Positions 1 to 64,000 of a stretch of 64,000 nucleotides of DNA are shown piece by piece. The DNA comes from Styela clava. Its lineage: Eukaryota; Chordata; Ascidiacea; Stolidobranchia; Styelidae. A model generated the notes under the pieces. That model did no database searches and was not told the DNA's origin. It saw only the letters and a program-made list of their open reading frames with translations. The stretch spans positions 10,197,135-10,261,134 of the forward strand of contig NC_135255.1 of the NCBI RefSeq assembly GCF_964204865.1, written 5' to 3'. How positions within the stretch are numbered: position 1 is the first letter of the stretch; every line of letters starts with the position of its first letter. The translations under genes were made by a program, and so were the position numbers.

Positions 1-969
1 GCTTCGTCATATAAAATGAATTAGTCTTACATCAACCAGACCGTGTATAGGATACAAAAATTTGACGACGCTGATGTCATCGGTTATATGATTCTTTGTA
101 TAATCGTTGAACGTAAATTTAGTTGGCTGAAATTCATAAAATAATCACACCGCGTCTTTTCCCACCAGACGTAGTTAATTATTTATGTTTTGAGCCATCG
201 GTGTCTCAACTTTTTATGTACACGTTCCTAAATTTCCTGTTATTAACTTGTGAGTTATCACATAATAACATGATTGAATCTACTTTCGAATCTAGTTTTC
301 TGCTTTTAAAAGGGATTTCACATCTTGCATTATTCATGAATCAGAAAATTGGTTTTGCTATGCAGCGAGTAATCATAGAAATGGTGCTGAAAAATCTGGA
401 CGAGACGTTAATACACTTGAATTAAAGTCTTTCTTTAATACTGTCTAACTTATAATTAGTATTATGGAATATTGGGGACAAAGTTATTTTCAATTTTTTT
501 CTAACTTTTCTGTCAGAATTTTTGCGGCCTGCCCAATGTTCTCGCCGTTAAGTACGGTGATTCTTTACCCACACTATCTTTCCATGCAATTTTTTTTTGA
601 GCCCATCAATATTCTTTAATTGGTAAGCAAATATAACATGATTTCGATTTGTGAAATCCAAGTCAAAAGATCCAACCACGCCTTTCGATATCGATCTTTC
701 GTCAGGAATGTAAAATCATATAATTAATTTGCTCTCAATGACCTAATATTTGCAGCTAAGATGCTCTAGAAGTATACGCACCAAGATGTCCCACAACCTG
801 AATCCTAACCGGTACACACATACTATGTTCAGGTCGTGCGCCACCTTGGTGCGCATACTTCTGGAGGTCCGCAGCTACTATGCGTTTGATGGTTAATTTA
901 ATCCAAGTATAATCCAACCGAGTTCGTGATAAAATAATAACGTTAAAATGATTCCATTTTCTGTTTTAG
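1..969. other. Upstream non-coding DNA, probably first intron of the DPP4-like gene
   Basis: No convincing coding exon is visible. The following exon opens mid-protein, directly after a splice acceptor, so its short cytoplasmic first exon most likely lies to the left of the window and this stretch is probably intron. It holds one foldback element at 759-870. Confidence 0.5.
759..870. mobile_element. Palindromic foldback MITE, copy 1
   Basis: About 112 bp folding back on itself: the left arm reads GAAGTATACGCACCAAGATG and the right arm is its near reverse complement. The 7-bp word GCAGCTA occurs on both sides (752-758 and 871-877), consistent with a target-site duplication. Related copies lie at about 22676-22790, 26306-26405 and 54043-54250. 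There is no coding capacity, so it is a non-autonomous DNA element; the superfamily is not assigned. Confidence 0.75.
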
Positions 970-3900
970 GAACTTGCAGTCATTCCCCAAGAAAGAAATT
1001 GGAAAGGAATATTTTTATCCGTCGTTGTTATCACAATCGTCTGTGTCATAGTCGGAATATCAGCATGGCTTTTGCAGCCTCGTGAGTACTTTTTAACTTT
1101 ACAACTATAACTTCAACCGACACCGTAGATAGGTAACACTGGAACAAGAACTTTCTAGTCTTTGAGTTACATAGTAGAGCTTGACCATCGTCAGCTTTTA
1201 ATAAAACCTATTTTAATCCTTTGTCCAACTTTCAACTAAGTTTTGACCACGAGTTAAAATTACCCTAGCACTTGAATAATTTTGATATTCTTTAAAATGT
1301 GACTATCTTTTCACCAAACAGAAAAGCGTGATCAAACTTTGCTTATTTTGAAGTCAAGTCCGATCTCACCCCAACTGAAAAATCAAGATATAAATCTGGG
1401 ACGATACAAGCATTCATTTAGTGAATCATTTGTACTCGTTTATATTGTTGCGAACTTTATATTTTACGCTGGATCATATCGAGTAATATATTCTCAACTG
1501 ATGTAAAATCGATAAATTATATCGAACTTGCAATTCTCAAATTTCTCCAAGGGTCACGCTACAGATTATCCAATGATTAAATATGGAATTATCGCATTCT
1601 TGAAATAGAAAAGTCATTCTCTATATATCAAAATATCTACTCGTTCTGTCAAAAATGACAGATTTAGAACACATAACAATATTTTAATTTATTACCACTG
1701 ATCAGCATGTTGAGACATGGTTGAACTTGTTTACAATTTTTCTCAACTGTAGTAAAACTGATACAGAATTTTATAAGCTCTGTTATCATAGGTGCACTAT
1801 ATATTTTGGCTAAAAGTAGGGTGGCTCTTATTAATTTAATTAATTTAAACTGTCACTCTATTTTTGCACCACCCTTTATATAAAAGATAAAGAACTAATA
1901 TTCCGACCGAGTCCCAAATACCGATACCAGAGTGTCCTGAGTTATATTCACATAAATCGGAATTTTTCTATCACAGTGATATGGGCACCTTCCCATTTAT
2001 ATTCTTCAAAAAGTTGGCTTGCCTTTTCGTCTGGCTATGAACATTCACAATTCGGTTTTAGCGCATGTTAGTCTACTATTTGCTATATAATTATGGCGTG
2101 TATCTTCTTCTTCTCGTGCGGGATTATTAGGAAAACCTTAAAATCTGATCCAATGAAAATTCGATCATAACTTAAACTATCCATCAAAATAGGACATGAA
2201 AAGAAGAACTGCTCGAATCTGATTCTGTTTCTTGCATTGCATAAATATTTTTACGGATAGTGTAAATGATTTTGTGTTGCAGAATAATTTAATATGAGTT
2301 TTATTGTTATTTTTCCAGCTGAATCCGTTTCTGATTACAATTATGTATATGACTTCGACGCAATGTTTGATATGGAATGGAAGCCATACACAACTACAGG
2401 AGAATGGATAGGAGGTGAATCACATAATACGCCAAATTTTGTTTAGTATATAATGCAGTGACAGCACGGGAGTAACGTAGAGTGTGTGGGCTGTATAGGT
2501 ATTATCAATATGAACTTTTAGGTTAATTTCTAGACAACTACAACTGTGACATTTTTTGAAGTTGCCTGTTTCAAATTTGGGCTTGAAATGTTCAAGTAAC
2601 CCCACTGAATCATACAGTAATGACTAACAAGTACAAAAAAGTTCAATTTCAATTAAAAACTTTGATTTTCAAACCTGACTATTGTTTCATTTTTCCACCA
2701 CTCATTTTGCTGAGCCATTAAAACGATCATTATTTGTTGAAAAAGACCAACGATGGAGTTTTTGGCAATAGTTTCCAAAATTGAAGTTTAAATCAGAATT
2801 CAAAATAATTGTTCAAAACGTCTCTAGACATCTTGATTTAAAATCTGATTACCGAGACAAAGATTCATATTAAAATTATTTCCAGACTCTAAACTAAATA
2901 TCTAAGGGCAAAGAAAGATCGGCTTTGTAAAATACAATGCATTCATCCATCATGGTTAATCTGACGCGGTGACACAACAACTCTTTTCCAACTGGCGATT
3001 AGTTCAAACTGCCTGTATTATGTGTGAAAATCCCATCGCCAATTAGCTCCCAGTACCCTTGAGTGGTTCCAAATAACTTCCGTCAGAGTTCAGTATGAGT
3101 TTGCTTAATCAGCATATTTCTTGTATGTTGACCATGATCATGCTTGGCCTCATCTAAATTTTAGTTACACTCGGCATAAACCTCTCCATACCTATTATTA
3201 CATATATCCCTGTTTCTATATTTGGCAGAAATAGGCCAAATCACATGAGCTGAATCCAGAAATGAGTTTACTGGCCTATACAGTTTGCAATTGTGAAGGA
3301 ATTACATTGTTTTTGATTTCCGGTCAGTGTAATATGGAGCGTGACCTTTCCTTCAACATGTATATCTAACTTTTCCTTATATTTCGTACTGAAAGCGAAC
3401 TAATTGAGAACCAACGTGTTGAAATTTATGCCATAGTAATAGTGCATTGGAAGTGAAAAATTAAACATAAAATATATATACAAAGACAATGATATTAAAT
3501 ATGTGTTGTGAACACAAAGCGAAGTCATCACACCCGGAGAAAACTGCAATTTTAATCTAGTAAATCACGCGTATCCCAAACTCATATTTTCCTGTGGAAC
3601 AAGGCTATGTAGATACATATAATATAACTACTCCTGGGTATTTATGATAGATTGACAAGAAGTTAATCAGTCTGTTCGACACATTTGTCAAATTAACAAA
3701 CATATCGTTTTTCTGTTACAGATTCATTTGTATACCGAGACAGATATTCGAATATTCTCAAAACCAAAGGAAGAGAAGTTGAAATACTAATCACAAATGA
3801 AACTATGGTCAGTGAATGTTTGACTGCTGTTGTTCCAACTTAGACAACTGAACGTTCACGATATAGGATCGAGATTCATAGAACTTCACAGTTCACATAC

Positions 3901-6900
3901 TATCATCCGTAATCGCCCATAAATTTTCCTTTTGGCCAAGCTTTTTTGAGATAAATTAAAATAAATTCGTAATACACCAGATTGCTGTTTTTGTTTTGTT
4001 TTTGTAAATACCCACACACGTTTGATTTTTTTAAAACCAAACAATATTTTCGAAAACGGGAAAATTAAGAGAAAAGTAGTAATTAATTTGTCATGTTCAG
4101 CGATTTTGTGAGGCATGAGCCTCATTAACGAGTTCAAAATTTTAGTTGTTTTGTTTTGGACTCTCAAAATTACATCATCAGATGATTAAATTTATAAACA
4201 TAAGCTGTGATGTATAAATATTTAAAATTTTGCTTTCGCGACAATGTGAGTCATCTTTTTGAAAGCGTTAAATATTCACAGACTAAAATTGCGCCTTCTG
4301 CAGTTCAACAGCTTTTATTTATATTTTCAGCAATCGCTTGGAATTTACAAAGCCAGCATATCGCCTGATTTCAAGTATGCTCTCCTATCTTCAGATATTC
4401 AGAAGGTATTTTGATGTTGAATAATGTTTATGTGTAAATAGATTTATAGATATCATGAAAAACTCCCTAATCGTCTGATTTGATAGATTGGACTGAATTT
4501 TGAAATAAAATTTATTTTACTTTTTGAACATATGACATAAAAATATACATATATTTTACAAACTTTTGATTCAATATTACATCCCAATTATTACTTCCGC
4601 TGTGGCGTCATTCATCGTCGGTGAACTTGAATAACAATTAAAAATTTTTGATCGGCCCATAATGGAGATGGCAGCGAGTGCTTTCCCGAAACCTTTAATT
4701 AAAAAATTTGAATTTACTCGACAATATTTCCTTTTCAAACATAAAAGGGGCGGAAACCGACGTACCAGTCAGAGAGCTGTAATGGACGACAAATTTGTAT
4801 TTACGATACTATGTCACAATAAGCTATTTATCAAAAAACCTGAATTCTGATTAAAATTTTACTCAATGATCGTTATAAGCGCACTGGTGTTATGAGTTAC
4901 AACTCGATTTTTTATACCACCAACCATTTTCTTTGATGGAAGTAATATTGATCAAACACGCTAGCGTCAATTTCTTCATATTTCCCCAACATACGCATAT
5001 GTTAGTGCATGCTGAATACCTTGAATGTTCCGATTGATAAAGTGGTTAAGATTTGCAGCAGAACGTTCATATTATCAAATCAAATCGAGTATTAGGTTTT
5101 CGTTTTTTTCATCACAAATGATCGTAAAGATATCATCATGTTTCAAATTTCCCAGTGAATGATAAAGTGAAAGTACGTTCTCCTTCGGTAAATTCCTCCT
5201 TCTCGTGCGTTTTATATGAGTGTTAGATAAACAATATCATTTTATTACATGTAGGTTTACAGATACTCGACGACGGCAAAGTATTTCATCTACACAATAG
5301 ACACAAAGTAAGTACTTTTAAGCAGACCTAAAGAACGCTCTGTCCGTCGTATTTTTAAAATTAAAATCAGCGGTGATAATCGGAAAAAATAAGAAGAGTA
5401 TTTACGAATAATCCTTAACTGTGCCATAAGTGGCTACAGTCTTTTGTACCAAGGTCTCTAGCTCAACAAAATTCTTTGTCAGATTATGAGTCCAAATTCA
5501 CGAATTGTCACTTAAGTGAGAAGTGTCGTCTCAAGTGCTTTTTAAGTTGACCCATCTATCATAAATAGAATTTTATTTTTGTTAAATCCTTGATTTTTGT
5601 ACTAGAACAAAATCGTTTTCCATCGTATAATATTAAGCAAAAAAATATTAGCCGAGGCTAATCCTTGGATCGAAGTGAATCTTTGGCAAAAAAGTGATGT
5701 TACAGTTATATCATATTGCTAACCAAAAATGGGAAATTAGAGTAATATAGAACTAGAATGATCAATTTCTCCGACATGATTTAGGCGTTTTATAAATTAG
5801 ATTCGCGATTGATATACACCATTTATCATTCAATCTGTCGAATCAGAATTAGGTAAATTTATCTCTTAGCAAGTGCTATTATGATTACACTAAAGTACCT
5901 AGAGAATGAGTCGCAAACCGAGGTGCAATATTATGAGCCATCTTCGCATCCGGACTAAAGTTCTGCACAGTTCATCAATGCCCCCCCGAATCACGTGGAT
6001 GATTTCTGTCGATTCGCATTTCTGTTTCTATAAGTTTATTTAGTTCAAATTCACGATTTTTTCTCTTCAGATCTCACGTTAGTCTCCACGATAAAAGCTT
6101 ACAATATGCTGGTTGGGGGATGGTTGGAAGTCAACTAGCTTACGTGATAAACTCCGATGTTTATTATAAAAGCAGCGCAGAAGATAATCCGCATCAAATT
6201 ACTACAACTGGAAAAAAATCGAAACAAAAAGTTATTAACGGGATAGCGGATTGGATTTATGAAGGTAAATTGAATGTATTTTTTAGTTCATTAATTTTTG
6301 GCCTTGAGAAATAACTACCTTGGTCGCAAAACAACTCTAAACGATGCCAAGTATAGCTAGATTACAAGATGAGAAATGAACATTCCATCTGCTAGAATAT
6401 CATGAATAAACAATTAAATTAGAATACTAGTATATGCAAATTCCTGATATTCTTTATGTATATTTCTGTTAGTACTTTTAGGAACGAAATTTTCTAATTA
6501 GATATTAAGAAGGTCTAGAACGATCGATTTCATTATATTCCTATTCATATTGGCAAAGAAATTCTGACAGAAGATTCTCATCTTAACTGAACCGTTCTAC
6601 AATTTTGATAGACTATATTTTTATTCCTATATTCACAGAGGAAGTTCTATCGGGATCAAAGGCTCATTGGTTTTCAAAGGATGGATCGTATCTTGCATAC
6701 GCGTCGTTTGATGATACTTTAGTGCCTCAAGTGGACATCATTATTTATAACACCCCGTATCCGACGGTATGTGTAATTTGGTCTACAAGTCAAATAGATG
6801 AAACCGGTAGTTATGCAACAAAACGAGTTTATATTTTTACAGATTGAAAAGATCAATTACCCCAAAACCGGCTACAAAAATCCGATTGTCAAGTTATTTA

Positions 6901-9900
6901 TTCACAATTTAAGAACGAATAAAAACGTTGAAGTACCAATTCCAGAGTCAGTTAAAGAATTGTAAGTTATCATTGTTGAAAAAGCAAAACTTCATTAATT
7001 TCTTTTTTCGTTCAATTTCACACTTCACCTATTTTTTAACTCCTTTTTCCTCCATCTTTAAGAATAAAAAGTAATTATTCAATGATTAATGAATCCTTGG
7101 CTATAGTGTTATGTGCTAGTCACACTCCGCGCGCGCTTTTGTACAGTTGAAAGAGTTTATAATGTGTGTATAAAAAAGAGTTATAGTAACAATAAAAAGC
7201 TATAAAATATTAGTAATACTACAGCAAATACAAAGCAAAATTTCTTCTCAGACATGACACAATTCTTTTATTGGAGAAATTTCTCTACGGTTGGGAAACG
7301 GACCTATAATTTGGTATTATCTTTTATCCGTATACATTCTTCATGAAAATTATTTTTTACAGGAAAATCACTATAAAACTATTTATTCTTTTATTTTAGA
7401 CAACCGCTGTTCAATAGTCTCGTTTGGGCGTCCGATGAATCTGTTCTTATAACATGGATGAATCGATATCAAAATATTTCAGTAACTTCATATTGTTCGC
7501 TTTCATCTTCTTCCAATCCAAAAAATATGACGATTTCGTGTAGGGATATTTACGAACAACATTCAGAAGGATGGTTGGAAACACTAACCAATTCACAAAA
7601 TGTAAGATTTCAATTAAATAGCACAGTTTGATTAGTCAAGCACAATGTACCAGGGGGTGATACTTTGAATGTGTTCCGTTGAGACAGAATTATTTCGGTA
7701 TTTATAAATGCATATAGACAACTTCTTACACGTTCGTGGCTGGACCATAGTATGGTTTGGGGGAAGTGAGGGGACAACCGCAGGCGATGAACGTAAAAGC
7801 TGAAATTGAGGTATCAACAAATCATATATTTTGTATGTTAAATGAGCTATAATCAAGCAATTTCAATAATTGATGTTACATTTTAAGAATAGTCAAATTT
7901 ATATGTTAAAGAGGGCATTTAGCAAGACAGAAAATGCAGAGCACCAGAGCTTCGCCAACCTGACTATGACCTTCACTTCCCTCTTCATCTTCCCATATCT
8001 TTAGGTATTGTATCAAATATCATAAAGTCATGAATTTGTATCCCAGAAGAGTCAAACGCACGGCATACACAGTTGTTAAGTAATAAAAAACTTTATATGT
8101 ACTTTCCTAATTCAATTTTTTTGTCCTATTTAGGGTCGTTCTGCTCCCACACAAGGTTCTGGTAAAACGTATTTTCAGAGAGAAGAAAAATCCATTGGTG
8201 GTTCAGGAAAATTTACTCATTTGATGATGGTGGATTATTCTAAAGTAAGTGTCTCCATTTGATTCTTGGATATTATGTATTCAGCACATCTAAATAATTT
8301 TTATCGAATTATTCGTCCCTATTGCTCGTTATTCAACAAAAGTATTACCATTAACCAATTCGCGTTGCATATTTCTGCTAAGAATCTACGAGAAACAACT
8401 GACGATTCGAAGGAGATGATAAAAACGAAGTACAACTCGGGCAGTAATGTGCTCTAACACGTTATTGATATTGTATCATTTTGAACATAGTAAAAAAGAA
8501 AACGACATTTTTAATACCAAAATAGTTTATTCAAACTATGTTTGCATTTCCCCTTGTTCAGGATTCCGTGACGACGCGCTTTCTCACTTCTGGCAACTGG
8601 GAGGTCACAGATATATCAGGATATAACGAGCAACTAAATAAAGTGTAAGCATCATAATTTGTTAATTAATTTTTACGGTAAAAGTAATAAACTTCTGTCA
8701 GCTTTAACTCAGAGTTAAGAGTAGTTTTGCCGCAATATTTTTCGTACTCTATAAATTTATCGGATATTTAATTTTCAATACATGCAACCTTTCTAAAGGC
8801 TTCAGTCATGTGTATTTTGGGTAAAAAATTGATCTAATGGACAAAAACTTAGTCGAGGCAATAAATTATTGAGGTTATCCGTCTTACCCACTACTTCATT
8901 CCATACCTTTATTCAGGTTTTTCATTAGCACTGAAAAATCACCTATGGATAGGCATTTATATTCAGTTGATATAAACGAAGACCGACCAACTCCCTTCTG
9001 CCACACATGTGATAGCTCTTGTAAATACACATCAACACAAATGTCCTCTGATGCAACTGGTGCTATTATACAATGTCTTGGACCTGGTGTCCCATTCGCA
9101 ACATATTTTAATGTTACAAATCAAGGTAATCTCTATCCGTATAGTTTGTAGAACGATAGTGATATCTTTCAAACATGATTACCCCTATATAACACAATAA
9201 AATGGTTCAAAATAAGTATGGAATCGTTTGTCCGTAAATGTGCATTACAATTTCGTTTAATTTCAATCTCCTTTTATGAAATTATAGGTCTAAAACTTGT
9301 AAAGTTTGCATTTTTCATTTTGTAATAAACACATACTCGTTTTAAACTGGAATAATGAAATTATTAATTTTCTTTTGTTAGAAGCAAACATCATCGAGGG
9401 GAACAAAGAGTTGCGAGAAAAATATAAAAATACAATAAAGCCAGATATAATCGTTGAAACAATACCAATTTCAGGCGAAAGCGGCAATTACGGTATATTT
9501 AAATATTGTTTTATCGTAACTTGTAAAACGGCTCATTACTGGCGTCAATCACAAGCTCGGAGCTTGTCTGTCTACTCTACTTTTACTGACTCAATTTTCA
9601 TTTGGTCGCTTTTTAAATCATTGTCCTTCTAACTTCTATATATTGCTGTAACATAATACTGTATGAGTGATTCTGGTATAACAATGGCCATGACTATAGT
9701 CTTAGAACTTCCCCGTTTAGCTTATTGGGCCTGGTTAGACTAATGGAAATTTGTTCAGTCGCAACAGGTGACCTAAATCTTACTACAAGGGTGACCCCAG
9801 AAAACGGAAAGAATAGAATATATTCCAAATGACCTGCGTTCTCTTTTTTTGTGTCACCCTATATTTCATCTCTAAGTTTTCTAGTTATTTTAAAAGTCAG

Positions 9901-12900
9901 AACTCAGAAGTAACATTAGGCATTAACTTTAAATAGTCAAATAACTAAATTAGGACACATACAGAAAATAATTAAACTAGATTATACTTAGAGCCAAAGT
10001 AAAAGCGTTTCGTGTGGGTACAACTCATCCACTAAAACAGTATTTGTGAAGGAATGAACAAAATTTAAAACATCATGTTGTATTTTTAGAATTTCAAGCA
10101 AAACTTTTTCTGCCACCAAACGCTCAACTGAAGAAGCATATACCTCTACTTTTGGACATGTGAGTTTATTTTTCTCTTTTATAATCTGTTAACTAATTGT
10201 TAAGCTTAACAAAAAAACCTTCCCTTCGGCCTATGAAGATACTGGATATTTAGATATAGATGTACCTGATATTTTTGGCAACCGACTGTTTATAGCGAAA
10301 TATCATTATCATTATCATTCTAACACAAAGAAACATCAGAGATTGACTTGAAACTCGAAGATCATTATGGTCAAATTTTGAAATTGAAATCTTTTACCCG
10401 AATCTAAGCCTTGTAGATACCGAAGTAAATGTTGTCAGTATCGAACTAAACTTTAGTTTCATTACCAAGATAACGTTGGTTTTACCTTACGTTGAAGTCT
10501 CAACGCAACTATTTAGTTATCAATTTACTGTTGTTCATGAAATTAACTCAGACTCCACTTGTCAGAGAGCCAGTACTTAGCTATGGAATTAATTAAGGAG
10601 TTCAATGTTCTTGAATCTTGGTGCATTGATTTGAGATGCCTGCTGGGGAAGTGTTATAATAGATTTTTTTTCTCTTCATAATCAATGCCACAGATATGCG
10701 GGTCCCGGGAGTCAAACAGTCAACTCAAAATTTTCCTTAGACTGGAAAACCTTTTTGGCAACAAACAAAGACATCGCTGTGATGACTTTTGATGGAAGAG
10801 GTTCTGGTTTCAGAGGTTCGAATGTACTAAAAGAAGTAAATAGGAGGCTCGGAGTCTATGAAATAGAAGACCAAATAACAGCTATCAAGTAAGCAATACA
10901 TGATTTATTATACTATGAAATCATAGTAAATATTCCGTACGCTTTTTATCAAAATATTTCGTTTACCATGTAAGCGTGTTCAATGTAGAATATGCAAATT
11001 TAGAATAGTAAAACTGTATCTATTCGTCTTGAACTCATTTTAAACGAATTGAACTGGAGAGAATGCTTTTGTTGACTGTGAACTTTCCATAATTATAATC
11101 ATAATAATCAATATATTAGGCTTATTACATTATTTTTTAATATAAAATATTGCCGTCACTATACGTTTTAACGCAAAAAGTCATACTTTTCTTCAAATTT
11201 AGAAAAGTTTTGGAAAAGCATCACTATTTGAACAGAGATAAAGTTGCGGTGTGGGGTTGGTCCTACGGGGGTTATGCCTCTGCTATGTTGGCGACTCATC
11301 CTATGTCTCTTTCTGAAAATTTGACGAAATGCGCTATTTCGGTTGCACCTGTAACAGATTGGCATTTATACGACACGATATATACTGAAAGGTTTATGGG
11401 ATCACGAGATCACAATTTTAAGAGATATATGGTAAGTATACTATTATCAATATATATAACATGCTGAATAATTTACAAAATCTTTTTTGTGTGGTTGTAT
11501 AATTGATGCTATAGTTTGAGTTTTCGTCATTTTTATTATAAACCATTTTTCCTATTGAAAATGCTCCACTAATTTGGCTGGTGTCTAGTAATGGCAGTAA
11601 AGTTATTTCTCTAGTCAACACTAGTTAAAACAAATTCTAGAATGTGGTGCAACCAGGGGGTGGTGATTTTCATAACAGGCGGATTACCTGGGGAGGTTTT
11701 TTTCGCTCTTCACTTATGCGAATAGGTGACTTCCAGTTGAATAACTATTCTCAAATATGGCCTGGGTCGGTAAATGAGAGATGGGCTATGAGGCACATGA
11801 TTGAGCCATTTTTCGTTTTTCTGTAAATTATGAATATTCTTCCTTATTCTGCCTTTCATCATTTACAAAATATAACATTCTCATGCACAGTGTTAACTCT
11901 AAGCAAATTATGAGTGCGAAAGTGCTTCGCAGTCCAAAAAAAAAGTGCGAAAGTGCTTTTGCCGATTTTAACAAGTTAGGTGCCCTAGCCTTTCATATAA
12001 CCCATTTAAAACGACATAGATACTCGAAAAAGCGCTCTTCCGGTTAATATTATGAATTAAAGAGAAGCCTTTTCGTTAACCGAGTTCCCTTTAAGCGAAT
12101 TCATGTTTAATTAAAACAAGCGAATTCATCGGCAACGAAATGACATCTGCTAACACCTGCCGTGGACAAAACTTTCATGCAATGTATCACGGTGTCAGTT
12201 GCTTACTCGCGTAAACAGCAAAGACTTTCACATTTGTTACTCCTTCCATCTAACAGACACGAGGCAGGCTGGAAACCATATTAGTTACAGGGTGGATCGT
12301 TTGTACAAATCCCGTGCAAAATAGCCCCCCCCTCCCCCCAAATATAAATAGCAATCAACTAATTAGGGTTAGGTGCGGTGGAAATTCAACTTTTCGATTC
12401 ATTCCTAAACCTAATCTGATAATTATTAATTTGTGATTTTGAACCACTTTGAAAGTCGCCACCCGCTGTTTTAAAAGATAGGTTAACCTACGTTCCCTCC
12501 GAAATATTACGCAGGATACTCCCCTGTTTTAGGAGATAGGTTGACCTACTTTCCTTTCAAACTTTTTTCTCCGAAATATTACACAAGATCACTTTGAAAA
12601 TCCTCCACTTTCATGAGCTAGGTGACCTAATTTCTCATTTACTTTTATATTATACTATTTCAGAGCTTACCCAAAGACAAGTAATTTTTAAATGTCGACA
12701 TGCCTTGGTTTGCGTGCGAGTTAGTTTAAATCAGGCAGAAAACATCATATATTGGCAAAATGTTTAGTAATGTCATGTACTTTCAGCATTCATAAATAGC
12801 ACTCTTTGTAATGCTGCTGACCTAGTATCAAATATTCGCATCAAAAGCCACTTGCGAGGTTTCCATATATTTTAATTACACTAATAGGAACGATGATATC

Positions 12901-15900
12901 AAAGAGTTTTCTTTTGCGAAGGTAAACTAAATATGAGGAGGGTTATTCTTGAGAAAAACATGAATTAAAAAAAATAAACGAATGCTATGAGAATGGATCC
13001 CAAATAATTTTGAGAGTGTCTCGAAATACCAATCCATTTGATAAATAATTTTTATTCGACCACATGAACGCTGATATCCTGAAAATTAATGTTGAAAGAG
13101 AATTACGCATTCTCAGATATCGGACATCCAGTCGCGGTATTCAATCGTTCATATGCACAAATCTCACATTAATAGTAATTGCTACCCAAGTTTGTAAAGT
13201 TTAGAAACCAACAAACAGAAAATAACTAACCTAAAACACAATTAAAATTCAGTCGGCAATAAATTCGTCGCCAAGACGATGCCATCATACAAAACAAAAA
13301 AGATTTGGTCGCGAGAGTTACGTGAGATGACTGCCGTTGTTTTTTAAGCAGAATGTGAAAAAAATTATAATTAATAAACGGGAGTTACACGCCCTTTACA
13401 CATCGTGTGTATTAAACTTCCCTGGTAGGTACTTTGGTAAGTACTATTATTATTGTACCTATACACCTGTTGAAGTATTTCGGACAATTTCGAATTTAAA
13501 ATAAATGAAAACCAGACATATAATAAAGACGCAAAAGTAAAATGAACATTTATTGAAAAAGTTATTATTTAAGAAAGACAACATGATCGTACAATTCCAC
13601 CAAAACCTCGATGTTCGCAAGTGAGATGATAAATAAATACTTCCCTGTATTCGATCAATTAACTTTAGCGTATCGTTGTTCTGCCAACAAACAGCCGGGT
13701 GCAAAATATTTCCGTCCTGTGATATGCTCACAAATATTCTCGATATTAATATCATACCCTCGCGCATGTACTTTCTATTAGCTCTTTAGTGATCCCTTCC
13801 ATCCTTGGCCAAGTCATGTTTCGAATATGTGAACATTTTATTCGACCATACATGGCCGGCGGGAGGTTAAAATTGTAAACAAGAGAGAGGTAAAATCAAT
13901 CGCGAATTTCGTTATAACGGCTCGTTTACGAATTGTTGCGCCTGTTATCGTCGAAAATGATTACATTTGTTGTATTTTGAGGCATTTAAGCAGTAATAAT
14001 TAGGGCATGACATCATCAAAATCGTCAAGTGAGATCTTGAAATTGCAAATTCCGTAAATAAAATTGCGAATTATTCGGTAACGAATTCAGCTTTAATGAC
14101 CGTCGGGGTATTGTTTTGTTGAAAATTATTATTAATGTGAGAGCGCCAAAAACATACAGTCCATACCGATGCGACTGCAATTTATATGGTCACAATTGGT
14201 GTGGCGCGTTTATTAATAGTGTAAAATAAATTAAACGAATATCAATTATAACCAAGCCTGTCAGCGTGTTATTTTCTGTGGGCAGGAATCGTAAAATACC
14301 ATCTTGAGACAAATTCACTTCTATTATAAAATCTTAATTTTCAGTTATTATCGTTATACAAATAACGTGTGGCAACTTTTTAATTTATCGTCGACCAAAA
14401 AACCGCCCCACACTCGTCCAAACATGTGTCGAGCTTGAACGACAGGAACAGATTCATCCACGACCTTAATTAGGGAAAATATGTATTTTATTGGGAATGC
14501 GAAATAAATGTAACAAAACGCATTTTTTGTGATATAACTTTGTATTTTCGGAAACGGGTTGCCGTGAAAGGTAAAATTTGATATAAATTGATCGCAAAAA
14601 TGTTTTATTTTAAATGTAACAAAACACATTTTGCGATATAACCTTGTATTTTCGGAAACGGGTGTCCTGAAAAGTAAAATATGATCTAAATTAATCGCAA
14701 AAATGTTTTATTTTAAATGTAACAAAACACATTTTCGCGATATAACCTTGTATTTTCGGAAATGGGTGTCGTGAAAAGCAAAATATGATCTAAATTAATC
14801 GCAAAAATGTTTTATTTTAAATGTAACAAAACACATTTTTCGAGATACAACTGTATTTTCGGATACCGGGTGTCATGGAGAGTAAAATGTGATCTGAATT
14901 AACCGTAAATAATGTTTCATTCCAAATGTATCATAACGCATTTTTTTGCGATATAACTTTGTATTTTCGAAAACGGGGCGTCACGAAAATTATTAATCTA
15001 ATGTTTTATCTATCGTCTAACTAACGTCTGGAACACATCATTTTCGGGGAGAACTCTAGCCCGCGAAACGTCATTTAATTTAAAATAGAGAATGTTTCAC
15101 ACATTTCAAAACGGAAAATCACCAGTAAGTGGACAGGGATTCAACCCTCCGGATTCAGTATTCTATATCCCCGTGTCAGAACTTTCTGAAGAATGGAACA
15201 AAGAACCCGTCAAACCGCCGCGGAAGAAGGGGAGTATTTTTTGCACTAATAATTAGGGCGTGACAATATCAAAATCGTCAAGAAACTGGTGAATTTGCAA
15301 ATTCCATAAATAAAATTGTGAATTGCTGGGTAACATTTTAGCTATAATTATCGCCGGGGTATTGTTTTGTTGAAAACACGTTTAAACTTGAGGGAATTAG
15401 TTACAATTAGCGCCTGAACTCTATTAGGCACTCGAGCACTCAAAAAAAAAGCACTCCAGTCCAATCTTTTTAGCATTAAGTCGCATACGTAAAATATCCC
15501 GTAAAAGAAGTGCTGTTCATTAACGTCATCTCGTCTTATGACCACGCAGAAATGCCTTTATTGCCGAATTATTCAATCACTATTTTAAATCAACATTCAG
15601 GATTGGAACAATTTCAGATTTGCGAAGTTTATCACCATAGAAATACATGAGAAAGTTATTTATCGTCTTAATAAATATCTGCATCACGGTATGGACAATA
15701 ATATTACCATTCGCATAAAATTGGGACGGTAAATTTACAAATCTTGATAGGTGATATTAAAGCCAGCGCAAATGTTAATTTGAGTCCTCAATGTCTTCAA
15801 CAGCTGTTGCCGATGTGAACGAACGGGTAAACCCGAAATATAAAACTTCGATGTCCGCCGACCCACAAGAATTCATATTTGTAAAAAAGAGAGGGCGGGA

Positions 15901-17677
15901 TTATAGATTACCCAAAACCTGGATATCGCCGCCAAAACGATCGTGACAAGAACAATTAGCGATTACAACGGAATTAACCAGTAAAAAGGCTTTGTTACAT
16001 GTTTATTCGGTACTCCTTAAAAATATTCGATTTAAAAAAATATTGAATTTTGCCCACCCGTCCTCGCAAATCAATGAGAAATAGTTGTGTAAATATCGCA
16101 AAATGCCACGTCCTTTCAACATTGTGATTACAATAAAATGGCACTTAATGGTATTTTGTGAATTTGTTGATTTTGCAAATCTGTGACATGCTGCTAAAAG
16201 TTTCGTCTGATTTGAAAATCGTGCAGTTTGGTCACAATTCATCCAAAGTGACTATAACACGTTACTAACACTTTTATAGTCATTTTGAATTCATCGATAT
16301 CATTGATAGTCACATGACCACTCTCGTTCAAAGAAACGCCGCGGGAGCGTTTTTTGCAGGAGAAGCGGAATCGGTGTGCTTGTATAATAATCATATTTTA
16401 AACAAGAATTTTGCTGTTAATGCAAAAGCTTTATCTCCTATGTCTGCATCTCATAGGTTAGAATTCCGGTAAATATCGTTATGATATGCAGAATTGAGTT
16501 ACAAAAGTACCAGTATGTTACTTATTTGTCAACTTAATACTCGAAAATATTTGTTAACTTTGAATTTTTATTCCATTCAAAATCGGAAAAAAGTGCTATT
16601 TCGCAGTCCCTAAAAAAAGTTGCGAAAGTGCTTCGCAATTTTCGCAAAAAAGTGCGCTAATAGTGAACACTGCTCATGCATTTATATCACCGTCAAACTT
16701 TTGTATCGTGAATTTTATGTTTCATTTCAGGAATCAAGTTTACTACCAAGAGCAGAATCGTTCAAATTCTTCAAATATCTTTTAATTCACGGTACAAGAG
16801 ATGATAACGTACATTTTCAAAATTCTGCTGTTCTTGAGAATGAACTAGTTCGAGCTGGAATTGTACATAGGTATCAGGTAACTGAGCAAATATTGTTATC
16901 ATTGTTATAGTTTGAATCATTTGGTCGTCCATAATGTACTACCGGAATAGAAATTTAATATTTCGCAAGAATAATTGTGTGTGGTTGTTTGGATCATGTT
17001 ACTGAAAAATGGCCATACTAGTTCTTTGCATCATATTGGTTAGGTGGCTCAAATTTTGAAGATAGTTTCAGGTGTGTATTATTGAGTTGATTTTTTAATC
17101 GTAATTCGGTAGTCGGTACCGTTAATGAAATGTACCATTGAGAAATGTCGGTTTAACTAAAATTGTGGATTTAACCCACTAAATTAGCAAAGCCTTAGTC
17201 CCACGTGTTGAGTTTGACAGAAAAATCATCTTCAGACAGACACCCTGTGTCCAGTATGCTCCTCGGCTTTTTGTTTTAGTGAAATGTTTCTAAATTTAGT
17301 ACTCTTGAAACTGACTCGTAACTGATGAAAATGTGTTATGTATTTGACAATCTATCTGCACTGATATGTGCCACTTCTGAGTATTCAGATATAATTATTT
17401 TTGAGTTATGAATCGAAACTGTGGTGTCACCCCTTAAAATTAAAGCGTCTTTGATATTTTAGGGAGAGTTTTCACCCCCAAAAGAGGCTATTGAAATCAC
17501 TGCCTATGTTGTTTGTGTTATCTCTTTTACTATATAGCCATTTCTTAGGTTAACAAAATTTATGCACAGGTATACACAGATGAAACACATTCGTTGAACA
17601 GCCAGCCAAAGTGGACACACAGGCACTTATACAAACTTATGACGCAGTTTTTAATTGATTGTTACGCAAACACGTGA
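970..17677 (+). CDS. Dipeptidyl peptidase 4-like membrane serine protease (first exon missing)
   Basis: Exons: 970-1081, 2319-2414, 3722-3807, 4331-4405, 5255-5307, 6071-6264, 6639-6766, 6843-6961, 7400-7601, 8134-8244, 8562-8644, 8917-9125, 9382-9492, 10090-10159, 10694-10888, 11203-11431, 16731-16877, 17570-17677. They join in frame to 775 residues; human DPP4 is 766. The family are type II membrane proteins with a beta-propeller and an alpha/beta-hydrolase domain that remove N-terminal dipeptides after Pro or Ala. Seen here: a short RNWKG juxtamembrane motif like DPP6/DPP10, then one hydrophobic membrane span; the substrate-binding double Glu in DWIYEEEV (formed across the 6264/6639 junction); YAGP with the oxyanion Tyr; nucleophile motif GWSYGG; Asp in GTRDDNVHF; His in DETHSL. 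The full catalytic triad argues for an active enzyme, unlike DPP6/DPP10. The C-terminus ends at a TGA at 17675. Confidence 0.93.
13990..14125. repeat. Internal direct repeat of the hAT-like element, left copy
   Basis: About 135 bp starting near GTAATAATTAGGGC and ending with GGGGTATTGTTTTGTTGAAAA. It recurs in the same orientation at 15243-15376 with scattered differences. The two copies bracket the 105-bp tandem array. Confidence 0.7.
14506..15000. repeat. Minisatellite, about five units of ~105 bp
   Basis: Successive units begin at AAATGTA(A/T)CA near 14506, 14612, 14715, 14819 and 14924, spaced 103-106 bp. Each contains CGATATAAC-like and GTATTTTCGGAAACGGG blocks. The central units are the most alike and the outer ones more diverged. 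It lies inside the hAT-like element. Confidence 0.85.
15243..15376. repeat. Internal direct repeat of the hAT-like element, right copy
   Basis: Partner of 13990-14125, same orientation. It shares the AATAATTAGGGC start and the GGGGTATTGTTTTGTTGAAAA end, with substitutions between. Confidence 0.7.
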
Positions 17678-19615
17678 CATGCTATGTCGTCACTATCGAT
17701 TATCAAGCCAATTGTTTTTATTTTATCAAATGCTGACAACTGAGATCAACGTGAAAATAAGACCGAATTTTAACAGTCAACAACTCGAATCAGCTGACAC
17801 TGGAGATTTTGTATCCGACAGACCACCGGGTATGACTCCCGCACTTCCATTCCACCAGCCAGTGTCAGAAAATCACTTGCATATTATACAGATACACATT
17901 CTCATTGGCGTAGTGGATTTCTAGAAATATTTCTCTCTAGTTGGCATTGGCATAGTATTTGCAAATTATTGATTCGAAGTAAAAACATATGCCCGCATGT
18001 AAAGAAATATATTTCTGTGGGGTCAACTACTCCTCGTCTTAGTCATTACTCTGGTGGATCCCTACGTATTATTGTTGCTAATACCAGCAGTTTCATTTAC
18101 TGTTTTATACAACTGATATGCTGTAGTTTACTTCTTGCGTTATTTTTATAATTTACCTATTTTCTAGCAAGTAATACACTTTGAATAATAATGATCTCTC
18201 TCTTTAAATTAAGTCAGTTTGACGACCACAAGTAGGCCTCCTGACACAAGGGTTTGGGGTTCAATTTCCCTGCAGGCATGTTCTAGAAGCGCGTTGCACA
18301 ATCGTGCAGGCATAAAACATTTCAGAAAATTAGAAATCGCTCGCAGCTATGTTTCGGTGAAGAATTGCAGTTAAATTTACAAAAAAAATTGAAAACTGTT
18401 AGAAAAATATTATTATTACCCAAAACTACCATCATACTAGGTAAACGGTCAGTTGGAGGCTAACAGTAAATAATGACAAAATTGTCCTAGCATGCCTTGT
18501 TACGCACAACGTTAGCATTAGCAGCCATGTGATTTTAACGGGTGTAAATATCTGTGAGGCTAAATATATACAATTACAATATATCGGTTTTGACTCCTAG
18601 GTTCTTGAATTATGCGCCGAATTTGCGTGTGCCCGCTTGCTGGACATATATTCCAATTTGAACTTCCCTGAACGCTTAATTTCTTAGAAATTATCTGGAA
18701 TCTGCGCAGCTTTTGTGAAAAAAACAACACGAAATGTATAGTTCTACAACTAGTCGAATTTATTCAGTTAAGTGTGCAATATCATTTCCTTTTTACCCCA
18801 CAATCAAACTCTGTTGGTCAGGGTTTCGGCCGCAGCAATATAATGTGTTTTGCTCAAACGTGCTGCAGATAAATTGAAAATTGCTGAAGTTATTAGAAAT
18901 AAGAACGTTGGATGTCAAGTTTTCATCTGTAATTTAGCACAATGGAGCTATACAAATTTTACTCTGCTCTTGCGTCTGATAGGTAGAAAATTCCGTGGCT
19001 TCAGGCTCCATATGTTGTTCAGCAACGTACCATGCAATGCAATTTGAACGCAAATTATCAGAATATAGTGATAAATACATTGGCAATCGTAAACAATATA
19101 GATATCGGTGCATTGTGAAAATTTGGCTGACGCAGGCGAGTGAGGCGACAGACTATTTAATTTCAGTATTCCATTCTAAATTTAATATATATACAATATG
19201 AAAAATTTGTTTGAACATTTAGTAAAACATATTGTTTTAGCTCACGCATAAAAAAATCATTCCGGCATCAATAACAAAGTATAGTTTTCAAAAGTATTCT
19301 GAAGTGTAATGAGAAGTTAAGATAGTCGAAGGCGTAGAAGTAAATAAACTGCTCGTTCACATTTAGTGTTGTCTATATCTAGGCTCAGTGGCTTTTTATA
19401 AGAATTTTTGTTTTAAAAAAGTTACAGAGCGTCTGATTGAAAAGAGCTCAAATTTCTCATCCAACTTTGCTTTAGTTGGTGCCAAAATGTAATTGATTTT
19501 AAATTAAACACATTTGATTATCACTATAGCTAATCTAAACTACACGAGGAAAAATAATTTGAAAGTCTAAAACTAGATGGATCAAAAACCGGTAATACAG
19601 AAAAAAAAATTGATT
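17678..19615. other. Intergenic, tail-to-tail between DPP4-like gene and secreted gene A
   Basis: No supported exon on either strand. It should hold the 3' untranslated regions of two convergent genes. I did not find a clear AATAAA close to the DPP4 stop codon. A stretch near 18240-18290 has a loose tRNA B-box-like GGGTTCAATTTCC but no convincing tRNA or SINE structure. Confidence 0.5.
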
Positions 19616-22600
19616 TTAGGGTCTCCAACTGCTACCGCTAGAACCGGGAGATCCTGGTGCCCCTCCAGTGGACGAACCAGATGATCCTGGTGAACCTGGG
19701 GCGCTACCCGACGGGCGGTTGTTTGATGATGGCGGCCCGGCACTCATGATTATTTCTTCTTCTTCAAACGCTTCTGACTTTGATATAACAGGTGGTTCTG
19801 GTTTCTCACAGTAGATATCTGAAATAAAAATTCACGTTTGTTAATCTTATTTTTCATCTAACATGTTTTCACCGTTTATTGAATTACTAAACCATCCGTT
19901 GTGGAAATTGTGACTTAACCTATGCTGTAAAAAATTCTTGTTCGTGTTGTTTAGTTTGAAACGCAGCCACAAAATTTATGGTTGAAAACACGGCATACTG
20001 AATACAGTTGTTCGTTATGTTTGCATGACTGGATTCATATCTATGCTCCACAGTCTGTTTCTGTACAAAGTCTATTGCTACATACAGAGTATATATACAA
20101 TACCAGACAAAAACTCTGCCGAACCGGGATTTTTCAATTTAGTAGCCTCCCAATGTTTATGCGGATGCTTATACAATGCCACGTTCAAAAAAAAAATCGT
20201 GGAATACTTTGAATGAAATTGACTTACTCATATCTTCGGCAAATTTTCTAATTCTTGTCACCGATGGTCTTTCAACATCATAGAATCCAAGTGCCGGGTC
20301 AAGGCAGGTGGATGCAAAGTTTGAATCCACTGTAAAAGAATATCATATATAATATACTTACACCACCCCAAAGGAATATCGTACATGAACGCCACAATAC
20401 CTCATTGCATACCACAATGATGGATTGTTATTTCCGCACCAGTAATCCACCAAAGTTGAAAAAGTTCCTAATATTTTGGCGTTTAAAAACAATTTCTGCC
20501 ATTATCAACACAAAGAATGGTATCCCTGACCTTCAGAGCTCAAAGGTTCAATTCTGCAAAATCATTCTATATCCTCAAAAAGAGCATAAAAACGCTCAAA
20601 TTCAAATATAGGATTATAACTAAGTACTTTCATACCGGAAAATATTCGATCAGCAATTTTTCCCCAAATGTCGTTTTTGTCAAAGTCAGTTCCACCGTAG
20701 ATTAGGTCCTTAGCGTCTTGCTCTGCAAAACGAGAATGTGTTAGGATATAAACATACGGTATTTCTGATGTTTTATGTAAAATACTCATTCACTCTATAG
20801 TTCTAATATACCACTCACTGAGTTTATATCATTCATTCAACAATATACGGCTGGCAGAATTTAAAGACGTTCAAGTCAATGTAATTGGAAACAGCTCAGT
20901 AATAGACAATTCAAAGCCACAATTTTTTTCAATCGATGTTTGATGTAAAAGTTTATTCAAAATGATAAACTGGCAGTAAACGAGTTCATATGTCGCATCA
21001 CATTTCACCCCGCGAAACATGTGTAAATTGCAAGAGATTATTGTTGTTTTTGATAAACTTCACGACTAATTTCTTAACCAATTTTACCGGTGGATTCGTA
21101 TGCATATATAAAATGCAAGGATTCTGTAGCAAAAGTGAAGTTAACTATTCTAAGTGATCCAAAAGTCTCGCTGCAAGGTACCACAAATATATTTCTGTGA
21201 CGTTTTGTCTGAAATTCGTAAGCGGTCTTCTTGTTGTAGTTGAATCGTGTTTGGCTGAAAAAGTTTGACCTTGGTCAGACGACACGTTACAGAAATATAT
21301 TTGTGTTGGTGTGCAGCAAGACTCTTGAATCATCTGGGATAATAATTCATAATAGCATATCTGATCTCTAGTTTTGATTAGCGCGACTGTTGTCACAATC
21401 TCACGGAAATATAAATAACCTACTGTCGGGAGACACAGTTAAAATCAATTCACGTTTAGTTCAAAATATTGCAAATTTTGGCACGGGAATAAGAACAACT
21501 GAGCAGTTTATTGTTCCGAACACATCGAATTGGATGGGAAGAAAGCCGCAACCGTTCAACAGTTATGTAAAGCACCCGAGGCGGCGAAGAAGTCAGGAAT
21601 GCCTTTTACATAAAACTACGTAATAATGCCCTGCGATTCCATAAAGCGTAATTAGCAATGAGATAACATGTGTGTTCCTGGCGCTTGGTACTATACCCAA
21701 ACCCAAACATCGAGTTAAATTACCGATATTTGGGACACGACAATGTATATACAATAGAATGTATTCTGGGAATAACGAGATGGGATGATAACGGGGTAAT
21801 TGCCAGCAGTTGGTGATCACTCATTATCAAGGGATGACAGAATGTACCACTGAATCGTCGTCTAAACTTACCAGTGACTGTACCAGAAGTGTAACGATCC
21901 ACCAACGAAAATAAAAATACAGTGGTGATGTCATTTTGTCGAATGTAGTTGGCCACTGTAGAATGTACGTACATGTGTTTAATATAACTTATTAGTTAAT
22001 GGTTCATAATTTGCTTTGAAGAAAATAATCAGCAATATGAGGCCGTAATCATGAAACAGCTAAGGAATAAGATAAATAAATACAAGCAATCCGAATCCGT
22101 TCTTTTTTCAAAAGCGCGAATAAAACTCTTTTGTACAAATAATTTCAAGATAAAATGTAAAATCAGTTTGAATGTTTGAACCATTGCGTAATCAAATAGA
22201 AAATGTTCTTACAATCATCTGGTTGCGTTCCACAAGTAGTTTCAATGATACCGCGAACCATGTCTTGCTGATGTACTTTAGATTCTTCTTCATATCCAGG
22301 AAATGGTCCTGAGTAATAAAAGTACATAAATGGATAGCGCATTAATTACACTAAGACAAGAAAAAAATATATATGTTTTAGTTTTATATAACATTTAATC
22401 AAGCCTCATTGATATTCATTCGCATGCAGGTGTACTCTGACGTACGTGTCTGGGAGTGAGCCTAAAATGAAATACATTTAAAGAATACACCTATTTTGTT
22501 TTTTAGTAATTTTCGTCTCCAATAATAGTGATTAAGAAACTGCAAACATACCGTTAACATCGCTCCAATACTTTGCATTGACAAGTCCTCTCAAAAGATG

Positions 22601-24776
22601 TCTTCTATCTATTGAAATTAAATGAAATTTGGGTCAGACGAAATCGAATGCGAAGCTCAAATACCTAGCACCAAAGAGATCTCCCAAAGTATGTGCACCA
22701 AGATGGCACACAACCTGAACCCTAACCTGGTACACATACTATGTTCAGGTTGTGCGCCATCTTGGTGCACATACTTCGGGAGCACCCTTAAAAGTTTGAT
22801 CGACCTCTCGAACACTAAGGTAACTAGAAATATAACTGAAAGGTACGGTAGTTATTTTACACAAAGTTCAGTCCACGAAGATACGGTTGATATATATATA
22901 TATATATACACATCATTTTACTCTCTGACTCACCTTCCTTCGATATTGTTGGCATTTTGACTTGTACGATTAAAATATCTATTTGCTCTTGAAATGTTTC
23001 AGGTTTCATAAATTGATCCAACATGGCGGTATTTTGACACAACGATGCCTTGCAGGATTCAAAATTGCGCAAGGCTTTTTGCATTTCATCTTCGGTCAGG
23101 GTTTTACCGAGTCTCTTCATAAACAGGGCTGACTTAACAGCTGATGTTACGAGTTTGCACTATAAAGAATGGGATTTTTTAATGTATAGTTCTATCTAAC
23201 AATAAAGTACATTTAATGTGAATTCACTAGCTCGTTAAATATAGTCGATATGAGTGATATATACATGAAGATATGAAGACAAAATACGATATTTGCGAAG
23301 TATAAATTATATATAACTTACTGGAAGAAATGTTTCATCATTTTAATTGTGGACACTACGTTGTGTTCAAGTAAGTCCTTCTCAATATCTATTTTTCGCA
23401 GTCGTGCCATTCTTGCGATACCATTCAATTTATAGCCGCAGTGGATTCATAATTGGTTGAATTAACTGATTTCTTATCCAAAATTTGATACCAATAAATA
23501 ATTCAATTTATTATTCCTATGCGAGTCCCGAATATATTTTATTGAGCCAACATGGCTGTATATTCTGACCAATAATATGGCATCCGTGAGTTATCCCACA
23601 GGTTGCTCTCTTCTTTCTGTGTTTTTAGTGAGCGCGCCTCTGCCTTAAGCTCTAGAATCTTGTTATTTATTAATTTAATTTTTCATGTTTGTTTTTATTT
23701 ATTTATCTAATATTTGGAGAGATGGTCATGTAAATAGATTTAAGTTGTGTGTAACTGTAAAACTTAGTTAGGTGATGGCCCGAGTTGTTAACTATACGCT
23801 TACCCGAATGTCTTCAAACTGCTTAAGCTGTTCAGATACCTGTAATAGGACATAAAACATTTATTTTCGCGGGTGTACAAAGATTTGTGATAAATAGAAA
23901 GTTATGAATAACAATTAAACAAGCTAAACGCCAAATATGAAGAAACCACTTACTTACCTCTAATGAATAAGAATTCGGATACCATTCAGTAGCCTAAAAT
24001 TAAAAATTTAGTGATGAATTATTTCAATAAGAAACAAGTAAATTATTTCAATCAACAATAAAAACGACTTAAATTAGCAACAGATGTTTTGTGGATTCAA
24101 TATTCTGGTAAATTATTTGAAGAGAAGCTGAGTCACCGGTATTTTTCACTAAAGACAGTTTGGATCCTAACCGACTGTCGGCAATTGTGTTTTGCCGAAT
24201 TGCGAAGGGTAGATGATGGTTATGCATCCATCCAATGTATTAAAGTTAGTACTGAATTCTTGAAGTGTGTTCATAAAGGTACAAAGCAGCAATGTCTTTT
24301 AAATCCAGACTGGAATTTTTTTCTACGTTCAGCAATTTAATTTATAAAAATGTGGTTGCCGAATATATATCACTCACCGATAATCTAATGCCAATGGGTT
24401 TTTCTTCCTTAAATAGAAATAGGACAGATATTAAAATCATGTTTAGATAAAAAAAAAATATTATATATTTGTCTAACAATAATGCTAAATGCGGTCTTAA
24501 TGGGCCGACTATAGTATACGAAGAATCTCTTTACATTGAAACCTAACTCTGCGGACTCTACTACAATATCATGAAAAAATTTTACCTCAGTTTTTTCTTG
24601 TGCCTGTAAAAATTAAAAACAGATCCAATTAGTTACTTACATTTGTGCTGCGTTTACAAATTTGCAAATACAAAAATTACGAAACGATTTTTGCATTTTT
24701 AATCAAAATATATAATTCCATTACTTACCATTGAGTTTGCACCAAGAAGCAAAGTCAAGTACAGTATCAAGATCAT
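19616..24776 (-). CDS. Secreted micro-exon family protein, gene A (340 aa)
   Basis: No known family is recognised. Exons in transcript order: 24729-24776, 24586-24603, 24378-24407, 23958-23993, 23804-23839, 22934-23159, 22552-22608, 22213-22308, 21872-21955, 20636-20722, 20228-20329, 19616-19818; total 1023 nt, one open frame. Exon 1 encodes a signal peptide (MILILYLTLLLGANSM). Exons 2-5 are only 18-36 nt and all introns there are phase 0; introns after exon 6 are all phase 1, so every internal exon except exon 6 is symmetric. Exon 6 is a 75-residue core with NFESCKASLCQN, shared with gene B2 (SFNNCKFTICSN). Exon 8 has a Cys in TTCGTQ (B2: KVCGSQ). The last exon is a disordered tail rich in Ser, Gly and Pro (APGSPGSSGSS repeated). 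The product is probably extracellular, function unknown. The layout resembles schistosome micro-exon genes; homology to them is not claimed. Confidence 0.85.
22676..22790. mobile_element. Palindromic foldback MITE, copy 2
   Basis: Inverted arms AAGTATGTGCACCAAGATGG and its reverse complement near 22759-22778, separated by CCTAACCTGGTACACA. It sits in an intron of gene A. I could not define a clean target duplication for this copy. Confidence 0.7.
23560..23790. repeat. Interspersed repeat shared with the B locus introns
   Basis: The run from CTGACCAATAATATGGCATC through TAGATTTAAGTTGTGTGTAA resembles 33180-33365 and 38155-38330. In gene A it lies between exons 5 and 6; in B1 and B2 it lies between exons 10 and 11. 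The different positions suggest a dispersed repeat rather than ancestral intron sequence. There is no coding content. Confidence 0.6.
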
Positions 24777-26305
24777 CGTGAATTTTTCTGCAAATTTTTT
24801 AAACTATGAAAATTCTGTAAACTAATACGTACATATCATAAAATGAAACAGTAATTAATTAGTAGCAAAGTTTCAAGAACAAACTTTAAAATTATGTAAA
24901 TTTTAGCATAATTACTTCACAAAAATGCAAAATTAGTGAACCATTTTCATACTAGCATACACTCAAGCCGGTACATTCATTTATATTTGGTACTTCCGAC
25001 TGTAACAGGTATCATAACTGAAATTACTAATAACAACCCAGCAGAAAATTAGATAAGTCACAAGCTTTCCAAAATAAATTGTTTGCATAGCTCAACCTCA
25101 TTTTAAGTTTTGCTAATTACTTTAGTAAAACGTACACATTCTCAACTCAATCCGACTAGATTAAAATGCCTGCCTCATGCTTGAGTATCACCAAATATTA
25201 AAAACCGTTTCACAATTAGAAAAATCAAATATTGTTGTCGTATTTATTTTATTAAAATGTAATATTATTCCTAATATGTCTGGTCAAATTAATGAACAAA
25301 GTACAAACCATCCGCCATAATTGCTCTCAACTCAAGTGATATGATTTGCTCCGATTATTCTGAATAATATTAAGGTAAATATGATTCCGGTATTCTGGGC
25401 GTTTACCTGATATTATCTTAAGAGACGCATTTTAATAAAGTTTTTTTGTCATGTTGAAGTACCCAAAGTATCTTTTATTGTTTTTCACATAGATAAGTAA
25501 GATGTTTACTCCTCTGGGTGGAAATTAATTTTATTGAACGTCGCAACTGAATTAAATGATTTTTATTCATGAAATTTTAATCAAATCATTCGCAAACAAC
25601 TATCACTTTACAAAAGTAGGGAAGAAATTAGAACTGCGATAATACATAATAAAAAGGAATGAAAAAAAATACAATCGCGGAAACCAATAATCAATTTTTG
25701 TAATGCAATCACTAAAAAATATGAACCCGCTTCGAAGTGAATTTTAGTTTAATAATAAAATCAACACATTCAATCGAACCTGTTAAAAATACTCTAACGT
25801 TAAGATATGTCTGAGGTCCGAATCTAAGCAAAATTTCTCACTGCTAAATATTCAGAAAATATATTTCAGTTGCTGACGTTTATTCATATGTACCTAAAAA
25901 TTTGAAAATATTTTTAGCGCATCTTATATCACTTTGTTCGGCGCCGGTTTACTAAACCTTCGCGTGCAAAGCTACCGCGCTCCACCCAGATCCCTTCCGA
26001 CATGGTTCAACACGATTAAATATATACTTAGTCTGGTACTCAGTCTCGTCAATAAATATATTTATATCACTGTCTTGACAACAATTTTCCAAGCGACTTA
26101 GCATGAATTGAACTCTATAGCAATTGTAAGGTTTATTATGTTTTGAATTCTAAAACCGAATAATTGAATATAGAAACAAGGATTAATCATTGAGTCTGTC
26201 ATATCATTTCATAAAGTATGTAAAGTTGTGCGGAATAGATCGACTATCAAGCATTGGGAAGTCAATAACAGGTAAAACAAACTGCATTTTAATATAACTA
26301 TATTT

Positions 26306-26405
26306 GGTACTCCTGAAGTATGCGCAACATAATGTCGCACAACCTGAACCCTGACCTGGTACACAACCTGAGTCCAGGTTTGGTGCGCATACTTCTGGAG
26401 GTTCC
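26306..26405. mobile_element. Palindromic foldback MITE, copy 3
   Basis: 100 bp starting GGTACTCCTGAAGTATGCGC and ending GCGCATACTTCTGGAGGTTCC in inverted form. It is flanked by the 7-bp direct repeat TATATTT (26299-26305 and 26406-26412), the same duplication length as copy 1. The centre has changed relative to copy 2. Confidence 0.8.
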
Positions 26406-27002
26406 TATATTTTTTTATTATTAAAAATGTAACCATGAATCTTGAATTTATTATTTAAATTCACTAGGCTGACTAATGCATATTCGTTTTTACCACTAAA
26501 TGAGTAATCCAATGAAATTTTTGTTGCATTTATCCCTTCCTTTTTTATATACAAAATGAATTAATATTTTTGTTAAAAAAGGTCAAGTGGGAAATGGGTT
26601 TATGAATTCCTATTTAGCCTTGCATTTCAAAAATGTTGAATATATGCAGCAAAATGGTCTCGTTTGTTCAAATAATGCGACATCTATTTATTTCTTGTAT
26701 TATTTGACCATTTTTTTCATTTAAAGATCACATATTTTTCCAATATGTTGGAAGGCAAGAAATATTCAATTTTCATTCATTATATAGTTTATAGATATAT
26801 TATTTGGTTCAACAAATTTTATTTAGGCCTGTTATTCCGCTTAATAGGGATATAGTCATATAGAATGAACGTTGAAACTCTTCTACTTTAAGAGCTATTT
26901 TTAGAATACCGGGGCCTATTGTAAGGTAGCATATTTTTTTATTATATGAGTTTTAACACCTCTTTCCAGTTGCGGTTCTGTACAATCATTCACTGACCAC
27001 TG

Positions 27003-27590
27003 GTTAGGGCTGGGGATGGTTAACCGGTTAATCGATTTTAGATGGTTAACGGTTACGATTTATTTTAGCCGCTAACTGACATCTCGGATACAAATCATAT
27101 TTATAATGTACAATTTCTTCAAAAATAATTACGTCATTGTATTGGTGAGGAACCAATGAATGTGAAAGATTGCTCATTATAAAAATTTGACAATGATAAA
27201 TGATAAATCAAATTTCGGTAAAAACATATTGTTCCCGATTTTATGGCAAAATCGTCTTCTATTCAATGTCATCAAACAAGTGCGCTGTTGATGCTGCTCA
27301 AAGTAGAATTTGCACATCGAGCACTGAAAATTTGCCATATAAATGACATTCAATAACGGAATCGGGTTTTCCTGAACTACTTCCATATGTCAAAAGCACG
27401 CTGCATATCTCTTGCAGCGGAGCGATCACCAAACTATAACGATTCGTGAATAATTTGGAGTAATACCGGGATAAGATCACGCAAAATTTCTTTGTAACCA
27501 TTGTGTCGTTACAAGCTAAAATTATGAATTATTACGTCAAATGTCACGTTGCGGTTAACCGATTAATTTTACCCGGTTAACGGTTAAAGT
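27003..27590. mobile_element. Probable non-autonomous DNA element with TTAACCGGTTAA ends
   Basis: The left part reads GGTTAACCGGTTAATCGATT then GATGGTTAACGGTTA. The right part reads GCGGTTAACCGATTAATTTT then CCCGGTTAACGGTTAAA, which is the inverted counterpart. I could not place the outer ends or a target duplication exactly. No transposase frame is present. Confidence 0.5.
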
Positions 27591-27728
27591 GTTTTTTCTG
27601 ATATTCCCAGATATTAATTGCAAAGGTCATTTTTAATAAAAAAAATATTGCATTCAAAATAGAGCTTAATGGATTTTTTGCCTTCAAACTAGTTGTTGTT
27701 TTAGTACCGTATATTATATTTATTCGAT

Positions 27729-28568
27729 ATGTCAGAAGACTGGAGAGAGTCAGGTACTGCGGAACGATATCTATGGACTCCAAAATATCCTTCATCCATA
27801 GCAGAATTCGTTATAAGTCGTCTTCGAAAGTTGAATTTATATAAAGACTCCGGAAAATTTGACTTAATCTTGGACGTTGGATGTGGCTACGGCGAATCTC
27901 TCAAGTACTATGTCCCGTTCTTTCACAAAGCGATAGGATTCGATATCAGTGAAGAACAAATAGGAAAAGCTAGGGAATTGAACGAATTTAACAACGTAAC
28001 TTTCTTACTTGGAAAAGGAAATTTGTTCCCTGTTGATGATAACTCTGTAGATTTGATTGTCTGTGTGGGCACTGCGCATTATCTGGACGCAGCACACTTT
28101 GTAACTGAATGTAAAAGAGTAATCAAAAAGGGTGGATTAGTTGCCATCTATTCGCACGAGTTTGCAGACTTACACGTCGAGAATGTCCTCGATCGCGCTA
28201 GTATTCCAGGATACAAAATATTGAACGAAAACTTTCTCAGCCCAATGCACAATGATTTCTTTAGTGTGGACCACCCAGTTTGTGAATGGATAAACCGATA
28301 CAAAGGTATTTATAACATGCCATCGGGCATGAGCAAGCAGAGATCAGATGATTTGTCCTTCGATTATCATCTAAATTTGAAAGAATTGAAGAATATGTTT
28401 CTTTCGAGTCCCGTGTATAGAAATCATCACATTTCTTTCGATGAGGAATCGGCGCCATTGACTTTGATGGGACAGAATTTAAAGGACCTCGCTAGAGTTA
28501 GTGGTTGCAAAGATGAAGATTTAAACCTGCGTTTGACATTATCTCTGTTCTTCGTTTTCCTCTATTGA
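27729..28568 (+). CDS. SAM-dependent class I methyltransferase, intronless (279 aa)
   Basis: A Rossmann-fold methyltransferase of the Methyltransf_11/25 type, like animal and Dictyostelium cytosolic proteins annotated only as putative methyltransferases. Seen: motif I DVGCGYGESL (about residues 49-58), acidic end of strand 2 in GFDISEEQI (about 74-82), a GKGNLFPVDDNSVDLIVC block containing motifs II/III (about 98-115), and IKKGGLVAIYS after helix E. The start AERYLWTPKYP fits the family. There are no introns while most neighbours have many, so it could be a retrocopy. The last ~13 residues (LRLTLSLFFVFLY) look less family-like than the rest and may reflect a changed C-terminus. An AATAAA lies near 28808. 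The substrate cannot be inferred. Confidence 0.85.
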   Translation: MSEDWRESGTAERYLWTPKYPSSIAEFVISRLRKLNLYKDSGKFDLILDVGCGYGESLKYYVPFFHKAIGFDISEEQIGKARELNEFNNVTFLLGKGNLFPVDDNSVDLIVCVGTAHYLDAAHFVTECKRVIKKGGLVAIYSHEFADLHVENVLDRASIPGYKILNENFLSPMHNDFFSVDHPVCEWINRYKGIYNMPSGMSKQRSDDLSFDYHLNLKELKNMFLSSPVYRNHHISFDEESAPLTLMGQNLKDLARVSGCKDEDLNLRLTLSLFFVFLY

Positions 28569-28966
28569 TATCCATTTTTGCACTTCGATCGACTTTGGAA
28601 AATGCTCGTATCGGTATTGAATGTACTAAACGATATATTCTTAAAGATTGTGGCCAAACACTATCAGGCCTGGACTCAATATTTTTCCCTCCTTTGTTTA
28701 ATTGGTAAATGTATAAATTGTGATGATTTGAAAACTAATTCCCTACATGAGTCTAAATGGAATCAACCTTGTCTTGTATACTCGGTTTCATACAACTTTT
28801 TTTCGGAGAATAAAATGAAGAATAATTGGTTTCAGAAACGATTTTATTCTCTGAATACATCAAGTCTCTCTCATTAAGATCACCAAATAATTTTTTCTGG
28901 ATAACAAACGAAGTATCGGTGACACCGTGGAACGTCCCATCACATCACCAATAACATCACCAGAAT
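28569..28966. other. 3' flank of the methyltransferase gene
   Basis: AT-rich, probably 3' untranslated sequence up to the AATAAA near 28808. No other feature is visible before the direct repeat begins at about 28967. Confidence 0.4.
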
Positions 28967-29987
28967 TTACTTGATCCAGCATTTGTTGAGCCGTTCTCGC
29001 ATTTGTCCCTTTAAAATGGTGGTTGGTTTAATTGAGTGCTTATTTTGTCTTAGAAACATAGATGTTTCGTTCATGTTTTGCGTTTTGGAAACGAGGGACG
29101 ATGATTTTTTTAATAATATGCAACGCGTATTCACGTATCTGCCTTATTATTTTAACGTATCAATGAACTACATTCATTGTCTCGGTCTCGCTCACTCTCA
29201 GCGTGAACTGTTATATATATGTATAAGTTTGTTTTGATTCTGTTAACCGTAGGGTTTGTGGTATTTCCAGGCAAACTGTGACACAGTTACACTAGTTTCT
29301 GCTAATCATAATTAAGACAATGAGTAAGCGTAAGCACAAGTTCGTTACGAATATAAAAAGGAATTTTCTAATGTCAAAGTCGAAAGAGTAAGGGCTATGC
29401 TCGCTGCTTCTATTTCGATAATGATTTCCAATGACCAAAGACTGCTGAAGTAAATTGTTGGTAGCGATAAATATGATTGATAAATTTTATCTATGTTTTG
29501 GCGCAGTAAAGTTAATATTTAAACTTATGTGTTTATGTTATGCAATAATTAATATGGTGTATTCACATTTTGGGTTAGATAGGCTGCGCCTCTCATTTAA
29601 TAGGCGCAGACGCCCTTTGGGTTGCTGTTCCCGTTCAAGATGTCGAATGCTGGATGCTTAGTGTGTGTACCTTTCTTTGTAGCTTCTAACATTTTAGAAG
29701 TTGCGTGTGGCTGTGACTTCGGGGATGCATGTAATCTTGTGCGAAGGGACTTCTAATAAAAAAAAACATGAGTGGATAGAAATTGGAGTGCGGAAAAGAC
29801 TAATGTGTGATTCCTTTTTCTGCGTTTTTGCCGTTGTCGAGTACTCCCCCAAAATAACCTTTTGACACCCGTGCTTATTTTTGGCTCTAGGTAGATGGTA
29901 ACTCTGGATAAAAGTCATGAGTAAGTATGAAACTAATAAATCAGCTCTCTATTATTTTTAAAATTTCGAAAGCAAGGACCATATTTT

Positions 29988-29993
29988 TTTATT
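29988..29993 (-). terminator. Polyadenylation signal for terminal exon 12'
   Basis: AATAAA on the minus strand, about 46 nt past the stop codon of exon 12'. It supports that exon as a genuine transcript end. Confidence 0.55.
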
Positions 29994-30038
29994 GCGTTTT
30001 AAATTAACCGATTCCATGAAAATTGATAATAAAAATAT

Positions 30039-30528
30039 TTAGGTTCCCGGGGCAGGACCGGAGGATCTCTCACGACTTGGCGGGGGCTCACGAGATGGAC
30101 TTTTTCTTGAAACTGAATACGGTGCACCGCTTTTACTGGAAGATCTTGAAGACGTAGGAGCACCTCCTATTGAAGATCCTCCTCTTTCAGAATTAATATA
30201 TTTTCCATCTCTTGCTTCTTCTTTTATGCGATCATTACCTGTGAACGCACGCGTATTTCAATGAGAATATAGTACAAATATTACAAAAACAAATAAATCA
30301 CTGTATTAAAATAACCAAGAAAACATATTCCCTCATTATTCACAATGACCTAAGCATCAATGGAATGTTGGCTACTTGTATACAGTTTATGTCTCTGAGG
30401 TTCAAGTTCTGTTCATCGATTAAATTTATCCGTATGGATTCTTTCCCGTGCCCAAACATGTGAGAATAAACAAATTCTCTTACCTAATTCAGTTTCACTT
30501 TCTGTCACTTGGATGCTAGACATCTTGT
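30039..30528 (-). CDS. Alternative terminal exon pair 11'-12' of the secreted family
   Basis: Exon 11' is 30484-30528 (45 nt, phase 1 to phase 1; DKMSSIQVTESETELG), paralogous to exon 11 of B1 (DMTERTSISRVRETAKELG). Exon 12' is 30039-30238 (200 nt), giving a Ser/Arg/Pro-rich tail that ends GPAPGT and stop, paralogous to exon 12 ending GFAPGT and stop. Both have good splice sites and the tail has its own AATAAA. No matching exons 8-10 lie between here and exon 12 of B1. They could be alternative 3' exons for upstream family exons, or the remnant of an older gene copy. Charge differs from exon 12: more Arg and Lys. Confidence 0.6.
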
Positions 30529-30827
30529 CTGTAATATCTGCGGATACGATTTCAGTGAATATTAGCTACTCGAGCATAAAAAATTGATCTGATTTTCCTA
30601 ATCACAGCTAAGTTTTTAAAGAAAAATCTAAATATTTTTGGTTTAAGAATCTATGGATTAAAGCATAACTTAGATATATATGTATATCTTTTATACAAGA
30701 GCCCAAATATTTTAAATATAAAAAAGATTGGGTACTTTCTGGTATGTAAACTAAGTTAGGGTTAGGCCATAATTATATTCCGATTTTCCTTATTTTAGTT
30801 CTATTACGAGTTCGGGAACTGACTGTG

Positions 30828-31106
30828 TTAGCCAAGTGAATATATCCCCTGTCTATAGGCTTCCGTTCTTTTACACAACTTGATGAAAAGTAGGTGAACA
30901 AAATTAGTTACCTCCATATCGGTACACACACTTCTGAAGCGCCGTAAATTGCATACAAAAGCAACACACTCCTTAATAAAATGTCCTGTTTCTTTTTGTC
31001 CTCGTGGGGTAAGCTGAAGATTAAGTAAAATCATAATCATATTACCACCGCGCTTTGTCTGGCCCAGCATGGACTGTGACAGATTATTGCTCAACCTCAA
31101 TAACAT
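30828..31106 (-). other. Unassigned open frame repeated in both tandem units
   Basis: A 92-codon frame with peptide-like composition, including KECVAFVCNLRRFRSVC and a possible donor after GATATGGAG. The copy at 35798-36076 differs by two residues. There is no start context or recognised family. It may be a fragment of an exon from an unrelated gene or mobile element, or chance. Confidence 0.25.
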
Positions 31107-32359
31107 AAAACGGTCTGATTAATCTGAATACGACTCCCGTCTCTTGGGCGTTTACTCTACATTGGTCCTATTTTTGCATGAAAATGGATTTCTCGCGACC
31201 TATCAAACGGGTTCTGCAATGGTTATTTATTCGAAGTTTTTATGTATGCTCAAATATGTGCTACCTCCTACTCAACGCGATAGTGAAATATCAGAATATT
31301 CTTAATAAGAACACTGTGACTGTGGAGGTTTCTTATGAGTCAAACTTCCTATAACAACAAAACCGTTGTGGGCGTTGTTGAAGGCATTCACTTGATTGAC
31401 TCAATAACACATTACGTTTACAAACACTTTTAAATACACCGAGACATCACAGGCAAGTAAAAATTCAAAATACTCGATGGAGAATATTAATGAGACAAAA
31501 TTCCGTAAGCCCGTACCACGACATGTGGTTGAGTTGTTTTATTAGCTTTCCTTCTTTGTTGTAAATGTCTGAAATAAAAACCCGAATCTAAATCCCTAAC
31601 CCTAGATGGTTGGTTGGTTCACGTAAAGTCATAATCTTATTCTATTTTCTGTGGTTGCACGGAATTTACAATCAGTTACGGACGTTTTTCAACGACATTA
31701 TTTTATTTTATTGAGCATTATTTTACTGTGATTGCCCTCGCCGACATTATGACGTAAAACTCGACAAATTTAGAAATTTCTTTACTCATTGTATCTGTCG
31801 ATTGATGTTATATTTTTGTTTTCGAAATGTGTAGTATCCATTCAACTGAAGATAAGTCTCTGACGTTGTTTACGTAATCTGCTTTTGACTCAATGAATGA
31901 TAGTGTGACTGACACAATGACTTGATAGGAATTTGCGACCTCTCGTCAATTGAGGTTGAAATGTTGATGTCCGTTTAACCAATTTTTTTTAGGTTTTTAT
32001 TTTTTTCAATTACACAAAGTTTCTTGCAAAATCGAAAATGAGAATAAATATTCTATTACCTGGCTACTCCTACAGCTGATGTAGACTTGTAACCAACAAG
32101 TATATAAAATGCCACATTATATAAAAAGAACCACCCAATATCGATATTTTATTCTATCTCTATCGCCACGACAGAATAAAATAATTTCTTCCCTTCATAA
32201 CCATCGTTTTACGCAACACAAACAGAATATTCTTCTTATATTACCGAAAAAACGCTACACCACATCCGGTTTCTCGGAATTCTGTAGCATCTGATTTTGA
32301 CATTTGCTACTATCTCACTGTCATTGCGACTAAATTATCACAAGTATCCTCTAACTGTG

Positions 32360-32365
32360 TTTATT
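32360..32365 (-). terminator. Polyadenylation signal after exon 12 of B1
   Basis: AATAAA on the minus strand, about 48 nt beyond the stop codon; identical position in the B2 copy (37332-37337). Confidence 0.6.
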
Positions 32366-32412
32366 ACATTTTAGCTCATTTACAAATATTATGTCAAAAA
32401 CATTACAACAAA

Positions 32413-34212
32413 TTAGGTTCCAGGTGCAAACCCAGAGGAGCCGCCGCGACTACTAGGAGGTCCGCTGGCCCAACGTGCTGAACTTCCTCTTGAAGTCGGT
32501 GCAGCGCCTCCGCTAGAAGATCCTGGAGATGCGGGAGCACTTGCAAAATCCCCATATTCAAAATCCGACCCTTCATCTTCTCCCCCTCCACAGTCAATCC
32601 CTGCGTAGGTTTGTAAAAATGTGTGAATTCAAAATTCATTTTATTCACATTGGAAAAATGTGTCCAATTTTTAACAACCGGCGAGTGTACTCTGACAAAC
32701 TACGACTAGATTCCTTTTAACTGAGTTATGTAGACAGAACAAGAAAATGATATTCGTTTGATTTTGAAATACAAAGAAATCTTAATTTACCTAATTCTTT
32801 TGCAGTTTCTCTCACTCTGCTGATTGATGTTCTCTCTGTCATATCTGTAAGAGCTGAATCAAAGCATATCCCACCTGCGTTGAAAATACATTTGACAGAT
32901 TGGTTTAATAAAATCTTCTTTAGAATATGTCCAAGAAATAGTATGACACAATGGCACAAGCTTCAAATCAGTGCAGGGCTAGGCTATAGGAATCGAGCCG
33001 GTGATATCAATCTTTACATTCTTTATACATTTAAGTCGCCGCATCCAGGACTTTGTTGGAGTAAAAAGATAAAGCATGTTACGAAGAAGTTTTTTTGAAG
33101 TATATATATATATATAGCAATTTCTATATGTACTTTAAACTCGTGTTTAGATTAAACTGTAAGAAATGTCGTGTTTATTATGGACACTTGGCTGTTTATT
33201 CCGACCAATAATCTGGCATCTGTGAGTTCTCCCGCAAGTCGCTCTTTTCTAAGTGCTCTGATATTTTGTTATTTGTATGTTCTATTTTTCATTTTTGTTT
33301 TATTTATTCAGCTATTATATGAGGTGTTGGTGATATATATGAATAGATTAAATTGTGTGTAACTGCCGGAATAAACTGATCCTCTGATGTTCATTACTAT
33401 AATAAAGTCAATGCAACAAAGGTTGGCTGGTCTATTTGGATCGGGCTTTTTAAGTGTTTTTGTTGTTACTTGCACATTGGATCACACAATATAACTACAT
33501 ATTTCTAGTTAGGTGATACCACCAGTTATGACCTACATAAACTACTTGTTTATTAGTTCTGAAGTTAAAGTTTGCATAACAATGAAAAAACAATATTCGC
33601 TTACCTGTGTCTCTGAGTTCAGCACCAAGATTCCAAAGTTCCTTCAATTTATCTGGGTCTATTTCAGCAGCTATACTGTCCTTGTCGCTGTCTGAAATGA
33701 ATAGTTCAAGACAGTTCAAAAATTCAATGGAAATGTAACTTTGAAATTCATTATCTTCAAAATATTTAGCCCTTTTTAGACAAATCCATTTTTCTAAATT
33801 AATAATAATTTATCAGAATTAAAATAAACTATGGTACTAACCGTGGAATGAACTTGGAACATAGGCATCCACTAAAATATCCAAAAATAGTCTGTTGACA
33901 GTTTCGGGAATCAATTTCGATTTCACTGAAAAAAAAATTAAAACTATTGATCACAAATCTATTATTTCTACCGCAAAATTTGGTAAATAAATCATTTTTA
34001 ATCATAAAAGAAAGTGTTTTCTGTATTGACACACAATTTTGTGCTTTCTTGTGTGTATCCTGACATGTAAGTACTTTTGGCAATTGGTTCACGAAATATA
34101 AATATATACTTACATGTTAAGTTCTGGGATCCGCATACTTTTGTAATGATTTCATAAGCTGCATTGTTTTGATCAAGATAGTATTCTTGTTCGACAACAG
34201 GATAAGGAACGT
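32413..34212 (-). CDS. Secreted family exons 8-12 without a 5' end (B1 cassette)
   Basis: Exons in transcript order: 34114-34212, 33842-33925, 33605-33691, 32791-32844, 32413-32600. They match exons 8-12 of B2 in unit 2 almost base for base, and all splice sites are intact. Exon 8 gives VPYPVVEQEYYLDQ and KVCGSQ; exon 10 gives DSDKDSIAAEID; exon 12 is the Ser/Gly tail. One difference is a Gly codon where B2 has Glu near the start of the tail. No signal-peptide or core exons (1-7) lie between this cassette and unit 2, so it has no start of its own. It is either a duplicated remnant or an extra in-frame cassette spliced to exons 1-7 at 39.6-41.4 kb; the phase-1 borders allow this. Confidence 0.7.
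33105..33117. repeat. Short (TA)n tract
   Basis: AT dinucleotide run in an intron of the B1 cassette, with an equivalent near 38070-38085 in unit 2; similar tracts occur at 22890-22908 and 50408-50430. Confidence 0.6.
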
Positions 34213-35453
34213 CTAGAAAAAGATTTTTACCAACCAAATCAAAAAATGATTAACAAGAGAACAATCCTCAAATATATGGACACGACAACCAAATCACAAC
34301 CAATTTACTTGATGCAGCATTTGTTGAGCCGTTCTCGTATTTGTCCCTTTAATTAAAATGGTGGTTGGTTTGAGTTGCGTACTTATTTTGTCTTAGATAG
34401 ATGCTTCGTTCATGTTTTGCGTACAAAGCTACTTTGGAAACGAGGGACGATGTTTTTTTTAATAATATGCAACGCGTATTCACACCTAGCTGCCTTATTA
34501 TTTTGACGTACCAATGAACTACATTCCGCCGTATCCCCATGTCTCGGTCTCGCTCCCTCTCAGCGCGAACTGTTATAAGTATAAGTTTATTTTGATTCTG
34601 TTAACGGTAGGGTTTGTGGTGTTTCCAGGCAAACTGTGACACAGTTACAATAGTTGCTGCTAACTATAATTAAGACAATGAGTAAGCGTAAGCACGAGTT
34701 CGTTACGAATATAAAAGGAGTTTTCTAATGTCAAAGTCGAGGGAGTAAGGGCTATGCTCGCTGATTCTATTTCGATAATGATTTCCAATGACCAAAGACT
34801 GCTGAAGCAAATTGTTGGTAACGATAAATATGATTGATAAATTTTATCTATGTTTTGGCGCAGTAAAGGTAATATTTAAACTTATGTGTTTATGTTACGC
34901 AATAAATAATATGTTGTATCCACATTTTGGGTTGCTGTTCCCGTTCAAGATGACGAATGCTGGATGTTTAGTGTGTGTACCTTTCTTTGTAGCTTGGAAC
35001 ATTTTAGAGGTTATGTGTGGCTGTGACTTGAGGTAAAAATTGGAGTTCGAAAAGACTAGTGTGTGATTCCTTTTTTTGCGTTTTTGCCGTTGTCTAGTAC
35101 TCCCCCAAAATAACCTTTTGACACCCGTGCTTATTTTTGGCTCTAGGTAGATGGTTGGATATAGGTCATGAGTAAGTATGAAACTAATAAATCAGCTCTC
35201 TAATATTTATTAAAATTCGAAAGCAAGGAACATATTTTTATTGCGTTTTAAAACAAAAACAAATAAATCACTGTATTAAAATAACCAAGAAAAAATATTC
35301 CCTCATTATTCACAATGACCTAAGCATCAATGGAATGTTGGCTACTTGTATACAGTTTATGTCTCTGAGGTTCAAGTTCTGTTCATCGATTAAATTTATC
35401 CGTATGGATTCTTTCCCGTGCCCAAACATGTGAGAATAAACAAATTCTCTTAC

Positions 35454-35498
35454 CTAATTCAGTTTCACTTTCTGTCACTTGGATGCTAGACATCTTGT
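35454..35498 (-). pseudogene. Orphan copy of exon 11' in unit 2
   Basis: The same 45-nt exon as 30484-30528 with intact splice sites, but the following terminal exon 12' has been deleted from this unit: the flanking sequence jumps from ATTGCGTTTTAAA straight to ACAAAAACAAATAAATC. It could only be used as an internal exon if spliced on to unit 1 exons. Confidence 0.6.
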
Positions 35499-37331
35499 CT
35501 GTAATATCTGCGGATACGATTTCAGTGAATATTAGCTACTCGAGCATAAAAAATTGATCTGATTTTCCTAATCACAGCTAAGTTTTTAAAGAAAAATCTA
35601 AATATTTTTGGTTTAAGAATCTATGGATTAAAGCATAACTTAGATATATATGTATATCTTTTATACAAGAGCCCAAATATTTTAAATATAAAAAAGATTG
35701 GGTACTTTCTGGTATGTAAACTAAGTTAGGGTTAGGCCATAATTATATTCCGATTTTCCTTATTTTAGTTCTATTACGAGTTCGGGAACTGACTGTGTTA
35801 GCCAAGTGAATATATCCCCTGTCTATAGGCTTCCGTTCTTTTACACAACTTGATGAAAAGTAGGTGAACAAAATTAGTTACCTCCATATCGGTACACACA
35901 CTTCTGAAGCGCCGTAAATTGCATACATAAGCAACACACTCCTTAATAAAATGTCCTGTTTCTTTTTGTCCTCGTGGGATAAGCTGAAGATTAAGTAAAA
36001 TCATAATCATATTACCACCGCGCTTTGTCTGGCCCAGCATGGACTGTGACAGATTATTGCTCAACCTCAATAACATAAAACGGTCTGATTAATCTGAATA
36101 CGACTCCCGTCTCTTGGGCGTTTACTCTACATTGGTCCTATTTTTGCGTGAAAATGGATTCCTCGCGACCTATCAAACGGGTTCTGCAATGGTTATTTAT
36201 TCGAAGTTTTTATGTATGCTCAAATATGTGCTACCTCCTACTCAACGCGATAGTGAAATATCAGAATATTCTTAATAAGAACACTGTGACTGTGGAGGTT
36301 TCTTATGAGTCAAACTTCCTATAACAACACAACCGTTGTGGGCGTTGTTGAAGGCATTCACTTGATTGACTCAATAACACATTACGTTTACAAACACTTT
36401 TAAATACACCGAGACATCACAGGCACGTAAAAATTTAAAATACTCGATGGAGAATATTAATGAGACAAAATTCCGTAAGCCCGTGCCACGACATGTGGTT
36501 GAGTTGTTTTATTAGCTATCCTTCTTCGTTGTAAATGTCTGAAATAAAAACCCGAATCTAAATCCCTAACCCTAGATGGTTGGTTGGTTCACGTAAAGTC
36601 ATAATCTTATTCCATTTTCTGGGGTTGCACGGAATTCACAATCAGTTACGGACGTTTTTCAACGACATTATTTTATTTTATTGAGCATTATTTTACTGTG
36701 ATTGCCCTTGCCGACATTATGACGTAAAACTCGACAAATTTAGAAATTTCTTTACTCATTGTATCTGTCGATTGATGTTATATTTTTGTTTTCGAAATGT
36801 GTAGTATCCATTCAACTGAAGATAAGTCTCTGACGTTGTTGACGTAATCTGCTTTTGACTCAATGAATGATAGTGTGACTGACACAATGACTTGATAGGA
36901 ATTTGCGACCTCTCGTCAATTGAGGTTGAAATGTTGATGTCCGTTTCACCAATTTTTTTTAGGTTTTTATTTTTTTCAATTACACAAAGTTTCTTGCAAA
37001 ACCAAAAATGAGAATGAATATTCTATTACCTGGCTACTCCTACAGCTGATGTAGACTTGTAACCAACAAGTATATAAAATGCCACATTATATAAAAAGAA
37101 CCACCCAATATCGATATTTTATTCTATCTCTATCGCCACGACAGAATAAAATAATTCCTTCCCTTCATAAACATCGTTTTACGCAACACAAACATAATAT
37201 TCTTCTTATATTACCGAAAAAACGCTAAACATCACATCCGGTTTCTCAGAATTCTGTAGCATCTGATTTTGACATTTGCTACTATCTCACTGTCATTGCG
37301 ACTAAATTATCACAAGTATCCTCTAACTGTG

Positions 37332-37337
37332 TTTATT
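37332..37337 (-). terminator. Polyadenylation signal of gene B2
   Basis: AATAAA on the minus strand, about 48 nt beyond the exon 12 stop codon. Confidence 0.6.
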
Positions 37338-37384
37338 ACATTTTAGCTCATTTACAAATATTATGTCAAAAACATTACAACAAA

Positions 37385-40300
37385 TTAGGTTCCAGGTGCA
37401 AACCCAGAGGAGCCGCCGCGACTACTAGGAGGTCCGCTGGCCCAACGTGCTGAACTTCCTCTTGAAGTCGGTGCAGCGCCTCCGCTAGAAGATCCTGGAG
37501 ATGCGGGAGCACTTGCAAAATCCCCATATTCAAAATCCGATCCTTCATCTTCTTCCCCTCCACAATCAATCCCTGCGTAGGTTTGTAAAAATGTGTGAAT
37601 CCAAAATTCATTTTATTCACATTGGAAAAATGTGTCCAATTTTTAACAACCGGCGAGTGTACTCTGACAAACTATGACTAGATTCCTTTTAACTGAGTTA
37701 TGTAGACAGAACAAGAAAATGATATTCGTTTGATTTTGAAATACAAAGAAATCTTAATTTACCTAATTCTTTTGCAGTTTCTCTCACTCTGCTGATTGAT
37801 GTTCTCTCTGTCATATCTGTAAGAGCTGAATCAAAGCATATCCCACCTGCGTTGAAAATACATTTGACAGATTGGTTTAATAAAATCTTCTTTAGAATAT
37901 GTCCAAGAAATAGTATGACACAATGGCACAAGCTTCAAATCAGTGCAGGGCTAGGCTATAGGAATCGAGCCGGTGGTATCACTCCTTACATTCTTTATAC
38001 TTAAGTCGCCGCATCCGGGACTTTGTTGGAGTAAAAATATAAAGCATGTTACGAAGAAGTTTTTTTGAATGATATATATATATATAGCAATTTGTATATG
38101 TACTTTAAACTCGTGTTTAGATTAAACTGTAAGAAATGTCGTGTTTATTATGGACACTTGGCTGTTTATTCCGACCAATAATCTGGCATCTGTGAGTTCT
38201 CCCGCAAGTCGCTCTTTTCTAAGTGCTCTGATATTTTGTTATTTGTAAGTTCTATTTTTGTTTTATTTATTCAGCTATTATATGAGGTGTTGGTGATATA
38301 TATGAATAGATGAAATTGTGTGTAACTGCCGGAATAAACTGATCCTCTGATGTTCATTACTATAATAAAGTCAATGCAACAAAGGTTGGCTGGTCTATTT
38401 GGATCGGGCTTTTTAAGTGTTTTTGTTGTTACTTGCACATTGGATCACACAATATCACTACATATTTCTAGTTGGGTGATACCACCAGTTATGACCTACA
38501 TAAACTACTTATTTATTAGTTCTGAAGTTAAAGTTTGCATAACAATGAAAAAACAATATTCGCTTACCTGTGTCTCTGAGTTCAGCACCAAGATTCCAAA
38601 GTTCCTTCAATTTATCTGGGTCTATTTCAGCAGCTATACTGTCCTTGTCGCTGTCTGAAATGAATAGTTCAAGACAGTTCAAAAATTCAATGGAAATGTA
38701 ACTTTGAAATTCATTATCTTCAAAATATTTAGCCCTTTTTAGACAAATCCATTTTTCTAAATTAATAATAATTTATCAGAATTAAAATAAACTATGGTAC
38801 TAACCGTGGAATGAACTTGGAACATAGGCATCCACTAAAATATCCAAAAATAGTCTGTTGACAGTTTCGGGAATCAATTTCGATTTCACTGAAAAAAAAA
38901 TTAAAACTATTGATCACAAATCTATTATTTCTACCGCAAAATTTGGTAAATAAATCATTTTTAATCATAAAAGAAAGTGTTTTCTGTATTGACACACAAT
39001 TTTGTGCTTTCTTGTGTGTATCCTGACATGTAAGTACTTTTGGCAATTGGTTCACGAAATATAAATATATACTTACATGTTAAGTTCTGGGATCCGCATA
39101 CTTTTGTAATGATTTCATAAGCTGCATTGTTTTGATCAAGATAGTATTCTTGTTCGACAACAGGATAAGGAACGTCTAGAAAAAGATTTTTACCAACCAA
39201 ATCAAAAAATGATTAACAAGAGAACAATCCTCAAATATATGGACACGACAACCAAATCGAAATATTTTCCCCACAATGTCCCCCAATACAACAATATCCT
39301 GGACAAAGCTGAAACTGTGAAAAGCTTTACCAGGTCTTGTGACAATGATGATTCATGCGTGGGGTGCCAACATGATTTAAAATTCTGAATGATTCGACTC
39401 ATAGTGTCCAATAATTCAATACAAAAAATATAAACTAAGACACATTGTCAGAAGTAAGAATCAGAATACCAAATTAATTTCATTTTCGTATCTTTTTTGT
39501 ACACATACAATATTTGTACACGTGCAATATTGCTTGAAAATTTAATAACATATCGCAAAATCTTTTCGAACAATTTTTACTGAATTCGTATCTAACACGT
39601 TAACATACTTAAAACAATATCCCAGAAGATCGGGTCCACAACAAATTTGAAGACGTCATAAACTGTGAAAATAAAAAAAATAAAAAATATAAATCATGCA
39701 GTTGAAACGCAATACAATATTTTTGATATTTTTTAAAGTATTTTAAATTTCCAAATCGTTGACAATTTTTTACCAATATTTTTTTAACCATACCTTTTTT
39801 TCTGTTTCTTCTGTCAGATTGCCAATTAAATCAAATGAATTAACTTATCATTGGTAGGTATGCTGTATGCATGCCAAAAATTTTATCATTTTCATGGCAG
39901 TTTGCAAACAGTATTAAATGAAAAAGGAACAGTCCTAAATGTAGTAAATATATACATATATATGTATTGGTCATAATATGGGTTGATATATCATTAAGTT
40001 CTTACGTGGCCAAAACTTCTTCGATACACTCATCATCGCCGTTGCCAGTTCCGTCATTGCCATATAGTCGTTGCTGAGTTTTTCAACAAACGCGTTGTTG
40101 CTACATATCGTAAATTTACAATTATTGAATGATTCGATAGCTTTTTCTTCTTCCTCTGCGGACAAAAAATCGTTGTAACCCCAATCTCGGATTTTGTACT
40201 TTACGAAGCTTTCTATTATCGAGCACTGAAAGAAGATATTCAAAAATGCACTTATTCTTCAAGCCAGTGTACATAGAAAGATTAAAATAAAGTATATCAT

Positions 40301-41437
40301 ATATAACTGTGACGACATTCAAATATGCACGTTTTCCTACTTAAACAAAAAACACTGGGTAAATTCAACACCTTGGATCGATTGTTATCACTCTTGTATA
40401 TTTACTAAATTTTACTATAAACACATTTACCACATACCATTTTTATGATTCTTTGATAATCTCATAATTATTCAACTCCTACGCCGGGTATGATTCCATA
40501 TGGAACACGGCTCATTTTGTTGGAAAGCATATGCCCTCATATATTTCATACTTACGTAAATCTTACACTCTTTCAGATGATTACCATGAAAAATTAACAT
40601 CAGAAATGTTTATTTTACCTTCACGTCGTAATATTGTAAATCTAGTGGAAGATTCTGAAGAAAATGAAAATAAAAGAACATAAGTCGCAAGTGCGAAGAA
40701 CGTAAATCAAATAACTCAACTGCAAAAAATAAAATGTTCAAATGGACGCAGAAAATAAAATTACCTTTATTGGGAAATACAATGGAGGTGTGTACCAGTT
40801 GTTGCTCTGAAACAGATTTAAATCAAATATCATAAACAAAACTAATTTGAAAACCTAAATCTAATTTTTGAAAAGCAGATTTACCGGAATAGCTCGTTCC
40901 ATGTCCATAACGTCCTGAAATAAATTTTAAACAAATAAATTAAAACATTTATCAATCAAATTATGTTTACCGTGATTATGTTTGATCAAAATGATCGACG
41001 GTGGTCAAAAAAAATCTCGTTATTCGGTCAATGAACTTACGCCTTTTAGCCTTCAGCTCAGGACAAGCCTATATTCAAGAAGTCACATTGATGTGCGTAT
41101 CAATAACAAAGGAAATATATTATTTTATTTCGGTAAGCCTACACGATCAATGTCCATAGGTGCAATAGTATGCAGGTGCAATTGTCGTGGGTTCAAATTA
41201 CGGGTTCAAATGTACATGGGTTCAAATGTAATGGAACCACTTAAACACATGCTACTTAACTATAGTTTCTTATAAAAATAACATTCACTTACTTCTGCTT
41301 GAAGAACCTGTACATAAAATACAAGACATAAAAAATAATTATTGAAATGGAAAGCAAACAAAAAGAAACAAAACAAAAAGAAAATAACTTACATGAACGA
41401 AAAGTGCCCCAAATAGGATAGCAACAAGATAAGGCAT
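37385..41437 (-). CDS. Secreted micro-exon family protein, gene B2 (317 aa)
   Basis: Paralogue of gene A with the same exon plan. Exons in transcript order: 41393-41437, 41293-41307, 40885-40914, 40765-40806, 40619-40654, 40006-40225, 39609-39662, 39077-39175, 38805-38888, 38568-38654, 37763-37816, 37385-37572; total 954 nt in one frame. Exon 1 is a signal peptide (MPYLVAILFGALFVH). Exon 2 is only 15 nt (VLQAE). Introns 1-5 are phase 0 and 6-11 phase 1, as in gene A. The core exon starts with Cys and has SFNNCKFTICSNN; exon 7 ends near FWDI where gene A has YWSD; exon 8 has KVCGSQ; the tail is Ser/Gly/Pro-rich and ends GFAPGT. Exons 8 and 9 match gene A in length to within one codon, exon 10 exactly. 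The 5' half is single-copy and the 3' half lies in tandem unit 2. Extracellular, function unknown. Confidence 0.83.
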
Positions 41438-43005
41438 ATCTTCTCCTCGAAATACAAAATTCAGAACTAAATTATTATCATTCAATTCAACTGCAAAAAT
41501 TTTCTACAGTATGGTTACTTGAGTAAATTAAATAAAAAAAATTAATAAAATTTATGCTAGCTATGGGAGCTATTGTCCTAATTATTTTCTGCCAAAAACT
41601 GATCTCCGACATTAGAATTTGAAACTTTCCTCTAAATGCTTAACAGATTATAAAGCAAAATGAAGCTACAAGATCGTAGGAGCAGTATAATCTTCAAAAT
41701 TAATACTTTTTTCATCACTACACACATCCGTGCGGAATCTATTTCCGAATGAATTCGAATTTCAATGGACTTCAATGGAATCTAATTTTTATAATTTAAA
41801 TTTAGGAGCGCCAAGATCAGTTACGCCCCCCAAAGAAATGAAATGATGGACATCGTACGTTACGGTATCTTAAAACTAAATCAAATTTAAGTGTGCTATT
41901 AGGATAAACGATTCATTGTTGTCATAGCAGTATTTTTCTGTTTTTCTTTCACGCCAAATCATACGTATCATTATCTTAGAATTAGATGAAAAACATCACT
42001 AAGAAAGAATAAAAATATCTCGAGTTTCCTATTTAGGGGTCTAGAAGTTTTTAAACAAGATGATATTTTTCAAATAGGGATTAAAAATCGTGTAAGCAAA
42101 ACTACATATATATGCCCAATGAAAGCAAAAGCAATCGAGTTAGTTGGAAATATCGGAATTTTCTTTTGAGAACAAAACAACACAATTCATAACCTACGCT
42201 GAACGAGATTGTATCGCGGTATTGGGGCTGCGATATAGGCAATCTCCTACAAAATTCGTTGCATTTTCGACATTTAAACTATAACTGTAATATCTAAGCG
42301 GTAATGAACTAGAGACGTTTAACTCCCTTTTATTACAAACTATTTGTTTGTTTTCAAGTTCAATAATACAGGTTCTTTGTACTTGCTTGCTCGCATTCAC
42401 CTGAATTGCAGAAGTTATCACGTTACCAGTAGAAGCTTTCAATTTTCTTCTATGATTTGAAACGGATCAGTAGAGTATTACCTAACTCATTCTAAATGCC
42501 ATGCCGTAGAGTTACCAAACTACCATTTATGATAACTTCATGAAGTAGACTTATCCCATGAATAACGTCGACATTTTACATTTTTCTCATTTATGTCAGT
42601 TTATATAATATTTCATTGCAGTTCATGAATAGACAAATTTATGAACTCGAATATACTGTTAATATTGAATTGTGCCGTTCTTCAATAATTATGATATATA
42701 CATAATAATACTGTCCAATTTCACTCTTCATTATTGGCATATACTTGAGTGTGTGTAAATATTCAAATATAAAATGATATGTTAATTTTCTTAAACCTTA
42801 ATTGCAGAAGTGAAGAATGCTATGAGTATCACATTTATTTTCCTTGTTTCGTAAATAGTAAATACATAGCGAAACGTTATGCACTAATTTCAGAGGGAGT
42901 AAGATATCTTATCAACTCGATAAGGATTTACCGTGTAAAAGGAGCGCAATGAGAAGATTGTAAAATATAAATAAATGTATATACAAAGTGTATTTATATT
43001 CAACG
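41438..43005. other. Intergenic between gene B2 and the Kelch gene
   Basis: Both flanking genes read leftward, so this holds the B2 promoter and the Kelch 3' end. AT-rich; a minus-strand open frame at 42194-42442 lacks splice or homology support. No repeat recognised. Confidence 0.45.
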
Positions 43006-46000
43006 TCAAATAATACATTTCGGTGCTTTATGACATGTGGTGATGGTCTGACCTACGTGGTAATAATATTCAGGGAACCCAATCACTGAATTGGTCAAAG
43101 TTGAACCCGGCCGCCTGCAATAAATTTACTTCTCAACATCAAATTTTTACCGTTAGTTAGACTCATTTCTTGACAATCAATGACAATCCTTCACATTATA
43201 GATTAAGCGATTTTGTTGGTATAATAATAGCTTCAGATTCCCAAATAAATTGCCTTCATCTCTTCTTGGTATCAAAACCTTCATCTAGCATATATAGCAA
43301 GACAAGTTGGCTTTATCTTCAGACTTTTTGAAATCACGGATACTCGGGCTTGATTCAAATCCACCATTGATACATTATGCACTGTCCCTTTACCGGTAGT
43401 GCTGTTAAAGTATAAACACTGCAAGGTTTTGGAAATTTGGTAAAGTGAATACACCAACCAAGAGTAAACCTGTTTGCGAGCAATGAAATGGCCGTTGCTT
43501 GAAATTGAATGAGAATCTGGCTTTCTTATATAAGATATTTCTAAATATATATAGGTTGACTACTTATAAACAAGTTTGTGGGTAAATAAGTTCCCAAGTA
43601 TTTTGGGTCTCACTTAATTTCGTAACACATATATCCATGTAGCTGTTAATATAAAATTCTTAAAACCTATAACCTAATTATTAAATCATACCTGTCTTCT
43701 GAAGCAAGAACAACAATGCATCCATCCACCACACATGCGCAACGTATATTACGTGGAAATTTAATATTTGTAACCATTGTCCATTGATTTGAAAAGGGAT
43801 CATAATATTCTGCATCAGTTCTTAAGTTCTTCCCACCACCTAACATATCCATGAATTTTCCACCTAGAAATAAACAACAAACCCCACCTGCAATGAATCA
43901 TTTCAAACAAAATCCGTCGAAAAAGACATTTAATGGACACGAAATGTACATCGTTTTGCTAAATTTTTGTTGTGGTGACATTTGTTGGGAAAGAATTGCT
44001 ATTCTCCGAAACTAATACGCCAAATATCTATCAGTACTCAAAGCAAGTTGAAACTGCTAGAAAGAAATTTTATTTATTTTTTTTCATATTATCTCCGAGT
44101 CCTATAAAACGTTACCCGAAATTTTGCTATTTCTACGAATATTGCGTCACCACGTGGTAGTACAGTGACGTCAGGCAAGGCTGACATCTTTGTGACAACG
44201 TAGGCGCTGGTTACTCAGCTGCAGTGTTACCGGTACCTATATGTGAATAATGGTGGTTATGGAACTCGATTTACAATCATGTTATGAAGCTTTTAAATAG
44301 TCAGATAATGGACTTCTTAATGGGAGTTATTCGCATAGGCTACCGGTACTGCGGTTCGATAAGTTCCTGACTCTCTTATATACATTATTTACCTCCCATC
44401 ACGTATATTTTTCTGTTGTGAACAACCGATGAAGATTCGTATCTGACATGATGCAGAGAAGCCACAGTTGCCCACTTTCCAAATGTAGGATCAAGCTTTT
44501 CTACGGAGTTCAAATCTTGACGCCCGTTACTTCCGCCGATGCAATAAAGACTTCCTAAACAAATAAGATGCAATCTATTAACATCTTAGCACTGAAACAA
44601 TTAAATATCAAACGTATTCAAGATTTTAAAAGCAAAACGAACTATCGTCATATGCTATATCTCAACTTACCGTTTACAGCTGCAACTGAATGACCTCGTC
44701 TCGGTGTTTTCAAGCTTGAAAGATATTCCCATGAATTATCTGAAGGTCCATATTTAACCACTCCTGACTGGTTGGAGTTTCGTCGTGTGGCACTGACATC
44801 ACCGATGATAAATATGTGACCTCAACAGAAATAGGGAAGTATTAAGATAATAGACTTTAGTTGTTGTTTTTTCATTTCACTTTATATGAGGTGAGATGGC
44901 AAAGAGATAATCTGCACCTGCATTTTGGGTTTAGTATAATACCACAAGTATTCCCAATGTGCGTGGCATAAATATTTTTGTGTATGTCATTCCAAACCTC
45001 CATATGGCTAGATCATCCAAAAATTACGTCACTGTGACGTAATTTTTGGATGCTGTAGTCAGATGTCGTGAGGGTTAGGAGTGACATATGCAAAAATTGT
45101 AACATATGAGATACTAGTAGGACTTCAGATTTATATGCAATTCAAGCTTTTTTTTTTCATTAGTAAGGAATGAAAACGTACATTTGGGCAAAAATTTCAC
45201 CGATTCACATATCATTTGAAGTGCTGTACACCTACCTGTCTCTACCACAAGTTTTAGCAAACAGGCATCGTTCACGATTCTACCTGTAACCTGAGTCCAA
45301 CTTGCTGATTTTGTTGCGTATTCAATTTTATACAATGATTGATTAGATCTTGCAAGTACGTAGATGTATTTGTCCAACACCACTGCAGAAAAGGTGTCCA
45401 ATTCTTTGGGTAGAGACTTGAAATTAATGATAAAACTATAGTAGAAAGTACATCAATTTCTGTAATATTATAATTAGGTAATATGTCAAATCAAGTATTG
45501 TAAGCTTTTGTCAGGTACATCAGTATTACATGTATCAGTAATACAAAATGTAGTGTTACGCAGATTACAAATTTTTTTTTCCGAAAACGACGTTTGAAAT
45601 AAACATTCCTGGTACCTGCATCTGCATCCATTGATTGGTGGATGGTTTGTATGCCTTGATTGCTCCAACGCTTTCATCAAAAATAATCAGAGCTAAAATT
45701 AAAAGAAAATAATGACCTATTCAGCTCAAATCAACCAAGGCAACATATCACGACTTATGAGAACTAAATTATATAAACCAAAATCAAATGACAACGCGAT
45801 GACAAGTGTTTATATATTCCCATTGTCACGAAATTTCACTTTTGTATTTCGTTCAAAATGCCAAGACACTACCCAATGCACAGAGACTTTAAACGAAAAA
45901 TATCACTCTTTAAAGAATTATTACCATTTGATGGAGAAGTTGTTTGTGGTGTCTCATGTCTCGGTTTACTTGCTTTTGATGGCTGACTTCCCGAGTTTGA

Positions 46001-48421
46001 CTTCAACGTTGATGACAAAGGTGGCGATGGGGTATGAGATATTTGTCCGAATAAGACATTAACCAGCATTTCCAAGCAGACTTTCGATTCTTTAACCAAT
46101 GCCTACAAACGAGTCGCAATATTTTAAAATTTGTAAATTACGTTAATTAATTGCCCTTAAGAAGACTTGGATCAGCAATCATTATTCATATTGGTAATTT
46201 CATTAACATATTTTCGGGATAATGCAGTGCACAAATGAACCTTTGTCATCTCATTCGTGCCACTGTTTGTTTCAATATTAATAAAATAAATAGTGCTCCA
46301 TCAGCTGGAAATTACAAAAACATCCCAATAACTGGAAAACTTCTTACTTCTTTTTGAACGGTCTCTTTCAAATATTCAGACGATAATTTGTGAAGTTTGA
46401 TAAATGCAAGTAACTGTGGAAAACTTGCTTCGCGATTCTTGATATCTGCTTTCACCCAATATACTATTGCTTCATAAATCACAGCTGGGGATAATGTTTG
46501 CTAAAACATGAAAATTATATAAAGAATAGTCGTTAATAAACCAAATATATATATTCCAATGTCACATATATGTTTATGAAGCGATCACTCAAACAAGGCT
46601 TACGACAAGCCAACGGTAATTTTTGCGGAGTAATACCCTGGCAGATAGCTACCACCATGCGATTCACAATAGCATGTTTGAATTTTTATACTATGTTGTG
46701 ATATACATGAATTCAATAGAGAATGATATTGTTTTTCGCCTTCCTATAAGTATAGCGCATGTATTTATTTTTTTACATTTTCGAATGAGGTATATTTGAC
46801 AAATTACTTGGACTTGGTGTGCTGATATAAGCGACGTCAAATAAACTTCATCAATTTTCTTAAAATCTTCCGTTAATGCAATATCTTTGAAATGAGTCAC
46901 AGCATAGTCATCAGCAACGTCTTCCAGCTTTTGATTCTTATATGTATTCGCCAATTTTTTGGTACTAAGACAAGTTTTACCATCAATGCGACTTTGTAAG
47001 AACGAAAATATCCATTTACTAAGCTCTGAAACAAAATTTTATTGAGAAATATTCACACTTAAAACACAATGAACGAAGAATAACAGTAAATTTTCTTTGT
47101 GATTAATTTTGAATATTCAGGAATTCACAATATTTAACTATTAAACTAAACAAGCAAGGAAGTAAATGAAACTTTACAAACCATCCAGTTCTAGAAAACA
47201 AGCAGCTTTTAAAACTGGCTCCACAGAAGACATAGAAACTGAAATATCTCCACTATATATAAATTCAATGCATTGTTTCACTGCTTTCGGGTCAAAATCT
47301 TTCAGTTCAACTTTTGTCGCAGAAGGATTGTTATTCTAAAGTATTTGAATAAAATTTTATATTAAAATAATGATTGCACACAATTAAATAGTGAAATTCC
47401 GAAATTTAATCCAAATGCTAATGAAATATTGGGTAACTATTTTATTATCAAACCTCCGAACTAATATAATATCCCAAACATAAGGAAAATGAGATTGCCT
47501 TTGGTATTGTTAATACGCATTTATAACGCTTAAATCTGGAGTATTTTGAATAAGACTAATTTGTAAGATACAATCAAGAACATATAAAGATTTTGCAACA
47601 TACTTCCTTCTTTTAAAAGTGCACTCTCCTAAATTTAGACAAATGTAGTGAAGAAATACTCCTAAAGAGCTTATAGCGTATCCATTTCCGTACATTTCGT
47701 TTTAGCTGTAATCTTATTTGAATAATTTTTCATGTTTTACCTTAGGTAAAAATAAACCTTGGAAATATTTTGATCTTGATGCAAGAACAAGTCTATGTGC
47801 TTGTATTTCCTGACCTCCAACGTGAATCTTAGCGTCACATAGTATCACTGCACTTTTAAAACTAAATTTGAAAAATATTTTGATAAGAACATCATATAAC
47901 TAACCAATTATGTTATTCATGATGCATTATTCGTACCATGTGATTGAAAAACATTTTTCTGAGCAGAACATAACGAGATTGTAACCTTTTTTTCTATTTT
48001 ATTAGTATTTGTTACCATTATTCTTAATTTTAGCGCGAAATTTACAGTTGGTTTGAAATAACTTATAGCTATTCGCTCAAATCTAAATTTGTAAACTTAT
48101 GATCTCAAATAAACAAAATGCATTTAGAAAACAACAAATACAAATTTCGTAGATCAAATTCGAATTTCTTTCAGCTGAATACAATGTATAATGTTTTCTA
48201 ACTAACAGTGATGACAGGGCGAATTAAATGTCACAAGCAAGCGGGAAAATACGATTTAGCTGAATCATTAACGCTTATTAGGTATCGAGAATTTCGTTTC
48301 GCCAACATTTCAATTATAAACAGAGCACAGTATCGACAAACCTGCCAATGGAAATCATGGTTGAAGATCGGTAGTGTAAAGCATATTCTTCTGATGTATT
48401 ACATTCGTTTGCATTTGACAT
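43006..48421 (-). CDS. BTB-BACK-Kelch protein, KLHL-type (584 aa)
   Basis: Exons in transcript order: 48342-48421, 47741-47861, 47182-47335, 46808-47025, 46348-46500, 45925-46102, 45616-45692, 45236-45416, 44671-44820, 44393-44554, 43692-43863, 43006-43114; all phases agree and give 1755 nt. KLHL proteins are usually Cullin-3 substrate adaptors: BTB binds Cul3, Kelch binds the target. Seen: BTB (about residues 19-115) with SAVILCDAKIHVGGQEIQAH and FIYSGDISV; BACK (about 120-240); a Ser/Pro linker (SHTPSPPLSSTLKSN) that is unusually long; then degenerate Kelch repeats, clearest as GSLYCIGGSNG, NSVEKLDPTFGKW and IYVMGG. The first exon has ATG at 48419-48421 and is joined in phase 2. The final exon (43006-43114) is the least certain, since its sequence does not look Kelch-like. 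I do not assign an orthologue. Confidence 0.88.
45014..45052. repeat. Perfect 19-bp inverted repeat with 1-nt loop
   Basis: CATCCAAAAATTACGTCAC, one T, then the exact reverse complement. It lies in a Kelch-gene intron. The centre contains TGACGT, the CRE/ATF core, on both strands. It may be a residue of a palindromic transposon end or a structured site. Confidence 0.85.
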
Positions 48422-48531
48422 AGTGATGAAATAGGCCAGAGTATTCACTCGTTTTATGGCTATTACTAAAACTTAGTTGTGAAAAATAGAATAGATTATT
48501 TACTGTGTACTGAGATGGGCATACTCAAAAC

Positions 48532-49238
48532 CAGGCCTGCACAACTCAAATTACCACGAGGTCCGCAAGCAAAAATCTGGAGGCCCGGCGGGCCGCACAC
48601 TTTGCCACATACATATTTCACAAGATGAACTACAAATCAAAATAATATTGTGAAACAGTTAAATTTAATGAAACACTTTCATTACTGGGGAGCTTAAAAA
48701 TATGGAGAATCTTATTTTCTTGAGTAAAAACAAGGTACAGTATTTTTGCATATGAGATGGCAAATATGTATTTAGTGGTTCATCTACCTTGAAAACCCAC
48801 CGTTCATTTTCAATATTTCTTTTTTAGTAGAATTAGGTATTGCGTGTTGCATTATAAACTGACTGCAGGAAAATATTTTACTCAGGTTCAGTTTTGTAAA
48901 ATCGTCCCAAATATATGTATGCCAATTTATTTAGTCATATCTACCATTATTGGATATTTCCATTGTAGGCTAGACAAACAATCCGTTTAGTAGCAATAGA
49001 TCGAGGGGTCGAGCGACGAATTTTAGGGGTCGCGAAGGGCACACCAATTTCACACAAAGTTCGATATTTATTGAAACTAGTGCAAAACATAAATCTCACG
49101 ATTTCGAATATGATCGGAGTAGCGACGCGCTTGCATAACAATGCCGGCTTTGGTTGTCAGACCCGAGAAGTGGCATGTTTCCAAATCACCCGCGGGCCGC
49201 ACAGAACTAAGTAGCGGGCCTTATGTTATGCAGGCCTG
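48532..49238. mobile_element. hAT-like non-autonomous element, 707 bp, perfect 8-bp TSD
   Basis: Ends CAGGCCTGCACAAC and, reverse-complemented, CAGGCCTGCATAAC. The 8-bp duplication CTCAAAAC lies immediately on each side (48524-48531 and 49239-49246). It contains CGGGCCGCACA blocks near both ends. No transposase. It sits about 110 bp upstream of the Kelch start codon. Confidence 0.9.
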
Positions 49239-49902
49239 CTCAAAACCATAGTCACAACGTCCTCAACTAGTAACAGCAGACATCACCGAGCTATCATGAA
49301 TACAACAATAACATTCAAGTATAGAATGCACATGATAGCGAAATGATAAACCTTTTCTCGATACATTATTGCGACTTTCGTTACGTCCTACATGTTTTTA
49401 CTGCAACGATGGCTCGGTATAAAGACGTGCAGATACACAATTACTAAATATAGTCTCAAATAAGAATGCTTATACATCTTAGGCCCTGTTTGCGGTCTAT
49501 GTCCAATCAGTTTCCGATTCTAAAAAGTACCGGAAGCACTAGTTCTGATTCTCAAATATCCAAGATAATTTCAACTTCATCAAAAACAAAGTGTTACCAC
49601 AAGAAAGTTCGATCCACAATTTGAACGTGTCAAATACACATGAAGCATAGTGGAATGACCTCAATATATATTCTCATTTGCATTTTATCATTTGTTTTCA
49701 AAACATTACTTCATATTACATTCTATCAAAGTCATATTGCACGTTTGCACAAAAGGTAATCTAATGGTTTTTTTCCTGTCTTGTTGCTTCGTGGAGTGAA
49801 AGCTCATACCTCGCTTTACGTCATATCCATCCAAGATATCATCTTTTAAATCGAAATTGAATAAAGTGGAAATAATGGGATTAGTAAGCTCATACTGTGA
49901 AT

Positions 49903-50374
49903 CAGGGGTCGGCAACCTTTTGTTGCTCGCTGGCCAAATTTAAGGGTTGCAAGTCATTAGCGGGCCGCACATATTTTTAGAAAGTTGAAAATCGAACGGA
50001 TAATACTTTTTATAATAAAATCAAGCAGTGATACATTTCTCGAATAAAATATAGGTTTATTTCCTCATTGCATTGCATCTCAAAAAATCCCATTTGAATA
50101 TTTTCGGCGCCATTGAACCCTTTGCTCTTAGCATCGACTTTTATGTGTTTTGTTGCCATTTATCTAAATATAATTAAATTATAGGCTCATTAAACGAGTA
50201 ATTGTTAACTTTATCTTTCTTAGAGTATACTATAATTTAGTCTACACGCGTCTCACAATAAATTCTGTTACCTAAAGAATATAATCGTCAAAACAACTGT
50301 TTTATTACCATAATTCTATATTATATTAGTCCGGATTATATTACTCCGCGGGCCGTATAGGTTGCCGACCTCTG
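49903..50374. mobile_element. hAT-like non-autonomous element, 472 bp
   Basis: Ends CAGGGGTCGGCAACCT and, reverse-complemented, CAGAGGTCGGCAACCT, with GCGGGCCG near both ends. Flanking octamers CTGTGAAT and CTTTAAAT agree at six of eight positions, consistent with an aged target duplication. This terminal sequence is common among animal hAT elements. No coding capacity. Confidence 0.85.
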
Positions 50375-50407
50375 CTTTAAATGTTGGTCATTAAAACACA
50401 GTATAAC

Positions 50408-50430
50408 ATATATATATATATATATATATT
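50408..50430. repeat. (TA)n microsatellite
   Basis: A run of alternating A and T just beyond the 472-bp hAT-like element. Confidence 0.8.
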
Positions 50431-52047
50431 AATCCCGAATTAGACTCGAGTTTTATAGAATTATTTCTGTAAATTCTTTACTACACTAAATTCGGAAAAT
50501 TCTGTCTAACGTATGATCTGGTTCCCAAACTGTGGCTCAAATAGCCAAAAGAAATAACAATTTTAATAACCTTGTTTGGGTCAATGTTAAATAAACATTA
50601 AATGAAAAACACATGAATCTTGTTTTAGTATATATTTTTAGCTTGTATGTAATTTTTATTTCATTGTTTTATATTGTTCTTTCCTGCAATTTGCGAAATA
50701 AATGATGACGGTAGTCTATGTCCTTTATTGAAACTTTTCATAGTTGGCAACCCTAACATCGCTTCCGTATAAAAGTGAACAATTTTAGTATTGTAATATT
50801 ATTGTATTTATATGTCTAAATAATGTTTCTAATACAAAAAGCAAAAGTAGAGAACGTGTTGTATTTCATACGCTCCACGCAGTCAAAAACAAACCACAAC
50901 AAAACAAGATAAAAGATACACTCCGACTCCGTACACGTTTTCACCTATTTTACTCTCATGTTCAATTTGACTTTTAAATTAATTATAGAGCAATCTGTAA
51001 TACAAAAAACGCTGTTGGAATAAACAGAGTAAAATTTTGAATTGATTCGTAGTTAAAAGCAATCTTACTATTTCCCAAAGTACCTTGTACCCAAAGTACC
51101 TTGCAAAATATCACGGTTTATTAGGTCTGTCTATGTTTCGCCAAAGAACTCGGCGTTTCGTTAATATTCCGAATCTCGAGAATTCTACGTTGTGGTCTTC
51201 ATACAATGTCATGTGTTATCAAATCTCCTGAGGGTTCTGCGTTTTTTTCGGAGCATCGTCTGACGCTTTCAAATTGTGGACCAATGTTCACTGTCCACGT
51301 GAATGTGATATTTGACTCCAATTGGTCGTTTGTTTTCTGAACTGATTTTTAGTGATTTGTAATTTTCTTTGTTCGAGTTTGTGGCTCTGTGCTAAAACAT
51401 TGGAGTATTATACTAAGCCTTTTCTGTTTCATTCTATTCGATATTTTGTGAGCGGTACGCGAGCTCATTTTAACTAATGTTGCTGGCCCGCCAGGTTAAA
51501 AAGGCTATTAGGAACCATGCACTGAACTAAACATTTACGCAGGTCTACGACAACGTCACCCAAACTTGCAGTATACATCTACATACAGGCACATTGTTCT
51601 CATAAAAAATACCGATTTTTAAAATTACTGTACTTTTCTCATTGTGGGGTCGCGAGTATATATATGCAGTCTTCGATTTTACGAAAATTGGGGTCGCGGA
51701 AAAAAAGTTTAGCTCTACCATTCATTGTATCACAACTGGTTAATTGTATTCAAATCTGAGTATGTCATCGCACATTGGACTCAGAGCACTAGATTTGATT
51801 GTAAACGACATAATCACTTTGCTTGAGACGTATTTTCAATGTTCCGTAACTGAATACATTTCGTTATTTTATTTTCATCGGAGTGTCTCCAATGGGAATT
51901 TGTACCCAACAAAAACCTTAATCAAGTTATCAGATCAGGATAACTTTGCTTGGGATTACATTGTTATTTCAAACTGTTCAAATAAAATACAAGGCCTTTA
52001 TATACCTGGGCCCCAGATATATGCGTAATTAATACATGTGTTGTGGG

Positions 52048-52216
52048 CAGTGGTGGAATTAAATGTTTTTGTCAGCCGGTTCCATCACAAAAGTCATATT
52101 TTTCACCCGGTTCTGTTACAAAAAGTCAATGACAGTGACCAGTAATGCTAACCGGTTCGCTGATCTCATGTAATTCCGTGAGACGGTTCTATAGAACCGG
52201 CTGAATCCCACCACTG
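52048..52216. mobile_element. hAT-like MITE, 169 bp, perfect 8-bp TSD
   Basis: Ends CAGTGGTGG and CCACCACTG, with inner inverted AGCCGGTTC and GAACCGGCT. GTTGTGGG flanks both sides exactly (52040-52047 and 52217-52224). Confidence 0.9.
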
Positions 52217-52293
52217 GTTGTGGGTACACACAAATATTTTACACAACAACTTCGACAGGTTCCGCGCACGTTAGTAATAAAGATCTTCCTGTC

Positions 52294-53343
52294 CAGGGCT
52301 GCCACGTTCATCTGAATAAAAAACATCTAGATTGGAAAACAAAACATCCAAAAAAGATATCTAAATATGTTAGATATCTAAATAAGTTATTAAATTTAAT
52401 GAGAAAAAAAGAGTGTACAATTGGTTCATTATATTACATCATACTGTCATAGTATATTTCGAAGATCATTTGAAGTTGTTGCTACAGTTGCTTCAGAGGG
52501 ATTTTTATATGTTTCTGCTGTAGATATTTTTTGGATACCGAAACAGGTTCCGTATGTGACGTGCAACATTGTTTATTTGGAACTGGGTGGAATTTAATGA
52601 TAACTAGTATTGCGTTCAGTGAACCTGTCTTCCTGCTGTTTCTTAGTTGTTTTTTTTCACAGTTTATTGCACCCAATTTTTTTCATCATCAGCATTTAAA
52701 TGATGCGGTAACATTGCTGTTGCTGTGTTATTGTTCCAATTTCTGACTTTCCAAGGTTGAGGTTTTGTAGCTGACTTTATGCCCTGCCGATAATGTTTTT
52801 TTGGGATAGCTATGTTTCATGACAGCTGACAGAATGTATGTCGTATCTCGTATGTTGCTGGCAAAAAAAACGAAGACATGCTCTTTAAAACAGTCAAATT
52901 TGTAGGTAGTCTCTGTTTCAGTTGTTTAGGTGAGATACTGAAGCTAAAAAAAACTTTGGCATATACTTGATACCGTCAAGTTGCTCTCTCCAGTTTCGTG
53001 ATAAAATCCTTTGGATTTAATATCAGGCGTATGATTTAAGTTTTATCAACCTTACATCTAAAGTTAATTCTAGAAAATATTTGTTGTGAAAATTATTTAA
53101 AATCGAAGGAATCTAAAAATGCAGATTAACAAGAAATATTGGAACTCTCGAATCTTTTATAAAACAAATAACGTTACCAAACCATAACAATTACACACAA
53201 TACCCACTGGACAATATTTAAAACATTTAAAAAATAAATCTAAATTTTATAGCTAACATCTAGACTCCAAATTTTACATCTAGATTTTGAACAAAACATC
53301 TAACGTTAGATCTAGCTATAAAACAACTAAAGTGGCAGCCCTG
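52294..53343. mobile_element. hAT-like non-autonomous element, 1050 bp, perfect 8-bp TSD
   Basis: Ends CAGGGCTGCCACGTT and, reverse-complemented, CAGGGCTGCCACTTT. TTCCTGTC flanks both sides exactly (52286-52293 and 53344-53351). Subterminal regions carry repeated ACATCTAGA- and AGATATCTA-like words, as expected for transposase-binding sites. No long open frame. Its right end is about 160 bp from the first exon of gene E. Confidence 0.9.
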
Positions 53344-53499
53344 TTCCTGTCGCCGCTCGGGGAGACTGGATCTTAACGGCAGCCACTAGTGATATTATTG
53401 TGACGTCATAATAATACTGAATTAATTGTTGTTCAACAATGAAGAATTAGACAAAATTAGTATTGAGTGAAATACTATTTTATTCTGATTTCGAAACCC

Positions 53500-56400
53500 A
53501 TGGTAAGTGGCACTTTTTTCTATATATTTCATAAAAACAGCACTTTCATTTGGCTCGTTTTCTCCTCATTCATAGAAAATGGGCAAAGGAAGAAGGATTA
53601 GATTGTTCCGCCGCGAACATGGTTGGAAAAAATCGACCAGAAATCTTATCAAAATATTGAAAAATCGTTGCAATATTTTTGCACAAAAGAACAAAGCAAA
53701 GTGCTATGAGGTAATGTTATGATTATTTGTTGAAATAATTCAGCACTTGGATTCGAAAGGTTGGAATGGGAATAGAAAATCGAATCAGATCTTAAAATAT
53801 ATAGTCTAATCTCCAATGCTTTCTTTCTTAATTATTGTAAGAAATGTACGCTACCCGATATTGTCTGGATTTTTCACGTTCGTGAATGATGATTCAGGAA
53901 TTGCCAAATTGTGTTGGTCCATCCGAGTTCGAACGTATGGACCCAGATGAACAACCTATTCCATCATTAGCTAGGGAACTCGGGGTTTTGATTTAATTAA
54001 ATAGTCTGCATCTAATCAAGTCTATTAGCGCAAACTTTTCGGTGCTTCCGAAGTATTCGTACCAAGATGGCGCACAACCTGAACATTATATGTCTGCCAG
54101 GTTAGGGTTGTTCAGGTTGTGCGCCATCTTAGTAGTTGGCGCTTCGGAAGTATTCAAATCAAGATGGCGCACAACCTAAGCATTGTATGTGTACCAGGTT
54201 ATGGTTTTTCAGGTTGTGCGTCATCTTGATACGAATACTTTCGGAGCGCCAACTTTTCGGTCCTTGATGGGGCTTCGTCGCCGCATATGATTAATTCGGA
54301 TGCCTCGCCTGAATAAATCGGGTTTGAAAGAAGATTTTCGAATTCAAATTTACATTTTCGGCTCAGTGAAAAACGCAGCTGTATCGAAAATTGTGATAGA
54401 CTAATAGTTGTGATCTCCGAGGCGATGAATTAATTTACTGCTTACAAGGCAACGCAGGATTGCGGTTTCGTTTTTTTTTATCTAAAGATCATGATATAAA
54501 CCGTAATTTTCAATATCCCAAGAATGTATAGGTGTATTTTAATTATTGAGATCGGGATCTATACAGGTTCCTTCAGAAACACAGATACCGGATTCCGTAT
54601 GGAGGAGGATAGCCAAATGGATCAGACGGCATTGTAAAAAAGTTAGTTCGAGTTAATTCTTATTTATAAAATATTTCAATATATATTTATTTAAATAATT
54701 TATTTCTGCTATGGTCTCAGGAACGGATGCTCAAATCTCTTACACTTTTAGCCCCTATCAATACTTATCCACGGATATCTATACCCAATTCCACAATTCC
54801 TGCAATTGTCCCTGACTGCACATAAAATCTTAGAACGATTAAAGTCCGTAAAAAAGTCAATCTAATAAAGTTCACAACGGAAAAGTAAAAGATAACCATT
54901 CTCTTTCTAACATTTCAGCTGTGCGTCTGCACATCGGCACATCGATCTGAAAGCTCAAATGATGTTTCGGAAGAAAAAGTAATTCTTATTTGATAAAAAT
55001 TATTTTAACTTGTTCTCACGTTTTTTTATCAGCTCATTATCGTTGGTGTCTAAAGGAGTATTCTTTATCCGTGGTATTCATATCAGAGATCTCTGATATG
55101 TACCCTTGTATGCGTGTTTCAGAGATATGGAATTCTGTTGCAGTGCTTCCAGAAATAGATATATAAATATATCGACAACCAAATCCTGATATATACCAGC
55201 CACTAAACGCTAAAACCTCGCCAGTACCACGACACTGAAGAGTAAGACCCGACCCCTGCTTCTGCTTACATTAGCAATATTAGTAATATATCTGTTCTGT
55301 ATGGTTAATTAGGACGTGATTAAATGTAACCATTTCCGTCTATTCTCAGGCATGTGCTTGCTCACCGATCAACGTGGTAGTAAACAGTGCCAGTATAATC
55401 ACACTAAAAAAGGTGAATATATATTATAGTTTGTTTCCGTTACAAATTGAATTATTTTTCTTGACTAATGTAGCTTATATCAATTTTCCGCTCCCAAGTT
55501 TATAAAAAAAATCATGTGTACATTATAGCCCAAATACAGAATAATACAGTCGTGTTCAATTCCAACGTTTTAAAATTCAGTTCTATTTATACACATTTAT
55601 TATCTTTCATTTTCAAGCTCCCAGTTTGTACAACAAGTGACTTATCTGGAAGTTCCAGTGAGGCTGCACCCGTGCCGATAGTAAAGGTAACACGACAAAC
55701 TCTCTTTATATCATAAAAATTACGTTTATTCGTTGGCTTTTAAATATCATATACACGAGCAATTGATCTACATAAAAAAATCTGCATTATGTATCATTTA
55801 CCCAAAACATATTTTAATTCATCACAAGTGCTATTATTATGAATTTCATTTTAGTTTTTAGATTCGAAACCTTCGACATCAAAAGATCCATTTGAAGGAG
55901 AGGAAGATTCTGAACTATCATCCTTGTGGTATAGAATCCCCACATGCTATTCGGATGATGTAAAATTTTACGCTTTCATATTACTTCCCAAATTTTTTTG
56001 TTTGTCTTAATAATATTTTATAATTCAGGACTCAAGCCCAGAACCAACTCCTCGACCGTTCGCTAAAATAGTGGAACAGAGGCTAAGTCTCGATTATATA
56101 GAAAGAGTAAGTATTTTAATTAGGAATTAAAATTATGTTCTAATTTGGGGACTAAATAATTATACTTCTTTATTTTCAGATGGATATAGAATACGCTATT
56201 ATTCGTTCTATGGTAAGATGAGATCCATGAATGATTTGCTTTTCAGTGAATACTATTTGCAAGATGTTGTAACAGAAATATTTAACATTTTACTAATAAT
56301 TTTACAGGATACAGAGCAATGCGAGTCTCCAGATTTCATGGAGACATTGCCACGACCAGGCGACGTAATGACTGATTTATATATTGTATATATATAGTAA

Positions 56401-58506
56401 ATCCTATACAGATAAATCTAAAATTTACTTTCTTTTTTCAGAATAAACCAAAGATGAGCTTTTTTGCCGGATGGGACGGGGTATGTTCCGTCCGAAATAT
56501 ATTTTGAATGTTGAGATAATACTAAGTAGCCTAAGAATATTTAGACAATGTCTTGAAATTTTGTTTTTAAAAATACATTTTCATGCATTCTATATTATAA
56601 ACAAGTTTTATTTCAAAACCTCTAGTTGAGCCAGAAAAGATTTTGGGTCTTTATCGCTGTCCCATTTGGATATTACAGTTATAGTGTATTTTTCCAAATG
56701 CTGGATGATGAAAAGGTAATTCACCTACGTTTCTATAATATTTTTATTTTGTTTCAGCCGAATCCATTTATCCGGCTTCCAGGACAAACACCTCCGGGTT
56801 CCTGTACTCCAAGTGTATGGGAGGGGTTCACAGAGCTCAGGGTTTGTTGTTTTCTCCTGTTGCCCAAGTTTGAGTGAAACCAAATTAATTGAGCATTGAT
56901 ATTATTTCGAAAAAAATATGGGTTTTTATAATTACTCGAACTGCTATAATTCTCTTCCACTATTCATCCATGTTTACAATGTTGCATTGTTGTGCAATTT
57001 TGTACGAATGGCAGACTGTTCCACTATGCTAGTTGTTAGTAGATCTCACATATCCACCGTTGTTGGAATTATTTACGTCACATAATGATGCATGCCTTTT
57101 AAAAAGTATTTCTGATACAAAACCTTTTATATGAACAGAATTCAACTACTTTCTTTCGGCCTATTTCTCCTTCATCATCTTCATTTGGAAGTGGAGACTC
57201 TGAAGTTGAAACAAACAAAATCCATGAGGTTGACGTCTCGTTTACTATTGTTCTATATAATATATATATTAGCGCAATGTGTTTTTGTATTGTGTACCCA
57301 ACTTACAAATTACTAGAACATTGTTCAAAAGTATGTATTTTATGTAAAAAATATTGTTAGCGGCCAGTCCAAAACAGAAGCGCATACAGAATCTTATATT
57401 CATCTGTATATCACTCAGCATGCAACTGATCAATTTTGATAATATATGTTAAGCATTCTAGTAATGCTATTGCACATTTATTCGTTTCATACAATCATAA
57501 ATATTAATAAAAAAAAATGATAAGAAAATAATATATAATCCGGACATTCATCTACAGGTCGATGCGATCTCTATTGAAAGAAAGGAGGCGGGTAATGCAA
57601 ATGTGGGTCAAGGTTTTATATAATAGTTCATATAATTTGGTGAATTGGTATATATGTAATTTTTTTTATTATCGTTATATTGTCTTGTTGTAGACCGAAG
57701 TTGAACAACTAATGGATTGGTTGCTCAAGAAAGTTGAGAAAAACATTGGGGAAATCGGAGATACAGAATCGGATTTGATGGTGAATACAAATTCTACTTT
57801 GTTATATATATACATATAGTTTGAAGCTCGTTTTAAAGGATTCATTCAACAAAGGAAATTCTATTTATTAATTTACCCAAGGAAGTTTACCAAGAATTCA
57901 AAGTTATAGAAAGATTCTGAATTTCTCCATAAAATTTAATTACTTGAATCATACACAAGTCATTTTTTTTTCATTCTATATATATTCTTTCTGATTTATA
58001 CTAGGGAGCGAATCTTGTTCAAGAGGAAGATATCGCACCACGATTCGACCTAGCCATAGTTGAAGAAATAGTCAATGCAGACACGGTATGCCGAGAATTA
58101 AATTGCTGTATTTTATTAAAACCCCGGCCTATTAACCGAATGTTCTATATATATGTACCCATACAAAATATATGTTATCATTTGTTCAGTTCCAAATTTT
58201 TTTTTATTTGAGCTTGGTTGGGTAAATCAGTTGTTCATGATCGATAAAACTAAGTGGAAAACGAGATTGAAGAACACCCAGTTTTCTACAACAAAATTCT
58301 ACTTTTGCAGATTGATCCAACAATTGTGGATGAAGTTGAAGAAGAAGATATTGAAGTAAGACTAAGTTAGAATAATTGTTGGCTGTCTGTTACATCTACG
58401 AATTAAACGGGGAAGATTAATAATGTAATATGTTTTGTAATATTTTTAGATGGTGGTGGCAGAATGTATGAGTTGGATGCTTGGAGAGATTGAAAAGAGA
58501 ATATAG
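53500..58506 (+). CDS. Unrecognised micro-exon gene E, all introns phase 0 (~431 aa)
   Basis: No known family recognised. Exons: 53500-53502 (ATG directly before a donor), 53576-53710, 54567-54641, 54919-54978, 55350-55412, 55618-55686, 55855-55959, 56029-56106, 56180-56212, 56308-56364, 56442-56480, 56626-56715, 56758-56841, 57139-57228, 57558-57602, 57694-57780, 58005-58085, 58311-58355, 58450-58506. Every exon length is a multiple of three and every junction is phase 0. The N-terminus is strongly basic (MGKGRRIRLFRREHGWKK) with no signal peptide; several exons open with a Cys pattern (LCVCTS, ACACSP, LPVCTT); one exon is hydrophobic/aromatic (RFWVFIAVPFGYYSYSVFF); the C-terminal third is acidic with two similar segments, VEQLMDWLLKKVEKNI and VAECMSWMLGEIEKRI. 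Donors of 54567-54641, 55855-55959 and 57558-57602 are weak choices. A further candidate exon at 53898 and a changed frame past 58506 are listed separately. Confidence 0.72.
53898..53996 (+). other. Candidate exon of gene E with an in-frame stop
   Basis: After a good acceptor (ATTCAG) the phase-0 frame reads ELPNCVGPSEFERMD and ends in TAA at 53994. If terminal, gene E would have a 78-residue short form. If spliced at the weak donor GTTTTG (53985), 29 codons would be added in frame to the long form. Confidence 0.45.
54043..54250. mobile_element. Two palindromic MITEs in tandem (copies 4 and 5)
   Basis: Two hairpin units share AAGATGGCGCACAACCT arms, joined at about 54138 through GGCGCTTCGGAAGTATTC. 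The 10-bp word AACTTTTCGG flanks the pair (54033-54042 and 54251-54260). They lie in an intron of gene E. Confidence 0.75.
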
Positions 58507-58507
58507 G

Positions 58508-58873
58508 ATGGAACTGGATTTCCTGGGCGGAATTGCAGAATATCGAATCACGACTTCTCGTCTGGCGAAGATCCATCCTTATAGGAAATTCTGCAAGAAG
58601 AATAAAGACTGCTACAAGGGATCACGTGTCACCGTAAGCATAAGAATGTAACATAATCCACCCACGTCAGACTTTCTCAAACCTTACGTTTTACAGTTAC
58701 TTAAATACATTGTTTCTGTCTCGCACAACCTTTCATATTTCTGAGTAAAATGCACCAACATGTCAACACTAAATAATGGTAAACCTTGAATGTATTCTTT
58801 TTTCTATTTTCAGGATCCCAGATTCAAATTGAATCAGATCCACATTGAGGTGGATTACATCAAAAGAAGTTGA
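58508..58873 (+). CDS. Downstream frame of gene E: two exons, possible true C-terminus
   Basis: ATG at 58508 begins MELDFLGGIAEYRITTSRLA in the +1 frame relative to gene E and runs to a donor at 58633. The next exon, 58814-58873, continues at phase 0 (DPRFKLNQIHIEVDYIKRS and TGA). AATAAA signals follow at 59163 and 59239. Phase-0 splicing matches the rest of gene E, so this looks coding. In the +1 frame upstream of the ATG the sequence stays open for about a dozen codons. It could be joined to gene E by an alternative acceptor or a 1-bp assembly or biological frameshift, or be a separate small frame. Confidence 0.5.
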
Positions 58874-60201
58874 CTGGTGCAGTCAGCAGTCAGTATGCGC
58901 CCGGTACGGGGTACCATCTTGGCGTTGAAGACCTGAATTTTATTAGAGAACCTAAGTGTGCTTAAGCAAGGAGCCATGGCAAGAAGAGCGATACGATCAA
59001 TATAACATGCGATATGATAGCTAAATGAAGTTGAGATGGTTCGACTTCAATTATGCCGCTGTTTGGGCGGTAAATGTCAAGATCGAATGAGTTTGTGTTT
59101 GTAACTTGTATAAAATTGTCATTGGTGAAATTCGCAAGTAGACAAATTATATACTACTTTCGAATAAACATTCAGTTTAAAATAGAGGAATGTGCCAATT
59201 TTATGTATATATGTCAAATATTATAACCTTCTCACTGTAATAAATACATTCAATCTTATGCAATGCAAGAACACTTTTCCTTATCTCTTAATGATGGGTA
59301 TCGATTTGCGTATGTATTCTTTATTAATTCGTAAGATCTGTGAATTTGTATCAAATTATGTAATGATATAAATATGACATATACTCATCTAGATATATAT
59401 GATTACATCTTGTGAGACGTAAATACCTATTCATTATAATGTATTTGGTAACATTATGATAATGTTTAGTTTTACCATATGTTTTCGTTGAAATGATTAT
59501 TGTCATAAATGCCATAAATAAGATCGGCAAAAAGTAATATTTGTGTCTCGAAAGTTTGGTGTGACAACTTCTGCGATTGGTTATTGAACTAATGAGCAAT
59601 TTGGCTGTTATGAAGTTGGCCATTACACTAGTGGACAAGTCGCCAGGCACCGCTCATCTATCTTTTACTGGTGAATAAGGTTGTTTGCCAGAATATAGCG
59701 TTTGGTATCTCCCGTAATGTAAGATAATCGGGACAGTCGTGATCAGGCAACACTTCCAAAAACCAATTAGCATATTTCATTCTTACGGTCCATGTTACAG
59801 TCTCTAAAACGTTTCGCTGTGTTCAATCATTAGAATCGATATATATATAGCATTTTAATATTTCTGAAAAACTTTGGTTACAATGACTTGATGGTTAAAG
59901 TTACCATCACAGGGTAAAAGTCTCAGGTTCAAATAACATGACCATACCCTTACCTAGGATGTGATAAATTGGGTAGTCAACGTGTACCCTGGAAAGATCC
60001 CGGTCCCTTCAAACGATAGTAGCTTCTAGCAGTGACATTTATTCATAGCCTTGTTTTGATTGAAAGAAAGCCCCGTTTTGGCATAAGGAATAACTAATCA
60101 AAACATGAATATAAAAATTGAAGCATATTCTCGCGTTCTTGTTTTTCATTTGTTAAAGACACTAGGTATTTTAGACAGTGTGGCTATAATAAGTAATAAG
60201 A
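58874..60201. other. 3' end of gene E and intergenic DNA
   Basis: Contains AATAAA at 59163-59168 and 59239-59244. The remaining sequence to 60201 shows no supported exon. A stretch at 59885-59940 contains a weak B-box-like AGGTTCAAAT but no tRNA fold. Confidence 0.5.
59163..59168 (+). terminator. Polyadenylation signal downstream of gene E
   Basis: AATAAA about 290 nt after the TGA at 58873; a second lies at 59239-59244. It places exon 58814 onward in the gene E transcript. Confidence 0.55.
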
Positions 60202-61297
60202 ATGCGTTTTGTACTCTCCACGATATTCTGCACCTTAATTGCCCTTAGCTGTGCTTACGCCTTTTTGTTGATAAATTTGCCAAAGTTCGAATTAGAGGAA
60301 GGAGTAAATGACGAAGACGGCACGATGTCTTTTTCAAGGCGGCCTCCATTTATACGCGGAGCATTTACTCGGATGAATGGAAGGTGGGTGAATGTGCACA
60401 ATATTGTAACAATATCTACTTCTTCATTTCCGTAGATTTATTATAACCCTGAGTATATGTCGTATATATCACCTTTCGTTAAATAAAATCTGAAATGCTG
60501 TTGGATAAAGCTTCTAAAGTAGCAACAAAACATTTTGTAATATTCTTGTGTTATATCACTTCGAGTTTTTTTCCTGTTAATAATCAAAATTGAATTCTTT
60601 TTTTAGAAGATGTGTGGCCATGCGAGCCGATATCCATTTACTTATAAATATTACGTTTTTATTCAAAATAACTTCGAAACATAGATTAATAATCATTTAA
60701 AACGTGTAGGATAGATTCCTTGCAATCGACTAGGTAAAAAAAAAATCGTGTTGTTGACTAGGTCTTATTTTAGGTGGAGGGCTTATTTAAAAAAAAATTA
60801 AATTCAAGCTAGGTCTTATTTTCAGGGTAGGTCTTATTTTCGGGGAAACACGGTAGAAGTGAATAACCATTATTTCAATACAAATATATCCTGTGGTTGA
60901 AAGTGGAAACTAAAATAGGCTACTAAAATATTTCTCTAACTTTGTTTATAAAATGGTCTGTATTCAATAAAGATATTATTTTATTCGGACTTCTTTTTCT
61001 CATATTTTTAAGGCGAACTCACGTCGTACCGTCGGATGGCTGGAAACGCAAAAAGAGAGAAATACAACACCAGGAAGGCGAGTTTGCTATTTATTTTATT
61101 ACACATTGCACCTGTCATATCAAATATAAAATCTTGTTGAATAGTTTTGTCGAAATACTTGAAGGATTTTATGTTTTGCTTTCGATTGTATGTTTGTCTG
61201 TTATATAGAGCACTTAATTGCAAACATTAAAATAACGTTTTTTATTACTATTTTGTTTTACATATGCAGCCATAGACGAAGACATAGCACTTTTTGA
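60202..61297 (+). CDS. Small secreted precursor with dibasic sites, neuropeptide-like
   Basis: ATG at 60202 opens a clear signal peptide (MRFVLSTIFCTLIALSCAYA), then an acidic spacer (FELEEGVNDEDG), then RR and PPFIRGAFTRMN followed by G. Unspliced, the frame ends at 60435 (77 aa) with AATAAA at 60482. A donor at 60384 (AG|GTGGGT) can join exon 61013-61081, which turns the end into MNGRR, an amidation plus cleavage signal, followed by THVVPSDGW and KRKKR. A weak donor at 61082 could join 61270-61297 for a 92-residue protein. A signal peptide, acidic spacer and Gly-Arg-Arg-bounded peptide are the standard neuropeptide-precursor plan. I do not recognise the peptide. The first exon is well supported, the others less so. 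Confidence 0.55.
60482..60487 (+). terminator. Polyadenylation signal after the short form of the peptide gene
   Basis: AATAAA 47 nt beyond the stop at 60435; it would serve an unspliced 77-residue form. Confidence 0.45.
60741..60856. mobile_element. Repeat with tandem GGTCTTATTTT words
   Basis: Contains TAGGTCTTATTTT three times and GGGGAAACACGG at its right end. From memory this resembles a DNA-transposon-derived repeat widespread in animals, whose ends read CCGTGTTTCCCCGAAAATAA; the superfamily is not assigned. It lies in the putative intron of the peptide gene. Confidence 0.5.
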
Positions 61298-61428
61298 GTG
61301 AAAGAAGAAGAAAGAAGAAATCTATTTTAAAATACTTTTTGTACAATAATAAATCTTTGCAATACGAAAAAAATCTCTTAAACGTTTCACATTTATGCGT
61401 TTTCTCTACGCAAGCGCTACTGACGAGG

Positions 61429-61752
61429 ATGGTGTGGGAACCAAATCTAACTCAAGATGTAACAGATTTTAATCGCGACACCCCAAACAAGGATAATTAC
61501 TTACAAGTCAAGTTTATTTTTTCCAACCAGAAAAAAAGTCAGTTTCACACAAAATATGAGGAAGATAGAAAATCACACATTTCATCTGGGGAAGGGAAGC
61601 CGAGAGGAACCAATGCTGGTTATCGAGCAGCGAGATCTAAATACAAAAAATACGCTTCGTTGGTTCGAAACACGTGCATTCAAGCTTGCTTAAAAGTCGG
61701 TTATATGAAACTGATACTATTGTGTTTGTTGTTTAACCGCGAGCGAGCCTAA
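61429..61752 (+). CDS. Uncharacterised open frame, 107 aa, doubtful
   Basis: The frame stays open from the stop at about 61284 to 61752, and the first ATG is at 61429 (MVWEPNLTQDVTDF). The sequence is basic (RAARSKYKKYASLVRN) and ends in a Cys-containing hydrophobic segment (CIQACLKVGYMKLILLC). No signal peptide, family or convincing splice partner is visible. It is longer than most chance frames here, so it is recorded, but it may be non-coding. Confidence 0.25.
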   Translation: MVWEPNLTQDVTDFNRDTPNKDNYLQVKFIFSNQKKSQFHTKYEEDRKSHISSGEGKPRGTNAGYRAARSKYKKYASLVRNTCIQACLKVGYMKLILLCLLFNRERA

Positions 61753-62672
61753 CTTCAAAAAATCGTCTGATTTTTGTGCAGATAGTGTGATATCCTATTT
61801 TTAATCTTGGTTTATTTTAGTTAACATTTCACAACTTACCAAGTTTATAAAAAACCAGAAATATAAAATTTCATTTTATTATTATTATTACTTGTCCCCA
61901 CAAATTGTTTCTACGAAGATTCCCCACACAACAGAGGTTAAACTTGAGACACAGTGACGTAATGGGTAAAAAAAAATACTGAAAGAAGAGTCATATAAAA
62001 AAAATAAAAAAATTTATTTAGACCAAAAATCAGCAAAGCAGTCAAAAAATGTTTGATAAAAACAAAAATCACAAATTCTTGAAATTTCGGAATCATATTA
62101 AAATTAATTCCTGAGTATGGATTAGAAAATATGTCTAAATCACTGAAATTGGGGATCGGATTTCCCGGTATCCCATCCCCATTGCTTACTTAGGAATCGA
62201 ATTCATATTACCGACACCAAAACAAATTGTATTTTTTCGGCCGTAGTTGTTATAAGAATATGAGCATCCATATTTCCACAAATCGGAGGTTTCAATACGA
62301 AAGTCAACTGTTGACATTTGGAAAACAAAATTATTCGAAAATATTGCAAAAATTGGTGTTTTTATGCTGGTAATTCAATAATTATTTGCACGCAGTATTC
62401 AAAAAGTATTCTAATAAAAATTTACAGGAGTTCAAAACCAATAATCTCCGTTTTTAACTTTTTTTTAAAACAGTCTCAAAATTTTTTTTTATCAAATCCT
62501 TCTAAATATAAATTTACGGTTATCCACTTCTTTGTCTCTTTCACTCGATGTCATAATTGAGTGTTTGTTTAATATATCCGACGCAGTCAAGCAAAAAATT
62601 CTCCCGAGACACGTCGCCGATAACAGCATTTTTTTGGTCGTAGCTGGTGTTTTCCGCCGCTAGTATTGTAAT
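61753..62672. other. Intergenic, upstream of TM2D1
   Basis: Very AT-rich with homopolymer runs and no supported exon. The 5' untranslated region and promoter of TM2D1 should lie near its right end. Confidence 0.45.
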
Positions 62673-63221
62673 ATGTGCCTGAAAGACGCAAAAATAGCAG
62701 CCTATTTGACGTTGCTGACGGTATTTTACTGTACATCGTATGCCCAAGATGCATGTTCTGATCTTTTACCAGGACAATACCGCTGTGCTGAACCTCAAAT
62801 AGATGAGCATACTCAGGCTGTTGCCAACTGCACACCAGCTGGCAAGTCGAAGATTGACTGCTATCCTGTCAATGGTATAACATGTGATGGGAAATCGTTT
62901 AATGGAAGCCAAATTGGTTTCGAAAAACTAATAAACTGTACATATACTAATGGATATTCTTATACAACAGCACTTGGACTTTCAATTTTTCTTGGTTGGT
63001 TAGGGATAGATAGATTTTATTTAGGTTATCCAGCACTGGGATTATTGAAGTTTTGCACCTGTGGCATTTTTGGCTTAGGTGCATTTTTTGATTTTTTATT
63101 AATTGCATTGCAAGTTGTTCTTCCTGCCGATGGTTCAAATTATGTCATTGATCTCTATGGACCCCGATTGCGGGAAATTTCTATAAATGCTGAAACTTAT
63201 TTTAAACCACAACTTGAATGA
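62673..63221 (+). CDS. TM2D1: TM2 domain-containing protein 1 (182 aa)
   Basis: A two-pass membrane protein of the TM2D family (Drosophila almondex, amaretto and biscotti), linked to Notch signalling in flies; human TM2D1 was described as an amyloid-beta-binding protein. Seen: hydrophobic signal region at residues 9-24, a Cys-rich luminal segment (ACSDLLPGQYRC, NCTPAGKSKIDC), the first membrane span TALGLSIFLGWLGI, the family DRF motif with FYLGYPALGLLKFC, a second span, and the C-terminal DLYGPRLREISINAETYFK that separates TM2D1 from TM2D2 and TM2D3. Human TM2D1 is 207 residues, so the protein is complete. The gene has no intron here, unlike vertebrates. The start at 62673 is the ATG directly before the signal peptide. 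Confidence 0.93.
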   Translation: MCLKDAKIAAYLTLLTVFYCTSYAQDACSDLLPGQYRCAEPQIDEHTQAVANCTPAGKSKIDCYPVNGITCDGKSFNGSQIGFEKLINCTYTNGYSYTTALGLSIFLGWLGIDRFYLGYPALGLLKFCTCGIFGLGAFFDFLLIALQVVLPADGSNYVIDLYGPRLREISINAETYFKPQLE

Positions 63222-64000
63222 TAATTTTAGACTGTTTTTGTATACTATATCCAGATATATGTATACTCTTATTTAACACTGTGCTATTTCTATTGATCTT
63301 ATTAGAAGCAATAATCCAGTATGACCCAATTTGTCAAAATTATTAAGTGTAACTAGTCAGAATATATCATTCTGAAGTTATTCTCCTGTATTTGACTGCA
63401 TACTAATATGTTTTCTGTGGTTCCGCTGAGCTAATAATATACCAATTTAAACTGGCCCTGATTTGGTTTTCTCAATTTTCAGTGCTCAAAATGTCATTCA
63501 CTTGACTGAGTTGAACTGTATTATTTTTTTATTTGAGCCTGAAAAAAAATTCTTCAGATATTTAGTTTTTCAGTAATCTTTTGTCATTTTTCACTCATTT
63601 TGCAACTTTTTTTTGTATTGCTGTGTGGATATATGAAAAATCCGTTGTTATCTGTTTCATTTTTCAAACCAACAATAGTCTTTATATGTAATAGTAGTTT
63701 TGTTTTTTTTTAAGGGACATTCATAGTATGTTTCTATTTGAATGGAAAACTGCCTGTCATAATATGTTATTTAGAATGCAAATTTTTCTGATAGGATTAT
63801 ACCATTGCCATTCCATGCATTCTATTTCATATCTCAGATGATGAATATGGATGAATTTTGGAAAAATTATTGTTTTTATTTAATTTTTTCTGTGTTGTGC
63901 AGTATACTATTTTACCCGACTCAAAAGCAAAGCCTCAAGCGACCATTGAGAACTTTAGGAGTGTTAGTAAATTATCTATGAACCTAATTTGGTAAAGATA
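63222..64000. other. 3' flank of TM2D1
   Basis: AT-rich, probably 3' untranslated region for part of its length. I see no clear AATAAA close to the stop and no other exon before the window ends. Confidence 0.4.

Follow-up and report, generated by a model that had tools for sequence, protein, structure and literature searches.

The window, the whole stretch of 64,000 nucleotides analysed here, contains a chain of short candidate exons (gene E) that all end on whole codons. This raises the question of whether the chain is a real gene and how such a layout could have arisen.

Exon chain and reading-frame phase of gene E

The initial annotation described about 18 introns, all in phase 0, with exons of 33–135 nt, and the gene rebuilt from the sequence fits this description. 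It has 19 exons and 18 introns at 53500–58506 on the + strand with AG/GT borders; every exon length is divisible by three (the ATG exon has 3 nt, the others have 33–135 nt), and 18/18 listed introns are in phase 0 (Table 1). The list was itself rebuilt from the span, intron count and length range with exons chosen in phase 0; therefore, E was retested without this constraint using a dynamic-programming gene finder in which phases 0, 1 and 2 were all allowed. Its splice and amino-acid models were approximations, and 443 codons from two window genes served as the training set for its codon model. The phase-free chain contained 15 exons with 14/14 introns in phase 0 and scored 77.6, compared with 23.6 for a phase-1-only chain, 10.8 for a phase-2-only chain and at most 12.3 on the reverse strand. 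The scores of 200 dinucleotide shuffles had a mean of 11.3 and a maximum of 27.3, which bears out the earlier claim that a one-frame chain is unlikely by chance.

The gene-finder chain was identical to the list at 13/15 exons; one acceptor was 9 nt off, and one exon was located downstream (58814–58873). The listed exons starting at 53576, 54567, 55855, 57139 and 58450 were missing from the chain. The first of these was recovered at a penalty of 5, and all five have a positional counterpart in the relatives of E described below, with a weak likeness for 57139 (e10). The model was entirely phase 0 at intron penalties of 5 and 6; at other penalties, two introns were in phase 1 or 2 (2/22 at 2, 2/19 at 4, and 2/13 at 7 and 8), and these were near the gene ends. 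As a control, three genes of the same genome had 27/66 introns in phase 0; these models are predictions in which false exons are possible, and the count covers three of the six regions run, excluding two A/B regions (see below) and a TM2-domain region (2/6 introns in phase 0).

Table 1. Proposed exons of gene E and the frame directly downstream.
Exon	Position	Strand	Description
e00	53500..53502	+	ATG alone ahead of intron 1; same layout (ATG directly followed by gt) in A18 and A19
e01	53576..53710	+	135 nt, basic KMGKGRRIRLFRRE...; found in each of the four relatives with a length of 135 or 138 nt
e02	54567..54641	+	75 nt; 75 nt in 3/4 relatives, not found in A16
e03	54919..54978	+	60 nt, Cys motif LCVC
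e03b	55350..55412	+	63 nt, ACAC; possible diverged e03 copy
e03c	55618..55686	+	69 nt, LPVC; possible diverged e03 copy
e04	55855..55959	+	105 nt; relatives 99 or 162 nt; 7–12 of 33–35 residues identical
e05	56029..56106	+	78 nt, conserved core EPTPxPFxKI
e06	56180..56212	+	33 nt, MDIEYAIIRSM; 33 nt in 5/5 genes
e07	56308..56364	+	57 nt, ESPDF motif; 57 nt in 5/5 genes
e08	56442..56480	+	39 nt; not found in A16
e08x	56626..56715	+	90 nt, aromatic segment; no counterpart found in four relatives; gene-finder acceptor 56635
e09	56758..56841	+	84 nt, PNPFIRLPGQTPP; preceded by 42-nt intron
e10	57139..57228	+	90 nt; matched by position and length; 7–9 of 25–27 residues identical
e11	57558..57602	+	45 nt, donor gtgggt; 45 nt in 4/4 relatives, 1–3 of 15 residues identical
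e12	57694..57780	+	87 nt, LMDWLLKKVEK; 7–11 of 29 residues identical
e12x	58005..58085	+	81 nt, acidic; without clear counterpart
e11b	58311..58355	+	45 nt, second e11-like by length and position; 1/15 residues as in A16 e11b
e12b	58450..58506	+	57 nt, e12-like, TAG as proposed end of E; 9/18 residues as in A16 e12b
	58508..58633	+	Possible separate two-exon frame (with 58814–58873) or 3′ UTR of E
	58814..58873	+	Second exon of the 58508 frame, or alternative last exon of E (gene-finder choice)

Relatives of E and differences in exon blocks

Four relatives of E (A16, A17, A18 and A19) are located on contigs C8, C9 and C14 of the same genome. The exon order from e01 to e12, most borders and phase 0 are common to all five genes. 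This shared order argues against mixed phases and against the exons belonging to several separate genes, the two outcomes that the initial annotation had named as contrary to its reading. E and its relatives are 38%–42% identical over the compared exons; e10, e11 and e11b were equated with the relatives' exons mainly by length and position. The pairwise identity and length counts exclude e00, e18 and e12x, and the exon/intron length count also excludes e12b, because homology or borders were unsure. Phase-free models placed 97/108 introns of the five genes in phase 0 (E: 15/15, L016: 21/25, L017r: 22/25, L018: 22/24, L019r: 17/19), compared with 27/66 in the controls. A damaged copy (L022), outside this count, had 12/16.

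In the curated models, AG was found at 94/95 acceptors and GT at 92/93 donors, largely by construction; the two non-canonical borders were an AA acceptor at e18 of A18 and an AT donor at e03 of A19. Exon e18 of A17, with no GT behind it, was excluded from the A17 model, and the ATG exon was settled in neither A16 nor A17. Homologous exon pairs of unequal length differed by multiples of three in 48/48 cases, a partly circular result given models built in phase 0, and the length differences of homologous introns left remainders of 0, 1 and 2 in 36, 36 and 46 cases, respectively. Genome searches yielded no match elsewhere for e03b and e03c and no relative of the two-exon frame at 58508–58633 and 58814–58873, which had been considered as either an additional exon or a neighbouring gene.

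DNA similarity among A17, A18 and A19 was mostly exon-centred, with some blocks extending through introns, and dN/dS among these genes was 0.236–0.295, indicating that the protein sequence is constrained; between E and the other members, it was 0.19–0.30 with saturated dS. The chain could in principle be a set of stretches that happen to be open in phase 0 and bounded by fortuitous splice sites, or represent a decayed gene, given that the exons were picked in phase 0 and that small exons are easily found in AT-rich DNA. However, the shuffle scores, the borders common to the relatives and the dN/dS of < 0.3 among close relatives all argue against such an artefact, and the damaged copy (A22), with a stop and a frame slip in e07 and with e01–e03 not found, looks different. 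We consider this explanation extremely improbable. Judged from its sequence, E is most likely a genuine gene that encodes a protein in a sea squirt relative.

None of the short exons splits a codon at its end; therefore, their gain, loss or duplication keeps the protein frame, and the family members differ by duplicated or absent exon blocks with the frame kept. A18 has a tandem six-exon block with pieces that are 95.9% and 96.6% identical, and dN/dS between these two young copies was 0.64, based on few changes in 144 codons. The duplication breakpoint lies inside e09, the first copy of which is broken and contains a stop; the A18 model omits the second copies of the block exons. An e12-like exon is repeated in E and A16. 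No counterparts of e13–e19 were detected in E by an ungapped scan of 58401–64000, in which 25/26 queries were within the shuffled range; the A18 e17 query, with a score of 23, exceeded its highest shuffled score (21), but the matched stretch was dissimilar. E is taken as a diverged, shortened member of a symmetric-exon tunicate family, without detectable e13–e19. The family would comprise five intact-looking genes, one damaged copy and fragments, all as lower bounds. The initial annotation had missed both the family membership of E and its lack of detectable equivalents of the terminal family exons.

The same-phase layout might be a by-product without function, that is, a scar left by the copying of exons in tandem or by introns that were ancestrally in phase 0. 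The six-exon repeat in A18 and the second e12-like exon of both E and A16 are consistent with this explanation, and copying a phase-0 exon automatically yields phase-0 exons. However, most exons now have no mutual likeness evident by eye, which weakens the case for a common descent of them all. We give this neutral explanation an even chance. Alternatively, E could be a regulated generator of isoforms, in which cells splice differing subsets of symmetric exons into mRNA and thereby obtain numerous proteins from a single gene without leaving the frame; such a mechanism has been proposed for the micro-exon genes of schistosomes. Any internal exon is removable without frame loss, E carries an aromatic exon (e08x) not found in its relatives, the 42-nt intron (56716–56757) is itself open in frame and could be retained, and the broken e09 copy of A18 would need skipping. 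However, apart from cases such as the weak e11 donor, the splice sites of E are mostly ordinary and strong-looking. In addition, the lengths of e06 and e07 are identical in all five genes, which argues that at least these two exons are used. Exon skipping in the E mRNA may be possible, and the regulated generation of isoforms seems somewhat unlikely.

Copies or pieces of the E family were found on contigs C3, C6, C8, C9 and C14, and relics of e01 were clustered on C16. The C3 contig contained only a 5′ family piece within the 9.9 kb examined. On C9, a GH6 match is directly preceded by a cellulose synthase domain on the same strand, and one predicted gene model spans both; cellulose synthase fused to GH6 is a tunicate marker, and the host is accordingly taken as a tunicate. 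A COX1 search of the assembly yielded no match. The C16 cluster was considered as a set of further family genes and rejected, with stops in 6/8 matches shown, and three of its loci compared at the DNA level shared only exon e01. Among the four 5′ flanks tested on C16, three had no match to the spliced leader or to the intron, and one matched the leader (17/19), which was joined straight to e01 in a spliced-looking manner. This scattering, including the spliced-looking relic (1/4 tested), could point to a mobile-element gene spread through the genome. However, no transposase, integrase or polymerase domain was found in the five family proteins using Pfam, the copies are few, and the similarity between A17 and A18 ends ca. 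100–220 nt beyond the coding region; in the pairs with A19, the similar pieces located further out are all short. Such an origin is very improbable.

The initial annotation further suggested a locus or lineage prone to symmetric-exon architecture, citing the nearby A/B family. The idea of a prone locus was not supported, because the relatives of E are located on C8, C9 and C14. Moreover, the two window genes presumed here to be A and B mix phases 0 and 1. They resemble E in their small exons, long one-phase runs and genome region, whereas they start signal-peptide-like (by eye) and have five phase-0 introns followed mostly by phase 1 (8/13 and 6/12 introns in phase 1). One of the two was searched against the genome and had matches in this window only, and no likeness to E was noticed by eye.

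The E-family protein and its proposed role

The initial statement that the protein matches nothing known agreed with the database searches. E matched no Pfam families at E-values up to 1, and searches of PDB by sequence and by profile yielded no match above chance. None of the five family proteins reached a curated Pfam cut-off; three families matched one member each, and the best of these weak matches was the Mug60/KHD4 KH domain (E-value of 0.028). Rfam yielded nothing in the window at gathering scores. As described initially, the E protein has a basic N-terminus (first 20 residues) and an acidic C-terminus, and the short Cys motifs LCVC, ACAC and LPVC open exons. Three S/T-P sites are kept in 5/5 family members. 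The most hydrophobic 19-residue stretch begins at residue 92. Because the N-terminus is not hydrophobic, we infer that the protein would be intracellular, and it may be largely disordered.

Taken together, E is probably a working member of a tunicate family with symmetric phase 0–phase 0 coding exons, whose protein would serve as an intracellular modular adaptor and whose layout would derive from tandem exon copying. The basic amphipathic N-terminus could bind nucleic acid, a membrane or a partner, and the middle part could consist of short linear motifs with the three S/T-P sites, each exon of the adaptor corresponding to approximately one motif. The all-phase-0 layout would most likely be explained by growth of the gene through tandem copying of phase-0 exons. 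In a bolder proposal, the family would act as a cassette library in which each coding exon represents a motif that is optional and neutral to the frame, and in which splicing within one animal, together with block duplication between genes, reshuffles these motifs; it would then parallel micro-exon and bicycle genes inside the cell, with an independent origin. We regard this proposal as unlikely.

Comparison with known gene families

Fibrillar collagen genes have many short phase-0 exons, growth by exon duplication and Gly-X-Y repeats. The E family is similar in its many short phase-0 exons, whereas no Gly-X-Y repeat is present in E or its relatives (E was read by eye and had no Pfam match), and its exon lengths are not built on 54 nt. 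Schistosome micro-exon genes have many short symmetric exons, mainly ≤ 36 bp, that are removable without frame loss, and their proteins have a signal peptide (PMC8293314). They share symmetric exons, small lineage-restricted families and exon duplication with the E family. In contrast, only 1/17 internal exons of E is ≤ 36 bp (e06, 33 nt), the first 20 residues are basic, the N-terminus is not hydrophobic, and the host is a tunicate. Aphid bicycle genes have an average of ca. 17 exons and evolve fast, and their small internal exons almost uniformly have the same phase (phase 2); their proteins are putatively secreted salivary effectors, the related megacycle has a repeating structure, and genes with many small exons all of one phase are rare (PMC9168663). 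E likewise has many small exons of one phase (19, including 17 internal exons of 33–135 nt), whereas this phase is 0 in the E family, and its proteins show no evident sign of secretion.

In the titles and opening lines of abstracts from the tunicate and ascidian literature on symmetric exons, micro-exons and exon duplication, no such family was apparent. The E family is most likely new and unrecognised, with an architecture of a known kind (micro-exon genes and bicycle genes). Members with extra and missing blocks, among them a six-exon tandem of young age, occur in a single genome; therefore, the family provides a ready test case for motif gain and loss through symmetric exons and for whether such genes use exon skipping. 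The two animal families of the same kind that the literature searches yielded, the schistosome micro-exon genes and the aphid bicycle genes, encode proteins that are secreted and connected with interaction with a host. A charge-split and apparently intracellular phase-0 family in a tunicate suggests that this architecture arises repeatedly, also outside parasitism.

Exon structure and intron phase of gene E

For gene E, a putative many-exon gene, the initial annotation gave a span and an intron count without an exon list. Rebuilding the gene from the sequence yielded 19 exons with AG/GT borders, all with lengths divisible by three (a start-codon exon of 3 nt, the others 33–135 nt), separated by introns of 42–856 nt and joined in a stop-free reading frame of 431 codons. 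Because this hand-built list was itself picked in phase 0 (introns between whole codons), a separate phase-free gene finder was written, which allowed any intron phase; its codon scores were trained on two other genes of the window, and its splice and amino-acid models were approximations. At E, it returned 15 exons, 13 of them identical to exons of the hand-built list, with 14/14 introns in phase 0 and a score of 77.6 versus a maximum of 27.3 among 200 dinucleotide shuffles, which bore out the earlier proposal of about 18 phase-0 introns at 53500–58506. Chains forced into phases 1 and 2 scored 23.6 and 10.8, respectively, and the reverse strand scored ≤ 12.3. Under other intron penalties, the phase-0 core of the chain was retained and two introns near the chain ends took another phase. 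Control genes from the same genome analysed with the same tool (DPP4-like, BTB-kelch and cellulose synthase) had mixed phases, with 27 introns in phase 0, 25 in phase 1 and 14 in phase 2; at this rate, the chance of 18/18 phase-0 introns would be about 1e-7, assuming independent introns.

A two-exon open frame (MELDFLGG...) was observed directly 3′ of the E stop codon. No relatives of this frame were found in the window's own genome, and it may be a separate small gene, a 3′ UTR or an alternative end of E.

Coordinates of gene E, its relatives and other features (in the window unless a contig or locus is named; C-numbers denote other contigs of the same genome)
Feature	Location	Strand	Remark
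Gene taken for A/B, first	18500–25000	−	No Pfam match
Methyltransferase, ordinary neighbour	27729–28496		PF08241 (Pfam)
Gene taken for A/B, second	32400–41800	−	Genome search matched window only
Gene E	53500–58506	+	
Tandem repeat in intron of E	54044–54227		
Two-exon frame 3′ of E	58508–58633 and 58814–58873	+	
TM2-domain protein, ordinary neighbour	62664–63221		PF05154 (Pfam)
A16	C14: 12.66 Mb		Relative of E
A17	C8		Relative of E
A18	C9		Relative of E
A19	C14: 11.03 Mb		Relative of E
Six-exon tandem duplication in A18	L018: 3145–6387		
Cluster of e01 copies	C16: 1656994–1703120		Loci L024, L025, L026

A gene family and its exon blocks

E is one member of a predicted gene family, counts of which are minimum values. 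When the E protein was used as a query against the window's own genome (376.6 Mb), relatives emerged on C8, C9 and C14, and four of these relatives appear intact (A16–A19). Since these lie on other contigs, the suggestion that the locus itself is prone to symmetric-exon architecture is unsupported. Searches with two of the relatives as queries additionally recovered a damaged copy on C14 (A22), a 5′ fragment on C3 and, on C16, a relic cluster, and no further gene. Phase-free models of E and the four relatives placed 97/108 introns in phase 0. In the curated models of these five genes (98 exons), acceptors were AG in 94/95 cases and donors GT in 92/93, largely by construction, and all 48 unequal-length homologous exon pairs differed by multiples of three, which is partly circular because phase 0 was assumed when the models were made. 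Exons e06, e07 and e11 were of identical length in all five genes. Identity of E to the other members was 38%–42% over the compared exons; E could be matched clearly at e01, e02, e05–e09 and e12b and modestly at e03, e04 and e12, whose pairing was followed by that of e10, e11 and e11b mainly on the basis of their length and position. Among A17, A18 and A19, DNA likeness was mostly centred on exons, and some blocks continued through introns. Within the 856-nt intron of E, a 97-bp unit of an AAGATGGCGCACAACCT repeat occurs twice in tandem (86% matches), and similar pieces were also observed in the A16, A22 and C3 loci.

A symmetric exon could in principle be skipped, copied or deleted with the frame left intact, and at the level of genomic sequence this family shows exon blocks that are duplicated in some members and absent from others. 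A18 contains a recent tandem duplication of six exons (e03–e08), a natural experiment for exon-block gain; it aligns in two pieces (95.9% over 172 nt and 96.6% over 1368 nt), and its breakpoint lies inside e09, so that the first copy of this exon is cut short and contains a stop. A second e11–e12 pair is present in A16, and E looks to have one as well, its e12 part by sequence and its e11 part by length and position. The E stop codon (TAG) lies within this second e12-like exon. The last exons of family genes, e13–e19, were not detected in E as far as 64000: 25 of 26 queries scored inside the shuffled range, and the remaining one exceeded it by 2 points and showed no evident similarity. The aromatic exon e08x of E was not found in the four relatives, and the two extra Cys exons that E has after e03 matched no other place in the genome. 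The simplest account would be that the family grew by tandem duplication of phase-0 exons followed by divergence.

The C16 cluster comprises e01 copies in both orientations, mostly stop-bearing and partly in tandem, and may be a small-RNA cluster or plain debris. One of four tested relics had a leader (GTG instead of ATG; 17/19 match to the A18 leader exon) joined straight to e01, as expected of a copy from spliced RNA, which it apparently is; this junction was not seen in the other three.

Selection, protein features and genomic setting

Pairwise dN/dS among A17, A18 and A19 was 0.295, 0.252 and 0.236. It was 0.19–0.30 for E versus other members (with saturated synonymous sites), and comparison of the two recent copies of the A18 block gave 0.64, based on few changes across 144 codons. 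A22, located about 16 kb from A19 in the opposite orientation, is interrupted in e07 by a stop and a frame slip and meets another stop towards the end of e12, and its e01–e03 were not found; decay is therefore visible where it is present.

Consistent with the initial annotation, the E protein resembled nothing recognised: it had no Pfam match, and sequence comparison with the PDB gave nothing above chance; one relative had a weak Pfam match (E 0.028). The basic N-terminus and acidic C-terminus described earlier were likewise recovered (pI 10.5 for the first 90 residues and 4.05 for the last 150). Three S/T-P sites were common to all five members (e05 T-P, e07 ESPD and e09 G.TPP), and the E sequence has no hydrophobic N-terminus. 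We infer that the protein is probably a largely disordered adaptor located inside the cell, to which each exon would contribute one or a few short motifs.

The two genes taken for A/B, a family named in the initial annotation, have a signal-peptide-like start, exons of 15–48 nt with the first five introns, and a Ser/Gly/Pro-rich end. Their first five introns are in phase 0 and the later ones mostly in phase 1 (8/13 and 6/12 introns in phase 1), and the first gene was not among the genome matches of the second. Elsewhere in this genome, a cellulose synthase domain and a GH6 domain follow each other on the same strand and are spanned by a single predicted gene model. Fusion of the two is a tunicate marker, and this gene identifies the genome as tunicate.

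Comparison with known architectures

It is described as rare for a gene to have many exons that share one phase and are similar in size (PMC9168663). Schistosome MEGs, as outlined in PMC8293314, share symmetric exons with the E family; unlike in that family, their exons are mainly no longer than 36 bp and their proteins carry signal peptides. Bicycle genes, reported to have about 17 exons on average (PMC9168663), share many small same-phase exons with the E family and differ in their phase (phase 2) and putatively secreted proteins. Among the titles and opening lines of abstracts searched, no account of such a family in tunicates was found. On the basis of these comparisons and this search, the E family is new, and its kind of architecture is already known.
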